Assembly: GCF_036010325.1 (NCBI RefSeq)
Contig: NZ_CP108549.1
Coordinates: 682,001 to 746,000, forward strand
Source of the DNA: Streptomyces sp. NBC_01210
Lineage (GTDB): Bacteria; Actinomycetota; Actinomycetes; Streptomycetales; Streptomycetaceae
Length of the DNA: 64,000 nucleotides
Reading direction: 5' to 3'
Under the pieces are notes generated by a model. It was not told the DNA's origin. It searched no databases and saw nothing but the letters and a program-made list of their open reading frames with translations. How positions within the stretch are numbered: the stretch's first letter is position 1; every line of letters starts with the position of its first letter. Below are positions 1 through 64,000 of this stretch, one piece after another. The translations under genes were made by a program, and so were the position numbers.

Positions 1-471
1 CCGGGCGGACAGGACTCCACGATCGACGTCAATGACACCGGCGCCCGTGCCTCGACCGGCCAGCAGTACGCGGTCGCCGGGCGCCAGGGCGACTGGACGG
101 CGATCTGGTACCTGGGCCAGCAGGCCTGGTTCCACAACCCGCGCAAGCAGCCGACGGCGGTCGGCGCCCGGGGCTGGGTGCTCACGCCGAAGGAGGGCGT
201 GGCGGAGATTCCGGTGTACGGGCGGGCCTATCCGGAGCCGGCGGCGTACCCCACCGATGTGCCGGTGCAGCCGATCTCCCCGCTGCCGTACAAGCTTCTC
301 GCCGGCCAGCGGTACGTGGTCGGTGACCGGACTTTGGGCGAGTACCTGTACGCGACGACGTTCGACACCGCCGGACACCGGGTGGTGCGCGGCACGGAGG
401 CGTACTACGAGATCCAGTTCGGGCACCGGGTCGCCTTTGTGAAGGCGTCCGACGTGCGCGTACTGAAGTAG
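1..471 (+). CDS. C-terminal part of a secreted cell-wall-type protein (amidase-like tail)
   Basis: The frame is open from the first base of the window, so the gene starts upstream; only the last 156 residues are visible and they end at TAG 469-471. The segment is rich in Trp, Tyr and Gly (GDWTAIWY, QQAWFHNP) and looks like the beta-rich SH3-like tail seen on secreted Streptomyces peptidoglycan amidases. It closes with a domain containing AFVKASDVRVL. No catalytic domain is visible, so the amidase assignment is a memory-based guess. A strong terminator follows directly, so this is the last gene of its transcript. Confidence 0.55.
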   Translation, partial: PGGQDSTIDVNDTGARASTGQQYAVAGRQGDWTAIWYLGQQAWFHNPRKQPTAVGARGWVLTPKEGVAEIPVYGRAYPEPAAYPTDVPVQPISPLPYKLLAGQRYVVGDRTLGEYLYATTFDTAGHRVVRGTEAYYEIQFGHRVAFVKASDVRVLK

Positions 472-475
472 CCGC

Positions 476-522
476 GGTGCGCCACCGTTCGTGGGGTCCG
501 GTGGCGCACCGTCCTCTCTTTT
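476..522 (+). terminator. Rho-independent terminator after the first gene
   Basis: A perfect 12-bp inverted repeat (476-487 and 499-510, loop of 11 nt) is followed by a pyrimidine-rich run ending in TTTT at 519-522. It begins four bases after the stop codon of the preceding gene and separates it from the geosmin synthase gene. Confidence 0.8.
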
Positions 523-576
523 GCGGGCTTGTGTGACTAATCGCCGTGGAGCGTGGGCCGTACGGGCGACGGGTAG

Positions 577-2865
<2,289 letters not shown>

Positions 2866-3003
2866 CGCGTACAGCACAGAGCACGGTCGGAACACAGCAT
2901 GACCAGAACACGGCACCGTCAGAACACAGCACCGGCCGTTGCGGCCCACCGTGCACACGATCGCGGCGGGCCGTGCCGCCGGACCGGGGGCGGCCTGGGG
3001 TTC

Positions 3004-3504
3004 TCAGCCCTGCTGGAACAGCTCTGCGGGCAGCGGCTTGAGCAGTGCGTACAGATCGTCCGTGATCGGCCGGTCCCAGCTGGCGATGGTGACCAGGACA
3101 TTGTCGCTGCGGTCGAACTGGACGCAGGAGATACGGCTTTCGGAGAGCTTGAGACGCCGCACGATCAGCAGGTTGTCGCCCTGCATCACCGGCATGTCCT
3201 CGACGTCCACCACATCGACGGGCTCGTCGTTCTCCAGCGCGAGCAGCAGCTGCGCCACCTCGAAGGGAATCTCGCCCTCTTCGATGTCGCGGGCCGGCGA
3301 GCCCTCCGGCAGATTGCCGATGATCATCGCGGGGCCGCGGCCGCCGAACAGGTCGTACCGCAGGAAGACGCCCTGGCAGGTGCCGTCGGGAGCGGGAAGG
3401 AGCCCGGCGCCGAGATTGCCGGGCCAGTCCCCCGGGTCCATGGCCAGGACATCGAAGTCCGGGCCCGCGGGGGTGGCGGCGCTGCGGCGGCGGAGGAAGG
3501 ACAT
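3004..3504 (-). CDS. Hypothetical protein, 166 aa
   Basis: I do not recognise a characterised family. The start at 3504 gives an N-terminus MSFLRRRSAATPAG; the longer open frame upstream reads as low-quality Arg/Pro-rich sequence and is not used. The protein is acidic and soluble, with no signal peptide or membrane segment, and has a run of mixed beta/alpha character (FLRYDLFGGRGPAMIIGNLPEGS, broken here at 3-residue gaps only by eye). It is convergent with the geosmin synthase gene and 67 bp downstream of the large regulator gene on the same strand, so it could be co-transcribed with it. Confidence 0.75.
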   Translation of the reverse strand: MSFLRRRSAATPAGPDFDVLAMDPGDWPGNLGAGLLPAPDGTCQGVFLRYDLFGGRGPAMIIGNLPEGSPARDIEEGEIPFEVAQLLLALENDEPVDVVDVEDMPVMQGDNLLIVRRLKLSESRISCVQFDRSDNVLVTIASWDRPITDDLYALLKPLPAELFQQG

Positions 3505-3571
3505 ACCGCCATGGTACGTGTCCGGGCGGGCCCGGCCGAGCCGGGGCCCGGTGCCTCTTGGACGCCGTCTG

Positions 3572-6487
3572 TCACCGTGCACGAGAGCCGTCCAGGGTGT
3601 CGGCGAGACCGTCGCCGAGGGCCTCCGCCAGGCCCGCCGCATCGGTGCCCACCTTGCGGTAGACGGCGGAGAGCAACCTGATCACGGCCTGCTCGTCGAC
3701 GTGGAGGGTGGCCGCCACGGCGGCGGTGTCGCGTCCCTTGACCGTCAGCACGGCCGCGGTCCGTTCGCGGGCGGTGAGGGCGTCGGTCTCGATGGCACGC
3801 AGCTGCCGCGGCCGCAACCCGGCGGCGGCGAGTTCGTCACGGGCCGTGTCCGCGAGCCCGTCCGCGCCGCACTGCCCGGCCGCGTCGAGACCCCGGTAGA
3901 GGTGCTCGGCGGCTTCCTGCGGACGACCGGTACGGCGCAGATGCGTACCGAGGTCGACGAGGGCGCGGGCAAGTTCGTACGCGGCGGGTGAGCGCTCCAG
4001 CCGGAACACGGCCTCTTCGAGGAAGGCGGTGCGTTCGGTGCCGCCGGAGACTTCGGCGGCGACGCGCAACGCCTGGCCGATCGCCGAGGCCGTGGCGAAC
4101 CTGCGGGCGCGGTCCACCGCTTCGAGGGCGGTCTCCCGGGCACGTTCCGGAGTGTCGTGCGCCTCCGCGAGGGCGAGGTGGAGCTGCCAGGGGCACCAGG
4201 CGGGGTTGCGCATTCCACGCGGGTCGAGCCGTCGGCCGGCCGCGGCGAGTTCCACGGCCGCCTCCTTCGGGCGGCCGCAGGCGAGCAGTAGTTCGCCGTA
4301 CACGGTCTGGGAGTCGGGGAAGGTCACAGCCGCGGGGAAGGGTTCGCCGAAGCCGTGGTCCTGTGCGACCCGTACGGCCTCGTCGGTACGTCCCCGGGCG
4401 AGCAGGACCTCGACGAGCGTGCCGAGCGCATACCACTCGACGGGTGTACGGGGACCAACCCGTTCGGCGAGCCGCAGCCCGGCCCGTACGAAGTCCTCCG
4501 CCTCCGCCAAACGTCCGCGCCGGAAGCGGATGTAGGCGAGGAGGGTGTACGCGAACGAGAGGTGCGCGCCGCGCCAGCCCTGGCGTTCGAACTCCGCGGT
4601 GCCGACCGCGAACAACTCCTCGGCACGGCCCGGGCGGTCGGCGTAGAGAAAGGTGAGGGCGACCAGGACGGGAACTTCGAAGCCACGGTCCTCGGCGGCC
4701 CAGCCCAGTCCGCCGTCGAGGGCGCGTTCGGCGTGGCGGAGGGCGACGGAGGCGGGTTCGGCGCGCAGCATGGCGTCCCAGCCGCGGAGGCCGATGATGT
4801 AGCGCTCGGTGAGGTCTCGTCCGGTGAGCCGGTCGGCGAGTCGGGCCAGCCGCCTGGAGCGGGCGGGCGAGTCGGGCTCGTCGGCGCGGAAGGCGTCCCA
4901 CATGAATTTCTCTGCCTGCATACGCAGCCGGGCGCGCGGGTCGGTGGTGAGGCGGGCTTCGCGGGCCAGGGTGTCTGAGGCCTCGCCGAGACGGTCGCTG
5001 TGGGCGAGGACCTGGGAGAGGCGGTAGACGATGCCCTGGCGCAGGGCGGGATCGGCGATGGGCTCTTCGAGGGCCGCGCGCAGATGGTTGACGGTGGTGG
5101 CGGGTTCGGTGAGCAGGGAGGCGCAGCCGAGTTCGTAGAGGACGGCGGCCCGGTCCTCGAAGGGCGGGGGTTCGCGCAGGGCGCGGGCGAGATGGCGGCG
5201 GGCGGCGTCGGGGGCTCCGGCGCGCAGGGTCTCGCGGGCGGCCTGGCGCAGCTGGTGGACGACCCAGGGGTCGCCTTCGGGATGGGTCTCCATGAGGTGC
5301 CGGGCTGCTGCGGTGGAGCCGAGTCCGGCGTCGACGACGGACCAGGCGGCCTGGCCGTGCAGGGCGACACGCACGGCATCGGGGATGGCGCGGTAGACGG
5401 CGGTGGCGATCAGAGGGTGGACGAATTCGAGGGTGTCGGAGCCGGTGAGGATGCGGGCGTCGCGCAGCCGGTCGGCGGCGTCGGCGGCCGTTTCGCTGCC
5501 GAGGCCCGCGACGGCGGCGGCGAGGGCGGGCGGGATTTCGGTGCCGAGTACGGCGCCGGCCCAGGCGAGACGCACGGTGGAGGTGCCGAGACGGTCCAGG
5601 CGGGTGACGAGTCCGCTTCCTTTGACGGCGGCGGCGAGGTCGCGCAGGAGGTGGGCGCCGGCCTCGTTGGGTTCGAGTCCCCGGTCGTGGACTTTGGCCG
5701 TGAGTTCGACGGCTTCGAAGGGGTTGCCCGCGGTGACGGCCCAGCATTCGCGGCAGAACGCGTCGTCGGCGTGGGCGCCGAGCCGGTCGCGTACGAGCCG
5801 GCCGACGGCCGGTGCCGTGAGGGGTTCGAGGTCGATGGGACGGTGTCCGGCCCGGCCGGGGAGTCCGCGGAACTGCTGGGCGTGGTCGGGGAGTTCCTCG
5901 GGTCGGTAGGCGACGACGAGCAGCATCGGCAGTTCTTCGGCGCGTGGCGCGAAGGCGGCGAGCCAGCTCAGCGACTCCGGGTCGGCCCAGTGTGCGTCGT
6001 CGAGGACGAGGACGAGCGGGGCGCGCTGGACGGCGAGATGCGTGAGAACCCAGTCAAGGCCGTCGCGCAGACCCTGCGGGTCGGGCGGGGCGCCCGCCTC
6101 CGCGGTGCACAGGCCGAGTGCGGGGCCGACGATGGCGTACCAACTTCCGAGCCGCAGACGGAGTGCGGTGTCGGAGGAGCCGGCGAGCTGCGGCTGGATG
6201 AGCTGACGGGCGACATGGAAGGCGACGCGCTGTTCCTGGTCGCCGCCTCGCGCGGAGAGCACGGTGCAGCCCTTTGCGGCAGCGCGGCGGCGGACCTCGG
6301 TCAGGAGGGTTGTCTTACCGAGGCCCGCGTGGCCGGCAAAGGCGAGCAGTGCGCCGCGCGGGCGCTCGGGAGGTTCCGCGTCCTCCGGATGGAGGCCGAC
6401 CAGCTCGCTCAATGCTTCGTCAACAGCGGCCAGTTCGGCTTCGCGCTCGAAGAGCCGACGCCTGTTTCTGCCGGCGCGTCGCGTCAT
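3572..6487 (-). CDS. Large ATP-binding regulator, LuxR/LAL-like
   Basis: A 971-residue protein. An N-terminal AAA/STAND-type ATPase has a Walker A motif GHAGLGKTT near residues 52-60 and a Walker B motif LVLVLDDAHWAD near 165. A long helical, TPR-like middle region follows (many Ala/Leu/Arg helices). The end (LTARERTAAVLTVKGRDTAAV and onward) resembles a degenerate LuxR-type helix-turn-helix. Length and order match the LAL family of large regulators, which often control secondary metabolism or sugar use in Streptomyces. The HTH is weaker than usual (AVAATLHVDEQAVIRLL), so DNA binding is inferred. It starts at ATG 6487 and is divergent from nothing close by. Confidence 0.85.
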   Translation of the reverse strand: MTRRAGRNRRRLFEREAELAAVDEALSELVGLHPEDAEPPERPRGALLAFAGHAGLGKTTLLTEVRRRAAAKGCTVLSARGGDQEQRVAFHVARQLIQPQLAGSSDTALRLRLGSWYAIVGPALGLCTAEAGAPPDPQGLRDGLDWVLTHLAVQRAPLVLVLDDAHWADPESLSWLAAFAPRAEELPMLLVVAYRPEELPDHAQQFRGLPGRAGHRPIDLEPLTAPAVGRLVRDRLGAHADDAFCRECWAVTAGNPFEAVELTAKVHDRGLEPNEAGAHLLRDLAAAVKGSGLVTRLDRLGTSTVRLAWAGAVLGTEIPPALAAAVAGLGSETAADAADRLRDARILTGSDTLEFVHPLIATAVYRAIPDAVRVALHGQAAWSVVDAGLGSTAAARHLMETHPEGDPWVVHQLRQAARETLRAGAPDAARRHLARALREPPPFEDRAAVLYELGCASLLTEPATTVNHLRAALEEPIADPALRQGIVYRLSQVLAHSDRLGEASDTLAREARLTTDPRARLRMQAEKFMWDAFRADEPDSPARSRRLARLADRLTGRDLTERYIIGLRGWDAMLRAEPASVALRHAERALDGGLGWAAEDRGFEVPVLVALTFLYADRPGRAEELFAVGTAEFERQGWRGAHLSFAYTLLAYIRFRRGRLAEAEDFVRAGLRLAERVGPRTPVEWYALGTLVEVLLARGRTDEAVRVAQDHGFGEPFPAAVTFPDSQTVYGELLLACGRPKEAAVELAAAGRRLDPRGMRNPAWCPWQLHLALAEAHDTPERARETALEAVDRARRFATASAIGQALRVAAEVSGGTERTAFLEEAVFRLERSPAAYELARALVDLGTHLRRTGRPQEAAEHLYRGLDAAGQCGADGLADTARDELAAAGLRPRQLRAIETDALTARERTAAVLTVKGRDTAAVAATLHVDEQAVIRLLSAVYRKVGTDAAGLAEALGDGLADTLDGSRAR

Positions 6488-6633
6488 GGTGCACCCCCAC
6501 GGCCGGGGCGTGCGTCCGGCGCGGCAAGGGGGCTGCCGGACGTACGTCCTCGAGGCACCTCAGAGTACGCCCGCGAGGCCGTGCGCGGACCGGCCTTGCG
6601 AAACGCGGTTGTGCGGAGTGCTCCGCAGGCTCG

Positions 6634-6978
6634 TCAGGCCGTCTGAGTGGGGCCGAGCCCGGGGGCGACAGACCCGTTGATCTTCTCTATGGCCTGCCGG
6701 GCGTGCTCACCGGGTGTGCGAGCCGTGAGCGACGACACCGTGGAGGGCGCACCGGGCTGAGTCCGCTCCGGTGCGGGGCGTGCGTGGGATGCCGACCGCG
6801 TACGCAGCCGATGGCTGGCGGCCTCGTCGAGACCCACCGGACGCTGCATCTGAGCAGCCAGCCGGCCGGCCTCCTGCCCCAGCGCCGCAACGTCCTCCCA
6901 CTGCAGACGGACCACCAGGCGGAGTTCGGCCTCGCCGTCCGGAAGAGCTTGAAGAGGAGGATTGGTGGGCTCATTCAT
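6634..6978 (-). CDS. Hypothetical protein, 114 aa
   Basis: I chose the start at 6978 (MNEPTNPPLQALPDGEAE) because the open frame upstream of it looks non-coding. The first half is acidic and helical (ELRLVVRLQWEDVAALGQEA); the second half is Ser/Arg/Pro-rich and probably disordered. No signal peptide or membrane segment is visible and I recognise no family. The stop lies 146 bp upstream of the LAL-like gene start on the same strand. Confidence 0.6.
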   Translation of the reverse strand: MNEPTNPPLQALPDGEAELRLVVRLQWEDVAALGQEAGRLAAQMQRPVGLDEAASHRLRTRSASHARPAPERTQPGAPSTVSSLTARTPGEHARQAIEKINGSVAPGLGPTQTA

Positions 6979-7252
6979 GGGCTGATCCCTCACAGTCTCG
7001 GAACGGAATCCTCGTGGGAAAGCTGCGCACCCCGGTTCCGGTGTGCGCAGAGAGATACGGGAAACTCCGTCGCCGCGTTCAATGCCCGGCGCGCGTGCCG
7101 CGAGCCGCGGCGCCGAACCCGTCGGCGGGCCTGGGCAGTCCTGGCGTACAGCCCGCGCGGTCATGGCGAAACAGCAGCGCCGCACTGAAGCAGTACGGAC
7201 CGCACAAGTATCGTCGGGATGCTCGACACCGGACCATGGGGGGAATCGCGGA

Positions 7253-7823
7253 ATGACGAACGACGATGTGCTGGCGGTGTGCCGCAGCAACTGGGAGTAC
7301 CGGGGCCTCGACGGCTTCCGTACGGGAGTTGCTCAAAAATCTCTCCAAGGAACTCGCGGACGCCGAGGCGGCCGGGCGCACCCCGAAGGACGTCGTCGGC
7401 CAGGACATCACGGCGTTCGCCGCGTCCCGGGCCCGGGTTCACCGCCCGCTGCCGTACCGGCTGCTGCGGATGGCCGCGACGGTTTCCTTCGTTCTCGGCG
7501 TGGTGCTGCTGCTCGGGCACCTGCTCCGGTGGAGCACGGTGCTGCCCGTGCTCCCGAGCCGTATCGCCTTCTACGCCGCCGTCGCGGCGGTGACCGTCGC
7601 CTGGGAGCTGCGCCGCGGCAGCCTCGGCATACGCAAGGGCTGGCTGCTCGCCTTCGTGGTCGGCCTGCCGGTCATGGTGATCACCGACCGGCTGGCCGGC
7701 GACCAGCCGCTGTTCGACCTGCCTCTGTGGGGCACGCTTGTGCTTTTGCTGCCCGGTCTGCCGTACGCCGTCGTCGACGCCCGCGCAAAGAGGACGGAGA
7801 AGGCGGCTCAGACGGTCACATGA
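7253..7823 (+). pseudogene. Membrane protein gene with an apparent frameshift
   Basis: Two frames together make one plausible protein. From ATG 7253 the first frame reads MTNDDVLAVCRSNWEYRGLD. Near 7310-7322 the coding signal jumps to the next frame, which continues SVRELLKNLSKELADAEAAG and then four hydrophobic segments (for example VSFVLGVVLLLGHLL and LWGTLVLLLPGLPYAVV) to the stop at 7823. A short N-terminal helical domain followed by membrane helices resembles HAAS/DUF1700-type membrane proteins. One extra base (or two missing) would explain the break. It may be a true mutation or a sequencing error. A start at 7266 in the second frame gives an unconvincing N-terminus. Confidence 0.6.
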
Positions 7824-7826
7824 CCG

Positions 7827-8069
7827 TCACGTGAGGTCGAACTCCCCCTCGCGGGCGTTGATGACAAAGGCGCGCCACTCGGCGGGGCTGAAGATCAGCG
7901 ACGGGCTCTCCGGCCTGGCACCGTTGCGCATGGCGATGAATCCCTCGACGAAGGCGATCTGGACGTCCCCCGTTCCCTGGCTGCTCGACTGCCAGTCGGC
8001 ATTGCTGAGGTCGAGTTCGGGCTTGTCCCAGCCCGAAAACATCTGCGTGGTGGTCATGCTCTCGGCCAC
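7827..8069 (-). CDS. DUF397 domain protein
   Basis: An 80-residue protein with the DUF397 pattern: WQSSSQG, then VQIAFVEGFIAMRN, then LIFSPAEWRAFVINAREGEF. The start is GTG at 8069, with a GGGAGGAG ribosome binding site about 7-8 nt upstream; the internal ATG (fifth codon) has no such site. DUF397 proteins are abundant in Streptomyces, usually beside an XRE-family regulator; here it stands without one. It converges on the frameshifted membrane gene with a 3-bp gap. Confidence 0.9.
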   Translation of the reverse strand: MAESMTTTQMFSGWDKPELDLSNADWQSSSQGTGDVQIAFVEGFIAMRNGARPESPSLIFSPAEWRAFVINAREGEFDLT

Positions 8070-8127
8070 GTCCGTGCTCCTCCCGGTTCGTCGTCCGGGC
8101 CTCAGACTAGCGACCGTCTCCGGTCAC

Positions 8128-8161
8128 GGACAGGCCACGGAAGAAGGACCGCGGCCTGTCC
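8128..8161. terminator. Hairpin between DUF397 and thiolase-like operon
   Basis: A 9-bp perfect inverted repeat (8128-8136 and 8153-8161, 16-nt loop) lies 30 bp beyond the stop of the thiolase-like gene. It has no U-tract, so it could act as a weak terminator or 3'-end stabiliser of the minus-strand operon. Confidence 0.4.
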
Positions 8162-8190
8162 GACGTGACGCGCCGCCGCAGGGGGACGGA

Positions 8191-9372
8191 TCATGTCGTG
8201 GGCGGTTCGGCGCCGACCAGCCACATGGAGAAGAACTGTGCTCCGCCGCCGTAGGCGTGCCCCAGTGCTTTACGGGCTCCCTCGACCTGGTGCTCGCCGG
8301 CCCGGCCGCGCACCTGGAGGGCTGCCTCGGCGAAACGGATCATGCCGGAGGCACCGATGGGGTTGGTGGACAGCACCCCGCCCGACGGGTTGACAGGCAG
8401 ATCGCCGTCGAGTTCGGTGACGCCGGACTCGGTGAGTTTCCAGCCCTCGCCCTCATCGGCGAAGCCCAGGTTCTCCAGCCACATCGGCTCGTACCAGGAG
8501 AAGGGGACGTACATCTCGACGGCGTCGATCTCACGGCGCGGGTCGGCGATCCCTGCCTGCCGGTAGACATCGGCCGCGCAGTCCTTGCCTGCCTGCGGCG
8601 ACACGAAGTCCTTGCCCGCGAACATCGTGGGTTCGCTGCGCATCGCGCCGCCGTGCATCCACGCGGGCGGCCGCGGTGAACGGGCCGCGCCCGCGCGATC
8701 GGTGAGGATCATCGCGCACGCGCCGTCGGAGGACGGGCAGGTCTCGGAGTAACGGATCGGGTCCCAGAGCATCGGCGACGCCTGGACCTTCTCCAGCGTG
8801 ATGTCGTGCTCATGGAGATGGGCGTACGGATTCTTCAGGGCGTTGCGGCGATCCTTGTACGCGACGAGGGAGCCGACCGTGTCGGGGGCACCGGTGCGGC
8901 GCATGTACGCCCGTACGTGCGGGGCGAAGAAGCCGCCCGCGCCCGCCAGCAGCGGCTGCTGGAAGGGGATCGGCAGGGACAGGCCCCACATGGCGTTGGA
9001 CTCGGACTGCTTCTCGAAGGCGAGGGTGAGCACGGTGCTGTGCACGCGGGAGGCCACCAGATTGGAGGCGACGAGCGCGGTGGAGCCGCCGACCGAGCCC
9101 GCGGTGTGCACGCGCAGCATGGGCTTGCCGACCGCGCCGAGCGCATCGGCGAGATAGAGCTCCGGCATCATCAGGCCCTCGAAGAAGTCGGGGGCCTTGC
9201 CGATGACGACGGCGTCGATGTCCGCCCAGGTCAGCTGGGCGTCATCCAGGGCCTGCCGGGCCGCTTCGCGTACGAGACCGGCGATGGAGACGTCCCGGCG
9301 GGCGGCGACGTGCTTGGTCTGACCGATACCGACGACGGCCACGCACTCTTTGGATGTCGCAGCCTTGCTCAT
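8191..9372 (-). CDS. Thiolase-fold protein (lipid-transfer/Ltp-like), no canonical Cys
   Basis: A 393-residue protein of the SCP2-thiolase/lipid-transfer-protein group. It begins CVAVVGIGQTKHVAA and has the C-terminal NPSGGVLSTNPIGASG segment. Where thiolases carry the nucleophilic Cys before an SG.AL segment, this protein reads VHTAGSVGGSTALVASN with no Cys, so it is unlikely to be a normal thiolase. Ltp2-type retro-aldolases in steroid side-chain breakdown also lack this residue and work with a DUF35 partner, which is encoded two genes upstream. The start overlaps the stop of the preceding gene (ATGA at 9369-9372), so translation is probably coupled. The substrate is unknown. Confidence 0.85.
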   Translation of the reverse strand: MSKAATSKECVAVVGIGQTKHVAARRDVSIAGLVREAARQALDDAQLTWADIDAVVIGKAPDFFEGLMMPELYLADALGAVGKPMLRVHTAGSVGGSTALVASNLVASRVHSTVLTLAFEKQSESNAMWGLSLPIPFQQPLLAGAGGFFAPHVRAYMRRTGAPDTVGSLVAYKDRRNALKNPYAHLHEHDITLEKVQASPMLWDPIRYSETCPSSDGACAMILTDRAGAARSPRPPAWMHGGAMRSEPTMFAGKDFVSPQAGKDCAADVYRQAGIADPRREIDAVEMYVPFSWYEPMWLENLGFADEGEGWKLTESGVTELDGDLPVNPSGGVLSTNPIGASGMIRFAEAALQVRGRAGEHQVEGARKALGHAYGGGAQFFSMWLVGAEPPTT

Positions 9373-10421
9373 GACTCTCCCTCGAGTACGGCGACCAGAT
9401 TCTGCTGGAGGCAGGGGCCGGAGGTGGCGTGGGCGAGCGCCCGGCCGGACTCGCCGCGGTGAATACCGGCGGCGGCCTCGCCGAGGCGGATCAGGCCCGC
9501 GGCCATGATCGGGTTGGCGGCGAGCGCTCCGCCGGACGGGTTGACCCTCACGCTGTCGTTGAGCTTGAGGGTGCGGCGCAGGACTACTTCCTGGGAGCTG
9601 AAGGGGGCGTGCAGCTCGGCGGTGTCCACCGGCCGTTCGAAGGCTCCGGCGTGTTCGGCGGCGATGCGGGTGGACGGCGAGTCGGTGAGGTCGCGTACGC
9701 CGAGGCTGTGCGGCTCGATGCGGTGGTCCATGCCACGGATCCAGGCGGGGCGCTCGCACAGCTCGCGGGCGCGGTCCCCGGCCGCGAGGATCACCGCGGC
9801 CGCGCCGTCGCCGATGGGCGGGCAGTCCCCGGTCCGCAACGGCCGGACGAGGTAATCGCCCGACGGAACCGGACCCTTCAGTTGAGCGTGCGGGTTGTCC
9901 GAGGCGTCGGTGCGGCTGCGGGCCGCGACGGCGGCGAGCGCGGGCTCGTCCGCCGCGCCGGCGTCGATCAGCGCCTGTGCCTGGAGTGCGGCGAGCGCAA
10001 CCGAGTCGGGCCAGAGCGGCGCGACGTAGTACGGGTCGAGCTGACGGGTCAGTACATCGCGCACCTCGCCCGGCGAGGACTTGCCGTAGGCGTAGACGAG
10101 GGCGGTGTTCGCCTCGCCGGTGAGGATCTTCACCCAGGCCTCGTAGAGCGCCCAGGCGCCGTCCATCTCCACATGGGACTCCGAGATCGGCGGCCAGGCG
10201 CCGACGCCGTCGAGGGCCATGGTGAAGGAGAAGGCCCGGCCGGCGAGATAGTCGGTGGAGCCGGAGCAGGTGAAGCCGATGTCGCTGGTCTGCAGTCCGG
10301 TCTGCCGCAGCACGTCGTGCAGCACCGGCATCACCATCTCGACCTCGGAGAGCTCGTCGGTGCGCCGCAGCGTGTCCGTCTGCGCGAAGGCGACGATGGC
10401 CACGTCCCTGGCGTATCGCAT
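9369..10421 (-). CDS. Thiolase-fold protein, second copy, no canonical Cys
   Basis: A 350-residue thiolase-like protein starting MRYARDVAIVAFAQTDTLRR. It has the family's second-half pattern (PIGDGAAAVILAAGDRA; VNPSGGALAANPIMAAGL). The nucleophile region reads ISESHVEMDGAWALYEAWV, again without a Cys at the usual place. It is the middle gene of a tightly overlapping trio: its start codon overlaps the stop of the DUF35 gene at 10419-10423 and its stop overlaps the start of the next thiolase-like gene. The pair may form a hetero-oligomer with the DUF35 protein, as in related actinobacterial acyl-CoA systems; that is inference from context. Confidence 0.85.
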   Translation of the reverse strand: MRYARDVAIVAFAQTDTLRRTDELSEVEMVMPVLHDVLRQTGLQTSDIGFTCSGSTDYLAGRAFSFTMALDGVGAWPPISESHVEMDGAWALYEAWVKILTGEANTALVYAYGKSSPGEVRDVLTRQLDPYYVAPLWPDSVALAALQAQALIDAGAADEPALAAVAARSRTDASDNPHAQLKGPVPSGDYLVRPLRTGDCPPIGDGAAAVILAAGDRARELCERPAWIRGMDHRIEPHSLGVRDLTDSPSTRIAAEHAGAFERPVDTAELHAPFSSQEVVLRRTLKLNDSVRVNPSGGALAANPIMAAGLIRLGEAAAGIHRGESGRALAHATSGPCLQQNLVAVLEGES

Positions 10422-11374
10422 CAGAGCAGCTCCTTGTACTGGTCGTAGTCGGCGTCCGGCTCGCCGGTGGGCCGGTAGTGGTCGGGGTGGCGGCTGCTTG
10501 ACGTCCACACCGGTTCGACGCGCAGGCCCATGCGCACCTGGTCGTACGGGATGCCGCCGATGCGTCCGTGCAGGGCGAGGTCGGCGCCGTCGAGGGCGAT
10601 GTGCGCGTAGACGTACGGCACTTCGATGTCGAGATTGGCCGTATGCGCAGCCTTGATGTTGACGATGCAGTAGGTGGTGACGGTGCCGCGCGGCCCGACC
10701 TCGACCTGCTCGGTGGTGGCGACGCCGCAGGTGGGGCAGGCGCCACGGGGCGGGACGTACACCTTCCGGCAGGACGGGCAGCGCTCGCCGACGGTCCTGC
10801 GTCCCGCGAGGGCGTTGATGTAGCCGGACTGGGCGCGGCCCGGCGAGTAGGTGTAGTCGAGCCGGGCGGGAGTCACGATGGCGGTGACCGCGTCGTCGAA
10901 CACGCCGCTGTGCCCGGTGACGTGAGTGGCCGGCTCGCTGTCGGCCGGCTCGAAGCAGGCGATGTCGGTGATGGCTCCTGTGCGCTCCTGGGCCCAGCGG
11001 ATACGGACGCGCATTCCGCTGCGTATGTCGTCGGGGCCCGGCGCGTCGAGGACATGGAGGAGCGAGGTGTCGGCGCCGTCGAGCTTCACCAGCACCCAGG
11101 CGAAGGGCGTCGTCAGCGGTTGGTCGCGGCGCGGGCTGGGGTTCCAGGCCCAGGTGGTGACGGTTCCGGTGGCGCCGACCTCGACCAGATCGCGGATCTC
11201 CTCGGCGGTGGCGGGGTCGTACTCGACGGGTGGTACGAGGACCTTGCCGTCACCGGTCCGCACACCGAGTACGGTGCGCTCGCGCAGTCCGGTGAGGAAA
11301 GCGCTCTGTACGGGGCCGAGGGAGCGGGTGAACGGGAACTCGACGACCAGCGGTGCACTGAGGAGCTCGGGCAT
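10421..11374 (-). CDS. DUF35 / OB-fold acyl-CoA-associated protein, two-domain
   Basis: A 317-residue protein with two OB-fold-like halves. The second half has a rubredoxin-like zinc ribbon, CPSCRKVYVPPRGACPTC, followed by the GTVTTYCIVN strand typical of DUF35 (ChsH2-type) proteins. Such proteins bind acyl-CoA or scaffold thiolase-like partners. The first half (VEVGATGTVTTWAWNPSP) appears to be a second OB domain without a zinc ribbon, so the protein looks like a fusion of two DUF35 units. It is translated from the same transcript as the two thiolase-like proteins and the enoyl-CoA hydratase upstream (16-bp gap). Confidence 0.88.
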   Translation of the reverse strand: MPELLSAPLVVEFPFTRSLGPVQSAFLTGLRERTVLGVRTGDGKVLVPPVEYDPATAEEIRDLVEVGATGTVTTWAWNPSPRRDQPLTTPFAWVLVKLDGADTSLLHVLDAPGPDDIRSGMRVRIRWAQERTGAITDIACFEPADSEPATHVTGHSGVFDDAVTAIVTPARLDYTYSPGRAQSGYINALAGRRTVGERCPSCRKVYVPPRGACPTCGVATTEQVEVGPRGTVTTYCIVNIKAAHTANLDIEVPYVYAHIALDGADLALHGRIGGIPYDQVRMGLRVEPVWTSSSRHPDHYRPTGEPDADYDQYKELL

Positions 11375-11390
11375 CTGGCATCTCCCTCGG

Positions 11391-12215
11391 TCAGGCGCGC
11401 CGGAAGACCGGCGGGCGCTTCTCGGCGAAGGCGCGGGAGCCTTCCTTGGCGTCGGCGGTGTCGAAAATCGGCCAGCCGCGTTTCAGCTCGGTGGCCAGGC
11501 CCTCGGTCTCGGTCAGCTCGGCGGTCTCGTAGACCGATGCCTTCACGGCCTCGACGGCGAGCGGTCCGCAGGCGTTGATCTGCTCGGCGATGGCGAGGGC
11601 CTTCTCCAGCGCGGTGCCGTCGGGGACGACGTGGCCGATGAGCCCGATCCGCTGCGCCTCTTGCGCGCTGTACGGGCGGCCGGTGAGCAGCATTTCCAGG
11701 GCGTGTGTCCGTGGGATCTGGCGCTGAAGCCGTACGGTCGAGCCGCCGATCGGGAAAAGGCCCCGCTTGACCTCGAAGAGGCCGAAGGTGGCGCTCTCGC
11801 CCGCGACCCGGATGTCGGTGCCCTGGAGGATCTCTGTGCCGCCGGCGACGCAGTACCCCTCGACGGCGGCGATCACCGGTTTACGGGGACGGTGGTGGCG
11901 CAGCATCGCCTTCCAGTGCAGATCCGGGTCGGCGTTCATCCGGTCCCGGTAGTGCTCTCCTTCCATCCCCTTGCCCGCGAGGGCCTTCAGATCCATGCCG
12001 GCGCAGAAGGAGCCGCCCGCGCCCGTCAGCACGATGGAGCGGATCGCGTCGTCCTCGTCCGCCTCCAGCCAGCCGTCGTGCAGCCCGACCAGCATCGGCA
12101 TCGAGAGCGCGTTCTTCGCCTCGGGCCTGTTCAAGGTGAGCACCAGCGTGGCGCCTTCGCGCTGCACGGTGAGGTGTTCGGTACCACCGTGTTCGGTACC
12201 ACCGTGTTGTCCCAT
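11391..12215 (-). CDS. Enoyl-CoA hydratase/isomerase family protein
   Basis: A 274-residue crotonase-fold protein. The oxyanion-hole segments are LTGAGGSFCAGMDLKAL and EGYCVAGGTEIL, followed by FGLFEVKRGLFPIGGS. It should hydrate or isomerise an acyl-CoA in beta-oxidation. The start at 12215 has a GGGAGG site 7 nt upstream; the longer frame is rejected because it runs through the divergent promoter. A duplicated 15-bp unit encodes GGTEHGGTEH at the N-terminus. It is the first gene of a four-gene operon and is divergent from an acyl-CoA ligase, with a shared inverted repeat between them. Confidence 0.93.
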   Translation of the reverse strand: MGQHGGTEHGGTEHLTVQREGATLVLTLNRPEAKNALSMPMLVGLHDGWLEADEDDAIRSIVLTGAGGSFCAGMDLKALAGKGMEGEHYRDRMNADPDLHWKAMLRHHRPRKPVIAAVEGYCVAGGTEILQGTDIRVAGESATFGLFEVKRGLFPIGGSTVRLQRQIPRTHALEMLLTGRPYSAQEAQRIGLIGHVVPDGTALEKALAIAEQINACGPLAVEAVKASVYETAELTETEGLATELKRGWPIFDTADAKEGSRAFAEKRPPVFRRA

Positions 12216-12280
12216 GTGCAGACCTCCCGTCTCGAGACCTAGAACAGGTTGCAGTAGGCCGGGGTCCAGTTCAATAGTTT

Positions 12281-12297
12281 TCTGACAGACAGTCAGA
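12281..12297. promoter_or_regulatory. Putative TetR-type operator (TCTGA-N7-TCAGA)
   Basis: A 17-bp inverted repeat TCTGACAGACAGTCAGA sits between the divergent hydratase operon and acyl-CoA ligase gene. The same arrangement (TCTGA, seven bases, TCAGA) recurs at 24595-24611 upstream of the nitronate monooxygenase/ligase operon. Size and symmetry suit a TetR-family repressor of acyl-CoA metabolism; the regulator is not encoded nearby. Confidence 0.6.
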
Positions 12298-12393
12298 TTT
12301 CTTCTGCGGCACCCCTTCCCAGTTGTGCCGACCGGCGCTCTAATGACCGCCGAGCCGAAGTTCGCCGGGTGTCGCCGGGGGTCAGGAGGAACG

Positions 12394-14016
12394 GTGGAGT
12401 ACAACCTTGCCGACCTGTTCGAATCGGTCGTCGATGTGGTGCCGGACCGCGAGGCGCTCGTGTACATCGACCATCCCGGTACGGGCGCCGAGCGCAGGCT
12501 CAGCTACGCGGAACTCGACGCGGCGGCCAATCGCGTCGCACACCATCTGATCGATGCGGGCATCGAGCCCGGCGAGCATCTCGGCCTGCATCTCTACAAC
12601 GGCATCGAGTATCTGCAGACCGTCCTCGGCTGCCTCAAGGCACGGATCGTGCCGGTCAACGTCAACTACCGGTATGTGGAGGAGGAGCTGGTCTACCTCT
12701 ACCGCGACGCCGATCTCGCCGCGCTCGTCTTCGACGCGGAGTTCACCGAGCGGGTCGCGGCCACGTTGCCGCAGACGGGGAAGCTGAGGCATGTGGTGCG
12801 CGTGGGTACGCCGCCGGACGGCTCGCCGCGGCTGTCCACCGTCGCCTTCACGGAGGCCGAGGCTGCCGCCTCACCCGAGCGCGGCTTTGGGGCACGCTCC
12901 GCGGACGACCAGTTCATCATCTACACCGGCGGCACCACCGGTATGCCCAAGGGCGTGATGTGGCGCCAGGAGGACCTGTTCTTCGCCGGGCTCGGCGGCG
13001 GCGCACCGACAGGCGAGCCGGTTGCCGCACCCGAGGAGCTAGCCGAGCGGGTGGCCGCGGGCGGTGACGGCATCACCTTCTTTCCCACTCCGCCGCTGAT
13101 GCACGGCACCTCCACCCTCACCGCGTTCATCGCCTTCAACTTCGGCCAACGGATCGTCATCCACCGCAAGTTCGCGCCGGAAGAAGTGCTCCGCACGATC
13201 GAGAAGGAGAAGGTCACCAGCGTGTCGCTGGTCGGCGACGCGATGCTGCGGCCGTTGATCGACGCGCTTTCGGGGCCGCTCAAGGGCACCGACTGCTCCT
13301 CGGTGTTCAGCGTCTCGAGCTCCGGCGCGATCATGTCGGACACCGTGCGCGCGCAGTTCGCTGCGCTGGTGCCGCATGTGATGCTGCTGAACAACTTCGG
13401 CTCGTCGGAGTCCGGTTTCAACGGCACCGCGACCGACGACTCAGGACCGGAGAAGGGCTTCAGACTGCGGGTCAACGCCCGTACGGCGGTGGTCGACCCG
13501 GCCACGTACGAACCGGTGAAGCCGGGTCAGCCGGGCCGCGTCGCCCAGCGCGGACACGTCCCGCTCGGCTACTACAACGACCCGAAGAAGACCGCCGAGA
13601 CCTTCTTCCAGCGCGGCGACGAGCGGTGGGTGCTGCTCGGCGACATGGCGACGGTCGACGAAGAGGGCGTCGTCACCGTTCTCGGACGCGGCTCGCAGTG
13701 CATCAACACCGGTGGCGAGAAGGTGTATCCGGAGGAGGTCGAGCAGGCGCTCAAGTCGCATCCGGACGTGTACGACGCGCTGGTCGCCGGGGTGCCGGAC
13801 ACCAGGTGGGGCAACCATGTCGCGGCCGTGGTGCAGGTCCGCGACGGCGCGCTCACGCCGACGCTGGAGGACATCCAGTCGCACTGCCGCACCCGGCTCG
13901 CCGGCTACAAGATCCCGCGTCAGCTGGTGATCGCACCGGAGATTCAGCGTTCACCGAGCGGCAAGGCGGACTACCGCTGGGCCCGGACGGTCGCGGTGGA
14001 GTCGGCCGCGCAATGA
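12394..14016 (+). CDS. Acyl-CoA synthetase (FadD3/FadD19-like)
   Basis: A 540-residue ANL-superfamily ligase that should activate a carboxylic acid as its acyl-CoA through an acyl-adenylate. The AMP-binding motif is YTGGTTGMPKGVMW; later motifs are NNFGSSESG, LGDMATVDEEG and, at the C-terminus, PSGKADYRW with the catalytic Lys. The GGTTGMPKGVMWR pattern recalls actinobacterial steroid-side-chain ligases (FadD19 type), from memory. I use GTG 12394, which has an AGGAGG site 5 nt upstream (VEYNLADLFESVVD); the frame extends 23 codons further up to an ATG without such a site. Divergent from the hydratase operon across the 12281 operator. Confidence 0.92.
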   Translation: MEYNLADLFESVVDVVPDREALVYIDHPGTGAERRLSYAELDAAANRVAHHLIDAGIEPGEHLGLHLYNGIEYLQTVLGCLKARIVPVNVNYRYVEEELVYLYRDADLAALVFDAEFTERVAATLPQTGKLRHVVRVGTPPDGSPRLSTVAFTEAEAAASPERGFGARSADDQFIIYTGGTTGMPKGVMWRQEDLFFAGLGGGAPTGEPVAAPEELAERVAAGGDGITFFPTPPLMHGTSTLTAFIAFNFGQRIVIHRKFAPEEVLRTIEKEKVTSVSLVGDAMLRPLIDALSGPLKGTDCSSVFSVSSSGAIMSDTVRAQFAALVPHVMLLNNFGSSESGFNGTATDDSGPEKGFRLRVNARTAVVDPATYEPVKPGQPGRVAQRGHVPLGYYNDPKKTAETFFQRGDERWVLLGDMATVDEEGVVTVLGRGSQCINTGGEKVYPEEVEQALKSHPDVYDALVAGVPDTRWGNHVAAVVQVRDGALTPTLEDIQSHCRTRLAGYKIPRQLVIAPEIQRSPSGKADYRWARTVAVESAAQ

Positions 14017-14067
14017 CCTTCCGGCCTGCCTCGCGCGCCCGGGGCTGCCGGACGCGCGAACCCAGGG

Positions 14068-14697
14068 TCAGTCGCCGCAGACGGACCGCAGCGAGCGGGC
14101 CAGCGCGATGGAATGGAGCGCGTCGAGCTGCCGCTCGTGCCGTACGTGTGCTGCCGAGGCGATCAGCAGGCCGTCGCAGTACGGAGCCGGCCGGGCCGAT
14201 GCGGAGTCGGCGATGCTCCGGACGAGAGCGGCATTGACGCGGTTGATCTCCTTGCGTACCTCCTCGAGGTCGGGCCGTTCCGTCGGGGCCTGCGAAGAAT
14301 CCGCGTCCCAGCGGTGGAACAGGGCGCGCTGGACAAGCTTGTTGGCCTCGATCTGGTCGCGGAAGATCCGGACTGTCGCCTCGGGGTCCGCACCGAGATC
14401 GCGGGCCTGCTGCGCCACGCTGTCGAGCACCTGCTTCTCCCGGGCCGGGTCGTCGATGGGACTGCCTGTGCCGTATTTGGCCGCTGCGACCAGATCGGCG
14501 GTGGTGAGCCGCTGGGCGGAGAGATCAGCGATCGTGTGCAGGCCTGCGTACGAGCCGGAACGTACAGCGGCCGCAGGGACCGAGGCCGACGCCCGGGGCG
14601 CGGCCGGGGCGGCGGAGGCCGTGCCCGCCCCCGTGAACAGCACGGTCATGGCGGCACCTGCGGCCATCAAACACCTTGTGGACACACTCAGTTGCAC
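14068..14697 (-). CDS. Secreted chorismate mutase, AroQ gamma class
   Basis: A 209-residue precursor with a Sec signal peptide (hydrophobic CLMAAGAAMTVLFTGAGTASA, likely cut after ASA). The mature part matches the exported chorismate mutase pattern of the M. tuberculosis *MtCM type: DLSAQRLTTADLVAAAKYGT, IDDPAREKQVLD, then FRDQIEANKLVQRALFHRW. These Arg, Lys and Gln residues line the active site in that family. It converts chorismate to prephenate, though an extracellular role is not understood. I chose GTG 14697, which has GGGGAG just upstream; the open frame extends further but loses the signal peptide. Confidence 0.88.
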   Translation of the reverse strand: MQLSVSTRCLMAAGAAMTVLFTGAGTASAAPAAPRASASVPAAAVRSGSYAGLHTIADLSAQRLTTADLVAAAKYGTGSPIDDPAREKQVLDSVAQQARDLGADPEATVRIFRDQIEANKLVQRALFHRWDADSSQAPTERPDLEEVRKEINRVNAALVRSIADSASARPAPYCDGLLIASAAHVRHERQLDALHSIALARSLRSVCGD

Positions 14698-14901
14698 GCG
14701 CTCCCCTTCTCGGATCGATGAATCGGGGTTGATCGTACGCGGCGGGGCCGGCTGCCGGGCAGGCGCGCCCAAAGGTGCCCCGCCGTGCCGAAGCCGGGCC
14801 GTCAATCGATGCGGCATATCTGCCGCGCCCACCGGAGCCGCTCGCTCCTATCCTGGTGAGGGGGTGGTCCGGCTCGCGGAGAGCGGGAAGGGAGCCGCCG
14901 C

Positions 14902-15443
14902 GTGGCTGAACAGATCACCGGTAACGATCAAGCGATCAAGCAGGCGAGGGACGCCGCCGCCCGCGAGGCGTGGGCCGACGTGTATGGCGCCCCGACGAAC
15001 TGGTGCCCGCGGGTCTCTTCCACTACTGGAAGGGCACCTTCAGTCACGGCCTGCCGGACGGGGCCATCGACGCGTACGTCGAGCACGGCGCCACGACCCC
15101 GTCCATCCAGAGCGCGACGGTGGTGTTCCCCATCGACGGCGCCTGCCACAGGGTCGGACCCGAGGAGACCGCGTTCTCCTACCGGGACGTCGACTTCTCC
15201 ACCACGCTCAGCCCGACCCTCACCACCCGCGAGGACTGCGAGGCGCAGAAGGACTGGGTACGCGGCTTCTTCACGGCGCTCCAGCCGTACTCCGCGGAGG
15301 GCGGCTACGTGAACTTCATGGACCACGACGACCAGGACCGCGTCCGGACCAACTACCGGCAGAATTACGACCGTCTGACGGCAATCAAACGGCGCTACGA
15401 CCCGGGCAACCTGTTCCGCCTGAACCACAACATCGCGCCCTGA
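14902..15443 (+). pseudogene. Truncated FAD-linked oxidase remnant (berberine-bridge C-terminus)
   Basis: Two frames overlap. The frame from GTG 14902, which has a GGGAAGGGAG site, reads MAEQITGNDQAIKQARDAAA and then drifts into a non-coding composition. The second frame, from about 14985 to the stop at 15443, encodes the C-terminal domain of berberine-bridge-type flavoproteins, ending YVNFMDHD and YDPGNLFRLNHNI. The whole FAD-binding PP-loop domain is missing. The unit is therefore a deletion relic, perhaps an unrelated N-terminus fused out of frame to a BBE tail. Confidence 0.65.
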
Positions 15444-15532
15444 CAAGCAATCGCAGCCCGCCGCGGGCGGACATCGCATCGCCCGCCTCCGGACCGTTCT
15501 GTACGGATCCTGATCCGAGCCGGCCCTCGGCG

Positions 15533-16069
15533 TCAGCTCTCGTCGTCGGCCGGGCCGAGGATGCGCTCGCCGTTGAAGATGCCGAGCTGCTCCCGGTACA
15601 GCTCCAGCGGCACCCCGTTGGGGTCGCGGATGTACAGGCTGTCCTCGACCCCGCGGTCGGGGCCGAGATACTCGATGCCCGCCCCGTCCATCGCCTTGCG
15701 GGCCGCGTCGTACTGCGCCGCGCTCACCGACAGGGCGAGATGCTGCACCCCGCCGATGGTCTCCTTGAGGGGCGGGTGTGCGTGGCCGGGGAAGTCGAAG
15801 AAGCCCAGCAGATTTCCATGGCCGATGTCGAAGAAGAAATGGGTGGAGCCGCGGTAGTCGCGATTCTCCACGATCTCGACCAGCGGGAAGCCCAGGAACT
15901 CCTGGTAGAAGCGGATGGTCTTCTCGACGTCGCGACAGATGAAGGCCACGTGGTGGATGCCGCGGGCGGTGGTCGGGGGCCGGTCGGTGATCGGGCGCAG
16001 ATAGCGCTGCCGCAGCTTCTCCCTGCGGGCGAGTACGGCGTCGAGCTCGGCGCCCTCGGGCTGAGGCAT
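15533..16069 (-). CDS. VOC (glyoxalase/dioxygenase) superfamily protein
   Basis: A 178-residue protein with a single vicinal-oxygen-chelate unit made of two beta-alpha-beta-beta-beta modules: GIHHVAFICRDVEKTIRFYQ, then GGVQHLALSVSA, ending LYIRDPNGVPLELYREQ. The metal-ligand candidates are the His of HHVAF, the His of VQHLAL and the final Glu of LELYR. It could be a dioxygenase, epimerase or lyase; the substrate cannot be read from the sequence. ATG 16069 has an AAGGAGA site upstream. It is divergent from paaK. Confidence 0.88.
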   Translation of the reverse strand: MPQPEGAELDAVLARREKLRQRYLRPITDRPPTTARGIHHVAFICRDVEKTIRFYQEFLGFPLVEIVENRDYRGSTHFFFDIGHGNLLGFFDFPGHAHPPLKETIGGVQHLALSVSAAQYDAARKAMDGAGIEYLGPDRGVEDSLYIRDPNGVPLELYREQLGIFNGERILGPADDES

Positions 16070-16349
16070 CCTGGTCTCCTTCTCGGCGGTTGTTTGCGGG
16101 TTTCAACTACTACCCCGGCATCTTCCCCCCTCACCAGCGGCTCACCGCGACAGGCAGCAGACAACCGTCCGTACGCACCAGTCCGGATCGTCGAGCCGGG
16201 GGAAGCGGCCGCCACCGGCTGAACGACGACCTGGATCGACGCCCCAGCGATGGACCTGCACCCGGAGCGCATCGTGCGGGCCCGAGATTTCTGGGAATCA
16301 ACCCCTTGCCAGGAGATGGGACGGGCTGGATTACTGATCCCGGAACAGC

Positions 16350-16369
16350 ACGACCGAATGATCGGTCGT
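16350..16369. promoter_or_regulatory. Putative PaaR-type (TetR) operator before paaK
   Basis: A perfect inverted repeat with 8-bp arms and a 4-bp centre (ACGACCGA at 16350-16357 and TCGGTCGT at 16362-16369) lies 25 bp before the paaK start codon. ACCG..CGGT half sites with this spacing are typical of TetR-family regulators of phenylacetate catabolism. The rest of the 324-bp divergent region 16070-16393 holds no gene. Confidence 0.55.
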
Positions 16370-16393
16370 CCGGTTTGGGACGGGAGTATCCGA

Positions 16394-17680
16394 ATGACGG
16401 ACCTGCTGGATGCGGCGGAGCGGCTCAGTCGCGAGGAGCTCGAGGCGCTGCAGCTCGAGCGGCTGCGGGCGACCTTGCGCCATGCCTACGAAAACGTCGG
16501 CTTCTACCGGTCGGCCTTCGACAAGGCAGGGCTTCGTCCCGAGGACTGCCGCACGCTCGCCGATCTGTCCCGCTTCCCCTTCACCGCCAAGACCGATCTG
16601 CGGGACAACTATCCGTTCGGGATGTTCGCGGTGGAGCAGTCCGAGGTGCGGCGGATCCATGCCTCCAGCGGGACGACGGGCCGTCCGACGGTCGTCGGTT
16701 ACACCGAGCGCGATCTGGACACCTGGGCGGACGTGGTGGCCCGTTCGATCCGCGCCGCAGGTGGCCGGCCCGGCCACAAGGTCCATGTGGCGTACGGATA
16801 CGGGCTGTTCACCGGCGGCCTCGGCGCGCACTACGGCGCCGAGCGCCTCGGCTGCACGGTCATCCCGGCCTCCGGCGGCATGACCTCGCGCCAGGTGCAG
16901 CTGATCCAGGACTTCCGGCCCGAGATCATCATGGTCACCCCTTCGTACATGCTCACGATCCTCGACGAGTTCGAGCGGCAGGGCGTCGATCCGCGTACCA
17001 CCTCTCTCAAGGTCGGGATCTTCGGCGCGGAGCCGTGGACGGAGGAGATGCGGCGCGAGATCGAGGAGCGGTTTGCGATCGACGCCGTCGACATATACGG
17101 CCTGTCGGAGGTGATGGGGCCGGGCGTGGCGCAGGAGTGTGTGGAGACCAAGGACGGGCTGCACATCTGGGAGGACCATTTCTACCCGGAGGTCGTCGAT
17201 CCCTTCACCGGTGAGGTGCTGCCGGACGGAGACTCCGGTGAGCTGGTCTTCACCTCGCTCACCAAGGAGGCCATGCCGGTGATCCGGTACCGGACGCGGG
17301 ACCTGACGCGGCTGCTGCCGGGTACGGCCCGGGTCTTCCGGCGGATGGAGAAGGTGACCGGGCGCAGCGACGACATGGTGATCCTGCGCGGAGTGAACCT
17401 CTTCCCGACCCAGATCGAGGAGATCGTGCTGCGTACGCCGCATGTCGCCCCACATTTCCAGCTGCGGCTGACTCGTGAGGGCCGTCTCGACGCGCTGACC
17501 GTACGGGCCGAGGCGCGGCCGGAGGCGACGTCCGAGCAGCGCGCGGCCGCCGCGCGGGCGGTCGCGGCGGCCGTGAAGGACGGCATCGGGGTGTCGGTCG
17601 ACGTCGAGGTGCTCGACCCCGGGACGCTGGAGCGTTCGGTGGGCAAGATCAAGCGGATCGTGGATCTCAGGACGAAGTGA
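16394..17680 (+). CDS. paaK: Phenylacetate-CoA ligase family protein
   Basis: A 428-residue ligase of the PaaK type, which makes an aryl-acyl-CoA from the free acid, ATP and CoA. It has the PaaK-specific start ERLRATLRHAYENVGFYRSAFD, the nucleotide motif HASSGTTGRPTVVGYT, then GAEPWTEEMRR, DIYGLSEVMGPG, IRYRTRDLT and a C-terminal Lys in SVGKIKRIVD. ATG 16394 matches the family length; an earlier ATG at 16250 would run through the operator. The 3' end overlaps the convergent ligase gene by 14 bp. No other paa genes are in view, so the true substrate may be another aryl acid. Confidence 0.9.
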   Translation: MTDLLDAAERLSREELEALQLERLRATLRHAYENVGFYRSAFDKAGLRPEDCRTLADLSRFPFTAKTDLRDNYPFGMFAVEQSEVRRIHASSGTTGRPTVVGYTERDLDTWADVVARSIRAAGGRPGHKVHVAYGYGLFTGGLGAHYGAERLGCTVIPASGGMTSRQVQLIQDFRPEIIMVTPSYMLTILDEFERQGVDPRTTSLKVGIFGAEPWTEEMRREIEERFAIDAVDIYGLSEVMGPGVAQECVETKDGLHIWEDHFYPEVVDPFTGEVLPDGDSGELVFTSLTKEAMPVIRYRTRDLTRLLPGTARVFRRMEKVTGRSDDMVILRGVNLFPTQIEEIVLRTPHVAPHFQLRLTREGRLDALTVRAEARPEATSEQRAAAARAVAAAVKDGIGVSVDVEVLDPGTLERSVGKIKRIVDLRTK

Positions 17681-19169
17681 AGCGGTCCCTCAGCTCGCGC
17701 TTGAGGATCTTTCCGCTGGCGTTGCGCGGCAGCTCGTCGACGAACAGGACCTTCTTCGGGGCCTTGAAGTGGGCGAGCTTCTCGCGTGCGTGGTCGATGA
17801 GTTCGGCATCCGTCACCTCACCGCGCGCGACGACAACGGCGGTGACGGCCTCGATCCAGCGTTCGTCGGGCAGGCCGATGACCGCGGTCTCCGCGACGGC
17901 GGGATGGGTGTAGAGGACGTCCTCGACCTGTCGCGAAGCGACCAGTACTCCCCCGGAGTTGATGACGTCCTTCACCCGGTCGACGACCGTGAAGTACCCC
18001 TCGGCGTCCCGGACCGCGAGGTCGCCGGAGTGGAACCAGCCGTCACGGAAGGCCTCTTCGGTCTCCTCCGGCTTGTCCCAGTACCCCTCACAGAGCTGCG
18101 GGGAGCGGTAGACGATCTCACCGGCCGTGCCGTCGGCGACCTCCTTGCCGCTCTTGTCGACGACCTTCGCCTCGACGAAAAGGACGGTCCGTCCGCAGGA
18201 GTCCATCCGGCCCTCGTGCTCGTCCGGGCCGAGAACGGTGGCGAGCGGGCCGATCTCGCTCTGCCCGAAGCAGTTGTAGAAGCCGAGACCGGGCAGCCGC
18301 TCACGGAGCCTCTCGAGCACGGGCACAGGCATGATCGACGCGCCGTAGTACGCCTTGCGCAGGGCGCCGAGGTCGCGGGTGGCGAACTCCGGGTGGTTCG
18401 ACAGGCCGATCCATACGGTGGGCGGTGCGAAGAGACTGTCGGCACGGCCTGCTTCGACGAGGTCGAAGATCCGCGTCGCGTCGGGCGCGTCCAGGATGGT
18501 GTTCTCCGCGCCGACCGCGAGGTACGGCAGCAGAAAGACATGCATCTGGGCGGAGTGGTAGAGCGGCAGCGCGTGGACGGGCCGGTCGGTCTCCCGCAGA
18601 TCGAGGGCGGCAACGGCGCTGACGTACTCGTGGACGAGCGCCCGGTGGGTCATCATCGCGCCCTTGGGCAGGGCGGTGGTGCCGGAGGTGTAGAGCAGCT
18701 GGACCAGGTCCTCGGTCCCCAGCTCGCGCTCGGGTGTGAAACTGCGGGACGTACGCAGCTCGGTCAGCAGCGAGTCGTCCGCGTCGCGCAGCGGCCTGAC
18801 GGGCAGTCCGGCCGGCAGCCGCGGCGCGAGGTCGGGGTCGGCGAGGACGAGAGCGCTGCCCGACTGCTCGATGATGTACGCGAGGTCGTCGCCGGTGAGG
18901 TTCTGGTTGACCGGGACATGGACGAGTCCCGCACGGGCGCAGCCGAGGAAGCCGATGAGATACGCGTCGGAGTTGTGGCCGTAGGAGGCGACCCGCTCCC
19001 CCGGGCGCAGGCCATGGCCGGTGAGGACGGCCGCCGCCGTGGTGACGGCGGCGTCGAGTTCGGCATAGCTCCAGGTCCGGTCCGCGTAGCGCACGGCGGT
19101 GCGGTCGGGGGTGCGCCGTGCGCTGCTTCGCACACCGGCGTCGACTGTGTTGCTGCGTACAGCTGTCAT
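17667..19169 (-). CDS. Fatty-acyl-CoA synthetase
   Basis: A 500-residue ANL ligase. Motifs in order: YTSGTTALPKGAMMTH (phosphate loop), YNCFGQSEIGPLATVL, the hinge region FHSGDLAVRDAEGYFTVVDR, and NASGKILKREL with the catalytic Lys near the C-terminus. It should activate a medium or long acyl chain. The start at 19169 gives MTAVRSNTVDAGVRSSARRTPDRTAVRY, normal for the family; upstream sequence in the frame is not protein-like. A GACCGGCCGGTC palindrome lies 22 bp upstream and may be a regulator site. Convergent, with a 14-bp overlap, with paaK. Confidence 0.92.
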   Translation of the reverse strand: MTAVRSNTVDAGVRSSARRTPDRTAVRYADRTWSYAELDAAVTTAAAVLTGHGLRPGERVASYGHNSDAYLIGFLGCARAGLVHVPVNQNLTGDDLAYIIEQSGSALVLADPDLAPRLPAGLPVRPLRDADDSLLTELRTSRSFTPERELGTEDLVQLLYTSGTTALPKGAMMTHRALVHEYVSAVAALDLRETDRPVHALPLYHSAQMHVFLLPYLAVGAENTILDAPDATRIFDLVEAGRADSLFAPPTVWIGLSNHPEFATRDLGALRKAYYGASIMPVPVLERLRERLPGLGFYNCFGQSEIGPLATVLGPDEHEGRMDSCGRTVLFVEAKVVDKSGKEVADGTAGEIVYRSPQLCEGYWDKPEETEEAFRDGWFHSGDLAVRDAEGYFTVVDRVKDVINSGGVLVASRQVEDVLYTHPAVAETAVIGLPDERWIEAVTAVVVARGEVTDAELIDHAREKLAHFKAPKKVLFVDELPRNASGKILKRELRDRFTSS

Positions 19170-19296
19170 GGCGCGATCCTGGGCGGCGGCGACCGGCCGG
19201 TCAAGTGCTGGATACCGAACGGGATGTTGACACCGCCCGCCCCCGGCTGACTGCATGGACCAACCAGCTTTCACCGCAGTCACGTTGGGAGGCACG

Positions 19297-21693
19297 TTGC
19301 TCTTCCGCACCCGCCTGAGACGGCTCATACTCACCTGCACGGTCCTGGTGACCGCAGCCGCCGCGCTGCCGCCGGCCGCGGCCGCCGATTCCCGTGACCG
19401 GCCCGACCGGCATCCTTCCGGCGGCGGTCTTTCCGCCGTCATCCGCTACACCGAGCACGGTATTCCGCACATTGTCGCCAGGGACTACGCGAGTCTCGGC
19501 TTCGGCAGCGGCTGGGCGCAGGCCGCCGACCAGGTGTGCGTACTCGCCGACGGCTTCCTCACCGTACGAGGCGAGCGCTCGCGCTACTTCGGCCCGGACG
19601 CGGCCCCGGACGGCTCGCTCTCCTCGGCGACGAAGAACCTCTCCAGCGATCTCTACTTCCGCGGTGTACGGGACGCGGGCACCGTCGAGAAGCTGCTCGC
19701 CACTCCGGCTCCGGCCGGTGCCGGCAGACAGGTCAAGGAACTGATGCGGGGCTGGGCGGCCGGTTACAACGCCTGGCTGAAGCAGAATCGCATCACCGAT
19801 CCGGCCTGCAGGAACGCCGACTGGGTCGGGCCGGTGACCACGCTCGACGTGGCCCGGCGCGGCTTCGCCGTATCGGTACTCGGCGGGCAGGGGCGCGGCA
19901 TCGACGGCATCACCGCGGCGCAGCCGCCCGGTACGACCCCGGTCGGCGCACCCGACGCGGCCGGGACGGCCAAGGCCGCGCGGGAGCTGTTCGCCGCCGG
20001 GAACGCCGACATGGGCTCCAACGCCGTCGCGTTCAGCGGCAGTACGACCGCCAACGGTCGAGGACTGCTGATCGGCAATCCGCACTACCCGTGGCAGGGC
20101 GGCCGCCGCTTCTGGCAGTCGCAGCAGACCATCCCCGGTGAGCTGAATGTCTCCGGCAGCTCACTGCTCGGCACCGCCGTGGTCAACATCGGCTTCAACG
20201 ACAAGGTGGCCTGGAGCCATACTGTCGCGACCGGTGTCACGCTGAATCTTCATCAGTTGACGCTGGATCCGGCCGATCCGACCGCGTATCTGGTGGACGC
20301 GAAGCCCGAGCGGATGACGAAGCGGACCGTGACCGTCCCGGTCAAGGACGGCGCACCCGTGACCCGTACGCAGTGGTGGACGCGGTACGGACCGGTCGTC
20401 ACCTCGCTCGGTCCGACGCTGCCGCTGCCCTGGTCCGCCACGACCGCGTACGCGCTCAACGACCCCAACGCCACCAATCTGCGCGGCTCCGACACCGCCC
20501 TGGCCTTCGGCAAGGCGCGCTCCACGGACGACATGGTGAAGGCGCTGAAGCGCACCCAGGGTCTGCCGTGGGTGAACACGATCGCCGCCGACTCGAAGGG
20601 ACACACGCTCTTCTCCCAGTCGCAGGTGCTGCCGCGGATCACCGACGAGCTGGCGCAGCGCTGCTCCACACCGCTCGGCAAAGTGACCTATCCGGCGTCG
20701 GGGGTTGCCGTGCTGGACGGCTCGCGCGGCGACTGCGCACTCGGCGCCGACAAGGACGCTGTGCAGCCGGGCATCTTCGGTCCGTCGAAGATGCCGACGC
20801 TGAAGGACGCGCCGTATGCGGAAAACTCCAACGACAGCGCCTGGCTGGCCAATGCCGACCACCCGCTGACCGGTTACGAGCGGGTCTTCGGCTCCATCGG
20901 CACGCCCCGTTCGCTGCGCACCCGCGGCGGCATCGAGGATGTGGCGGCGATGGCGGACAAGGGTCGACTGACCGTCTCCGACCTGCAGAAGCAGCAGTTC
21001 GCGAACCGCGCGCCCGCCGGAGATCTGGCCGCGGCCGACACGGCGAAGGCGTGCGCGGCGCTGCCCGGCAAGGGCGCCGATCTCGCGCAGGCCTGCGATG
21101 TGCTGGCGGCGTGGGACCGGACCATGAACACCGGCAGCCGGGGCGCACTGCTCTTCGACCGGTTCTGGCGGGGGCTCACGGCGAGGGTGCCGACGGCGCA
21201 GTTGTGGAAGGTGCCGTTCTCGGCGGCGGATCCGGTGCGTACGCCGAACACGCTCAACACCGCATCGCCCGGCTTCGCACAGGCCCTGACAGCGGCGGTC
21301 GCCGAGCTGCGTACGGCCGGTATTCCGCTGGACGCGCCACTGGGTGAGCACCAGTTCGTCGTACGGAACGGGAAGCGGATCCCGGTGCCGGGCGGTACGG
21401 AAGGTCTCGGCGTCTGGAACAAGGTCGAGCCGGTGTGGAATCCGGCGGGCGGTGGCTACACCGAAGTGGTGACCGGTTCGAGCCATATCCAGACGGTCGG
21501 CTGGGACGGCGGGCGCTGCCCGGTGGCCCGCACCCTGCTGACGTACTCCCAGTCGTCGAACCCCGCCTCCCCCTACTACAGCGATCAGACCGAGCTGTTC
21601 TCGGGCGAGCGCTGGGTGAGATCGAGGTTCTGCGAGCGGGACATCCTGGGCTCGCCGGAGCTGCGGGTGGTGTGGGCGCGGGAGCGCAGATGA
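19297..21693 (+). CDS. Secreted penicillin acylase / AHL acylase family (Ntn hydrolase)
   Basis: A large exported Ntn hydrolase (798 aa from TTG 19297) of the penicillin-acylase group, which also contains cyclic-lipopeptide and homoserine-lactone acylases. Such precursors cut themselves into alpha and beta chains. The beta chain should begin at Ser241 in NADMG/SNAVAFSG. The downstream GNPHYPWQG, NIGFNDKVAWSHT and QRC motifs fit the family. I prefer TTG 19297 because GGGAGG lies just upstream and it gives a clean signal peptide (LFRTRLRRLILTCTVLVTAA); ATG 19255 is in frame but has no ribosome site. The acylated substrate is unknown. Confidence 0.88.
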   Translation: MLFRTRLRRLILTCTVLVTAAAALPPAAAADSRDRPDRHPSGGGLSAVIRYTEHGIPHIVARDYASLGFGSGWAQAADQVCVLADGFLTVRGERSRYFGPDAAPDGSLSSATKNLSSDLYFRGVRDAGTVEKLLATPAPAGAGRQVKELMRGWAAGYNAWLKQNRITDPACRNADWVGPVTTLDVARRGFAVSVLGGQGRGIDGITAAQPPGTTPVGAPDAAGTAKAARELFAAGNADMGSNAVAFSGSTTANGRGLLIGNPHYPWQGGRRFWQSQQTIPGELNVSGSSLLGTAVVNIGFNDKVAWSHTVATGVTLNLHQLTLDPADPTAYLVDAKPERMTKRTVTVPVKDGAPVTRTQWWTRYGPVVTSLGPTLPLPWSATTAYALNDPNATNLRGSDTALAFGKARSTDDMVKALKRTQGLPWVNTIAADSKGHTLFSQSQVLPRITDELAQRCSTPLGKVTYPASGVAVLDGSRGDCALGADKDAVQPGIFGPSKMPTLKDAPYAENSNDSAWLANADHPLTGYERVFGSIGTPRSLRTRGGIEDVAAMADKGRLTVSDLQKQQFANRAPAGDLAAADTAKACAALPGKGADLAQACDVLAAWDRTMNTGSRGALLFDRFWRGLTARVPTAQLWKVPFSAADPVRTPNTLNTASPGFAQALTAAVAELRTAGIPLDAPLGEHQFVVRNGKRIPVPGGTEGLGVWNKVEPVWNPAGGGYTEVVTGSSHIQTVGWDGGRCPVARTLLTYSQSSNPASPYYSDQTELFSGERWVRSRFCERDILGSPELRVVWARERR

Positions 21694-21831
21694 CCGACTG
21701 ATTCGACGGGCCGGGCCGCGGGCTCACGGCGAGGAACACGAAGGCGGAAAGCGTCGGATGTGTCCCGCCCGGAGCACCGTGACCCGGCCGGCCCAGCACG
21801 GCCTTGAGGTGATTGCTGTCCTCCCTCCGCC

Positions 21832-23445
21832 TCATACGGCCCGTTCGTGGCCCTCCCAGTAAGGGGCGCGCAGGCGTCGTTTGTAGAGCTTGCCGTTCGG
21901 GTCGCGCGGCATGGCCTCGATGAAGTCCACCGTCTTGGGACGCTTGTAGGCCGCCAGTTGCCGCTCGCAGTGGGCGAGGATGTCGGCCGCCAGTGCGTCG
22001 CCGGGCTGCCGGCCGTCGGCGGCCTCGACGACCGCCTTGACCTCCTCGCCCCAGTCGGCGTGCGGGATACCGAAGGCGGCCGCGTCGGCGACGGCGGGAT
22101 GGGTGAGCAGCGCGGACTCGATCTCGGCCGGATAGATGTTGACACCGCCCGAGATGATCATGTCGATCTTGCGGTCGCGGAGAAAGAGATAGCCGTCCTC
22201 GTCGAGGATCCCGAGGTCCCCGACGGTGAAGAAGTCGCCGATACGGCTCTTCCGCGTCTTGGCCTCGTCCTTGTGGTAGCTGAAGCTCCCGGTGCTCATC
22301 TTCATGTAGACGGTGCCCAGTTCGCCGGGCGGGAGCCTGTTGCCGTCGTCGTCGAAGACGGCGAGTTCGCTGATGGGCCAGGCCCTGCCGACGGTGCCGG
22401 GCTTCTTCAGCCAGTCCTCGGCGGTCGCGAACGCGCCGCCGCCCTCGCTGGCCGCGTAGTACTCCTCGACGCAGTTGCCCCACCAGTCGATCATCGCCCG
22501 CTTGACGTGGTCGGGGCAGGGGGCAGCGCCATGGATGGCGTGCCGCATGGAGCTCACGTCATAGCGCTCCTTCACCGCGTCCGGCAGCGCGAGCAGCCGG
22601 TGGAACTGCGTCGGGACCATGTGGGTGTGGGTGCACCGGTGGGCGTCGATGAGGCGCAGCATCTCCTCGGGCGTCCACTTGTCCATCAGTACGAGCTGAT
22701 GGCCGATGTGCAGGGCGGCGCCCGCGAACTGGAGTACGGCGGTGTGGTAGAGCGGCGAACAGACGAGGTGCACATTGTCGTCGAACGGCTTGATGCCGAA
22801 GATCCCGAGGAAGCCGCCGAGATACGTCTCCTCGGGGAGCTTTCCCGACAGTGGCCGACGGATACCGCGCGGCCTGCCGGTGGTGCCGGAGGTGTAGTTC
22901 ATGACCCAGCCGAGCGTACGGTCCTCGGGCACGGAGTCGGGCTGTCCGTCGAGGAGTTCGGCGTACGGGCGGAAGCCGCCGATGCCGCCGATGCCACTGA
23001 TGCCACTGATGCCACCGATGCCGCCCACGGCGTAGCGGTGGCTCGCGGGCAGCTTCGCCTCGTCGGCGGCGGCCGACGCGGCGGCCGCGAACCGCTCGTG
23101 CCCGATGAGCACCTTGGCACCGGAGTCGGAGACGATCCAGGCGATCTCGGGTCCGACGAGATGGTGGTTGACGGGCACCAGATACAGGCCGGCCTCGCAC
23201 GCGGCGAGATACGCGGTGAGGAGCTCGACGCCGTTGGGCAGGACGACGGCGAAGGCGTCGCCCTTCTCCAGTCCGGCCGCGCGCAGTCCGTGGACGAGCT
23301 GGTTGACGGCTGCGTGCAGCCGGCCGGCGGTCCATGCCTCGCCGTCCGGTGCGATCAGGATCGTACGCTCCGGGTCCGCGGCCGCCAGGGCCCAGAACCC
23401 TCCCCCGGACTCCGTCCGGGGGGACCCCCCTGCCCGTTCGGTCAT
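21832..23445 (-). CDS. Acyl-CoA synthetase with Gly/Ile repeat insert
   Basis: A 537-residue ANL ligase: YTSGTTGRPRGIRRPL (phosphate loop), EYYAASEGGG, FTVGDLGILDEDGYLFLRDRK (hinge), and DPNGKLYKRRLR with the catalytic Lys. The GIRRPL pattern recalls mycobacterial FadD4-like ligases, from memory. Between the N-terminal core and the phosphate loop there is an unusual run of Gly-Ile-Ser repeats encoded by a microsatellite (22975-23028). The start codon overlaps the stop of the nitronate monooxygenase gene (ATGA), so both are made from one transcript, probably controlled by the operator at 24595. Confidence 0.93.
   Translation of the reverse strand: MTERAGGSPRTESGGGFWALAAADPERTILIAPDGEAWTAGRLHAAVNQLVHGLRAAGLEKGDAFAVVLPNGVELLTAYLAACEAGLYLVPVNHHLVGPEIAWIVSDSGAKVLIGHERFAAAASAAADEAKLPASHRYAVGGIGGISGISGIGGIGGFRPYAELLDGQPDSVPEDRTLGWVMNYTSGTTGRPRGIRRPLSGKLPEETYLGGFLGIFGIKPFDDNVHLVCSPLYHTAVLQFAGAALHIGHQLVLMDKWTPEEMLRLIDAHRCTHTHMVPTQFHRLLALPDAVKERYDVSSMRHAIHGAAPCPDHVKRAMIDWWGNCVEEYYAASEGGGAFATAEDWLKKPGTVGRAWPISELAVFDDDGNRLPPGELGTVYMKMSTGSFSYHKDEAKTRKSRIGDFFTVGDLGILDEDGYLFLRDRKIDMIISGGVNIYPAEIESALLTHPAVADAAAFGIPHADWGEEVKAVVEAADGRQPGDALAADILAHCERQLAAYKRPKTVDFIEAMPRDPNGKLYKRRLRAPYWEGHERAV
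22975..23028. repeat. In-frame 9-bp microsatellite inside the ligase gene
   Basis: Six imperfect 9-bp units of the form GCC-GAT-GCC/ACT encode a run of Gly-Gly-Ile and Ser-Gly-Ile triplets (GGIGGISGISGIGGIGG) in a surface loop of the acyl-CoA ligase. The unit length is a multiple of three, so copy-number change would keep the frame. Confidence 0.8.
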
Positions 23446-24551
23446 GACTGGCTCCTTCCGGCGATGCGGTTGATGCGGTCGACGGCGCGCTCGAAGCCGC
23501 TGGTCAGCTCGTCGAAGACCTGCTGGACGGTGCGCTCGGAGTTCATCCGGCCGACGATCTGGCCCACGGGTGTGCCGAGCAGCGGGGCCACTTCGTACTT
23601 CTGGATACGGGAGACGGCGTCGGCGACGAGCAGCCCCTGCAACGGCATGGGGAGGGTGCCGGGACCACTCGGGTCGTCCCAGGCATCGGTCCACTCGGTG
23701 CGCAGCTGGCGGGCGGGTTTGCCGGTCAGGGCGCGGGAGCGGACGGTGTCGCCGGAGCCCGCCGCGAGGAGTTTGGCCGTCAGTGCGCGGGAGTGGAGGT
23801 CCGCCTCCGTGGTGGTGAGCCAGAGCGAGCCCAGCCAGGCGCCCTGCGCGCCGAGTGCGAGTCCGGCGGCGATCTGTTCGCCACTGCCGATGCCGCCGGC
23901 GGCCAGTACGGGGAGGGGGTTCACGGCGTCGACGACCTCGGGGACGAGCACCATGGAGGCGATTTCGCCGGTGTGTCCGCCCGCTTCGTAGCCCTGCGCG
24001 ACGACGATGTCGATACCCGCGTCGGCGTGGTGCCTGGCGTGCCTGGCGCTCCCGGCGAGGGCCGCGACCAGGACGCGGTGGTCGTGGGCGCGCTGTACGA
24101 CATCGGCGGGCGGTGAGCCGAGCGCGTTGGCGAGCAGCTTGATCGGATAGTCGAAGGCGACGTCGAGCTGGTTGCGGGCGACCTGCTCCATCCAGCCGGT
24201 GATGCGCCAGCCGGAGGCCTCGCCCTCGGGGAGTTCGGGGACGCCGTGCTTGGCGAGGGTGTCTCTGACGAACTGCCGATGCCCTTCAGGGATCATCGCC
24301 TCGACGTCGGCCTCGCTCACGCCCTCGACCTTCTTGGCGGGCATGACGACATCGAGGCCGTAGGGCTTGCCGTCGGTGTGCTCGTGCAGCCAGTCGAGAT
24401 CGCGTTTGAGATCGTCGGGCGCGGTGTAGCGGACCGCGCCGAGCACGCCGAAACCGCCCGCCCGGGTGATGGCGGCGGCCACCGCGGGGAACGGCGTGAA
24501 GCCGAAGATGGCGTGCTCGATCCCCAGTCTCTTGCTCAGCTCCGTCTCCAT
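23442..24551 (-). CDS. Nitronate monooxygenase / 2-nitropropane dioxygenase family
   Basis: A 369-residue FMN-dependent TIM-barrel protein of the NMO/NPD family. The FMN-binding segments are visible: VVAQGYEAGGHTGEIASMVLVPE (with the catalytic-type His of AGGHTG) and PVLAAGGIGSGEQIAAGLALGAQGAWLGS. It is predicted to oxidise nitronates or, in catabolic operons such as this, to act on an acyl-CoA-linked intermediate. It heads an operon with the ligase downstream (4-bp overlap). The start at 24551 gives METELSKRLGIEHAIFG; the 17-bp operator lies 44 bp upstream. Confidence 0.9.
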   Translation of the reverse strand: METELSKRLGIEHAIFGFTPFPAVAAAITRAGGFGVLGAVRYTAPDDLKRDLDWLHEHTDGKPYGLDVVMPAKKVEGVSEADVEAMIPEGHRQFVRDTLAKHGVPELPEGEASGWRITGWMEQVARNQLDVAFDYPIKLLANALGSPPADVVQRAHDHRVLVAALAGSARHARHHADAGIDIVVAQGYEAGGHTGEIASMVLVPEVVDAVNPLPVLAAGGIGSGEQIAAGLALGAQGAWLGSLWLTTTEADLHSRALTAKLLAAGSGDTVRSRALTGKPARQLRTEWTDAWDDPSGPGTLPMPLQGLLVADAVSRIQKYEVAPLLGTPVGQIVGRMNSERTVQQVFDELTSGFERAVDRINRIAGRSQS

Positions 24552-24594
24552 GGGCGGCAGGATGCCGCAGCCCGGCAGACGAAGGAAGAGATTT

Positions 24595-24611
24595 TCTGAT
24601 GCCGTGTCAGA
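24595..24611. promoter_or_regulatory. Putative TetR-type operator, second copy (TCTGA-N7-TCAGA)
   Basis: TCTGATGCCGTGTCAGA, a 17-bp inverted repeat with the same arms and spacing as the site at 12281-12297. Both are flanked by TTT on the left. It lies 44 bp before the nitronate monooxygenase start and 92 bp before the divergent beta-lactamase-fold gene, so it could control either or both. Confidence 0.6.
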
Positions 24612-24702
24612 TTCTTTGGGGTGGTTGACAGCATCAAGGCCTCGCAAGAAAGTTTCACTGCTGATCGAGATCCCGAAAGATACTTTCAGGAGAGGGTTCC
24701 GT

Positions 24703-26562
24703 ATGACAGAGGACGCAGCGGGCAGAGGGATCAGCCGGCGGAGGCTGGGCAGCGGGGCTCTGGCGCTGGGCGGGGCGCTCGCGCTGGCGCCGATTCCCTT
24801 CGCTGAGGCGGCGGGGGCGTCGGGCCCGGGTGGCGGCTCGGGCTCCGGCCCCGGTGGCGGCTCGCGCTCCGGTCACGGTGGCGGCTCGCGCTCCGGTCAC
24901 GGTTCGGCGCGGCCGACGCTGCGGCGCGGTTCCGCCGAGCGGGCCGGGCTGCTCCCCGGCCGACTGGACCAACTAGTCACCGACGCGAAGAAGTTCCTCG
25001 GCCCCTCCCCCAAGTACCCCTGGTACGCGGGTGCCGTACTGCTCGCGGGGCGCGGCGGCACGGTGGCGTTGCACGAGCCGATCGGCAAGGCGGTGCGCTA
25101 CTCGGCTTACGACGAGAAGACCGACACGGCCGTGGAGTTCCCGGCGGACCGGCAGATCTCGATGGCCGAGGACACCGTCTTCGATCTGGCGTCCGTCTCG
25201 AAGCTGTTCACCTCAATCCTCACCGTTCAACAGATCGAGCGGGGCACGCTCGGCCTTGAGGCCAAAGTCGCCTCCTACCTCCCGGATTTCGCGGGCGCGG
25301 GCAAGCAGGACATCACCGTGCGCCAGCTGTTGACACACACATCCGGATTCCGCGCCTGGATTCCGCTGTACAAGGAGCCGACCCGGGAAGGGAGACTCCG
25401 GCTGCTGTGGAACGAGGCGCCGGCCAGTCAGCCCGGCACCAAGTACCTCTACTCCGACCTCAATCTGATCTCGCTGCAGCTGATCCTCGAGGGGATCACC
25501 GGTCACACTCTGGATGTACTGCTCCGAAAGGAGATCACCGCTCCACTCGGGATGCAGCGCACGCGCTACAACCCGCCCGCCTCATGGAAGCCGAGGATCG
25601 CCGCCACCGAGGACGCCCGGCTGCCCTGGTCGGGGCTCGACCGCGGTCTGGTCTGGGGCGAGGTGCACGACGAGAACGCATACAGCTTCGGCGGCGTTGC
25701 GGGCCACGCCGGAGTCTTCTCCTGCGCCTGGGACCTCGCGATCCTCGCCCGCACCCTCCTCAACGGCGGTGTCTACGGACGCTCCCGCATTCTGCGCCCG
25801 TCGTCGGTGGAGCTGATGTTCACCGACTTCAACACCGCCTTCCCCGGCGACGAGCACGGCCTCGGCTTCGAGCTCTACCAGCACTGGTACATGGGAGCGA
25901 TGGCCACGCCACGCACCGCGGGCCACACCGGCTTCACGGGCACCAGTCTGGTCCTCGATCCGAGCACCGACTCGTTCCTGATCGTGCTGGGCAACTCCGT
26001 GCACCCGGTGCGTGGTTGGCGCTCCGGCAGCGCCCCGCGGGTCGCCGCCGCCAACAACATGGCCCGTGCGGTCGCCGTCCGCCCGGAGCACGGACGCACC
26101 GCCTGGTTCTCCGGCATGGCGGGCTCCACCGCCGCCACGCTGACCCTGCCCCCGCTCGCCCTCGCGTCCGAGCGGGCGCGGCTTCGGTGTTCGCTGTGGT
26201 GGGACACCGAGCCGGGCTCGGACGTGCTGTTCCTGGAGGCGTCGGCGGACCAAGGAGCGACGTGGCGGCCGGTGCCGTTCACGACCGTACACAAGGGGGC
26301 CGAGCCGCAGCCGCACCCGACGGGCTCGGTATCCGGCTGGTCCGGTCGTGTCTGGCACTGGCTGACCGCGGACCTGTCGGCCTGGCGCGGTTCCAAGGTC
26401 CGGCTGCGCTGGCGGTATGCGACCGACCAGCTCCATGTCGGCCGCGGCGTCTATGTGGACTCGATCCGCGTCGAGGACCGCGGACGCCCGGTATTCGACG
26501 AGGGCAGACCCGCGGACGCCGCCCTGATCGAGGCGAACGGCTGGACGACGTCCCGGGACTGA
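24703..26562 (+). CDS. Tat-exported serine beta-lactamase-fold hydrolase
   Basis: A 619-residue protein with a twin-arginine signal (SRRRLGSGALALGGALALAP). After a low-complexity Gly/Ser/His linker comes a class C beta-lactamase/DD-peptidase-like domain: catalytic SVSK in LASVSKLFTS, YSDLN as the YxN motif, and HTGFTG as the KTG equivalent. The C-terminal 150 residues (WFSGMAGSTAATLTL, then LWWDTEPGSDVLFLEAS) look like a beta-sandwich of the kind attached to secreted hydrolases. It may be an esterase or peptidase rather than a true beta-lactamase. ATG 24703 has AGGAGAGG upstream; the longer frame overlaps the operator region. Confidence 0.9.
   Translation: MTEDAAGRGISRRRLGSGALALGGALALAPIPFAEAAGASGPGGGSGSGPGGGSRSGHGGGSRSGHGSARPTLRRGSAERAGLLPGRLDQLVTDAKKFLGPSPKYPWYAGAVLLAGRGGTVALHEPIGKAVRYSAYDEKTDTAVEFPADRQISMAEDTVFDLASVSKLFTSILTVQQIERGTLGLEAKVASYLPDFAGAGKQDITVRQLLTHTSGFRAWIPLYKEPTREGRLRLLWNEAPASQPGTKYLYSDLNLISLQLILEGITGHTLDVLLRKEITAPLGMQRTRYNPPASWKPRIAATEDARLPWSGLDRGLVWGEVHDENAYSFGGVAGHAGVFSCAWDLAILARTLLNGGVYGRSRILRPSSVELMFTDFNTAFPGDEHGLGFELYQHWYMGAMATPRTAGHTGFTGTSLVLDPSTDSFLIVLGNSVHPVRGWRSGSAPRVAAANNMARAVAVRPEHGRTAWFSGMAGSTAATLTLPPLALASERARLRCSLWWDTEPGSDVLFLEASADQGATWRPVPFTTVHKGAEPQPHPTGSVSGWSGRVWHWLTADLSAWRGSKVRLRWRYATDQLHVGRGVYVDSIRVEDRGRPVFDEGRPADAALIEANGWTTSRD
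24829..24900 (+). repeat. 24-bp tandem repeat in the hydrolase linker
   Basis: Three units of 24 bp, the last two (24853-24876, 24877-24900) identical, encode GGGSRSGH repeats between the Tat signal and the catalytic domain. They probably form a flexible linker and could vary in number. Confidence 0.8.
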
Positions 26563-26580
26563 CGAGCTATCAGCTGGATG

Positions 26581-28113
26581 TCACCGGCCCAGTGCCGCCA
26601 TCGCGGCGTTGTGTCCCGGCACACCGCTGACCCCGCCGCCGCGGACGGCGCCCGCCCCGCACAGCAGCACATTGGCGTGCGCCGTCTCGACCCCCCAGCG
26701 CCCGGTGGACTCGGTGGCGTACGGGAAGGCGAGGTCGCGGTGGAAGATGTGACCGCCGGGCAGCCGCAGTTCCCGTTCGAGGTCGAGCGGGGTCTTCGCC
26801 TCGATACAGGGCTCGCCGTTCTCGTCGAGCGCGAGGCAGTCGGCGATCGGCTCCTCCAGATAGGCGTCGAGCTCGGCGAGGGTGGCCGTCAGCAGCTGGT
26901 CACGCGTCCCGTCGTTGTCCGCCGCGAAGAGCCTGGCGGGGGTGTGCAGCCCGAAGAGGGTCAGGGTCTGGTAGCCCTCGGCCGCGAGCTCGGGGCCGAG
27001 GATCGACGGGTCGGTCAGTGAGTGGCAGTAGATCTCGGACGGCGGCGCGCCCGGCAGCCGGCCGTCCGCGGCCTCCCGGTACGCGGTCGCCAACTGGCCG
27101 TAGCCCTCGGAGACATGGAAGGTCCCGGAGAACGCCTCGCGCGGGTCGACGGAGCGGTCCCGCAGCCGCGGCAGCCGGCGCAGCAGCATATTGACCTTGA
27201 GCTGGGCACCCTCGGCGGCGGCGGGCGGCTCATCGCCGAGCAGCGAGGCAAGCTCCTGCGGCGAGGCGTTCACCAGGACCTGCCGGGCCGCGACGGTGCC
27301 CTCGGCGTCCTTGGAGCGGAAGGTGATCTCGGCCCGTTCGCCGTCGGTCTCGATACGGGACACCTCGTGCAGGGTGGCGATCTCCGCGCCGGCCGCCGTG
27401 GCCGCGCCCGCCAGCGCGTCGGTCAGCGCGCCCATGCCGCCCACCGGCACGTCCCAGTCCCCCGTCCCGCCGCCGATCACGTGGTAGAGGAAGCAGCGGT
27501 TCTGGAGCAGCGAGGGGTCATGGGCGTCGGCGAAGGTGCCGATCAGGGCGTCGGTCAGCACCACACCCCGGACGAGATCGTCGGCGAACCGCTTCTCGAT
27601 CGCGACGCCGATGGGCTCCTCGAAGAGAGTCCGCCAGGCAGTCTCGTCGTCGATGCGCGCGCGCAGTGCCTCACGCGTGGGCAGCGGCTCGGTGAGGGTC
27701 GGGAAGACCCGTTCGGCGACTTTGCCGGTCATCCCGTAGAACTCCTGCCAGGCCGCGTACTCGCTGTCGCCGCCGGTGAGTGCGGCGAACGACTCCCGCG
27801 TACGGTCCCCGCCCACGAGGAGGCCGCCGCCGCCCTTCGGCGTGTAGGAGGAGACGGTGCGTTTGCGTACGGCGAAGTTCAGACCCAGCTCACGCACGAT
27901 CTTGTCCGGCAGCAGCGAGACCAGGTAGGAGTAGCGGGAGAGCCGGGCGTCGACCCCGGCGAAGGGCCGGGTGGAGACGGCCGCTCCGCCGGTGTTTCCG
28001 CGGCGCTCCAGGATGAGGACGGAGCGTCCGGCACGGGCGAGGTAGGCGGCGGCGACCAGGCCGTTGTGGCCGCCTCCGACGATCACTGCGTCGTACGAGG
28101 TGTGTGCGGGCAT
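26581..28113 (-). CDS. FAD-dependent oxidoreductase, CrtI/phytoene-desaturase-like
   Basis: A 510-residue flavoprotein with the N-terminal Rossmann motif VIVGGGHNGLVAAAYLARAGRSVLILER and the C-terminal segment NVLLCGAGAVRGGGVSGVPGHNAAMAAL of the phytoene-desaturase-like NAD(P)/FAD family. No other carotenoid genes are near, and stand-alone members with this GHNGL signature are widespread in actinobacteria with no known substrate. The start at 28113 (MPAHTSYDAVIVGGG) fits the family. It ends 18 bp from the convergent beta-lactamase-fold gene. Confidence 0.9.
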   Translation of the reverse strand: MPAHTSYDAVIVGGGHNGLVAAAYLARAGRSVLILERRGNTGGAAVSTRPFAGVDARLSRYSYLVSLLPDKIVRELGLNFAVRKRTVSSYTPKGGGGLLVGGDRTRESFAALTGGDSEYAAWQEFYGMTGKVAERVFPTLTEPLPTREALRARIDDETAWRTLFEEPIGVAIEKRFADDLVRGVVLTDALIGTFADAHDPSLLQNRCFLYHVIGGGTGDWDVPVGGMGALTDALAGAATAAGAEIATLHEVSRIETDGERAEITFRSKDAEGTVAARQVLVNASPQELASLLGDEPPAAAEGAQLKVNMLLRRLPRLRDRSVDPREAFSGTFHVSEGYGQLATAYREAADGRLPGAPPSEIYCHSLTDPSILGPELAAEGYQTLTLFGLHTPARLFAADNDGTRDQLLTATLAELDAYLEEPIADCLALDENGEPCIEAKTPLDLERELRLPGGHIFHRDLAFPYATESTGRWGVETAHANVLLCGAGAVRGGGVSGVPGHNAAMAALGR

Positions 28114-28146
28114 GGCCGGACCCTAACGTCTGATCGCCCGCAGCGG

Positions 28147-30399
28147 TCAGACCCCCTGCGCGCCGCGCTGCTGTCGCAGGGCCGCCACCCGCCGGTACAG
28201 GTCGACCGCCTCGGCGTGGCGACCGAGCTGCTCCAGGCAGTGGGCTTCGTCGTTGCGGCTGGCCAGCGCGTCGGGATGGTCCATTCCCAGCACCCGCTCC
28301 CGGGCCTCGGCCACCTGCCCGTAGACAGCGAGGGCGTCCGCCCAGCGTCCCAGCCAGCCGAGCCCCACGGCGACTTCGCGGCGGCTGATGAGGGTGTCGG
28401 GGTGGTCGGTGCCCAGGATCCGTTCCCGCTGCGCGCACACGTCGCGCGACTCGGTGAGGGCCTCTTCCCAGCGGGCGAGCCGGCCGAGGTTCACCCCCAG
28501 ACCGTGGCGGGCGCGCAGGGTCTCGGGATCGGCGGGACCGTGCACGCGGGTGCGGTCGTCGACGAGGTCACGGTAGAGCTCCAGGGCCTCCGCGCTGCGG
28601 CCGAGCCGTCCGAGGCTGATGCCGACCTCGTAGCGGGCGGCGAGAGTGTCGGGGTGATCGGCTCCCAGCGCCTGGGCGCGCGCGACGGCCACCTCGCGGT
28701 AGGTCTGCAGGGCCTCCGTCCAGCGGCCCAACTGGCCGAGCGCATAGGCGACTTCATATCTCGTTACCAGGGTGTCGGGGTGGCCCGCGCCGAGCACGCG
28801 GCCGCGGGCGGCGGCGACGTCGTACGCCATCCGGTACGAGTCCTCCAGCCGTCCCAGCCTGCTGAGGTTGAAGGCGAGGTTGTGCCTGCAGCGCAGCGTG
28901 TCGGGATGCTCGTGGCCGATGGTGCGCTCGCGGGAGTCGAGGACCGCCGCGTAGACCTGATGGGCCTCGAAGTGCCGCCCGAGCTGACCGAGGACGTACG
29001 CCATCTCCTGTCGGGCGGCGAGGGTCTCGGGATGGTCGGCGCCCATGGTCCGCTCGCGTCCGTCCGCGACCCGGCCGAACTCCCGCAGCGCGTCCGCGGC
29101 ACGACCGGTCCTGCTCAGCGTGAAACCGACCTCGTACCGGCTCGCGAGGGTGTCCGGGTGGTCGGGGCCCAGCAGGTGCTCGCGCTCGACGGCGACCGAT
29201 CGGTGCACCTCGCCGGCCTCCTCCCAGCGGCTCAGCCGGCCGAGGCTGAGGCCCGCGTTGTGCCGGCTGGCCAGGACGGCGAGCAGCTCTGGCGGCGGGG
29301 TGGGCCGCTCGGGCCGGGCCTGGACCGGCAGCGCGGTGCCGCCGCGCTGATCGGTGTACGTGGTCCACTCACCGGTCAGGCCGGCGGTGTGGTCGGGCAG
29401 ATCGGGCCGCACGGTCGCGGTGCCGCTCGCCTTGTGGCCGGTGGTCATACCGCGGGTCCAGGACGGGAGCCGCGGCTCGCGGGATGGCGGCTGCTCGGGG
29501 CGTTGCAAGGGCTCCTCGGTGTGCGCGTGGCCCTGGTGCGGCCGGCCCCGGTGCGGGGAGGCGCCGAACCGGCGGCGGACGTCCTTGGCGTCGGTGGGCC
29601 GCTCTTCGGGTGTCTTGGCGAGCAGGTCGAGGACGATTTGCTGGAAGAACTCCGGGATCTCGGCCCGGTGGGTGCGGAGCGGTTCCGGTGGCGTGTCGCG
29701 GTGCCCGACGAGCACCGCCCAGGCGTCGTCGTGGTCGAAGGGCGGGACACCGGTGGCGATCTCGTACAGCACACAGCCCAGCGAGTAGAGGTCGCTGCGG
29801 TGGTCGACATGGTCGCCGCTGATCTGCTCGGGCGACATGTAATGCGGGGTTCCCATGGCGATGCCGGTGCCGGTGAGCCGGGAGGTGAAGCCGATGTCCG
29901 CGCCGAGGCGGGCGATGCCGAAGTCGCAGATCTTCACCGTGCCGTCGGTGAGCCGCATGATGTTGGCGGGCTTCAGGTCGCGGTGGACGATGCCCTGTTC
30001 ATGGGTGTAGGCGAGGGCGTCGGCGACCTGCTCGGCGATGTCGACGACGTCGGGCACCGGCAGCGGATGCTGTTTGTTCTCCTCGAGCAGCTGGCTGAGG
30101 TTGCTCCCCTCCAGCAGCTCCATGACCAGGTACAGCACCCCCTCGTACTCGCCGAAGTCATGGACCACGGTCACCCCGCGGTGCTGGAGCGCGGCGGCAA
30201 CCCGCGCCTCGCGGCGGAAGCGCTCCCGCAGGACCCGGGTGAAGGACTGGTCGTGCTGGGGTCCCATCGGCTTGAGGCATTTGACCGCGACACGCCGCCC
30301 GAGCGATTCGTCGCGGGCCCGCCACACCTCGCCCATGCCACCGCGCCCGATGACATCGAGCAGCCGGTACCGGCCTTGGATCAGCCTGGATTCCGCCAT
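28147..30399 (-). CDS. Serine/threonine protein kinase with C-terminal TPR array
   Basis: A 750-residue protein. Residues 10-270 form a Hanks-type kinase: glycine loop IGRGGMGEVW, Lys of VAVKCLK, catalytic HRDLKPANI, DFG in CDFGIARLG, and APE-equivalent SPEQI. There is no transmembrane segment or PASTA domain. After a Pro/Arg-rich linker, about ten TPR-like repeats of ~42 residues follow (pattern LGRLGRWEEALE, HPDTLASRYEVG), an arrangement used for protein scaffolding. It is probably a cytoplasmic kinase whose TPRs bind targets. It overlaps the MpaB-like gene upstream by 19 bp, implying co-transcription. Confidence 0.93.
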   Translation of the reverse strand: MAESRLIQGRYRLLDVIGRGGMGEVWRARDESLGRRVAVKCLKPMGPQHDQSFTRVLRERFRREARVAAALQHRGVTVVHDFGEYEGVLYLVMELLEGSNLSQLLEENKQHPLPVPDVVDIAEQVADALAYTHEQGIVHRDLKPANIMRLTDGTVKICDFGIARLGADIGFTSRLTGTGIAMGTPHYMSPEQISGDHVDHRSDLYSLGCVLYEIATGVPPFDHDDAWAVLVGHRDTPPEPLRTHRAEIPEFFQQIVLDLLAKTPEERPTDAKDVRRRFGASPHRGRPHQGHAHTEEPLQRPEQPPSREPRLPSWTRGMTTGHKASGTATVRPDLPDHTAGLTGEWTTYTDQRGGTALPVQARPERPTPPPELLAVLASRHNAGLSLGRLSRWEEAGEVHRSVAVEREHLLGPDHPDTLASRYEVGFTLSRTGRAADALREFGRVADGRERTMGADHPETLAARQEMAYVLGQLGRHFEAHQVYAAVLDSRERTIGHEHPDTLRCRHNLAFNLSRLGRLEDSYRMAYDVAAARGRVLGAGHPDTLVTRYEVAYALGQLGRWTEALQTYREVAVARAQALGADHPDTLAARYEVGISLGRLGRSAEALELYRDLVDDRTRVHGPADPETLRARHGLGVNLGRLARWEEALTESRDVCAQRERILGTDHPDTLISRREVAVGLGWLGRWADALAVYGQVAEARERVLGMDHPDALASRNDEAHCLEQLGRHAEAVDLYRRVAALRQQRGAQGV

Positions 30400-31325
30400 C
30401 GCGTGCTATCGCCCCCGTCGCTTCGCTGCGCCCTCCCCGGCCCGTCCAGTATGGCCTCCTGTCTGCGGAGTTTGTACGGGGCCGGGCGCGCGCCGGGGCC
30501 GAGTCGCGCCATCGCTTTCAAGATGTGACCTGGCGGCAGTTGCCAGCGGAGACGGGAGGGAATGCAGCGCAGCAGGTTGCCGGTGGCGCTGAGCTGATGC
30601 GTGACGCGCTCAGCGGCGGGGGCTGGTCTGCCGTAGAGCTGATGGGCGTAAGGGGGCAACGCGTTGTACGCGAGTGCGGCCACACGCCGCCACAGCAGTT
30701 CGCGCGCCGGGACGAGCAGGGCGTGGATGGGTGGCCGCTGGAGAAAGTCGTCCACGTCGTGCGCCTCGGGGCCGGCGGCGAGCTCGGGGCGGACCACGTC
30801 GAAGTACTTCGCGAGCTGAGCGGTGGAGGCGGGCACGCCGGCCGGGTCGAGGCCGACCAGGCGGGCGCCTTCACGTTGTTCGGCAAGGTAACGGTCGGCC
30901 TGTGCGTCGCTGATCGGGAGACCGGAGCGGCGTGCGACATCGATGTAGGAGCCGACCTCGGCGCAGTGCACCCACAGCAGCAGCTCCGGCTCGTCGACGC
31001 CGTAGCGCTCGCCCGTCGCGGGATCGGTCGCCTTGATGCGGGTGTGGATGCGGCGGACCCGGGCGCCCGCCCGCTCGGCGGCCGCGGCGGTGCCGTAGGT
31101 GATGGTGCCGACGAAGTTGGCCGTACGCATCAGCCTGCCCCAGGCGTCCTTGCGGAAGTCGGAATTCTGCATGACTCCGCGTACGGCACGGGGGTGCAGC
31201 GCCTGGAGGTACAGGGCGCGCACCCCGGCGACCCACATCATCGGGTCACCGTGCATCTGCCAGGTGACGGAATGGGGTCCGAAGAGCCCCGGGTCGGCTT
31301 CGCTCAGGTCGTCGGCTTCGCTCAT
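30381..31325 (-). CDS. MpaB/DUF2236 family oxygenase-like protein
   Basis: A 314-residue all-helical protein of the DUF2236 (MpaB/Lcp-related) family, recognised by GPHSVTWQMHGDPMMWVAGVRALYLQALHP near the start and the following RLMRTANFVGTITYG and WVHCAEVGSYI segments. These proteins bind heme through conserved His residues and are linked to oxidation steps. I use ATG 31325, which has AAGGAG upstream; ATG 31346 is seven codons earlier. The N-terminus repeats SEADDLSEAD. The gene overlaps the kinase start by 19 bp. Confidence 0.88.
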   Translation of the reverse strand: MSEADDLSEADPGLFGPHSVTWQMHGDPMMWVAGVRALYLQALHPRAVRGVMQNSDFRKDAWGRLMRTANFVGTITYGTAAAAERAGARVRRIHTRIKATDPATGERYGVDEPELLLWVHCAEVGSYIDVARRSGLPISDAQADRYLAEQREGARLVGLDPAGVPASTAQLAKYFDVVRPELAAGPEAHDVDDFLQRPPIHALLVPARELLWRRVAALAYNALPPYAHQLYGRPAPAAERVTHQLSATGNLLRCIPSRLRWQLPPGHILKAMARLGPGARPAPYKLRRQEAILDGPGRAQRSDGGDSTRWRNPG

Positions 31326-31347
31326 GTGCGACTCCTTGAGATACATG

Positions 31348-31599
31348 TCATCTGCCCGGAGTGCTGACGTGCAGACGACGCCTGCTGTGCAACCGCGAGG
31401 ACCTGACGCCGGGGCGCCAGGAGTCCATCATCCCGCGTACCGGCGGTGCCACCTTGGTGCCGAACAGCTCGATGTTGGTCATGAGCGCGTGGTGAGACAT
31501 TCCGTTCATCCCGTACTTCAGATCGAAACGGGTCGCGTTGAGGTCTTTGAGCGTCTCCGCGATCTTGCGGGCCACGGTTTGGGGCGATCCCTGCTGCAG
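31348..31599 (-). pseudogene. C-terminal remnant of an LLM-class flavin oxidoreductase
   Basis: This short frame reads GSPQTVARKIAETL, NATRFDLKYGMNGMSHHALM and NIELFGTKVAPPVRGMM, which is the C-terminal end of luciferase-like (LLM) flavin-dependent monooxygenases. The remaining ~270 N-terminal residues are absent; upstream, at about 31600, the coding signal ends abruptly. A tail of random composition follows to the stop at 31348. It is a gene relic wedged between the MpaB-like and GH15 genes. Confidence 0.65.
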
Positions 31600-31741
31600 G
31601 CCCGGTCCTGACCGGCGTCATGCCAGGTCAGACTTGGTATGTCATGGTGGAGCGCTACCGGGCTGCGATGGCATCCGCAGCCGTGGAGATCTACCATCAC
31701 GTGTAGGCACTATGCGCCCCTGCGGTCGTAGGGAGGCCGAT

Positions 31742-33571
31742 ATGGCGGATGCCGGATTCGGACAAGTGGGCCTCTCGCCCTACCTGCCGATCGCCGAGCA
31801 CGGCCTTATCGGCGATCTTCACAGTGCGGCGCTCGTAGGCACCAACGGCACCATCGATTGGTATTGCTGCCCGCGCTTTGACTCACCGAGCGTGTTCGCC
31901 TCCATTCTGGACGCGAACCGGGGCGGATCGTTCGAGCTGGCCGCCGAGGTGCCGACGAGAACCCGGCAGTTCTACTTTCCCGACACAAACGTTCTTATCA
32001 CGCGGTTCTTCGCCTCCGACGGGGTGGCTGAGATCCAGGACTTCATGCCGGTCACCGACGACTCCGGCGCGGCGGCCCGGCACCGGCTGATCCGGCGGGT
32101 GATCTGCGTTCGGGGAACGCTCCCGTTCACAGCGCGGGTGGCTCCCCGCTTCGGCTACGGGGCCGAACCGCATTCCGCGCGACTGCAGGGCAACGACGCA
32201 CTTTTCCGGTCCGAGAACCTGTCGTTGGCGCTGACCGCCACCACGCCGCTGGAGTGCGACGGCCTGGACGTGTGGTCGCACTTCAAGCTCCTCGAAGGCG
32301 AGTCCGCGGTGTTCGCCCTCGACCAGATCAGTGACGACGTCATCCCGCGAGCCTGTCCCCAGGCCGAGGCGGAGGACCAGTTCGAGACAACGGTCAGGTT
32401 CTGGCGCAACTGGCTGGCCGGCTCGCGCTACCACGGACGCTGGCGGGAGATGGTGCACCGCTCCGCGCTCGTGCTGAAGCTGCTCACCTACGCGCCGACG
32501 GGTGCGATCGTGGCTGCCCCGACGACCAGCCTGCCCGAGCTGATCGGCGGCGAGCGCAATTGGGACTACCGGTTCGTATGGGTCCGTGACGCCGCCTTCT
32601 GTGTCTACGCCATGCTCAGGTTGGGCTTCACCGGAGAGGCCGAGGCGTTCATGGGCTTCCTGTCCGAGCGGGGCATCATGCGTGGCAGCGGTCCCACGGG
32701 GCCGCTGCAGATCATGTACGGAATCGACGGGCGCGGCGAGCTGCCCGAGCGTGAGCTGCCCCACCTCGAGGGCTACCTGGGGTCCGCCCCGGTGCGGGTG
32801 GGAAATGCCGCCACCGGCCAGCTCCAGCTGGACATCTACGGAGCACTCATCGACTCCGTGTATCTGTACGACAAGTGGGGACAACCCATCAGCAGCGATC
32901 GGTGGGAGGAGCTCGGTGTTCTGGTGGACTGGCTCTGCGAACACTGGGACCAACCCGACGACGGCGTGTGGGAAACGCGCGGGGGACGCAGGAACTATCT
33001 GTATTCGCGGCTGATGTCCTGGGTGGCAATAGAACGAGCCATCCGGATGGCGAACCGCCGCGGCCTGCCCGCGGACCACCGCCGGTGGCGGCAGAGCCGT
33101 GATGCGATCTACCGGCAGATCATGCAACGCGGCTGGTCCCCCGAACGAGGGGCGTTCGTGCAGCACCTCGACGACCACGTACTCGATGCCTCTGTGCTGA
33201 TGATGCCGATGGCCAAATTCATCGCACCCACCGACCCCAAATGGCTCGCGACCCTGGACGCGCTCACCGCGGACCTGGTGTCCGACTCGCTGGTCTACCG
33301 CTACGACCCGGAAGCCAGCCCGGACGGCCTCCGGGGGGCCGAGGGCACATTCTCGATCTGCTCCTTCTGGTACGTCGAGGCGCTCGCCCGCGCCGGACGG
33401 CTGGAGGAGGCCCGGCTGGCTTTCGAGAAGATGCTCACCTACGCCAACCACGTCGGCCTGTACGCCGAGGAAATCGGACTGACCGGCGAACAACTCGGCA
33501 ACTTCCCCCAGGCGTTCACCCACCTCTCACTGATCAGCGCCGCTTTCAACCTCGACCGCGCCCTTGGCTGA
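31742..33571 (+). CDS. Glycoside hydrolase family 15 protein (glucoamylase/trehalase-like)
   Basis: A 609-residue protein with the GH15 layout: an N-terminal beta-sandwich beginning IAEHGLIGDLHSAALVGTNGTIDWYCCPRFDSPSVF, then an (alpha/alpha)6 barrel with NWDYRFVWVRDAAFCVYAML, the ELPHLEGYLGS loop and GTFSICSFWYVEALARAG with a probable catalytic Glu just before GTFS. Actinobacterial members of this type include trehalases and glucan hydrolases. No signal peptide is present, so it acts in the cytoplasm. ATG 31742 has AGGGAGG 5 nt upstream. Confidence 0.92.
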   Translation: MADAGFGQVGLSPYLPIAEHGLIGDLHSAALVGTNGTIDWYCCPRFDSPSVFASILDANRGGSFELAAEVPTRTRQFYFPDTNVLITRFFASDGVAEIQDFMPVTDDSGAAARHRLIRRVICVRGTLPFTARVAPRFGYGAEPHSARLQGNDALFRSENLSLALTATTPLECDGLDVWSHFKLLEGESAVFALDQISDDVIPRACPQAEAEDQFETTVRFWRNWLAGSRYHGRWREMVHRSALVLKLLTYAPTGAIVAAPTTSLPELIGGERNWDYRFVWVRDAAFCVYAMLRLGFTGEAEAFMGFLSERGIMRGSGPTGPLQIMYGIDGRGELPERELPHLEGYLGSAPVRVGNAATGQLQLDIYGALIDSVYLYDKWGQPISSDRWEELGVLVDWLCEHWDQPDDGVWETRGGRRNYLYSRLMSWVAIERAIRMANRRGLPADHRRWRQSRDAIYRQIMQRGWSPERGAFVQHLDDHVLDASVLMMPMAKFIAPTDPKWLATLDALTADLVSDSLVYRYDPEASPDGLRGAEGTFSICSFWYVEALARAGRLEEARLAFEKMLTYANHVGLYAEEIGLTGEQLGNFPQAFTHLSLISAAFNLDRALG

Positions 33572-33748
33572 CAGGGCCGTCATCGCCGGGCACCGGCCGG
33601 TCCGCGCCATCTCTCCGCGCCCCCGTCGAGCGGGTCCCGGTGTGGCCATGGGGCCCGATCGCGGCATCCCGCTCAGGTGGAGCCGATTGAATGATCAAAG
33701 TGGCGGGGGGTTAGCATATGAGCACCGCCTAGCTCGAAAGATAAACCT

Positions 33749-35194
33749 GTGACTGTCAATGACGACTCGTTCACCAACTGGAAAAACCGCGAGGAGATCG
33801 CGGAGTCGATGATCCCCATCATCGGGAAGCTGCACAGGGAGCGGGACGTCACAGTCCTGCTTCACAGCCGCTCCTTGGTGAACAAGTCGGTGGTCAGCAT
33901 CCTCAAGACCCACCGATTCGCCCGGCAGATCGCCGGTGGGGAACTCTCGGTCACCGAGACGCTGCCCTTCCTGCAGGCCCTCACCACGCTCGATCTCGGC
34001 CCTTCCCAGATCGACATCGGCATGCTCGCCGCGACGTACAAGGCCGACGACCGCGGTCTCTCGGTGGAGGAGTTCACCGCCGGGGCCGTCGCCGGAGCCA
34101 CGGGTACCAACAAGATCGAGCGCCGCGAGCCGCGCGACGTCGTCCTCTACGGATTCGGCCGCATCGGTCGTCTCGTCGCCCGCCTGCTCATCGAGAAGGC
34201 CGGCTCCGGCAACGGACTGCGACTGCGTGCCATCGTCGTCCGCCAGGGCGGCGACCAGGACATCGTCAAGCGCGCCTCGCTGCTGCGCCGCGACTCCATC
34301 CACGGTCAGTTCCAGGGCACGATCACCGTCGACGAGGCGAACAGCACGATCATCGCCAACGGCAACGAGATCAAGGTGATCTACGCCAACGACCCGTCGG
34401 AGGTCGACTACACGGCGTACGGCATCAAGGACGCCATCCTCATCGACAACACCGGCAAGTGGCGCGACCGCGAGGGCCTGTCGAAGCACCTCCGCCCCGG
34501 CGTCGAGAAGGTCGTCCTGACCGCGCCGGGGAAGGGCGACGTCCCCAACATCGTGCACGGCGTCAACCACGACATGATCAAGCCGGACGAGCAGATCCTG
34601 TCCTGCGCGTCCTGCACCACCAACGCCATCGTCCCGCCGCTGAAGGCGATGGCGGACGAGTACGGCGTCCTGCGCGGCCACGTGGAGACCGTCCACTCGT
34701 TCACCAACGACCAGAACCTGCTGGACAACTACCACGCGGCCGACCGCCGCGGCCGCTCGGCGCCGCTCAACATGGTCATCACCGAGACGGGTGCCGCCTC
34801 CGCCGTCGCCAAGGCGCTGCCCGACCTCAAGGCAAGGATCACCGGCAGCTCGATCCGTGTCCCGGTGCCGAACGTCTCGATCGCGATCCTCAACCTGCGG
34901 CTCGCGCGCGAGACCACCCGCGAGGAGGTCCTCGACCACCTCCGCAACGTGTCGCTGACCTCGCCGCTCAAGCGCCAGATCGACTTCATCAGCGCCCCTG
35001 ACGCGGTCTCGAGCGACTTCATCGGCTCGCGCCACGCCTCGATCATCGACGCCGGCGCAACCAAGGTCGAGGGCGACGACGCGATCCTCTACCTGTGGTA
35101 CGACAACGAGTTCGGCTACTCCTGCCAGGTCATCCGCGTCGTCCAGCACGTATCCGGGGTGGAGTACCCGACCTTCCCGGTCCCGGTGGTCTGA
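33749..35194 (+). CDS. gap: Glyceraldehyde-3-phosphate dehydrogenase, long form
   Basis: A 481-residue GAPDH, about 140 longer than the usual enzyme because of an N-terminal helical extension (residues 1-125). The NAD-binding motif is VVLYGFGRIGRLVARLL, the catalytic Cys is Cys289 in SCASCTTNAIVPP, and the C-terminus has WYDNEFGYSCQVIR. This long class is common in Streptomyces in addition to a normal GAPDH and may serve gluconeogenesis or stress. GTG 33749 is the start; a GAAAG stretch lies 8 nt upstream. It stands alone. Confidence 0.93.
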   Translation: MTVNDDSFTNWKNREEIAESMIPIIGKLHRERDVTVLLHSRSLVNKSVVSILKTHRFARQIAGGELSVTETLPFLQALTTLDLGPSQIDIGMLAATYKADDRGLSVEEFTAGAVAGATGTNKIERREPRDVVLYGFGRIGRLVARLLIEKAGSGNGLRLRAIVVRQGGDQDIVKRASLLRRDSIHGQFQGTITVDEANSTIIANGNEIKVIYANDPSEVDYTAYGIKDAILIDNTGKWRDREGLSKHLRPGVEKVVLTAPGKGDVPNIVHGVNHDMIKPDEQILSCASCTTNAIVPPLKAMADEYGVLRGHVETVHSFTNDQNLLDNYHAADRRGRSAPLNMVITETGAASAVAKALPDLKARITGSSIRVPVPNVSIAILNLRLARETTREEVLDHLRNVSLTSPLKRQIDFISAPDAVSSDFIGSRHASIIDAGATKVEGDDAILYLWYDNEFGYSCQVIRVVQHVSGVEYPTFPVPVV

Positions 35195-35342
35195 TCCCGG
35201 CGGACTGTCCGATCCGGTGTCCTGTCGGGGAATGGCAGGCCGCTGTGACTGATTCCCCATGATGGTTGTCAAACAGCTGGCGCTGGGCTGAACCGCGGAC
35301 GGAGAAGATCCGGCGCGTGTCCGCCAGACCGTCGAGCTGTCA

Positions 35343-35786
35343 GTGACGGGGCGTCAGAAGATTGGCAGCAGCTTGGCCTCCCCGGCGGCATCCGCTGCCG
35401 CCGGGGCGGTGCGTACCGGCTGGACAGTTCGCGGGCATGAGTCGCGGGACGTCCGCCAGGTGCGGGCTTCAGCCGGCGGTGGTCGTCGCGGTCTGGGGGA
35501 AGTGACTCAGGCTGAGACGGCGACCGCTGTGAGCCGGATGTCGTGCGACCGGACCCGCGGGCAGTCGATCGGCTTCCCCAACGAGGGCGGTACGAAGAAG
35601 TGGCAGCACTGGAAGTGCTGCCAGAACACCGTCATCGAGTACGACACGGTCATCGGCAGCTGCATCCGCCGGATCACCGACCAGCGAAGCAAGTACGCGT
35701 ACGAATACGCCGGGCTGCGCCTGTTCCACGTCTCTGGAGACCGCATCTTCCTGGTCCCCCGCAACTGGTCGCCCGGTACCGGATAG
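35343..35786 (+). CDS. Hypothetical Cys-rich protein, possibly a truncated exported protein
   Basis: I do not recognise this protein. Only the part from about 35538 has the strong third-position GC of a real Streptomyces gene. It reads MSCDRTRGQSIGFPN and then contains KCCQNTVIEYDTVIGSCIRR, with four Cys that could form disulfides, ending VPRNWSPGTG. The upstream part of the frame (start GTG 35343) has weak coding bias and may be decayed. It converges on the DUF1707 gene with a 4-bp gap. It could be the C-terminal relic of a secreted protein. Confidence 0.35.
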   Translation: MTGRQKIGSSLASPAASAAAGAVRTGWTVRGHESRDVRQVRASAGGGRRGLGEVTQAETATAVSRMSCDRTRGQSIGFPNEGGTKKWQHWKCCQNTVIEYDTVIGSCIRRITDQRSKYAYEYAGLRLFHVSGDRIFLVPRNWSPGTG

Positions 35787-35790
35787 GGCC

Positions 35791-36333
35791 TCAACGCCGC
35801 GCGTGGCGTATCTTCAACCGTCCGAACCCCATGGCCCCGGAGATCCGGATCCTCGGCCCGCCGGGGCGGGGGCGCCTCCGGGTCTTGTAGTGCGGGTCCT
35901 TCCACACCGTGCGCAGACCCTCGGCGTCGACGATCGCGTCGCGAGGCACCGTGATCTTGGCCCTGCCGGTGCCCAGTTGCAACTCGATGTCGACTACCGG
36001 ATGCTCAATGACCGCCCGGGACAGGTCCAGGTGCACCCTTCCGAAGGCGGACTCGACCTTGAGGATCCGAGGTACCCGCCATGCGCCGCGCCGCTGGATC
36101 CGTCCGCTCTGGGCGGCAATCGTGGACGTGGCGCCCGCATTCTCCTCCGGGAGCGAGGCCAGAGCCGACACGAGCTCGCTGTGCGTCTTGGCGGTGAGCA
36201 CCTGGTGGAGGCATTCGTCCATCTCCTCGTGCGAGATGTGCCCTTCGGCGTACGCCTCCTGCAGGCGCTGCACGGCCGTGTCACGGTCGTCTTCGCCGAT
36301 CAGCGGCGAGGGGTCTTCCGACAAGGGGGTCAC
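35791..36333 (-). CDS. DUF1707 domain protein with LiaF-like C-terminus
   Basis: A 180-residue protein. Its N-terminal half holds the DUF1707/SHOCT-like helix pair (RDTAVQRLQEAYAEGHISHEEMDE), common in actinobacteria. The C-terminal half (ESAFGRVHLDLSRAVIEHPVV and GTGRAKITVPRD) resembles the beta-strand repeats of cell-envelope stress-response proteins. No membrane segment is visible. I use GTG 36333, since the longer open frame upstream lacks coding character. The 284-bp stretch to the next gene (36334-36617) contains no gene that I can support. Confidence 0.8.
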   Translation of the reverse strand: MTPLSEDPSPLIGEDDRDTAVQRLQEAYAEGHISHEEMDECLHQVLTAKTHSELVSALASLPEENAGATSTIAAQSGRIQRRGAWRVPRILKVESAFGRVHLDLSRAVIEHPVVDIELQLGTGRAKITVPRDAIVDAEGLRTVWKDPHYKTRRRPRPGGPRIRISGAMGFGRLKIRHARR

Positions 36334-36617
36334 CGTTTCACTGTAGTGCCGTGCGGCAGTGCCGTCCCGTCTCAACATCCGCCCGGAACAAGGCGATCGG
36401 TGGCGGCCGCCGCCGAGTGTGGAGCAGCGACGGCCGCCCTGTGGGACCCGGCCGTCATCGCCCCGGGCAGGGCTGGACGGCGTCCAGGCCGGTGCGCTGG
36501 ATGTCCTGACCGACGAGCAGACGGCGCAGTGGAAGGCACCGGCTCGGCAAGGACCCCGCGGCCCTGTATCCGCAATCGGCCGCGCACCACCGCGCCGCCA
36601 AGCCGTGAGCCCTTCTG

Positions 36618-37829
36618 TCAGGCGTCCGGACGTTCGCTGAGCATGAACTCCTCCGCCACGCGCAGCAGCGAATCGTCCGCGGTGAACAGCGAGATGTGGT
36701 CGCCGTGCGGCTCCACCCTGAGCTGCCCATGGGGCAGGCCGCCGGCCACTCGCTTCGACCCCTCGGGGTGGGCGATGTCGTCGTCCCGGCTCGTGACCAC
36801 GAGGGTGGGCGGTCCCACCTTCGCGAGGTAGGGCTCCACATCGGCGCCGGTGATCTCGAGGTTGAGCCGGCAGTACCGGTACAGCAGTTCGGCACTGGCG
36901 TAGGGGTACAGCACGAGGTGCGCCACGTCGGCGGGTGTACTGGTGAGTATCGCATGGCAGAACGCGGCGTGCACGGCCTGCGCGGCGGTCCTGCTGCGCG
37001 CCGCCGCGGTCATGAGCTCGATCAGTCCCTGCTGGTGCGTCGTCTTCGGGTAATCCTCGGCGAACCCGTAGGCGCCGTGCCACAGGCTGAGCGAGCGCAT
37101 TCTCGACGGCTGCTCGGCCGCGGCAACCAGTGCGATCGCCGCGCCTCCGCACAGCCCGATCACGTGCGCGTCCACCGCGTCGTCATGGTCCATCACCGCG
37201 AACAGGTCGGCCGCCTGAGAACGGATGTCCGTCGGGTACTCGTTGCCGTCACCGGCGATGCCGAACAGCCCTCGGCTCTCCCAAGTGAGCACCCGACGGT
37301 CGCGGGCGAAGAACCGCACCCAGTTCTCCGCGAGGGCGGCCGGCATGCCGCAGGCGGGAACCAGGACCACCGTCTCCTCGCCCTCGCCCGCCGCGTACAC
37401 GTTCAGCGGCGTGCCGTCCGACGAGGTGACGGTCTCCCTGGGAGCGTACGCCTCGAAGGTGTCCGCCAGGACGTCGGCGACCACCCGGTCCACCTCGGCG
37501 AGTCGGTCCACCGGCACCACTCCCACGGAGTCCAACACATCGGCGAGTGCCAGGCGTTCACTCACCACCCGTTCGAACACCTGCAGATCGTGGAAGCCCT
37601 CCTCGCCGGAGAGGACCAGTCCGGTCACTCCGGCCCTGCGGGCGACCCTGTCAAGCAGCGCCCGCAGGGCGCGCCACTGGCCAGGGGCCAGGTCGCCGGA
37701 GGAGGCGACCGCGCTGCGGGCGACCGGAACCACGCGCACCGGCGCGGCCATCCCCTCAACGAGCGGTTTCACCGACAGCACGGCCCCGACCAGGCAGGCC
37801 ACCGCCGTTCTCGTTTCCGCTCCCAGCAT
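36618..37829 (-). CDS. SyrC/CmaE-like aminoacyltransferase (Cys alpha/beta hydrolase)
   Basis: A 403-residue protein: an N-terminal region of about 130 residues, then an alpha/beta-hydrolase domain. The nucleophile elbow reads HVIGLCGGAAIAL, so the expected Ser is Cys227; the acid and base candidates are the Asp of SRDDDIA and the His of PHGDHISLF. Enzymes with this Cys, such as SyrC in syringomycin and CmaE in coronamic acid biosynthesis, carry an aminoacyl group from one carrier protein to another rather than hydrolyse it. Here the donor should be the carrier at 38822 loaded with chlorothreonine. A GAGGAGG site precedes ATG 37829. It is the last gene of the minus-strand cluster. Confidence 0.8.
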   Translation of the reverse strand: MLGAETRTAVACLVGAVLSVKPLVEGMAAPVRVVPVARSAVASSGDLAPGQWRALRALLDRVARRAGVTGLVLSGEEGFHDLQVFERVVSERLALADVLDSVGVVPVDRLAEVDRVVADVLADTFEAYAPRETVTSSDGTPLNVYAAGEGEETVVLVPACGMPAALAENWVRFFARDRRVLTWESRGLFGIAGDGNEYPTDIRSQAADLFAVMDHDDAVDAHVIGLCGGAAIALVAAAEQPSRMRSLSLWHGAYGFAEDYPKTTHQQGLIELMTAAARSRTAAQAVHAAFCHAILTSTPADVAHLVLYPYASAELLYRYCRLNLEITGADVEPYLAKVGPPTLVVTSRDDDIAHPEGSKRVAGGLPHGQLRVEPHGDHISLFTADDSLLRVAEEFMLSERPDA

Positions 37830-37856
37830 GCGATCGCCTCCTCAGGCGGACGGGCG

Positions 37857-38804
37857 TCACCGCTTGGGGAACGCGTGCCCCTTGGTCGTCCGGCTGACCC
37901 GCCGGTTGTGGGTGTACGTGTCGGTGCCCGAGACCAGGACCGTGCCGTACTCGCTCAGGCTCACCCGGCCGCCGTACTCGTCGACTTCGTCGGTGTCCGG
38001 GTACACCGCCACCGACGTCGGCACGTACCGGCCGGCGAAACCGAGCCGCATCTCCTTGTCGGGCGCGGAGTGCGGCTTGGAGGCGTGCATCATCGTGGAC
38101 CAGAACATGACCGCCTCGCCGGGGCGCATCACCATGGAGACCGCCCGCTCCTGCGGAGGGCGCCAGTTGGGGTCCTTCTGCAACTGGCGGTAGTCGTAGC
38201 CGTAGAAGCCCCGGGCGACCCCTTGCTTGTCCTGCTGGTTGATCTTGCCCGGCTGGTAGTGCATCTCCTTGGACTCGTCGTAGTGCATGGTGCTTTGGGT
38301 ACCGGGGATGAACTGCAGGCAGCCGGTCTCCTCAGTGGCTTCGGTGAACGCCGTCCACACGGTGATGGTGCCGCCGAAGTCCTTCTCCGACTTCGGCCAC
38401 ACGATCTGCGGCTTGCCCGAGGCGAAGGCGAAGGTGTCCGCCTGGTGCCAGTCGGTGCCCTCGTCACCCGGGTACTTCGGGAAGAACTCCGAGCGCCAGC
38501 ACAGCACGTTCGGCCCGAGCACCCCGGCCACCCGGTCCACGATCTCCGGCCGGCATATGTGGTCGGCCAGGAAGGCGGAGTCGAGGTGCCGGTCGTAGTT
38601 CGCGATGTTGGTGTTGCCGGCCTGGGCGTCGCCCTCGTCGTAGACGGCGCCGCTGCGGTCCATCAACCGCAGCCGCTCACGCCGCCACAGCCGCCGCATC
38701 TCGTCCTCTTCGTAGACCTTGAACGGGCCCAGGTAGCCGCGTTCGTGGAACTGGGCGACCTCTTCCGGGGTCGGCGTGAAGGTCTGCTGAACCACATTCG
38801 TCAT
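37857..38804 (-). CDS. SyrB2-type non-heme Fe(II)/2-oxoglutarate halogenase
   Basis: A 315-residue protein, about the length of SyrB2 (310), with matching landmarks: [68 protein letters not shown] and [11 protein letters not shown]. The iron site reads TDWHQADTF: His120, Gln121, Ala122, with the second His at His240. In ordinary 2-oxoglutarate hydroxylases the third residue is Asp or Glu; Ala leaves room for a chloride on iron and is the signature of the halogenase group. The likely substrate is L-threonine held on the carrier protein encoded next. AGGAGG precedes ATG 38804; the gap to the carrier gene is 17 bp. Confidence 0.92.
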
Positions 38805-38821
38805 CGTGAAGTCCTCCTGCG

Positions 38822-39082
38822 TCAGTGGTCTTTGGCGGCGGTCTGTGTGTCGACGAGCGCGGACAGCGCTTCGATGCTGACCTCCTCCAGTTCCGCGACA
38901 TCGAGCGTGATGTCGTACTTCTCGTTGAGCTGGGCGACGATGCGGATAAAGGCCAGCGAGGTAATCCCCTGGTCGAACAGGTCGACGGCGGGATCGACGG
39001 CGTCCCATCCCAGCACCGCGTGGACGGTGTCCTCCACCGACCTGCGGATTCCTGTCGCGGGCGCATCGGGCGACACGGTCAT
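38822..39082 (-). CDS. Stand-alone peptidyl carrier (thiolation) protein
   Basis: An 86-residue acyl/peptidyl carrier. The phosphopantetheine site is Ser42 in [15 protein letters not shown], and the flanking helices ([13 protein letters not shown] and [14 protein letters not shown]) fit the four-helix carrier fold. In syringomycin the T domain is fused to the Thr-activating A domain (SyrB1); here it is a separate protein between the A-domain gene (27-bp gap) and the halogenase gene. It would hold L-threonine as a thioester while it is chlorinated. An AAAGGAG site precedes the ATG at 39082. Confidence 0.92.
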
Positions 39083-39109
39083 GACGTCGGCTCCTTTCCA
39101 CCGATGGAT

Positions 39110-40678
39110 TCATTTGCCAAGCGCATTGCGGTTCACCTTTCCTTGCAGGGTCATGGGGAACTCCGGGACGACCTCGTAGCGGGACGGCCTCAGGTGTCTG
39201 GGCAGCTCGTTCCTTGCGTGCTGTTCCGCCGCCGCGATGAGCCGGGACGCCTCCCGCCTGTCCGGGTCGACCGGGCGCACGGGCAGCAGATAGGCGACCA
39301 GACGCACGTCGCCGTCCCCGAAGTCGCGGGGCGCGGCGACAGCCCGCGCGACGTCCGGCAGGCGGGCGAGGCATTCCTCGATCTCGCCGGGTTCGATCCG
39401 GTACCCCCGGATCTTCAACTGGTCGTCCGTCCGGCCGAGGTAGAACAGGTCGTCGGCCAGCCGCACCGCGCGGTCGCCTGTGCGATAGAGGCGTTCCTCG
39501 TCCATCCCGGCCATCGCGGGCACGAACCGTTCCGCGGTGAGTTGGGGCCGGTTCAGGTAGCCGCGGGCGAGCCCTGCACCGGCGACGTGCATCTCTCCCG
39601 GCTCGCCGTCCGGCAGCGGTTTGCCGTGCTCGTCGAGCACATACAGGCGCAGGTCGGGCAGCGGCACACCGATCGGGCTCGTTCCGTCGCCGTGGGCGAC
39701 GTCCGCCGCGGTGATCCGACGGTACGTGCAGTGCACGGTGGTCTCGGTGATGCCGTACATGTTCACCAGTTCGGGCGTGCGGTCGCCGTGCCGGCTGAGC
39801 CAGGGGCCGAGCATCCGCGGGTCCAACCGCTCCCCGCCGAAGATGATCAGCCGCAGGGAGAGGCCCTCCGTGCCCGGAGCGCCGCTGCGGAGGGAGAAGA
39901 GCACGCTGAGCAACTGGTGGAAGGCCGAGGGGGTTTGGTTCAGTACGGTCACCCGCTCCGCGCGCAGCAGCGAGACCAGGTACTCGGGCGAGCGGGAGAC
40001 GGTCTCCGGCAGGAGTACCAGCCGCCCGCCGTGCAGGAGGGCGCCCCAGATCTCCCAGACCGAGAAGTCGAAGCTGATGGAGTGGAACAGCGACCAGGTG
40101 TCGCGGTGGTCGAAGTGGAACCAGGAGCGGGTCTGCTCGAAGAGCCGCACGACGTTGCGGTGTTCGACGGTCACCCCCTTCGGCGCCCCGGTGGAACCGG
40201 AGGTGTAGATGACGTACGCCAGGTCGCTCCCCGATGGCTCGCTCCGCTCCCCCTCCGGCACGGGCACCGCCGAAGTGGGCTGGGCGGAGGCTTCGGTCCC
40301 GTCGACCCACACGATGGCGGGGTGGCGTCCGCGCAGCACTTCCGCGGTGTCCGCCGCGGCCACCACGATCGGTACCCCGCTGTCGGTGAGCAGGTAGTCG
40401 ATCCGCGCCACCGGATATCCCGGGTCGATCGGCACGTACGCGCCACCGGCCTTGAGGATGCCCAGCATGGCGACGATGGCTTCCGCGCCCCGGCGCTCGC
40501 ACAGCCCGACGAGGACGCCCGGCCGGACGCCGAGCCCGGCCAACCGTCCGGCCAACCGGTCGCTCCGCGCGGCGAGTTCGCCGTACGACACCGGTCCCTC
40601 CGGGGTGGAGAGGGCTATCCGGTCGGGTGCTGCTCGGACACGTTCGGAGAAAATTGTGTGGAGGCATTCCACCGGCAT
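39110..40678 (-). CDS. Threonine-activating NRPS adenylation protein
   Basis: A 522-residue free-standing A domain. Core motifs: [16 protein letters not shown] (A3), FDFSVWEIW (A4), [14 protein letters not shown] (A5), [36 protein letters not shown] (A7-A8, in pieces) and GKVNRNAL (A10). Aligned to GrsA-PheA, the substrate-pocket residues are D204, F205, W208, N247, I279, G281, M307, V315, H316 and K514, which spells the standard threonine code without a mismatch. It should load Thr on the carrier at 38822. Start ATG 40678; a StrR-like operator lies about 125 bp upstream. It is the first gene of a four-gene unit. Confidence 0.93.
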
Positions 40679-40802
40679 CACGCAGTCCGTTCGTATGGCA
40701 TGAGAGCGACGAATGGCGACCAACCTCGAGAGCGGGTCGAGAATCGCGGAATAACCAGATGCTAGCTGCAGGGAACCGGGATACAGAAGGCCGATGGGGG
40801 GT

Positions 40803-40831
40803 GTCCAACCGCCACACTTCCGCATTTGGAC
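40803..40831. promoter_or_regulatory. Putative StrR-type operator upstream of the A-domain gene
   Basis: Two 9-bp inverted half-sites, GTCCAACCG (40803-40811) and CATTTGGAC (40823-40831), are separated by exactly 11 bp. The StrR consensus has the same geometry (GTTCRACTG, 11 bp, inverted) and each half here agrees at 7 of 9 positions. It lies in the 160-bp gap between the StrR-like gene and the A-domain gene. It could alternatively be a weak terminator stem, but the spacing argues for a protein site. Confidence 0.55.
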
Positions 40832-40838
40832 GGCAGGA

Positions 40839-41786
40839 TTACTCAGCCAGGGAAGAATTCCGCGCCATGCGCGCGGCGACCTCGGCCCACATTCGCGCCG
40901 ATTCCCGTGCCGCCTGCTCCACCAACTGGGCGCAGTGCAGGGGCACGTTGTCGACGGTCTTCTGCCACTCCTCGGCCGTCATCGCCTGCGTACGCAGGAT
41001 GCGGAGCAGCACGCGGCCGGTGTCGGTCTGCCGGACCGCGGGGTCCGACGCCAGCCGCCGCAGGACAGCATCTAGCTCATTTGGCGCCCAATCTTCCTCT
41101 TGACGTGGGGGTTTGAGGGTGCGCGCGGGCGCCGGACGGCGCCCGTAGAGCAGCCGGTTGCGGACCGCCCGCACGGTCTCCGGCGATATCCCCGCGACCT
41201 GGGCCACCTGCCGCAGGGACAGGTCCGGATTCTCGGTCAGCAGCGCGGTCGCGAGGCTCCGCCGCCGCGCGGCGTCGACCGGCCGGGCTCGGCCGTCCTG
41301 TCCGATACGGACTCCGGACGGCTCGGATTCCGCACTCCTGCGACGTATTTCCGCGATGGTTCGGGCGGAAATTCCGGCGGCTGTCGAAATCATCCGGTCC
41401 GACCATTGCGGGTGTGTGGCGACAATGCGTTCGGCGGCCGAGATCCGGTCCTTCAACGACAGCGGAAGCCCGTGTCTGACATTCGCCTGAACGGCCAGCA
41501 CGAAGGCGTCCTCCGCACTGCCGTCGAAAAAGCGTGCCCTGATGCGCTTCTTCTCGCTCAGCCGTGCGGCGCGTACGCGGTGCGCTCCGTCGATCACCCG
41601 CATGGTCGCGCGGTGCACGATGATCGGCGGCAGCTCCTGGTCGACGGCGACCAACGACCGTACGTGCTCCTCGTCTTCGCCCGACGCGCGCGGGGAGCCC
41701 TCGATCACGAGCTCGGCGACCGGGAGGTGCACGACCTCGTCGTCGGGGGCCGCCGCGCACCCTCCCGGGTCGGGGCCCTCGCTCAT
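40839..41786 (-). CDS. StrR/NovG-family (ParB-like) pathway-specific regulator
   Basis: A 315-residue regulator with the ParB-like N-terminal domain typical of StrR relatives (LPPIIVHRATMRVIDGAHRVRAARL) and a helix-turn-helix region (MISTAAGISARTIAEIRRRS); a second HTH-like stretch (LSLRQVAQVAGISPETVRAVR) follows. StrR-type proteins activate antibiotic gene clusters by binding GTTC-type inverted repeats, and one such site sits immediately downstream, before the A-domain gene. I use ATG 41786 (MSEGPDPGGC); the longer frame has no protein-like N-terminus. It follows the thioesterase gene by 23 bp. Confidence 0.88.
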   Translation of the reverse strand: MSEGPDPGGCAAAPDDEVVHLPVAELVIEGSPRASGEDEEHVRSLVAVDQELPPIIVHRATMRVIDGAHRVRAARLSEKKRIRARFFDGSAEDAFVLAVQANVRHGLPLSLKDRISAAERIVATHPQWSDRMISTAAGISARTIAEIRRRSAESEPSGVRIGQDGRARPVDAARRRSLATALLTENPDLSLRQVAQVAGISPETVRAVRNRLLYGRRPAPARTLKPPRQEEDWAPNELDAVLRRLASDPAVRQTDTGRVLLRILRTQAMTAEEWQKTVDNVPLHCAQLVEQAARESARMWAEVAARMARNSSLAE

Positions 41787-41809
41787 GCGCTCGCCCCGCG
41801 CATCGGCGG

Positions 41810-42571
41810 TCACGGGGACGGCAGCCGGTCGGCGACCGCGGCGACCAGCGCCGCCTCGTCCTGGACCAGGTAGAAGTGCCCACCCGGGAAGCTCAGGACG
41901 TCGAACCCGCCAGTGGCCAGTTCGCCCCACGAGGCGAGACCGGCGTGGTCGACGTCCGGGTCCTCGACGCCGCCCGTCGCGAGCACCGGTGCGCGCACCG
42001 CGGTGGGGGCGCCCGGCTGGTAGATCTCGAAGAGCCGGTAGTCGTCGCGGATCATCGGCAGCAGCACCTCGACCAGGTCCGGGTTGGCCAGCAAGGCCGC
42101 GAACGACTCGTTGTCGCGGGCGACCTCGGCGGCGAACTCGGCGTCCGGGAGCTTGTGCACCTCGCCAGGCTGCTTGCGGTGCGGAGCGGTGACACCGGAG
42201 ACGACGAGGAGGTCGACGACCGGACCATGCCGACGTTCCAGTTCGGCGGCGACCTCGTAGGCGACGTAGGCACCCATGCTGTGCCCGAAGATCACCAATG
42301 GCTCGCCGGTGAATGGCTCGACCGCCGACGCGATCTCCTCGGCCATGTCATCGATCCCGCCCGCGGGAGGCTCGCCGAAGCGGTCCTGCCGGCCGGGGTA
42401 CTGCGCCGCGTACACGCCCGTGTCCGGCGGCAGGAACGCGGGCCACGAGCTGTATGTGTTCGCGGTGCCGCCGGCGTGGGGCAGGCAGACGAGCCGTCGG
42501 CGGGGGTGCGTCACGGCATCGCCGCACGGGCGGAGCCAGAGGTCGGCCCTCGTCGCTTTCCTGGTGTGCAC
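41810..42571 (-). CDS. Type II thioesterase
   Basis: A ~253-residue alpha/beta hydrolase of the type II thioesterase class. The oxyanion region is LVCLPHAGGTANTYSSW, the nucleophile motif GHSMGAYVAYEV (Ser), and the catalytic His is in FPGGHFYLVQD. Such enzymes clear wrongly loaded carrier proteins, or here could release the finished amino acid from the carrier. I use GTG 42571 because a GAGGGAGA site lies just before it; ATG 42586, which overlaps the stop of the S9 peptidase gene (ATGA), is also possible and would couple translation. Confidence 0.88.
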   Translation of the reverse strand: MHTRKATRADLWLRPCGDAVTHPRRRLVCLPHAGGTANTYSSWPAFLPPDTGVYAAQYPGRQDRFGEPPAGGIDDMAEEIASAVEPFTGEPLVIFGHSMGAYVAYEVAAELERRHGPVVDLLVVSGVTAPHRKQPGEVHKLPDAEFAAEVARDNESFAALLANPDLVEVLLPMIRDDYRLFEIYQPGAPTAVRAPVLATGGVEDPDVDHAGLASWGELATGGFDVLSFPGGHFYLVQDEAALVAAVADRLPSP

Positions 42572-42582
42572 GGGTCTCCCTC

Positions 42583-44874
42583 TCATCCGAACAGGCCGGC
42601 GATCGCTTCCGCGTCCATCGGGACGGGGGTGAGCCGGTACCCCTGTGGCGGTTCGGCGCCCCTCACGTGGCGGACCAGGAAGTCCCACCGACGCCGGTTG
42701 AGATAGTGGTCGTAACCGACGAAGGCGTGGTCGGAGCTGGGCACGACGAGCAGTTCGAAGTCCTTGTCCGCCGCGATCAGGCGCTCCACCAGGCGCATCG
42801 TCAGATGCGGCGCGAAGCTGTCGTCGAGGCCGCCGTGGACCAGCAGCAGCTTGCCGTCGAGCCGGTGCGCGATGTCGACGTTCGAGGCGGCGGCGTACTT
42901 CTCCGCGTCGAACGGGCCGTTGTACATCTCCGCGACGCCCTGCTCGGCACAGCGCAGGTCGTGCACCCCGCACTCGGCGACGCCCGCCTTGAACACCTCG
43001 GGGAAGTCCAGCATCGCCCGGACGGTGGCGAACCCGCCGGAGGACATCCCGAACACCCCGACCCGGTCGAGGTCCATCCACGGGCGGCTGCGACTCAGCT
43101 CACGCAGAGCCGCCACGTGATCGGCGAGGCCGGCCGCGTCCCCGAGCCTTCCGTAGGAGTGGTCGTGGAACGCCTTGTCCCGCCCCGGCGCACCGCGCCC
43201 GTCGATGGCGACCACGACGAAGCCCAGCGCAGCCAGGGCCTCGGCGTCGTAGCCGTAATAGCCGGGGTCGAAGCAGGGCACGACGCGGGTGGCGCTCGGG
43301 AAGCCGTACGGGTGGTCCACGACCGGGTACCGTTCATCCGGATCGAAGCCGTGCGGAAGGTAGAGCATCCCGTGGATCTCGGTCTCTCCGTCCGCCGCCG
43401 TCACCCGGAACCGCTCCGGCGGGTTCCACCCCGTCGCGCGCAGCCGCGACGCGTCCGTGCGCTCCAACGCGACGCGTTCGCGCCCGTCCCAGCCGCGCAC
43501 GGTGATCACTGGCGGGGCCGCGTTGGTCGAGGCCGAGTCGATGAAGTGGTCCCCGCCCGGCGCCACCGTCACGACGTGGTCCAGGTCGTCGTCGGTGACC
43601 GTGGCGAAGCCCGTACCGTCCAAGCCCGCCCGGCAGACCGTCCGGCGGTAGGGGTCGTCCTCGACCAGACCGGCGGCCAGAAAGTAGACCACACGCCGCT
43701 CCTCGTCGACGTGCAGGACTTCCTGTACCGCCCACTGCCCCGACGTGACCTGTGCACGCAGTTCGCCGTCCCGCGTCCCGTAGAGGTACAGGTGACCCCA
43801 GTTGTCTCGCTGGGAGTACCACAGCACCTCCGCCCCGCCGGAGAGGACCTTGACCATCGGTGCCTGCCCGAGCAGTTGGGCCGGCTCCACCCGGGTCGGC
43901 CCCGATTCGTTCAGGACCGTGCGGACCTCGCCGGATGTCGGGTCCAGCCGGTGCAGGCTGAGCGTCTTCATGTCGCGCGTGGAACTCAGGTAGTACGCCG
44001 CCGAGCCGTCCTCGGCCCACCATGCCCAGCGGCGGGAGATCGGTGACATCATCGGCATCGCCACCGGTTCGGCCAGCGCAGGTACCGCCTTGCCGGATTC
44101 GACGTCCAGCACGACGAACTCGGCCAGCGGCATCCGCTCGTCGCCGGGGTGGGCGAACCGCTGGGACCGCAGCATGGGCGGCCCGCCGTCCGCCGGCAGG
44201 GCATCGACGAGGTGCGTCTCGCGGACACCGCGCATGTCGGTCCGGTGAGTGAGTACGCGCCTGGAGTCCGGCGACCACAGCACCGCGGGCGGCAGGTGCG
44301 GGATGCCGAGCTTGCCCAGCAGCGTCGAGTACATGAAGTAGTCCGGGTTGGCGCCGTAGTCACGGTCCACCGAGCCGTCGTCGGTCAGCGCCCACTCCCG
44401 CCGGTCCGCCAGCGATCGGGCCCTGATGTTGTACGCCTGCCGGAACACCGCGTGGCGGCCGTCCTGCGCGACGACGTCGAGGAGTTCGCGGGGCGGCGCT
44501 CCCTCGACGGCGACGCAGGTGTAGTCGTCCAGCGCGCATCGCCAGCGGGCACCGAACGCGTCGAACTCGACCGCCTCACCGGTCACATCGAACGCGCCGA
44601 ACGGCAACTCGGCCGCATCGACCTCGCTGCCTGACGCCGCCGCGAGTGCCGTGGCGAGCCGGGCATGGTCGAAGGCGGGTTTCCGGCTGCCCTTCACGGG
44701 GTCGACGAGGTGGAAGCGGGGGCCGCCCACGGTGTCCGTCGGGTACCAGAAGCGAACCCCGTCCTCGAGCCACCTCGGCCGGACGCTCCCATTGAGCACG
44801 AGCTCGCCCCGGTTGTGCCGCAGCAGCTGCTCCGCGGTCCGGTACGAGGATGCGTCGAGCCTGATCGGGTTCAT
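42583..44874 (-). CDS. S9 family prolyl-oligopeptidase-like peptidase
   Basis: A 763-residue peptidase with the DPP-IV/acylaminoacyl-peptidase layout: an N-terminal beta-propeller, then an alpha/beta-hydrolase domain with Ser611 in FGMSSGGFATV, Asp in GGLDDSFAP and His in SSDHAFVGY. No signal peptide or membrane anchor is visible, so it is cytoplasmic. Members inside biosynthetic clusters can trim a peptide precursor or act in self-resistance. It follows the P450 gene by 24 bp and runs into the thioesterase gene. Its role in the chlorinated-amino-acid pathway is not clear. Confidence 0.88.
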   Translation of the reverse strand: MNPIRLDASSYRTAEQLLRHNRGELVLNGSVRPRWLEDGVRFWYPTDTVGGPRFHLVDPVKGSRKPAFDHARLATALAAASGSEVDAAELPFGAFDVTGEAVEFDAFGARWRCALDDYTCVAVEGAPPRELLDVVAQDGRHAVFRQAYNIRARSLADRREWALTDDGSVDRDYGANPDYFMYSTLLGKLGIPHLPPAVLWSPDSRRVLTHRTDMRGVRETHLVDALPADGGPPMLRSQRFAHPGDERMPLAEFVVLDVESGKAVPALAEPVAMPMMSPISRRWAWWAEDGSAAYYLSSTRDMKTLSLHRLDPTSGEVRTVLNESGPTRVEPAQLLGQAPMVKVLSGGAEVLWYSQRDNWGHLYLYGTRDGELRAQVTSGQWAVQEVLHVDEERRVVYFLAAGLVEDDPYRRTVCRAGLDGTGFATVTDDDLDHVVTVAPGGDHFIDSASTNAAPPVITVRGWDGRERVALERTDASRLRATGWNPPERFRVTAADGETEIHGMLYLPHGFDPDERYPVVDHPYGFPSATRVVPCFDPGYYGYDAEALAALGFVVVAIDGRGAPGRDKAFHDHSYGRLGDAAGLADHVAALRELSRSRPWMDLDRVGVFGMSSGGFATVRAMLDFPEVFKAGVAECGVHDLRCAEQGVAEMYNGPFDAEKYAAASNVDIAHRLDGKLLLVHGGLDDSFAPHLTMRLVERLIAADKDFELLVVPSSDHAFVGYDHYLNRRRWDFLVRHVRGAEPPQGYRLTPVPMDAEAIAGLFG

Positions 44875-44898
44875 CGGGTTGTCCTCCAGAGCAGCCGG

Positions 44899-46092
44899 TC
44901 AGCCGACGACGACGGGAAGCCGGGCCGCACCGTTGAGGTTGGGGTTGGACATGAACGTCGGTGGGCTGTCCGGGTCGCATCGCAGCTCCGGAAAGCGGTC
45001 GAACAGCGCGTTCATCGCAATGCGGCCCTCCCGCCTCGCCAGCGCCGCCCCGATGCAGAAGTGCACACCCCGGCCGAAGGCCAGGTGCGGGTTGTGCCCG
45101 CGGGCGGGGTCGAAGGTGTGCGGATCGGCGAAGACCCGCGCGTCGCGGTTGGCGGTCGCGATCGACAGGCTGACCATTTGGTCCGGCCCGATCCTCACAC
45201 CGCCCACTTCGGTCTCGGTGGTGGTCACCCGCACCATGGACGCGATGGGGCTTACGTAGCGCAGCGACTCCTCCAACAGCGGAGGGACCAGGGACCGGTC
45301 CTGACGGACCCTCCGATCCGCCTCCGGGTGGGCGTCGAGACAGAGAACGGTTCCGCTGAGCAACAGGGTGGTGGTGACGTGGCCCGCGACGAGCATCACG
45401 TTGGCGAAGTTGGCCACCTCGCTCTCGGTCAACCGCTCGCCGTCGACCTCCGCCTCGACGAGCCTGGTGAGCAGGTCCTCCCGCGGATTCGAGCGCCGGT
45501 CCTTGACGTGCCCCCGCAGGTATTCGGTGATGTGGCGCACCTGCTCCATCGCGTACTCCACCTCGTTCTCGACGGTTTCGTCGCGCTCTCCGAGCGAGAA
45601 CTCCGAGGTGCCGCTCATCATTTTGTCGACCCACCCGTTGAGCAAGGCGTGGTCGCTCGCGGGTATGCCGATCAGCTCGGCTATCACGGTGATGGGCAGT
45701 GGGTACGCCAGCTCGGCGATGAGGTCGAAACTCTTCCGGTCGGCCACCTTGGCCAGCAGGTCCTCCACGATGGCGTGGACCCGGGGTTCGAGCTCGTCGA
45801 TCGCGCGGGGGGTGAAGGCGTGCGTGATGAGCTTGCGCAAAGCGGTGTGCCTGGGCGGATCCAGCTGGGTGATGGATCCTTCGTCGAACTCGCGCCGCTG
45901 CGGGATCAACCGTCCGGTGTCCGACGAGAAGACGTGCGGGTTGTTCGCCACGTGCACTGCCTCAACATGGCCGTAGACGTTCCAGATGCCGCTCGCCTCG
46001 TCGAAGACGACTCTCCGGGACGACCTGTCCTCGCCATACATCCAGAAGTATCGCTGTCGGTCCAGGTCCCACTTTTCGGCCAGCGCAGACAT
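44899..46092 (-). CDS. Cytochrome P450
   Basis: A 397-residue bacterial P450. The I-helix reads MLVAGHVTTTLLL (AGxxTT, oxygen activation), the K-helix ExxR is E275-R278 (EESLR), and the heme-ligand loop is AFGRGVHFCIGAALA with Cys346. The N-terminal region (YFWMYGEDR, DEASGIWNVYGHVEA) is like P450s that tailor NRPS or polyketide products, but the substrate cannot be read. It heads the first half of the minus-strand cluster, so hydroxylation of an amino acid or of a released product is possible. A GGGAGTG site precedes ATG 46092. Confidence 0.93.
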   Translation of the reverse strand: MSALAEKWDLDRQRYFWMYGEDRSSRRVVFDEASGIWNVYGHVEAVHVANNPHVFSSDTGRLIPQRREFDEGSITQLDPPRHTALRKLITHAFTPRAIDELEPRVHAIVEDLLAKVADRKSFDLIAELAYPLPITVIAELIGIPASDHALLNGWVDKMMSGTSEFSLGERDETVENEVEYAMEQVRHITEYLRGHVKDRRSNPREDLLTRLVEAEVDGERLTESEVANFANVMLVAGHVTTTLLLSGTVLCLDAHPEADRRVRQDRSLVPPLLEESLRYVSPIASMVRVTTTETEVGGVRIGPDQMVSLSIATANRDARVFADPHTFDPARGHNPHLAFGRGVHFCIGAALARREGRIAMNALFDRFPELRCDPDSPPTFMSNPNLNGAARLPVVVG

Positions 46093-46415
46093 GACACTCC
46101 CGTCATAACTGATTCGTCAACAACAGGCAATCGGAATTCCGGGGATTTCATTCTGTAATTCCCGCACCGGAATTAATACGGGCCGAGTCTTTCAGATGGG
46201 TGTTGCGCCTGTCGACGGTGCGGCAATCGGAGGCGTCCTGTCGCCAGGACACCGAGCAGCCGATGGGCACCGCGCCGAAGCACCGCGGTATCCGGGCGGC
46301 ATTCCGGGCGGACCAGACCGGCCGTCGAGCATCGCAACCCACCGGGTGAGCCTGGAACCCGGCACCCGCTGACCAGGCCTCCGGCCGGCAGACGACCGCC
46401 CGGCCGCCCGGCGCC
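46093..46415. other. Intergenic region between the P450 gene and the RHH regulator
   Basis: No gene is seen in this 323-bp divergent stretch. Its left end is AT-richer than its surroundings (46130-46180) and carries a CGGAATTCCG palindrome at 46132-46141, so it probably holds the promoter of the P450 operon. I could not assign -35 and -10 boxes with confidence. No StrR-type site was found here. Confidence 0.5.
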
Positions 46416-46453
46416 TTGCGATGGCGCCACTAAGGCGCCATACTTGCGCCATG
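46416..46453 (+). promoter_or_regulatory. Leaderless promoter with GGCGCCA operators over the start codon
   Basis: TTGCGA (46416-46421) and CATACT (46439-46444) are separated by 17 bp and lie 6 bp before the ATG at 46451, the geometry of a leaderless Streptomyces transcript; no ribosome site is present. GGCGCCA elements occur at 46423-46429 and 46434-46440, and the 20-bp string GGCGCCATACTTGCGCCATG (46434-46453) covers the -10 box and the start codon. The same string with two changes recurs at 48117-48136. Binding of the encoded regulator here would block its own transcription. Confidence 0.65.
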
Positions 46454-46993
46454 GATCTCACACCCTACGTCGACGGCCTCCACCGAGAACTCCTGGCCTC
46501 CGCGGGGGCCAACGACGGCGACGCCATGGCGCTGGCCGAGCGGCTGACCGCGTCGGTCACGTCCGCGACCCGGCTCACCATGCTGGACGTGCTGTCGGCC
46601 GCGGCGGACGAGATCACCCGGGACCTCGTGCCCGGCTCGGTGGAAGTCCGGCTGCGCGGACGCAACCCCTACTTCGTGGTCACGCCCGCCACCCTCCATG
46701 AACCGCTCGACAACGACTTCGCCCCACCGCAGGACGGTCCCGCGCCGCACGTCGCCCCGGCCCCGGAGGAGGCTCCCCCGAGCGGCACCGAGGGGGCCGT
46801 GGGCCGCATCAATTTCCGCCCGCCCGAGCAGCTCAAGGCCCGCATCGAAGCCGCCGCCGCCAAGGAGGGGCTCTCGCTGAACGCCTACTTGGTCCGCATC
46901 ACCACGGCCGCGCTGGACGCCGACGCCACCCCGTCCCGCTCGGGCCGCCGCGGCTCGGGACCCACGCGCCACTACGTCGGCTGGGTCGGCTGA
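46451..46993 (+). CDS. Ribbon-helix-helix (HicB-like) transcriptional regulator
   Basis: A 180-residue protein. The C-terminal RHH segment (RINFRPPEQLKARIEAAAAKEGLSLNAYLVRITTAAL) has the beta-strand then two-helix pattern of Arc/MetJ/HicB DNA-binding proteins. The N-terminal 80 residues are helical (LHRELLASAG, LTMLDVLSAAADEITRDLV), and an acidic/Pro linker joins them. The start at ATG 46451 coincides with the end of a putative operator and has no ribosome site, so the mRNA is probably leaderless. It precedes a DUF4097 gene and an ABC exporter operon that shares the operator. Confidence 0.88.
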   Translation: MDLTPYVDGLHRELLASAGANDGDAMALAERLTASVTSATRLTMLDVLSAAADEITRDLVPGSVEVRLRGRNPYFVVTPATLHEPLDNDFAPPQDGPAPHVAPAPEEAPPSGTEGAVGRINFRPPEQLKARIEAAAAKEGLSLNAYLVRITTAALDADATPSRSGRRGSGPTRHYVGWVG

Positions 46994-47025
46994 GCGCCAC
47001 CCACCACGAGACAGGACGGCTCACC

Positions 47026-47901
47026 ATGCCCGAGTTCACCACGCCCGAACCCATCACCGTCGCGCTCACCATGAGCAGCGGCAAGGTGTCCATCATCGCC
47101 GGGGACCGGACCGACACAGTCGTGCAGGTCCGGCCGACCGACGAAGCGTCCGCACCCGACGCCAAGGTGGCCGAGCAGACCGAAGTCGACTACACCGCAG
47201 GCCAGTTGCTGATCAAGGCGCCGGACCCGTCCTGGCTGAGCGGCATCATGGGCAACAGCCCCTCGATCGATGTGACGATCGAAGTGCCGGCCGGCTCCAA
47301 CCTGCAAGCCGAACTGACGAAGGTGCAGGTCCATGCCGAAGGCCGCCTCGAGGAGGTCCGCCTCGAGAGCGTTTCGGGCCACATCCGCCTCGACTGCGTG
47401 GGCACGCTCCACGCCGACACCGTCTCCGGACACATCACCGTCGAAGACGTGAGCGGGTACGCCAGCGTCAACGGCGTGTCCGGCAAGGTGCGGGTGCGCA
47501 GGGCCCGGGGCAGCGCCGTCGTCAAGGGCGTCAACGGCGACACCTGGATCGGCGATGCGGGCAGCGACCTGCACCTCAGCGCGGTCGACGGCAACATCTT
47601 CGTGGACAGCGCCGGACCGGGCGTCACGGCCAGGACCTCGAGCGGCAGCATCCGGATCGGCCACCTGAAGGCAGGCGAAGTCGACCTGCTGACCGGCTCG
47701 GGAGAAATCGAGATCGGCATCGGCGAGGGCTCGACGGCCTGGATCGACGCCCGGAGCGCGACCGGGACCGTGCGCAACTCCCTACAGGCCCAGGACGGCC
47801 CCACGCAGCAAGCGGACATGGTCAAGGCGCTGGCCAGGACGCGACACGGCGACATCATGATCCATCGCTCGCAGCGGCCCGGCCCTTCGGAGATCGGCTA
47901 G
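47026..47901 (+). CDS. DUF4097 family beta-helix protein
   Basis: A 291-residue protein of the DUF4097 (putative adhesin) family: repeated short beta-strands of the form VSGHIRLDCVGTLHADTVSGHITVEDVSGYASVNGVSG predict a right-handed beta-helix. No signal peptide or membrane segment is visible, so it is likely cytoplasmic or peripheral. It lies 32 bp after the RHH gene and before the ABC operon. Genes of this type often travel with exporter operons; the function is unknown. The start is ATG 47026. Confidence 0.85.
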   Translation: MPEFTTPEPITVALTMSSGKVSIIAGDRTDTVVQVRPTDEASAPDAKVAEQTEVDYTAGQLLIKAPDPSWLSGIMGNSPSIDVTIEVPAGSNLQAELTKVQVHAEGRLEEVRLESVSGHIRLDCVGTLHADTVSGHITVEDVSGYASVNGVSGKVRVRRARGSAVVKGVNGDTWIGDAGSDLHLSAVDGNIFVDSAGPGVTARTSSGSIRIGHLKAGEVDLLTGSGEIEIGIGEGSTAWIDARSATGTVRNSLQAQDGPTQQADMVKALARTRHGDIMIHRSQRPGPSEIG

Positions 47902-48085
47902 CCGAGGCACCTGGCGCAGTTCCCGTGCCGCCGCGTCATCCGCGCGCGGCGGCCGCCGTCGATCCCCCTGCGCCCCTCGGTCGAACCCCTGGACCGCCTC
48001 GCGTAGGCACCCATCGGCCAGTTCCCTTCGGCCCGGCCGCCAGCTCGGCACACCCTGCGCCAAGCCCCTGACACCCCGCCAATAT

Positions 48086-48136
48086 GGCGCCAAGAGCCTC
48101 GCGCCTTCATTGTCATGGCGCCATGGTTGCGCCATG
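48086..48136. promoter_or_regulatory. GGCGCCA operator region upstream of the ABC operon
   Basis: A GGCGCCA element (48086-48092) and the 20-bp string GGCGCCATGGTTGCGCCATG (48117-48136) lie in the 424-bp gap before the ABC ATPase gene. The 20-bp string matches the RHH-gene site (46434-46453) at 18 of 20 positions, so one regulator probably controls both. Beyond it, an in-frame ATG at 48134 could start a leaderless, 64-residue-longer ATPase. No other gene is seen between 47902 and 48325. Confidence 0.6.
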
Positions 48137-48325
48137 ATGGCGTCAATGAGCGATCACCGCTCATGCCGTCCCGGCGACAGGACGCCCCGTCGCCGCGCGG
48201 AGCGCGAACTCCGGAATCGTCGTCGAAACAAAGACCCGGTCACGCCTCCCGCCCCTTTCGCGGCGCCCGAACCACCCAGCAGAACGCGCCGCGTGCACCA
48301 TTCCATCCTTGAAATGGAGAGAGAT

Positions 48326-49294
48326 ATGGCATCCACCAGTCCACCCGCAATCACGGCCACCGGACTGCGCAAGTCGTACGGTGACAAGCTGGTTCTCGAC
48401 GGAATCGACCTCGAGGTTCCCTCGGGGCGCATCTGGTCGCTCCTGGGACCGAACGGCGCCGGCAAGACGACCCTGGTGCAGATCCTGTCCACGCTCATCC
48501 GGCCGGACGCCGGGACCGTGCGGGTCGCCGGTCACGACCTGCTGCGCGAGCCCGAAGCGGTGCGCCGGGCGATCGGGGTCACCGGGCAGTTCGCGGCGAT
48601 TGACGAGCTGCTCACCGGCGAGGAGAACTTACAGCTGATGTGCCAACTGCACCGGCTGTCCCCACAGGAGAGCCGGCAGCGTACCGCTCAACTGTTGGAG
48701 CGCTTCGAGCTGGCGGGCAAGGATGCGAAGAAGCTCGCCGGCGCCTACTCCGGCGGCATGCGGCGCAAGCTCGACCTGGCGATGACCCTCGTCGGCAGCC
48801 CCCGGATCATCTTCCTCGACGAGCCGACCACCGGTCTCGACCCGCGCAGTCGGCGCACCATGTGGGACATCATCCGGGACCTTGTCGCCGGCGGCGTCAC
48901 GGTCTTCCTCACCACGCAGTACCTGGAAGAGGCGGACGAACTGGCCGACCGGATCGCGGTACTGCACCACGGCAACTTCGTTGCCGAAGGCACACCTGCC
49001 GAGCTCAAGCGCCTCGTCCCCGGCGGCGACATCCGGCTCACCTTCGACACCATGGAGCAACTCACCCTGGCCTCCGAGGCGTTGGGGACCTCGGACATCG
49101 ACGAAGAGGCGTTGAGCCTACGCGTGCCGAGCGAGGGCGACCTGGGCTCGATGCGACGCGTCATCGACAGGCTCGACGGGGTCTCCGTGACGGCATCCAG
49201 CCTGTCGATGCACAGCCCCGACCTCGACGACGTGTTCCTCACCCTGACCTCTCAGCCCGCCACGGACAACGGAAAGCAGGAGGCAGTCCGATGA
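48326..49294 (+). CDS. Daunorubicin-resistance-type ABC transporter ATPase (DrrA-like)
   Basis: A 322-residue ABC ATPase: Walker A GPNGAGKTT, Q-loop region TGQFAAIDELLTGEEN, signature YSGGMRRKLDLAM, Walker B IIFLDEPTTGLD and switch segment LTTQYLEEADELADRIAV. The C-terminal extension is the DrrA-type domain. With the permease downstream it should export a drug-like molecule. Codon 102 (48629-48631) is TTA, which makes its translation depend on the rare bldA tRNA and links it to development or secondary metabolism. ATG 48326 has a GGAGAGAG site; an earlier in-frame ATG at 48134 would add 64 residues. Confidence 0.92.
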   Translation: MASTSPPAITATGLRKSYGDKLVLDGIDLEVPSGRIWSLLGPNGAGKTTLVQILSTLIRPDAGTVRVAGHDLLREPEAVRRAIGVTGQFAAIDELLTGEENLQLMCQLHRLSPQESRQRTAQLLERFELAGKDAKKLAGAYSGGMRRKLDLAMTLVGSPRIIFLDEPTTGLDPRSRRTMWDIIRDLVAGGVTVFLTTQYLEEADELADRIAVLHHGNFVAEGTPAELKRLVPGGDIRLTFDTMEQLTLASEALGTSDIDEEALSLRVPSEGDLGSMRRVIDRLDGVSVTASSLSMHSPDLDDVFLTLTSQPATDNGKQEAVR

Positions 49295-50082
49295 GCACGC
49301 TCTCCCTCGCCCTGCACGACTCCTCCACGATGCTGCGCCGCAACCTGCGGCACGCCACCCGCAACCCGTCGACGCTGCTCGGGTCGGTGGTCATGCCGTG
49401 CGTGCTCCTGCTGTTGTTCGTCTTCGCCTTCGGCGGCACTATGGGCAACGGACTGGGCGGCGCCGCGGAGGGGATCGACTACGTCGACTACCTCGCCCCC
49501 GGTATCTTCCTGCTGGCCCTGACGGTGGGGGCGATGGGCACCTCGATCGCGGTCGCGGTCGACATGACCAAGGGGATCATCAACCGGTTCCGCACCATGG
49601 CCATCTCCCGCGCCTCGGTTCTGACCGGCCACGTCGTGGGCAGTGTGATCCAGTCGATGGTCAGCATGGTCGTGGTCATCGCCATCGCGCTGCTGGTCGG
49701 CTTCCGGCCCACCGCTGGAGTTCTGGGCTGGCTCGGGGCCATCGGCCTGATGGCCCTGGTGAGCTTCGCGCTCACCTGGGTGGCGGTCGGCTTCGGTCTG
49801 CTGGCGAAGACCGTCGACTCGGCGAGCAACATGCCGATGATCCTGCAGGTCCTGCCGTTCCTGTCCAGCACGTTCGTACCGGCCGAGTCGATGGCCTCCG
49901 GTCTCCGTTGGTTCTCCGAGAACGAGCCCTTCACGCCGATCACCGACACGTTGCGCAATCTGCTCCTCGACAGGCCGGTCGGCAACGACTGGATCATCGG
50001 CGTCGCCTGGTGCCTCGGCATCGCGCTGGTCGGATACCTGTGGTCGAGGAAGTTGTACAGGCGCGACCCCAGGAACACCTGA
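49291..50082 (+). CDS. ABC-2 type transporter permease (DrrB-like)
   Basis: A 263-residue membrane protein of the ABC-2/DrrB class with about six hydrophobic segments (for example SVVMPCVLLLLFVFAFGG, LAPGIFLLALTVGAMGTSIAV, SMVVVIAIALLVG and WIIGVAWCLGIALVGYLW). The start ATG at 49291 overlaps the ATPase stop (ATGA), so the two are translationally coupled and form one exporter. The exported substrate is not known; the chlorinated amino-acid cluster next door is one candidate source. Confidence 0.93.
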   Translation: MSTLSLALHDSSTMLRRNLRHATRNPSTLLGSVVMPCVLLLLFVFAFGGTMGNGLGGAAEGIDYVDYLAPGIFLLALTVGAMGTSIAVAVDMTKGIINRFRTMAISRASVLTGHVVGSVIQSMVSMVVVIAIALLVGFRPTAGVLGWLGAIGLMALVSFALTWVAVGFGLLAKTVDSASNMPMILQVLPFLSSTFVPAESMASGLRWFSENEPFTPITDTLRNLLLDRPVGNDWIIGVAWCLGIALVGYLWSRKLYRRDPRNT

Positions 50083-50106
50083 CCGACGCACCACCCCATC
50101 ACTCAC

Positions 50107-50487
50107 GCGAGGAGATCGATCGACGAGCTGAGCGAAGCACTGCTGGCCAGCCGCAGTGCCATCACCGGCGCGGTCAAGCTCCTCGAGGGCTATCGGATGG
50201 CACGGCGAACGCGCGTCGCGGGCGAGCGGGTGGACCGGGTGAGCCTGAACCCGGTGAGTCAGCAGCCACGGCACTTCGACTCCGCCGTACACGAGGAACA
50301 CGCGGCGCTGTTTCGCGAGGGGTTGAGGTTGCTCGCCGATGCCCCGCCGGAGCGTCGTGCGCCCCTGGAGGAGATGATCGCACTGGCCGAATTCCTCGCC
50401 GAGCGCCTGCCCGCACTCCTGGAAGAGTGGCACACGTATCGCGACGAGCTTCGCGCGTCGACGAGTCGGCCCGCTCCGACCGAATAG
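50107..50487 (+). pseudogene. N-terminally truncated MarR/GbsR-like regulator
   Basis: In one frame the sequence reads RSIDELSEALLASRSAITGAV, LLEGYRMARRTRVAGERVDRV and on through a helical tail to 50487. This is the second half of a MarR/GbsR-type winged helix plus its dimerisation helix. The first 40-60 residues (the front of the DNA-binding domain) are missing, and no start codon with a ribosome site precedes the homology. Only a shorter frame from ATG 50197 (96 aa) could be translated. It lies just after the exporter genes. Confidence 0.55.
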
Positions 50488-50561
50488 ACGGCCCCCGTGC
50501 TGGGGGACGCCAGGCCCGGGCCGACCAGCCCAGGGCAAGACCCATGGGAAGAGATTGCGTC

Positions 50562-50822
50562 ATGACCGACTCCGACATGTCCACGCTGCGAGAACGAGCC
50601 GCGAAAGGCGATGCCGACGCGACCGACCAGCTCATCGAGCTCGCTACTGAACAGGGCAACCTCGACAAACTCCGCCGCCTCGCCGACCAAGGCAACAGCA
50701 CAGCCACCGACCAACTCATCGAACTCGCCACTGAACAGGGCAACCTCGACGAACTCCGCCGCCTCGCCGACCAAGGCAACAGCACAGCTGCCGATCAGCT
50801 CATGGAACTGACCTCCGAGTAA
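50562..50822 (+). CDS. Small protein with 28-residue repeats
   Basis: An 86-residue acidic protein made almost entirely of a 28-residue unit (ATDQLIELATEQGNLDKLRR plus LADQGNST) repeated 2.4 times (50619-50702, 50703-50786, partial to 50819). Each unit predicts two short helices like those of TPR/Sel1-type solenoids. The DNA of the first two units is almost identical, so the duplication is recent. A GGGAAGAG site precedes ATG 50562. I know of no function. Confidence 0.7.
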   Translation: MTDSDMSTLRERAAKGDADATDQLIELATEQGNLDKLRRLADQGNSTATDQLIELATEQGNLDELRRLADQGNSTAADQLMELTSE

Positions 50823-51013
50823 CCACTCGTTGCCGATCCTCGGGGAAGGGCAGTCCGTCCCCTCCCCCTCATCGGCTTGGACACAACGCCACTTCGACAC
50901 CTGCCGGATGGCCGGCCTCCGAGCGGCTCGCGCGACTGGCGAGCGCGCTCCCGGGCACCGCGCGCGCGATATAGCTCAACGAGAAGCCTGACGTACGAGA
51001 AAACGGGGAAAGC

Positions 51014-52219
51014 ATGGCGAACCGCTGCGGACTCAATACGCTGGACGCGCTCTTAGACGCCCATGTTCCACTGACTGAGGAGCCGGATCTCAGGGCGTTC
51101 TGCACGCAGATCTTCAGGTACCTCTCACGCGTCGACCAGCGCCGCTGCGCCCACGCCTACGTGGAAGCCCTCCTCACCACGCCCGGCAAGAAGTCCATTC
51201 GTCGCCTCGCCCGCGCCATCTCGGCCTCCCCCGCCGCAGCGCAGTCACTGCGCCAGTTCGTCAACGCGAGCCCATGGAACTGGGAGCCCGTCCTGCACGA
51301 ACTCGCCACCTGGGCCGCAGGATACAGCCCCGCCCACGCGTGGTCCATCGGTCGCGCCTTCCTGCCCAAACGCGGTGAGCGCTCGGTCGGCGTGCACCGT
51401 CATTACGACCCGTCTTCCAACCACACGCTGAACTGCCAACTTGGATATGGCGCGTTCCTGTGCATCGACACCGCGTACATACCCGTCGCCTGGGAACTGT
51501 CGCTGCCCGGGCCGTGGACCGACGACCCGCACCTACGCCAACACGCCCGCGTTCCCGATACGCAGCTCTACCGTCCGCCGTGGGCCCACGTCCTTGGCCT
51601 GGTGGACACTCTCGCGACGCGTGTCAAGTCGGCCCCCCTGGTAGCGGACTTGAGCGATGATCAGGACGTCAATCTCCTCGTCAACGGACTCAACCAGCGT
51701 GGCCAGCCCTTCGTCATCCGAGTGCCACACAATCTGGCGGTGACGATGAGTCAGAATTTTGGGGCTCGCCAACCCCTCCCTGCTGCCGCGCGCTTCATGT
51801 TCCCGGCGAAACCGCTGGAAACGTTGACGGTCACCGCCCCGGGCGGGGGGCGCCGTCCCACCCGCGTTCAGTCCATGAGGGTGCACGTGCAGGCTCCGCA
51901 GTCAGGTTCGCCCTCGGAACGGCCGTACCAGCTCTTCACCGAGATGCGGACGGACAACCGTCCCGGTGCGATCTGGATCACGAACCTTCCGCCTCAGCGG
52001 CTGCCGGATGCCGTCAAGTTGGCGTCGTACGCGACCGGCCCCGCCGTCGCCGTGAACGCGATGGCTCAGTGGTTCGGGCTGCTCGACTTCGAGGGGCGTT
52101 CCTTTCCCGGCTGGCACCATCACATGAGCCTGGTGTCCGCCGCGTACGCCTATCAGCGCCTCGGCCGCTCGTCATCCCACCGTCCAGGCGAGCGGCGCCT
52201 GGAGCTCCCCGGTATGTGA
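51014..52219 (+). mobile_element. IS701-family transposase gene
   Basis: A 401-residue DDE transposase of the IS701 type: FCTQIFRYLSRVDQRRCAHAYVEALLTTPGKKSIRRLARAI near the start, then AQSLRQFVNASPWNWEPV, KRGERSVGVHR and CQLGYGAFLCIDTAYIPVAWELSLP. Terminal inverted repeats were not identified. It contains a TTA codon (in ALLDAH). The gene has a GGGGAAAG site before ATG 51014 and looks intact. It marks a boundary between the exporter block and the PucR/MFS block. Confidence 0.8.
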
Positions 52220-52671
52220 CCAGGATCGATAGTTGGCATCGCCCAACGCACCTGACCTGCAGTGGTGCCAACCACTTCTCGCCGTCCGCGACCGGACAAA
52301 AGAACTCTTCTTGGCACTTTGGTACAGCACACTCGGCGCTCGTTGCGGGACAGCGAACGCCCAGTCCCTCACAGGCCGTCCGGTCTGCGGTTGGTGATGG
52401 CACCCGGGTTTTTCCTGGCCTGGCGTACTGCTGGAGCCACTGCTGGAGAAGGGGGCGCACGCTCGCAGGTCCTCATTGCATGCGAAGAATCCGTGACAGC
52501 GAGCTTGTCCAAGCTGCATTGGCCAACCCGATTGCCGCCTCTCCGCGTTCATGGTGGCAGCGGACCGTGAGCGCAGTCCGGGCCGTGTGGCGAGAGCTGC
52601 TTCAGTGAAGTGGCGGGCACTGCTTCGAGCCCAGTCTCAGCTACCGCTCAATCGGTTCCGGGGCGCTGCCG
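52220..52671. other. Intergenic region after the IS701-type gene
   Basis: I see no gene in this 452-bp stretch. A GTTGGCA ... TGCCAAC inverted repeat (about 52234-52274) lies shortly after the transposase stop and could be an element end or terminator. The rest has weak coding bias in all frames. Confidence 0.45.
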
Positions 52672-52955
52672 GTGGACGACCGTGCAGCCTTGCGCGGCAT
52701 CGTTCACGTGCTGCGCAAGAGCGTGACGGCCCGCCTCGATGCCGATGCACTCGACCGGGCGGTTGGCGCCTGGCTGGCCGACCGCCGTGCTCTCAACCTG
52801 GCCCGAAGAACCGGCGGGCGGTGGCGGTGGACGGCAAGAGCCTGCGCGGCGCCGCCCGGTCCGGTGGCCGCAAGATCCACCTGCTGGCCGCACTCGACCA
52901 CACCATGGCGCCGGACCGGCGTGGGCCCGGCCGCGATCGCCGGCGCAAGCCCGGT
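52672..52955 (+). pseudogene. Decayed ISAs1-type transposase remnant
   Basis: Two frames carry pieces of one ISAs1-family transposase. One reads LDADALDRAVGAWLADRR; after a frameshift near 52800 another reads RRAVAVDGKSLRGAARSGGR and KIHLLAALDHT. The part between a start-like RGIVHVLRK and the LDADALDR piece is missing, and the element ends near 52925, just before the PucR gene stop at 52956. It is a degraded insertion. Confidence 0.7.
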
Positions 52956-54746
52956 TCACAGGGTCGCCGATCCGCTGACCTTCCAGATTCGGGTCGCCAC
53001 TTGGAGGTTGAGGCGGCTCTCGACGTCGTTCAGCCTCCGGCCGCTGACCTCATGGATGCGTTGCAGCCGGTAGCGCAGGGTACTGCGGTGGATGGCGAGA
53101 GCGCGGGCCGTCTTGTCGTAGTTGCCACCGCAGTCGAAGTACTGGGTGAGGGTGGGCACGAGATCGGTTCCGTGCGCGACGTCGTAGTCCAGGAGATGGC
53201 CGAGCCATTCGCGGACGAACTGTTCCACCTCGCGGCCATCGTCGCCCCGGGCGAGGATGCGGTAGAGGCCCAGCTGGTCGAAGTCGGTGGCACCGTACGG
53301 TGGCTGGGAGCGCCGGCGGACACTCAGCGCCCGGGTGGCCTGGTCGAAGGACCGGGGGAGGCCGTCCGTCACCTCACATGGACCGCCGATGCCCACGGCA
53401 CCCCGCCGGGAGTCCAACTCGCCGGCCACGGCCTCGTACAGCGCCGCGCCGTGCGGCTCCCCCTGGACGATCAGAACGGCCGTCTCCGAGCGTCTGGCCA
53501 GCAGCGACCGCATGCCCAGCGCCTGGGCGGCACGGGAGACCGCCCGCATGAACCGCTCGTCCGCGGGCGTGTCCTGCCACTGCACGACGGCCACATGGTG
53601 CATGCCGTGCAGGTCATGGCCGACCGCTTCCGCGCGGGTATACGTAGCGCTGTCGTCGGTGCCGGTGATGAGATCGTTCACCAGCTCGCGCCGCAGCCGC
53701 AGTTCGACGTCCGCGAGGTTGCGGCGGTGGGCGAGTTCGAGGGCCAGAGCGGTGCACGCGTGCTCGAGAGTGAACTCCTCGGCTTCCCCTGCCTCGGTGG
53801 CGGGGTCGATGAGGGCGATCGTTCCGAGGATCTCACCATGGTGGCGGGCCAGTCCGACGAGCCGGTCCTTGTCGCGGACGGGGCTCAGCGCGCGCATGGC
53901 CTCCTGGAGGAGCTGCTCCCGCCGCAGCGGTTCGGGCTTGCCGCAGGCGGGGGCGCCGGGCCCAGCCCAGGCCAGCAGGTTCCCGAAGCGGTCCTCGACG
54001 CATGCCGGCAGGCCGGTCAGCTGGAACACCGCACGGGCGATGCCGTCCTCCCCGTCTTCGGCCACGCTGGTCCGGGCGAGGACCTCATGGACGGTGCGTT
54101 GTTGCTCCAGTTCCGCCACCAGCGCCGTGAGCCGTTCGTTGGTAGCTTCGCGCTCCTCCTTCACCCGGAGCGTCTGCCAGGCGTACTCCCGGTCGCGGCG
54201 GCGGGAGTCGGCGTTGTAAAGGGCGGCTCCGGTGGGCTGGGCAAGCGCGTAAACCAGGAAGCGTTGGTCGTCGGACGGCGGCCTCTCCGCACTGACGACG
54301 AGGTAGCCGATCAGCCCGCTGGCGCAGCGCAGCGCGACCGCCCACCCCCAGTCGTCCTCCCGGAACCGGACCGGCCCGTCCTCCCCGCCCAGTACCGTGA
54401 ACTGCTCATCCGCCCGGGCCATGTCCCGCCGGGCGTGCCCGCCGTCGGCGTTCGGGTCGGTGACCGCAGCCAGCTGGAAGCGTCCGTCCTTCAAGAGGTA
54501 GCAGGCCTCGGGCCGGCACGGTCCGAGCCGGGGCACCGTGGCCATGGCAAGGCGCAGGATCTCGGCCTCTTCACGCCCATCGAACATCACCATGGCCAGA
54601 ACGAAAAGTCTGTACAGATGCGCCAGCTGCTCCCGGCTCCATGTGGCCGGAGCGGTGACGGGCGCCTGGCCCTGGACGCTGCTCGTCCCCCTGTTACGGC
54701 GAGTCGGGCGCGCCAACCCGCGGGCGCCGCTCTGTGCGCCATGCAT
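52956..54746 (-). CDS. PucR/CdaR-family transcriptional regulator
   Basis: A 596-residue regulator. The C-terminal HTH of the PucR type is clear (YFDCGGNYDKTARALAIHRSTLRYRLQRIHEVSGRRLNDVESR, in pieces). The N-terminal half contains GAF-like sensor regions (LAMVMFDGREEAEILRLAMATV and GDGIARAVFQ-like segments), and a coiled-coil-rich middle (LRVKEEREATNERLTALVAELEQQ). Such proteins respond to small metabolites and activate nearby catabolic or transport genes; the MFS gene 102 bp upstream on the same strand is a natural target. It starts at ATG 54746. Confidence 0.9.
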   Translation of the reverse strand: MHGAQSGARGLARPTRRNRGTSSVQGQAPVTAPATWSREQLAHLYRLFVLAMVMFDGREEAEILRLAMATVPRLGPCRPEACYLLKDGRFQLAAVTDPNADGGHARRDMARADEQFTVLGGEDGPVRFREDDWGWAVALRCASGLIGYLVVSAERPPSDDQRFLVYALAQPTGAALYNADSRRRDREYAWQTLRVKEEREATNERLTALVAELEQQRTVHEVLARTSVAEDGEDGIARAVFQLTGLPACVEDRFGNLLAWAGPGAPACGKPEPLRREQLLQEAMRALSPVRDKDRLVGLARHHGEILGTIALIDPATEAGEAEEFTLEHACTALALELAHRRNLADVELRLRRELVNDLITGTDDSATYTRAEAVGHDLHGMHHVAVVQWQDTPADERFMRAVSRAAQALGMRSLLARRSETAVLIVQGEPHGAALYEAVAGELDSRRGAVGIGGPCEVTDGLPRSFDQATRALSVRRRSQPPYGATDFDQLGLYRILARGDDGREVEQFVREWLGHLLDYDVAHGTDLVPTLTQYFDCGGNYDKTARALAIHRSTLRYRLQRIHEVSGRRLNDVESRLNLQVATRIWKVSGSATL

Positions 54747-54848
54747 AACTCACAGCCTACCTTTTGCGCTGTTTCTATGCTCTTCTGCGGTTGGCCCGCT
54801 TCGCCTATTCGGTCTGATTGATCATTGGGGTTCCGGCCGGGCCAGGTC

Positions 54849-56765
54849 TCACCTCTCCCCGCCGTGGGGCTGTGTCCCCGCAGGCGTCTGCCGGGGCGCC
54901 CGGTAGCTTCCGTCGGGCAGTTGTTCGGCACGTGACTCCCTGACTGCTTCGTGCAGGGCTTTCCGGAAGCGGCCGGGGCCCCAGAAGCGTCCGCCGACAG
55001 CTCGCTCGAGAGCGTCCTCCCTGGTCGGGCTGTGGTCTTCCAGGGCATGGCCCACCTGCTCGATCTCGTCGTCGAGGGACTGGTCGGCCATCGCCGAGGT
55101 GCGGCTTGCCGGGCCGGTGGTGCCGACCATGCCGGGCGAGTAGAAGGAGCTGCCGGTCCCGGGGCGGTACCGCCGAAGGCCCTCACGCTCGTACGAGCGG
55201 CGGCGGGCGTTGCGCCGCGCGATGCGCTCGGCGCGTTCGGGATCGGCTCGCCTTCTCTCCTCCGGCCGCATCCGCTCCCGTTCCGCCTGCGGGGAGGGCT
55301 GGTGCAGGTAGTCCGCCTCGGCCTCCTCCGCGGTGAGCGGCTTGGCGATGTGCTCGAGGGACTGCTGCTCGGCGCGGACGCCGAAGAAGACCTCCGCCAG
55401 GCCTCCGAGGACCATGGCCGCGGCGCCGATGATGAATCCGAGTGCCACCAGATCGGCGTTACCGCTGTGGATGAACTGGCCGAACAGCACCGGGCCCGTG
55501 ATGCCGCCGACCGCGGTACCGACAGCGAAGAACAGCGAGATCGACAGGGCGCGGGTCTCCATCGGGAAGACCTCGCTCACCGTCAGATACGCCGAACTGG
55601 CTCCTGCGGAAGCGACGAAGAATGTCACCGCGACCAGGACGAAGAACCACCAGGCCGTCAGCGAACCGTTGATCAGCAGAATCGCGAGCACGACGGCCGC
55701 GGCCGCCGAGCCGATGTAGGTGCCGGTGATCATCGGTTTCCGGCCGACCGTGTCGAAGAGGCGGCCGAGGAGGAGGGGGCCGAGGAAGTTGGCGCCGGCG
55801 AAGATGGCCATGAAGTACGGGACCGAGCCCGACGCGACGCCGAAGTAGTTGCTCAACATCGTTCCCAGGTCGAAGACGATCGCGTTGTACAGGAACGCCT
55901 GCCCGACGAACAGCGCCAGCCCGAGGATCGCCCGGCGCGGATACCGTTGGAAGGCGGTTCGAGCGATCTCCCGGAACGGGATCGCCTCACGCTGACGGAT
56001 GGTGATGGCCTCGTTGGGCTCGGGAAGCTCCTGCCCGGTCTCCCTCCGTACTTCCGCTTCGATCTCGTCGACGATGCGCTCGGCTTCTTTCTCCCGTCCG
56101 TGGATGAACAGCCAGCGTGGACTCTCGGGGACATGGCGGCGCACCAGCATGATCCCCAGTCCGAGGATGCCGCCGATGCCGAAGGCCAGACGCCAGCCCA
56201 GGTCGGCGGCGAAGAGGCTGGTGTCGAGGAAGGCCAGAGCGGCGAGGCTGCCGATCGCCGCGCCGACCCAGTAACTGCCGTTGATGGCCAGGTCGACCTG
56301 GCCCCGGTTACGGGCGGGAATCAGCTCGTCGATGGCCGAGTTGATCGCTGCGTACTCCCCGCCGATACCCATGCCGGTGAGGAACCGGAAGAGGAAGAAG
56401 TACCAGGGCTGCTGGGCGAACGCGGTCGCGACTGTCGCCAGGATGTAGACGCCCAGTGTGACCATGAAGAGTTTCTTCCGCCCGAACCGGTCCGTGAGGC
56501 GACCGAAGAGCAGAGCGCCGATACACGCCCCCGCCACGTAGATGGCGGCGGCGGATCCGATGTCGGCCGTGGTGAGGGAAATTCCGCTGCCCGGCTCCGT
56601 CATGCGGGAGGCGACGGCTCCCACAATGGTGACTTCCAGCCCGTCGAGGATCCAGACGGTGCCCAGGCCGATCACGATTCTCCAGTGGAAGCGGGACCAG
56701 GGCAGCCGGTCGAGACGGGCCGGGAGACGCGTGGTGACGGTGCGGGGCTCCGAGGTGGTGGTCAT
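54849..56765 (-). CDS. MFS transporter with long charged C-terminal tail
   Basis: A ~638-residue major-facilitator protein of the sugar-porter type. Twelve hydrophobic segments are visible, with the loop motif GRLTDRFGRKK after helix 2, ESPRWLF after helix 6 and GRLFDTVGRKP in the second half. After helix 12 there is an unusual ~150-residue soluble tail rich in Arg, Glu and Ser (PEERRRADPERAERIARRNA), which most MFS carriers lack. The substrate is unknown. I use ATG 56765 (MTTTSEPRTVTTRLPARLDRLPW); a GTG five codons earlier is possible. Confidence 0.9.
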   Translation of the reverse strand: MTTTSEPRTVTTRLPARLDRLPWSRFHWRIVIGLGTVWILDGLEVTIVGAVASRMTEPGSGISLTTADIGSAAAIYVAGACIGALLFGRLTDRFGRKKLFMVTLGVYILATVATAFAQQPWYFFLFRFLTGMGIGGEYAAINSAIDELIPARNRGQVDLAINGSYWVGAAIGSLAALAFLDTSLFAADLGWRLAFGIGGILGLGIMLVRRHVPESPRWLFIHGREKEAERIVDEIEAEVRRETGQELPEPNEAITIRQREAIPFREIARTAFQRYPRRAILGLALFVGQAFLYNAIVFDLGTMLSNYFGVASGSVPYFMAIFAGANFLGPLLLGRLFDTVGRKPMITGTYIGSAAAAVVLAILLINGSLTAWWFFVLVAVTFFVASAGASSAYLTVSEVFPMETRALSISLFFAVGTAVGGITGPVLFGQFIHSGNADLVALGFIIGAAAMVLGGLAEVFFGVRAEQQSLEHIAKPLTAEEAEADYLHQPSPQAERERMRPEERRRADPERAERIARRNARRRSYEREGLRRYRPGTGSSFYSPGMVGTTGPASRTSAMADQSLDDEIEQVGHALEDHSPTREDALERAVGGRFWGPGRFRKALHEAVRESRAEQLPDGSYRAPRQTPAGTQPHGGER

Positions 56766-56853
56766 GCTCTCAACCCCCACATGTGTTCGCGGTCATGGGG
56801 CGGAGCGCGGCCGGACACGCCGGAATGCCTCGCTCCGAATAGGCTGGTGAGCC

Positions 56854-57120
56854 ATGCTGCGCTGCCGCCTTCTCGGCCATCGCTTTCGCTTCTCCAGCGA
56901 CGGCGACACCATGCGCTGGCAGTGCGTACGCGGCTGCGGCGCGGGAGGAACCAAGAGTTATCCGTCCGCGGAGGACGCACAGCGCTACGCTCGCGCCTTC
57001 GATCATGAGGACAGTGAGGATCTCGGCCGCCGCGCCCCGCTGGTGGGGCTCTTTCCGCTGCGGCTGTACCGGGCTCTGCGCATGCGCCGCCACAAGCGAG
57101 CTTCGGGGCCGACGCGCTGA
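56854..57120 (+). CDS. Small Cys-containing hypothetical protein, 88 aa
   Basis: An 88-residue protein starting MLRCRLLGHRFRF with a probable zinc-binding pattern (C4 and H9, then CVRGCGAGG). The pattern CRLLGHRFRF..DG.TMRW.C.RGCGAGG is one I have seen in many small Streptomyces proteins of unknown function. The C-terminal third is basic. It is divergent from the MFS gene (88-bp gap). Confidence 0.75.
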   Translation: MLRCRLLGHRFRFSSDGDTMRWQCVRGCGAGGTKSYPSAEDAQRYARAFDHEDSEDLGRRAPLVGLFPLRLYRALRMRRHKRASGPTR

Positions 57121-58052
57121 CGCGTCGTGCTCGTCGTGCGTCGCGATGGCGCCCTCGGCAGCCTTCAGGCCTTCCACCAGGCGGTTTTCACCGAGATCGG
57201 CGCGTCGACGGCGATCCCGGGCGGGCCGGTCCGGGGGCACGCCCTCACCTCACATCCCCATAGAGCCGCAGCGAGAGGCGGCTGCAGTGAGATGACGGCC
57301 TTTTCACACTTTAAGCCACTTCGAGGAGTCCGGTACCCGCTGAGAGTTGGGTTCTCGGTCGCGCGGATCTCTCCGAGGGAGCCGCGCACCGTCCCGGGTA
57401 CGGGTGCTGCGGCCGTACCCGGGACTCCCGGCTGGGCGCAGGAGGTCCCCGTACGTGCCCGCTCCGGCGCCGTGCCCTGCGCCCGCGGGTGGAGTGCCGG
57501 ACGCATCTTGGCTCTGCCAGGGGCAGGCGCCGGGGCCGCCCGCTTGCGACGCTGTGAACAGCGCCGCCTGAGACCGGGGGGGCCGGCATCCTGACGGCCA
57601 TGCCCCCCGCGCCTTCGTGGGCGCGCGGGTGCGGATGCGGGTCGGCTCCGGTCCGGCAGCGTGTGGCACGGCAGCCTCGCCGACCATGGCCGGCTGTGTG
57701 ATCGATGACCGCTCTTCCGGTCCGGCTGGCGAGCTGTGAGGTGGCCGACGAGCTGTGCCGTGGCCGGAGCCCGGCCAAGAAGCACAGGCGGGGAGCGGTC
57801 GAGCGGCCCCGCGTTCCGCAGGCCGGCGCCGCCAGGAGCCACCGCCGGACGCCCGTCGGGCCGACCCCTCGGAAGGCCTTCACAAGGCCGCGACCCAGTA
57901 GCCCCCGTGCCCGCAGGCGGACCGCCGGAGGGAATTTCGCCCCAGCAGGAGCAGGCACCGAGGGCCCCTCGGGAGACAGGCTGGACGGAACAGTAGCTGC
58001 GAACCCTCACGGGCGCCGACGCTTTCGTGCACCGACACCGAAGGAGAGGCCG
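57121..58052. other. 932-bp non-coding region upstream of the chaperone operon
   Basis: No frame here has the coding bias of its neighbours. It contains a perfect hairpin (11-bp stem 57393-57403 and 57413-57423, 9-nt loop) and an AT-richer patch around 57298-57320. I looked for a CIRCE element and HspR (HAIR) sites and saw neither. The stretch may hold a long untranslated leader or the stress promoter of the operon, but no boxes could be assigned. Confidence 0.5.
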
Positions 58053-58544
58053 ATGACTGATCAGCCTCGCCGGACAGTTGCTTCCTATGGGACGTACGCC
58101 GAAGCGGAACGCGCCGTCGATCACCTGTCCGACCAGGGATTCCCCGTGGAGCGCACCGCGATCGTCGGGCAGGACGTGCGCTTGGTGGAGCAGGTCGTCG
58201 GCCGGATGGACTACGGCAGGGCGGCACTGCACGGCGCCGCCGCCGGCGCGCTCCCGGGTGCGCTCATCGGGTGGATCTTCGGCCTTCTCAACTGGCTCGA
58301 CCCGGTGGTCGCCGGGCTGCTGCTCGCTCTCTACGGGCTGATCTTCGGAGCGATCGTGGGCGCCCTGCTGGGGCTGCTGCTGTACGCCCTGCAGGGCGGA
58401 CGCCGTGATTTCGCTTCGATCAGCACGATGCAGCCCGCCCGGTACGACATCGAGGTGGACACGGAGGTGGCCGAGGAGGCCGAGCAGCTCATCGCCGGCC
58501 TGCGGAGTGTGACGGGCGCCCCCGACAAAGGGGCCATCACCTGA
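58053..58544 (+). CDS. General stress protein, GSP17M-like
   Basis: A 163-residue protein beginning VASYGTYAEAERAVDHLSDQGFPVERTAIVGQDVRLVEQV, the N-terminal domain of general-stress (GSP17M/YflT-like) proteins. Two hydrophobic segments with glycine zippers follow (ALPGALIGWIFGLLNWL and GLIFGAIVGALLGLLLYAL), and a C-terminal soluble part. It is probably a membrane-associated stress protein. ATG 58053 has AAGGAGAGG upstream. It leads the dnaK operon, 60 bp before dnaK with a hairpin between them. Confidence 0.88.
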   Translation: MTDQPRRTVASYGTYAEAERAVDHLSDQGFPVERTAIVGQDVRLVEQVVGRMDYGRAALHGAAAGALPGALIGWIFGLLNWLDPVVAGLLLALYGLIFGAIVGALLGLLLYALQGGRRDFASISTMQPARYDIEVDTEVAEEAEQLIAGLRSVTGAPDKGAIT

Positions 58545-58554
58545 CAGAACCGTT

Positions 58555-58584
58555 GCCGCCCGGCATCGGCAGATGCCGGGCGGC
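58555..58584 (+). terminator. Strong hairpin between the GSP17M-like gene and dnaK
   Basis: A perfect 13-bp stem (58555-58567 and 58572-58584) with a 4-nt loop lies in the 60-bp gap. It has no T-tract and reads straight into the dnaK ribosome site (GGAAGGAG at 58590-58597), so it may be an attenuator, an RNA-stability stem or a thermosensor-like element rather than a terminator. Confidence 0.5.
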
Positions 58585-58604
58585 AGCCCGGGAAGGAGTT
58601 CTCC

Positions 58605-60503
58605 ATGGGCAAGGCAGTCGGAATCGACCTTGGCACCACCAACTCGGTGATCGCCGTATGGGAGGGCGGTGAACCCACGGTCATACCGAATGCCGAGGGG
58701 ACCCGCACGACCCCCTCCGTCGTCGCCTTCACCGACAGCGGGGAACGCCTGGTGGGGCAGCTGGCCCGCCGCCAGGCCATCCTCAACCCCAAGGGCACCA
58801 TCTACTCGGCCAAGCGGTTCATCGGCCGGCACTACGACGAGATCTCCGACGAGGCCAAGGCTGTCTCGTTCGACGTGGTCGAGGGCGAGGGCGGTGTCGC
58901 GCGGTTCAAGGTGGGCGACAAGCTGTACTCGCCGGAGGAGATCAGCGCACAGATCCTGCGCAAGCTCGCCGACGACGCGGGCAAGCAGCTCGGCGAGCGC
59001 GTGACGGAAGCGGTCATCACCGTGCCCGCGTACTTCAACGACGCCCAGCGCACCGCGACCAAGGACGCCGGGCGTATCGCCGGGCTCGAAGTGCTCAGGA
59101 TCATCAACGAGCCCACCGCGGCGGCGCTGGCCTACGGGATGGACAAGAAGGGGCACGAGACCGTGCTCGTATTCGACCTCGGCGGCGGCACCTTCGACGT
59201 GAGCATCCTGGACGTCGGTGACGGCGTGGTCGAGGTGCGCTCCACCGCGGGCGACAGCCACCTCGGCGGTGACGATTTCGACCGCCGGCTCGTCGACCAT
59301 CTGGCCGACAACTTCAAGCAGGAGAACGGTATCGACCTGCGCAATGACCCACAGGCGCTGCAGCGGCTCTTCGAGGCCGCGGAGAAGGCCAAGGTCGAAC
59401 TGAGCTCGGTGACGCAGACGCAGGTCAGCCTGCCGTTCATCACCGCCGACGCCTCCGGGCCCAAGCATCTGACCATGTCGGTCATGCGGTCCACGTTCGA
59501 GCAGATCACCGCCGATCTCGTCGAACGGACCATGGACCCGGTGAAGCAGGCGATGGGCGACGCCAAGGTCAGCGAGAACGATATCGACGAGGTCATCCTC
59601 GTCGGCGGTTCCACCCGGATCCCCGCCGTGCAGAACCTCGTCCGCAAGCTCACCGGCGGCAAGGACCCCAATATGAGTGTCAACCCCGACGAGGTCGTGG
59701 CCATGGGCGCCGGGATCCAGGCCGGGGTGCTCAAGGGCGAGGTCAAGGACGTTCTGCTGCTCGACGTCACGCCGCTGTCGCTGGGTGTGGAGACCCGGGG
59801 CGGTCTGATGACGAAGATCATCGAGCGCAATACGACCATTCCCGTCCGCCGCAGCGAGACCTTCACCACCGCAGAGGACAATCAGCCCGCCGTCGATGTC
59901 GTCGTCCTCCAGGGCGAGCGTGAGCGTGCCGCGGACAACCGCGTCCTCGGCCGCTTCCAGCTGACCGACATCCGCCCCGCCCCCCGTGGCGAACCGCAGG
60001 TCGAGGTCATCTTCGACATCGACGCCAACGGCATTCTCAATGTCACCGCACGCGACAAGGACACCGGCAAGGAGCAGGGCATCACCATCTCCGAGGGCTC
60101 GAACCTCGACCCCGCCGAGGTCGAGCGGATGGTCGCGGAGGCCGAGCGCAACCGTGGTGAGGACCAGGCACTGCGTGAGGCGGTGGACGCCCGCAACGAG
60201 CTGGACGCCGTCGCGTACCAGGTCGAGCGTCGGCTGGACGAACTCGGCGAAGCCGCGCCGTCGCACGAGCGCTCCCGTGCCGAGTTGCTGATCACCGAAG
60301 CCCGCCAGTTGGTCAAGGACGAAGCGGGACCCGACAAGGTCCGGCCGCTCACGTCCGAGCTCCAGCAGATCTACGCCGGGCTGGCCGCGGCCCAGCGGGG
60401 CGGAACCTCGGCCGACGGACCCGTCGCGGGGGAGGCCGGCCCCACGAGCGCGGGCGGCTCCGACGACGAGGATGTCGTCGACGCCGAGTTCGACAAGAGC
60501 TGA
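58605..60503 (+). CDS. dnaK: Molecular chaperone DnaK (Hsp70)
   Basis: A 632-residue Hsp70. The ATPase signatures are [16 protein letters not shown] at the start, [14 protein letters not shown] and [14 protein letters not shown]; the substrate-binding domain begins [17 protein letters not shown]. The C-terminus is Ala/Gly/Asp-rich ([10 protein letters not shown]), as in typical bacterial DnaK. ATG 58605 has a GGAAGGAG site. In this operon it is followed by grpE, a cbpA-type dnaJ, a cbpM-like gene and clpB. Streptomyces usually has another dnaK operon, so this may be a second, stress-specific copy. Confidence 0.97.
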
Positions 60504-60512
60504 GGCGGTCCC

Positions 60513-61067
60513 GTGACCACCCACCCCCAGTACCCCGAGCCGGAGGGCGCCGGCGCCTCGCCGCAGCAGGAACAGCAGGCGGCTACGGCGGAGGCGGCGT
60601 CCACCGGGCCTGAGCCCCCGGCCACGGACGACCACGCGGCGGCCCTGGACGAGCTCCAGGACCGCTGGCGGCGTGCCCTCGCCGACATCGAGAATCTGCG
60701 CAAGCGCCACGCCAGGGAACTCGACCGGGAGCGGGCCTCGGAGCGGGCCCGCACCGCCGCCGCGCTGCTGCCCATCGTGGACGGCCTCGAACTGGCCCTG
60801 TCCCACGCCGACTCCGATCCCGGAGCCATCGTGGAGGGCATAAAGGCCGTCCACGACCAGGCCGTGGCCATCCTCGGGCGGCTGGGGTACGAGCGGCATG
60901 CCGAGACGGGTGTGCCCTTCGACCCCTCCCGGCATGAGGTGGTCGGCGTGGTGGACGACCCGGACGTCGAGCCCGGGACGGTCGCGAAGGTCATGCGCCC
61001 CGGATACGGGGAGGCGGAACGCCAGTTGCGGCCCGTCGCGGTGACCGTGGGCAAACGGCGGGAGTGA
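60513..61067 (+). CDS. grpE: Nucleotide exchange factor GrpE
   Basis: A 184-residue GrpE. After an acidic, disordered N-terminus, the coiled-coil (LDELQDRWRRALADIENLRKRHARELDRE) leads to the C-terminal beta domain (GYERHAETGVPFDPSRHEVVGVV, then VAKVMRPGYGEAERQLRPVAVTV). It exchanges ADP for ATP on the DnaK encoded upstream. The start is GTG 60513, 10 bp after the dnaK stop. Expected length and order for the operon. Confidence 0.95.
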   Translation: MTTHPQYPEPEGAGASPQQEQQAATAEAASTGPEPPATDDHAAALDELQDRWRRALADIENLRKRHARELDRERASERARTAAALLPIVDGLELALSHADSDPGAIVEGIKAVHDQAVAILGRLGYERHAETGVPFDPSRHEVVGVVDDPDVEPGTVAKVMRPGYGEAERQLRPVAVTVGKRRE

Positions 61068-61073
61068 ACGTCC

Positions 61074-62018
61074 ATGGCACGGGACTACTACGAGGTGTTG
61101 GGAGTGTCGCGGGGCGCGAGCCAGGACGAGATCCAGCAGGCCTTCCGCACGCTGGCCCGTAAGTACCACCCCGATGTGAACAAGGACCCCGGGGCCGAGG
61201 AGCGCTTCAAGGACCTCAACGAGGCGTACTCCGTGCTCTCCGACCCCGAGACCCGTGCCCGCTACGACCGCTTCGGCGAGGACTTCCGGCAGATCCCCGA
61301 GGACTACGACGAACGGGTGGCCGCCGGCGCGGGCGCCGGATTCGGCGGCTGGGGAGGTGCGGCCGGCGGAGAAGGCGGACCCCGCGTCCGGTACGTCCGG
61401 GGCGGCGACGCCGGAGGCGGCATCGACTTCGAGGACCTGTTCGGCGGGCTCTTCGGAGCCGGCGGTGCCCGCGGCCCCGTCCCCGGCGCCGACCAGGAGG
61501 CCGAACTCCCCCTCACCGTCGAGGACGCCTATCGCGGAGGCAAGCGCAGCATCACCCTCGCCGGTCCCGGGGGACAGCGCACCTTCGATGTCAACGTCCC
61601 CCGCGGTGTCGTCGACGGGCAGCGCATCCGTCTGTCGGGGCAGGGCGGCCATGGCAGCGGCGAAGCCCCGCGCGGCGACCTGTATCTGCGCGTACGGATC
61701 CAGCCCCACCCGCAGTTCCGGCTCGAGGGCCGGGACGTCAACGTCCGGCTTCCCGTCGCCCCTTGGGAGGCCGCGCTCGGCGCCACGGTCCCCGTCCCCA
61801 CCCCCGGCGGCACCGCGAAGGTCACCGTCCCCGCGGGCTCCTCCAGCGGCCGCCGCCTCCGGCTGCGCGGTGAGGGCTTGCCGAACCCCCGTGGCGCCGA
61901 CGGCGACCTGTACGCGGAGCTCCGCATCATGGTGCCGCCCCAGCTCACCGACCGCGAGCGGGAGCTCTTCGAGGAGCTCGCCGCCACCTCCTCCTTCGAC
62001 CCGAGGAAGCAACGATGA
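61074..62018 (+). CDS. J-domain co-chaperone, CbpA/DnaJ type II
   Basis: A 314-residue co-chaperone. The J domain holds HPD in [30 protein letters not shown]; a G/F-rich linker follows ([15 protein letters not shown]). The cysteine-rich zinc domain of DnaJ is absent; the two C-terminal beta domains ([22 protein letters not shown] and [13 protein letters not shown]) remain, so this is CbpA-like. It delivers substrates to DnaK. ATG 61074 is 7 bp after the grpE stop, and its stop overlaps the cbpM-like start (ATGA). Confidence 0.93.
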
Positions 62019-62370
62019 GCACCCATCATCCGCCGCGTAACTCCGCAGCGGCCCGGAACACGACGGTCGTCCGTTACGCCATGGTGCCCGTCCCGGCGCT
62101 CGGCCTGGACGGCGTCGCACGCCGCTCCGGGCTCCACCCCGAACTGATCCGCCGGCTCGTCGCGCTCGGCCTGGTCGACGCCCATCGCGACGCCTCGGGG
62201 CAGTTGGTGTTCCCGCCGTCCGCACCGGCGACCCTCGCCCGTATCCAGCGGCTCCGTACCGGACTCAACCTCAACTATGCCTCCATCGGCCTGGTGCTCG
62301 ACCTGCTCGAGCGCATCAGCCTGCTCGAAGCCGCGCTGCGGCGCAGCGGCACGAGGAGTGATCAACTTCC

Positions 62371-62380
<10 letters not shown>
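62015..62380 (+). CDS. CbpM-like MerR-type chaperone modulator
   Basis: A 121-residue protein with a MerR-like winged helix ([32 protein letters not shown]) and a long C-terminal helix ([22 protein letters not shown]). In other bacteria CbpM is a small MerR-fold protein that binds and restrains the J domain of CbpA. Its place after the cbpA-type gene fits that role, though the fold also resembles HspR, the repressor of the usual Streptomyces dnaK operon. HspR proteins carry a longer tail, so CbpM is the better match. The start overlaps the upstream stop. Confidence 0.8.

Positions 62381-64000
<1,620 letters not shown>

Follow-up and report, generated by a model that had tools for sequence, protein, structure and literature searches.

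A split gene set for probable trans-loading of (4-chloro)threonine in Streptomyces sp. NBC_01210, seemingly orphaned from its NRPS partner

What purpose does a compact set of genes for activating, chlorinating and shuttling threonine serve where no nonribosomal peptide synthetase (NRPS) lies beside it? The window (the whole stretch of 64,000 nucleotides that was analysed) contains, at 36618-40678 on the minus strand, four intact genes encoding a free-standing adenylation (A) domain, a free carrier (T), a SyrB2-type halogenase and a transferase with a Cys nucleophile, all at the positions given in the original prediction, and the gaps of 17–27 bases between them allow these genes to be read as one operon. 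The span first assigned placed the four genes correctly but was too narrow, as the operon has eight genes (in order P450, S9 peptidase, thioesterase, regulator, A, T, halogenase and transferase) and starts at the P450 gene (46092), and the DNA in common with relatives reaches, with interruptions, from roughly 35787 to 50102. Judged by the size of the search scores, chance can be ruled out as the source of the four-gene matches. The set is probably a trans-loading unit for (4-chloro)threonine, orphaned here from its NRPS partner. The features of the locus are:

36618..37829, minus strand: SyrC-like aminoacyltransferase, 403 aa; alpha/beta hydrolase (Abhydrolase_1, 1e-8) with Cys227, Asp350 and His378
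37857..38804, minus strand: non-heme Fe/2-oxoglutarate halogenase of the SyrB2/CytC3/Thr3 type, 315 aa; TIGR01762, SyrB2 and CytC3 matches
38822..39082, minus strand: free-standing peptidyl carrier protein, 86 aa; PP-binding (4.8e-12), GITSL
39110..40678, minus strand: free-standing adenylation domain, predicted for L-Thr, 522 aa; AMP-binding (6e-91), pocket DFWNIGMVHK
40839..41813, minus strand: putative DNA-binding regulator, resembling ParB/StrR on visual inspection; Pfam gives no more than weak HTH/TrcR matches
41810..42571, minus strand: type II thioesterase (TEII); Pfam Thioesterase (1.6e-48) in a scan of the longer frame 41813-43081
42583..44874, minus strand: S9/DPPIV-like peptidase, 763 aa; Peptidase_S9 (6.3e-36), DPPIV_N (3.7e-35)
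44899..46092, minus strand: cytochrome P450, 397 aa, first gene of the operon; Pfam p450 (1.7e-31)
46421..46993, plus strand: small putative regulator; Pfam HicB-family match (3.1e-6)
47026..47901, plus strand: DUF4097 protein; Pfam DUF4097 (3.9e-10)
48110..49294, plus strand: ABC transporter ATPase; ABC_tran (2.5e-30)
49291..50082, plus strand: ABC-2 permease; ABC2_membrane (1.1e-25), last gene common to relatives
51014..52219, plus strand: DDE-type transposase gene; DDE_5 (8.6e-37), ~0.9 kb past the end of synteny

Numbered as in GrsA, the pocket of the A domain supports the activation of Thr that had been predicted for it, and the top match for the pocket region among solved structures is Thr1 (5n9w), with 8/9 aligned pocket positions identical and Ile279 in place of Val. 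The pattern DFW[NS][IV]GMVH is present in all 64 readable pockets from 65 A domains encoded just upstream of halogenases (that of L050 is cut off). When the C-terminal portion of the A domain was used as a query, no match was obtained. An aminobutyrate or valine substrate of the CytC1 type was rejected because the pocket differs at two positions, CytC1 (3vnq) having Gly and Phe where the A domain has Met307 and His316. The free carrier has its own ORF of 86 aa with a PP-binding match and the Ser site GITSL, so that A and T are two separate proteins, as the original prediction held in setting them apart from SyrB1. The carrier gene adjoins that of the predicted carrier-dependent halogenase. The split layout is uncommon: in the best 80 of 226 loci encoding a relative (one strain is counted twice, as L010 and L011), 65 had a nearby A domain, with A and T fused in 61 and split in 4, while an A domain was lacking in 15/80 and a transferase in 20/80 loci within the distance used, some of them at contig ends. 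The suggestion that the gene arrangement may be new did not hold, since Thr1, Thr2 and Thr3 with Thr4 are already in print, according to the accessible part of a review (PMC11253843), and the split order also occurs in loci L002, L003 and L004.

The iron enzyme reaches 445.8 bits against TIGR01762 ('chlorinating enzyme'; cut-off 226.3), and its best matches among solved structures are SyrB2 (2fct, E=1e-137) and CytC3 (3gja, E=4.2e-126). H120-Q121-A122 and H240 are invariant in 32/32 aligned proteins, with HQA in place of HxD and Ala122 replacing the Asp/Glu carboxylate of the facial triad as in SyrB2 and CytC3. It is quite improbable that this enzyme hydroxylates, or that the chlorination is cryptic, with an end product containing unmodified or differently modified Thr: Ala122 in place of the iron-ligand carboxylate argues against hydroxylation, whereas the PM130391-type cluster of S. 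tuirus PHM034 has a predicted halogenase and yet its three lipopeptides, as described in the part of the paper available, are not halogenated (PMC10609185), and therefore Thr itself may be the delivered residue. In the transferase, C227, D350 and H378 are present in 26/26 database homologues and in 60/60 of the loci (among the 80) that have the gene, in agreement with the Cys-transferase originally proposed. Cys227 lies in a GLCGG elbow, between strand 221-226 and helix 228-239 of a structural model (pLDDT 87.5) that supports an alpha/beta-hydrolase fold, and Pseudomonas relatives have ~35% identity to the transferase over most of its length (L054, 36% over 97%; L060, 35% over 94%). In the proposed mechanism, the free A domain would adenylate L-Thr and load the free carrier, the halogenase would chlorinate the methyl carbon of the carrier-bound Thr, the transferase would take the aminoacyl group on Cys227 and pass it to another carrier, and the type II thioesterase would free carriers that had been wrongly loaded.

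The likely destination of the residue is indicated by relatives in the same genus. The P450, S9 peptidase, TEII, A, T, halogenase and transferase genes occur together in S. curacoi (G317, locus L003), S. natalensis (G392, locus L002) and a third genome (G140), and in 3/3 of these a seven-module NRPS lies beside them, encoded as proteins of 2,710 and 6,192 aa in G140 and of 2,715 and 6,346 aa in S. natalensis; in S. curacoi this NRPS is broken up at contig ends, its pieces having 87–89% identity to that of G140. The domain order of these NRPSs comes from a motif search, condensation matches and best Pfam stretches rather than a full domain scan, and the motif table lists modules singly except for modules 6-7 of S. 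natalensis and most of those of S. curacoi. In these tables nothing is unusual about modules 1 and 3, while in module 2 the A3 and A8 motifs are altered in 3/3 relatives and the A10 Lys is changed to Glu in 2/3, with the carrier motif GGESI intact in 3/3. In S. natalensis, module 2 retains the A10 Lys together with a good part of A3, and its A domain could therefore be weakly active. This module with a degenerate A domain is the likely place at which (chloro)threonine is received in trans in the relatives, and its carrier would most likely be the one served by the transferase. A piperazate-type NRPS is supported by an ornithine N-monooxygenase (PF13434) encoded in G140; module specificities other than Thr (piperazate, Gly), the E-domain and the starter-C domain are putative assignments.

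Across the three relatives, identity is 72–90% for the P450 and 74–86% for the S9 peptidase, and that of the TEII is 86, 85 and 56% in S. curacoi, G140 and S. natalensis. The operon regulator (40839..41813) is 79% identical in S. curacoi and 76% in G140, with no match in the S. natalensis region; the HicB-family regulator (46421..46993) has 81% identity in G140 and 61% in S. natalensis, the DUF4097 protein 81% in S. curacoi and 53% in S. natalensis, and the ABC transporter ATPase 88–89% in G140 and S. curacoi. In a survey of 392 genomes of the genus (including the present one), the halogenase was matched at E <= 1e-100 in 34/392 and the S9 peptidase at E <= 1e-60 in 27/392, and P450 and TEII genes lay beside the S9 peptidase in 3/20 loci (the present one, S. 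curacoi and G140), these being 20 of 28 matches with flanks of ~1.5 kb.

In the present genome, the nucleotide match to G140, S. curacoi and S. natalensis ends at 50102, 50083 and 50087, respectively, just after the permease gene, and is followed by a gene piece (50118-50486) and then by the transposase gene. The gene piece appeared MarR-like by eye only, had no Pfam match and gave weak matches in 5/40 other genomes, and this naming was dropped. A search for inverted repeats at the transposase ends returned only short, weak pairs and no clear terminal repeats, which argues against an insertion sequence with clear ends as the cause of the break, and the transposase is therefore described as a neighbour of the break and not as its proven cause. 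The genome holds 21 condensation-domain matches, 0 of them within the window span, and none of these 21 places is orthologous to the NRPS of G140, whose 25 best matches to the stretches holding all 21 reach at most 46.3% identity (against 87–89% between G140 and S. curacoi), so that relocation of the NRPS elsewhere in the assembly was rejected. Similarly, the second P450 of the G140 cluster finds at best 44% identity over its full length (46% over one 109-residue piece), and a DDAH-like gene kept by all three relatives is absent from the cluster here. The PF13434 gene is uninformative on the missing part, as two strong PF13434 matches occur at other places in this genome. With the NRPS end missing and no orthologous NRPS present, the set looks orphaned from its usual partner, yet intact; the NRPS was presumably lost, and acquisition of only a fragment of the cluster would look alike.

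The set may instead be the non-functional remains of a cluster that a recent rearrangement disrupted and that has not yet decayed, a possible but somewhat unlikely reading to which the end of synteny just past the permease, with the gene piece and transposase gene beyond it, and the missing DDAH-like gene both point. In pairs that include the window gene, dN/dS is slightly higher for the carrier (0.32–0.38 vs 0.23–0.29 in other pairs) and the A domain (0.19–0.31 vs 0.16–0.26), which could reflect a slight relaxation of constraint on the window branch; for the halogenase the values are 0.09–0.16 and 0.07–0.15. Against a remnant, all eight genes remain intact, and dN/dS is for the most part near that among the NRPS-keeping genomes, although a recent loss would give the same result. 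Alternatively, and rather doubtfully, the genes could be used in the manner of Thr1-Thr4, with the type II thioesterase hydrolysing chlorothreonine off the carrier and the free amino acid leaving the cell. A thioesterase lies within the operon and an ABC exporter adjoins it, the genes are intact, no NRPS gene was present among those scanned in the window, nor an orthologous one elsewhere in the genome, and Thr4 is described in the accessible review text as a thioesterase (PMC11253843), but the conserved SyrC-like transferase does not fit such a use, and the NRPS-keeping relatives also have the thioesterase and exporter, with other uses there. Very unlikely is service to a distant NRPS protein at about 8.31 Mb on C1 (L146:6915-9776), in which Pfam matches a condensation domain, only the C-terminal subdomain of an A domain, a PP-binding domain and a reductase-type domain. 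It was the sole module without an A core noticed among the NRPS proteins scanned with Pfam (part of those in the genome), but it lies 7.6 Mb from the set with nothing to connect them, and two adjoining A-T proteins could supply it.

That a movable trans-loading cassette outlived its NRPS and that selection now maintains it in a new role is also unlikely; if true, the new role could be, for example, release of free chlorothreonine or feeding of the A-less protein at 8.31 Mb. As a probable orphaned trans-loading unit, the locus is a compact and fully split A, T, halogenase and transferase set whose near relatives point to the probable destination of the residue (module 2). Two questions thereby become accessible to experiment: by what means a Cys transferase recognises a module in the interior of an NRPS, and whether the chlorine is still present in the finished peptides, which probably contain piperazate. 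Its orphan state further suggests a route by which such a unit can separate from its NRPS.

The set is interesting but not categorically new, as the split layout has already been published. A literature search, mostly without subscription papers, found no paper on this operon with a degenerate module 2, and a look-up of krisynomycin and actinomycin G as possible products gave no lead. In the available part of a review, 4-chlorothreonine formation in Streptomyces OH-5093 is assigned to the free-standing proteins Thr1 (A), Thr2 (carrier), Thr3 (halogenase) and Thr4 (thioesterase) (PMC11253843). The present set likewise has a free-standing Thr A domain, with a nearly identical pocket, a carrier and a halogenase as separate Streptomyces proteins, but differs in having a SyrC-like Cys transferase besides the thioesterase, whereas Thr4 is described there as an offloading thioesterase, and in having relatives with an NRPS alongside; the operon TEII, a Pfam Thioesterase match, is a possible counterpart of Thr4. 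With SyrB1/SyrB2/SyrC, as far as the accessible text describes them (PMC8949500), the set shares Thr activation, on-carrier chlorination and an alpha/beta-hydrolase shuttle to an NRPS module. In syringomycin, one protein combines A and T and the residue goes to the final module, which has no A domain, whereas here there are two ORFs, the relatives probably receive the residue at module 2, where the A domain is degenerate, and no recipient module lies near the set in this genome; the likeness of the transferase to SyrC is drawn from its residues, fold and Pseudomonas relatives. CytC1 (A domain) and CytC3 (halogenase) are likewise stand-alone Streptomyces proteins, but CytC1, an aminobutyrate/valine enzyme in the same review (PMC11253843), differs at two pocket residues, and CytC3 dichlorinates aminobutyrate. 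The published cluster most resembling that of the relatives, likened by description, is that of S. tuirus PHM034, for which the accessible text reports the lipopeptides PM130391, PM130392 and PM140293, acylated seven-residue peptides with piperazates and Thr as the second residue, and proposes that Thr is delivered by an A-T enzyme of its own together with a hydrolase resembling SyrC (PMC10609185). Unlike in the present set, A and T are there predicted by PRISM to be in one enzyme, and the products are described without halogen.

The four minus-strand genes at window positions 36618-40678 are present and intact as originally predicted, in the order transferase, halogenase, carrier and adenylation (A) domain, with Pfam assignments of Abhydrolase_1, PhyH, PP-binding and AMP-binding, respectively, and intergenic gaps of 17-27 bases. 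Four further genes lie on the 5' side of the A domain, spaced by -4 to 160 bases: a putative regulator, a type II thioesterase, an S9/DPPIV-like peptidase and a P450. The operon thus spans 46092 down to 36618, and all eight of its genes are intact. The P450 has AGHVTT as its I-helix motif (window 45370-45387), with Val at a position where an acidic residue is usual. For the peptidase (window 42583-44874), 17 of 20 genus relatives (loci from 20 of 28 matches) lack any such P450 or thioesterase within flanks of ~1.5 kb.

The predicted chemistry (Thr activation, carrier loading, halogenation and transfer) is well supported at the sequence level. With pocket positions assigned by GrsA numbering, the A domain reads DFWNIGMVH and carries the A10 Lys. 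The top match of the pocket region among solved structures is 5n9w (E=2.3e-38), given in a review as Thr1 with L-Thr and Thr-AMP (PMC11253843), and eight of nine pocket positions are identical in the alignment, which favors Thr as the predicted substrate; CytC1 (3vnq) differs in having Gly and Phe at the positions of Met307 and His316. Among the best 80 of 226 halogenase-relative loci from outside genomes, 65 have an A domain 5' of the halogenase, and all 64 readable pockets fit DFW[NS][IV]GMVH. The iron enzyme is likewise predicted to be a halogenase, scoring 445.8 bits with TIGR01762 (cut-off 226.3), matching the structures of SyrB2 (E=1e-137) and CytC3 (E=4.2e-126), and having an HQA and a distal His that are invariant in 32/32 aligned proteins. 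The transferase consists of a ~130-residue N-terminal stretch followed by an alpha/beta-hydrolase domain, and its reading as a Cys-transferase agrees with the conservation of C227, D350 and H378 in 26/26 database homologues and in all 60 loci with the gene near the halogenase (among the best 80 of 226). In the structural model (pLDDT 87.5), C227 sits where the nucleophile is usually found, flanked by strand 221-226 and helix 228-239; most of the listed Foldseek matches bear names of hydrolases and esterases of this fold.

The suggestion that the gene arrangement may be new is not supported. A and carrier (T) form a single reading frame in 61 of the best 80 of 226 loci and are split in four (Streptomyces natalensis, S. 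curacoi, Nocardia sp. alder85J and one Melainabacteria contig), while 15 have no A domain nearby and 54 have both A domain and transferase near the halogenase. The split layout is thus uncommon, yet already in print, since a review describes Thr1 activating Thr for the free-standing Thr2, with halogenation by Thr3 and offloading by the thioesterase Thr4 (PMC11253843). Pseudomonas A-T proteins at L062, L065, L075, L076 and L079 have two copies of the carrier motif C-terminal to the A domain.

The P450, peptidase, type II thioesterase, A domain, carrier, halogenase and transferase also occur together in S. curacoi (L003/G317), S. natalensis (L002/G392) and a third genus relative, G140, adjoining ABC transporter genes, a further P450 (that of S. 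natalensis only 37-38% like those of the other two) and a large NRPS. The operon regulator was found in G317 and G140, with no match in the G392 region. A DDAH/arginine-deiminase-like gene, which could bear on arginine/ornithine supply, is present in all three cluster regions (L132:5920-6798, L136:625-1635, L138:4959-5849) and was not found in the window. It separates the regulator from the thioesterase in G317 and G140, whereas in G392 it lies elsewhere in the region. The G140 NRPS, with domain order read from motifs and condensation hits, and epimerization (E) and starter naming inferred, runs probable starter C-A-T, C-A*-T-E, C-A-T, C-A-T-E, C-A-T, C-A-MT-T, C-A-T-TE. In module 2, motifs A3 and A8 are altered in 3/3 relatives and the A10 Lys is Glu in G140 and G317, with the carrier motif GGESI intact in 3/3; a degenerate A domain, an intact carrier and a Cys transferase together point to delivery of residue 2 in trans, with module 2 as the likely recipient in the relatives. 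The module 3 code, DVFSVAAYA, is presumably piperazate-like, and an ornithine N-monooxygenase gene is present in G140. A second halogenase match occurs in both G140 and G317. That of G140, 61% to the window halogenase, lies in the same region as the first, at the distal end of this NRPS cluster, where a second stand-alone A domain, halogenase and thioesterase (G140:C1 ~2896778-2900382; L134:11778-15382) adjoin an ETF-type flavoprotein gene; this group looks like another chlorinated-residue set.

The window's genome has this one halogenase match only. Nucleotide similarity to the relatives runs from ~35787 to 50102, with gaps; it ends with the ABC permease and does not reach the second P450 of G140/G317. 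Beyond the break lie:

50103-50487, gene piece beginning where similarity ends, MarR-like by eye, no Pfam match
50560-50822, short ORF encoding near-identical protein repeats
51014-52219, DDE transposase gene, around which no clear IS ends were found

The assembly (two contigs, 9.2 Mb, estimated 100% complete) has 21 condensation hits, and against the stretches holding all 21 the 25 best matches of the G140 NRPS are all at most 46.3% identical, versus 87-89% between G140 and G317, which indicates that the NRPS partner is missing from this assembly. Ranges of dN/dS for window pairs versus relative pairs are 0.09-0.16 versus 0.07-0.15 (halogenase), 0.18-0.27 versus 0.16-0.29 (transferase), 0.19-0.31 versus 0.16-0.26 (A domain) and 0.32-0.38 versus 0.23-0.29 (carrier), suggesting continued constraint that may be slightly relaxed in the carrier and A domain. 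An NRPS protein at ~8.312-8.315 Mb (G000:C1, this genome; L146:6915-9776) has a condensation domain, a C-terminal A subdomain without the A core, a carrier and a reductase-type domain; a link to the four-gene set would be speculation. The original prediction is extended in that the operon is wider, the degenerate module 2 is the likely recipient in the relatives, and the set is orphaned in this genome.

The nearest published case to the relatives' system that we encountered is S. tuirus PHM034, whose products are described as acylated seven-residue peptides with piperazates and Thr as residue 2, with Thr delivery proposed via a separate A-T protein and a SyrC-like hydrolase (PMC10609185). A halogenase is predicted there, but the products described in that source carry no halogen (PMC10609185). 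The case supports delivery in trans and weakens the expectation of chlorine in the final peptide.
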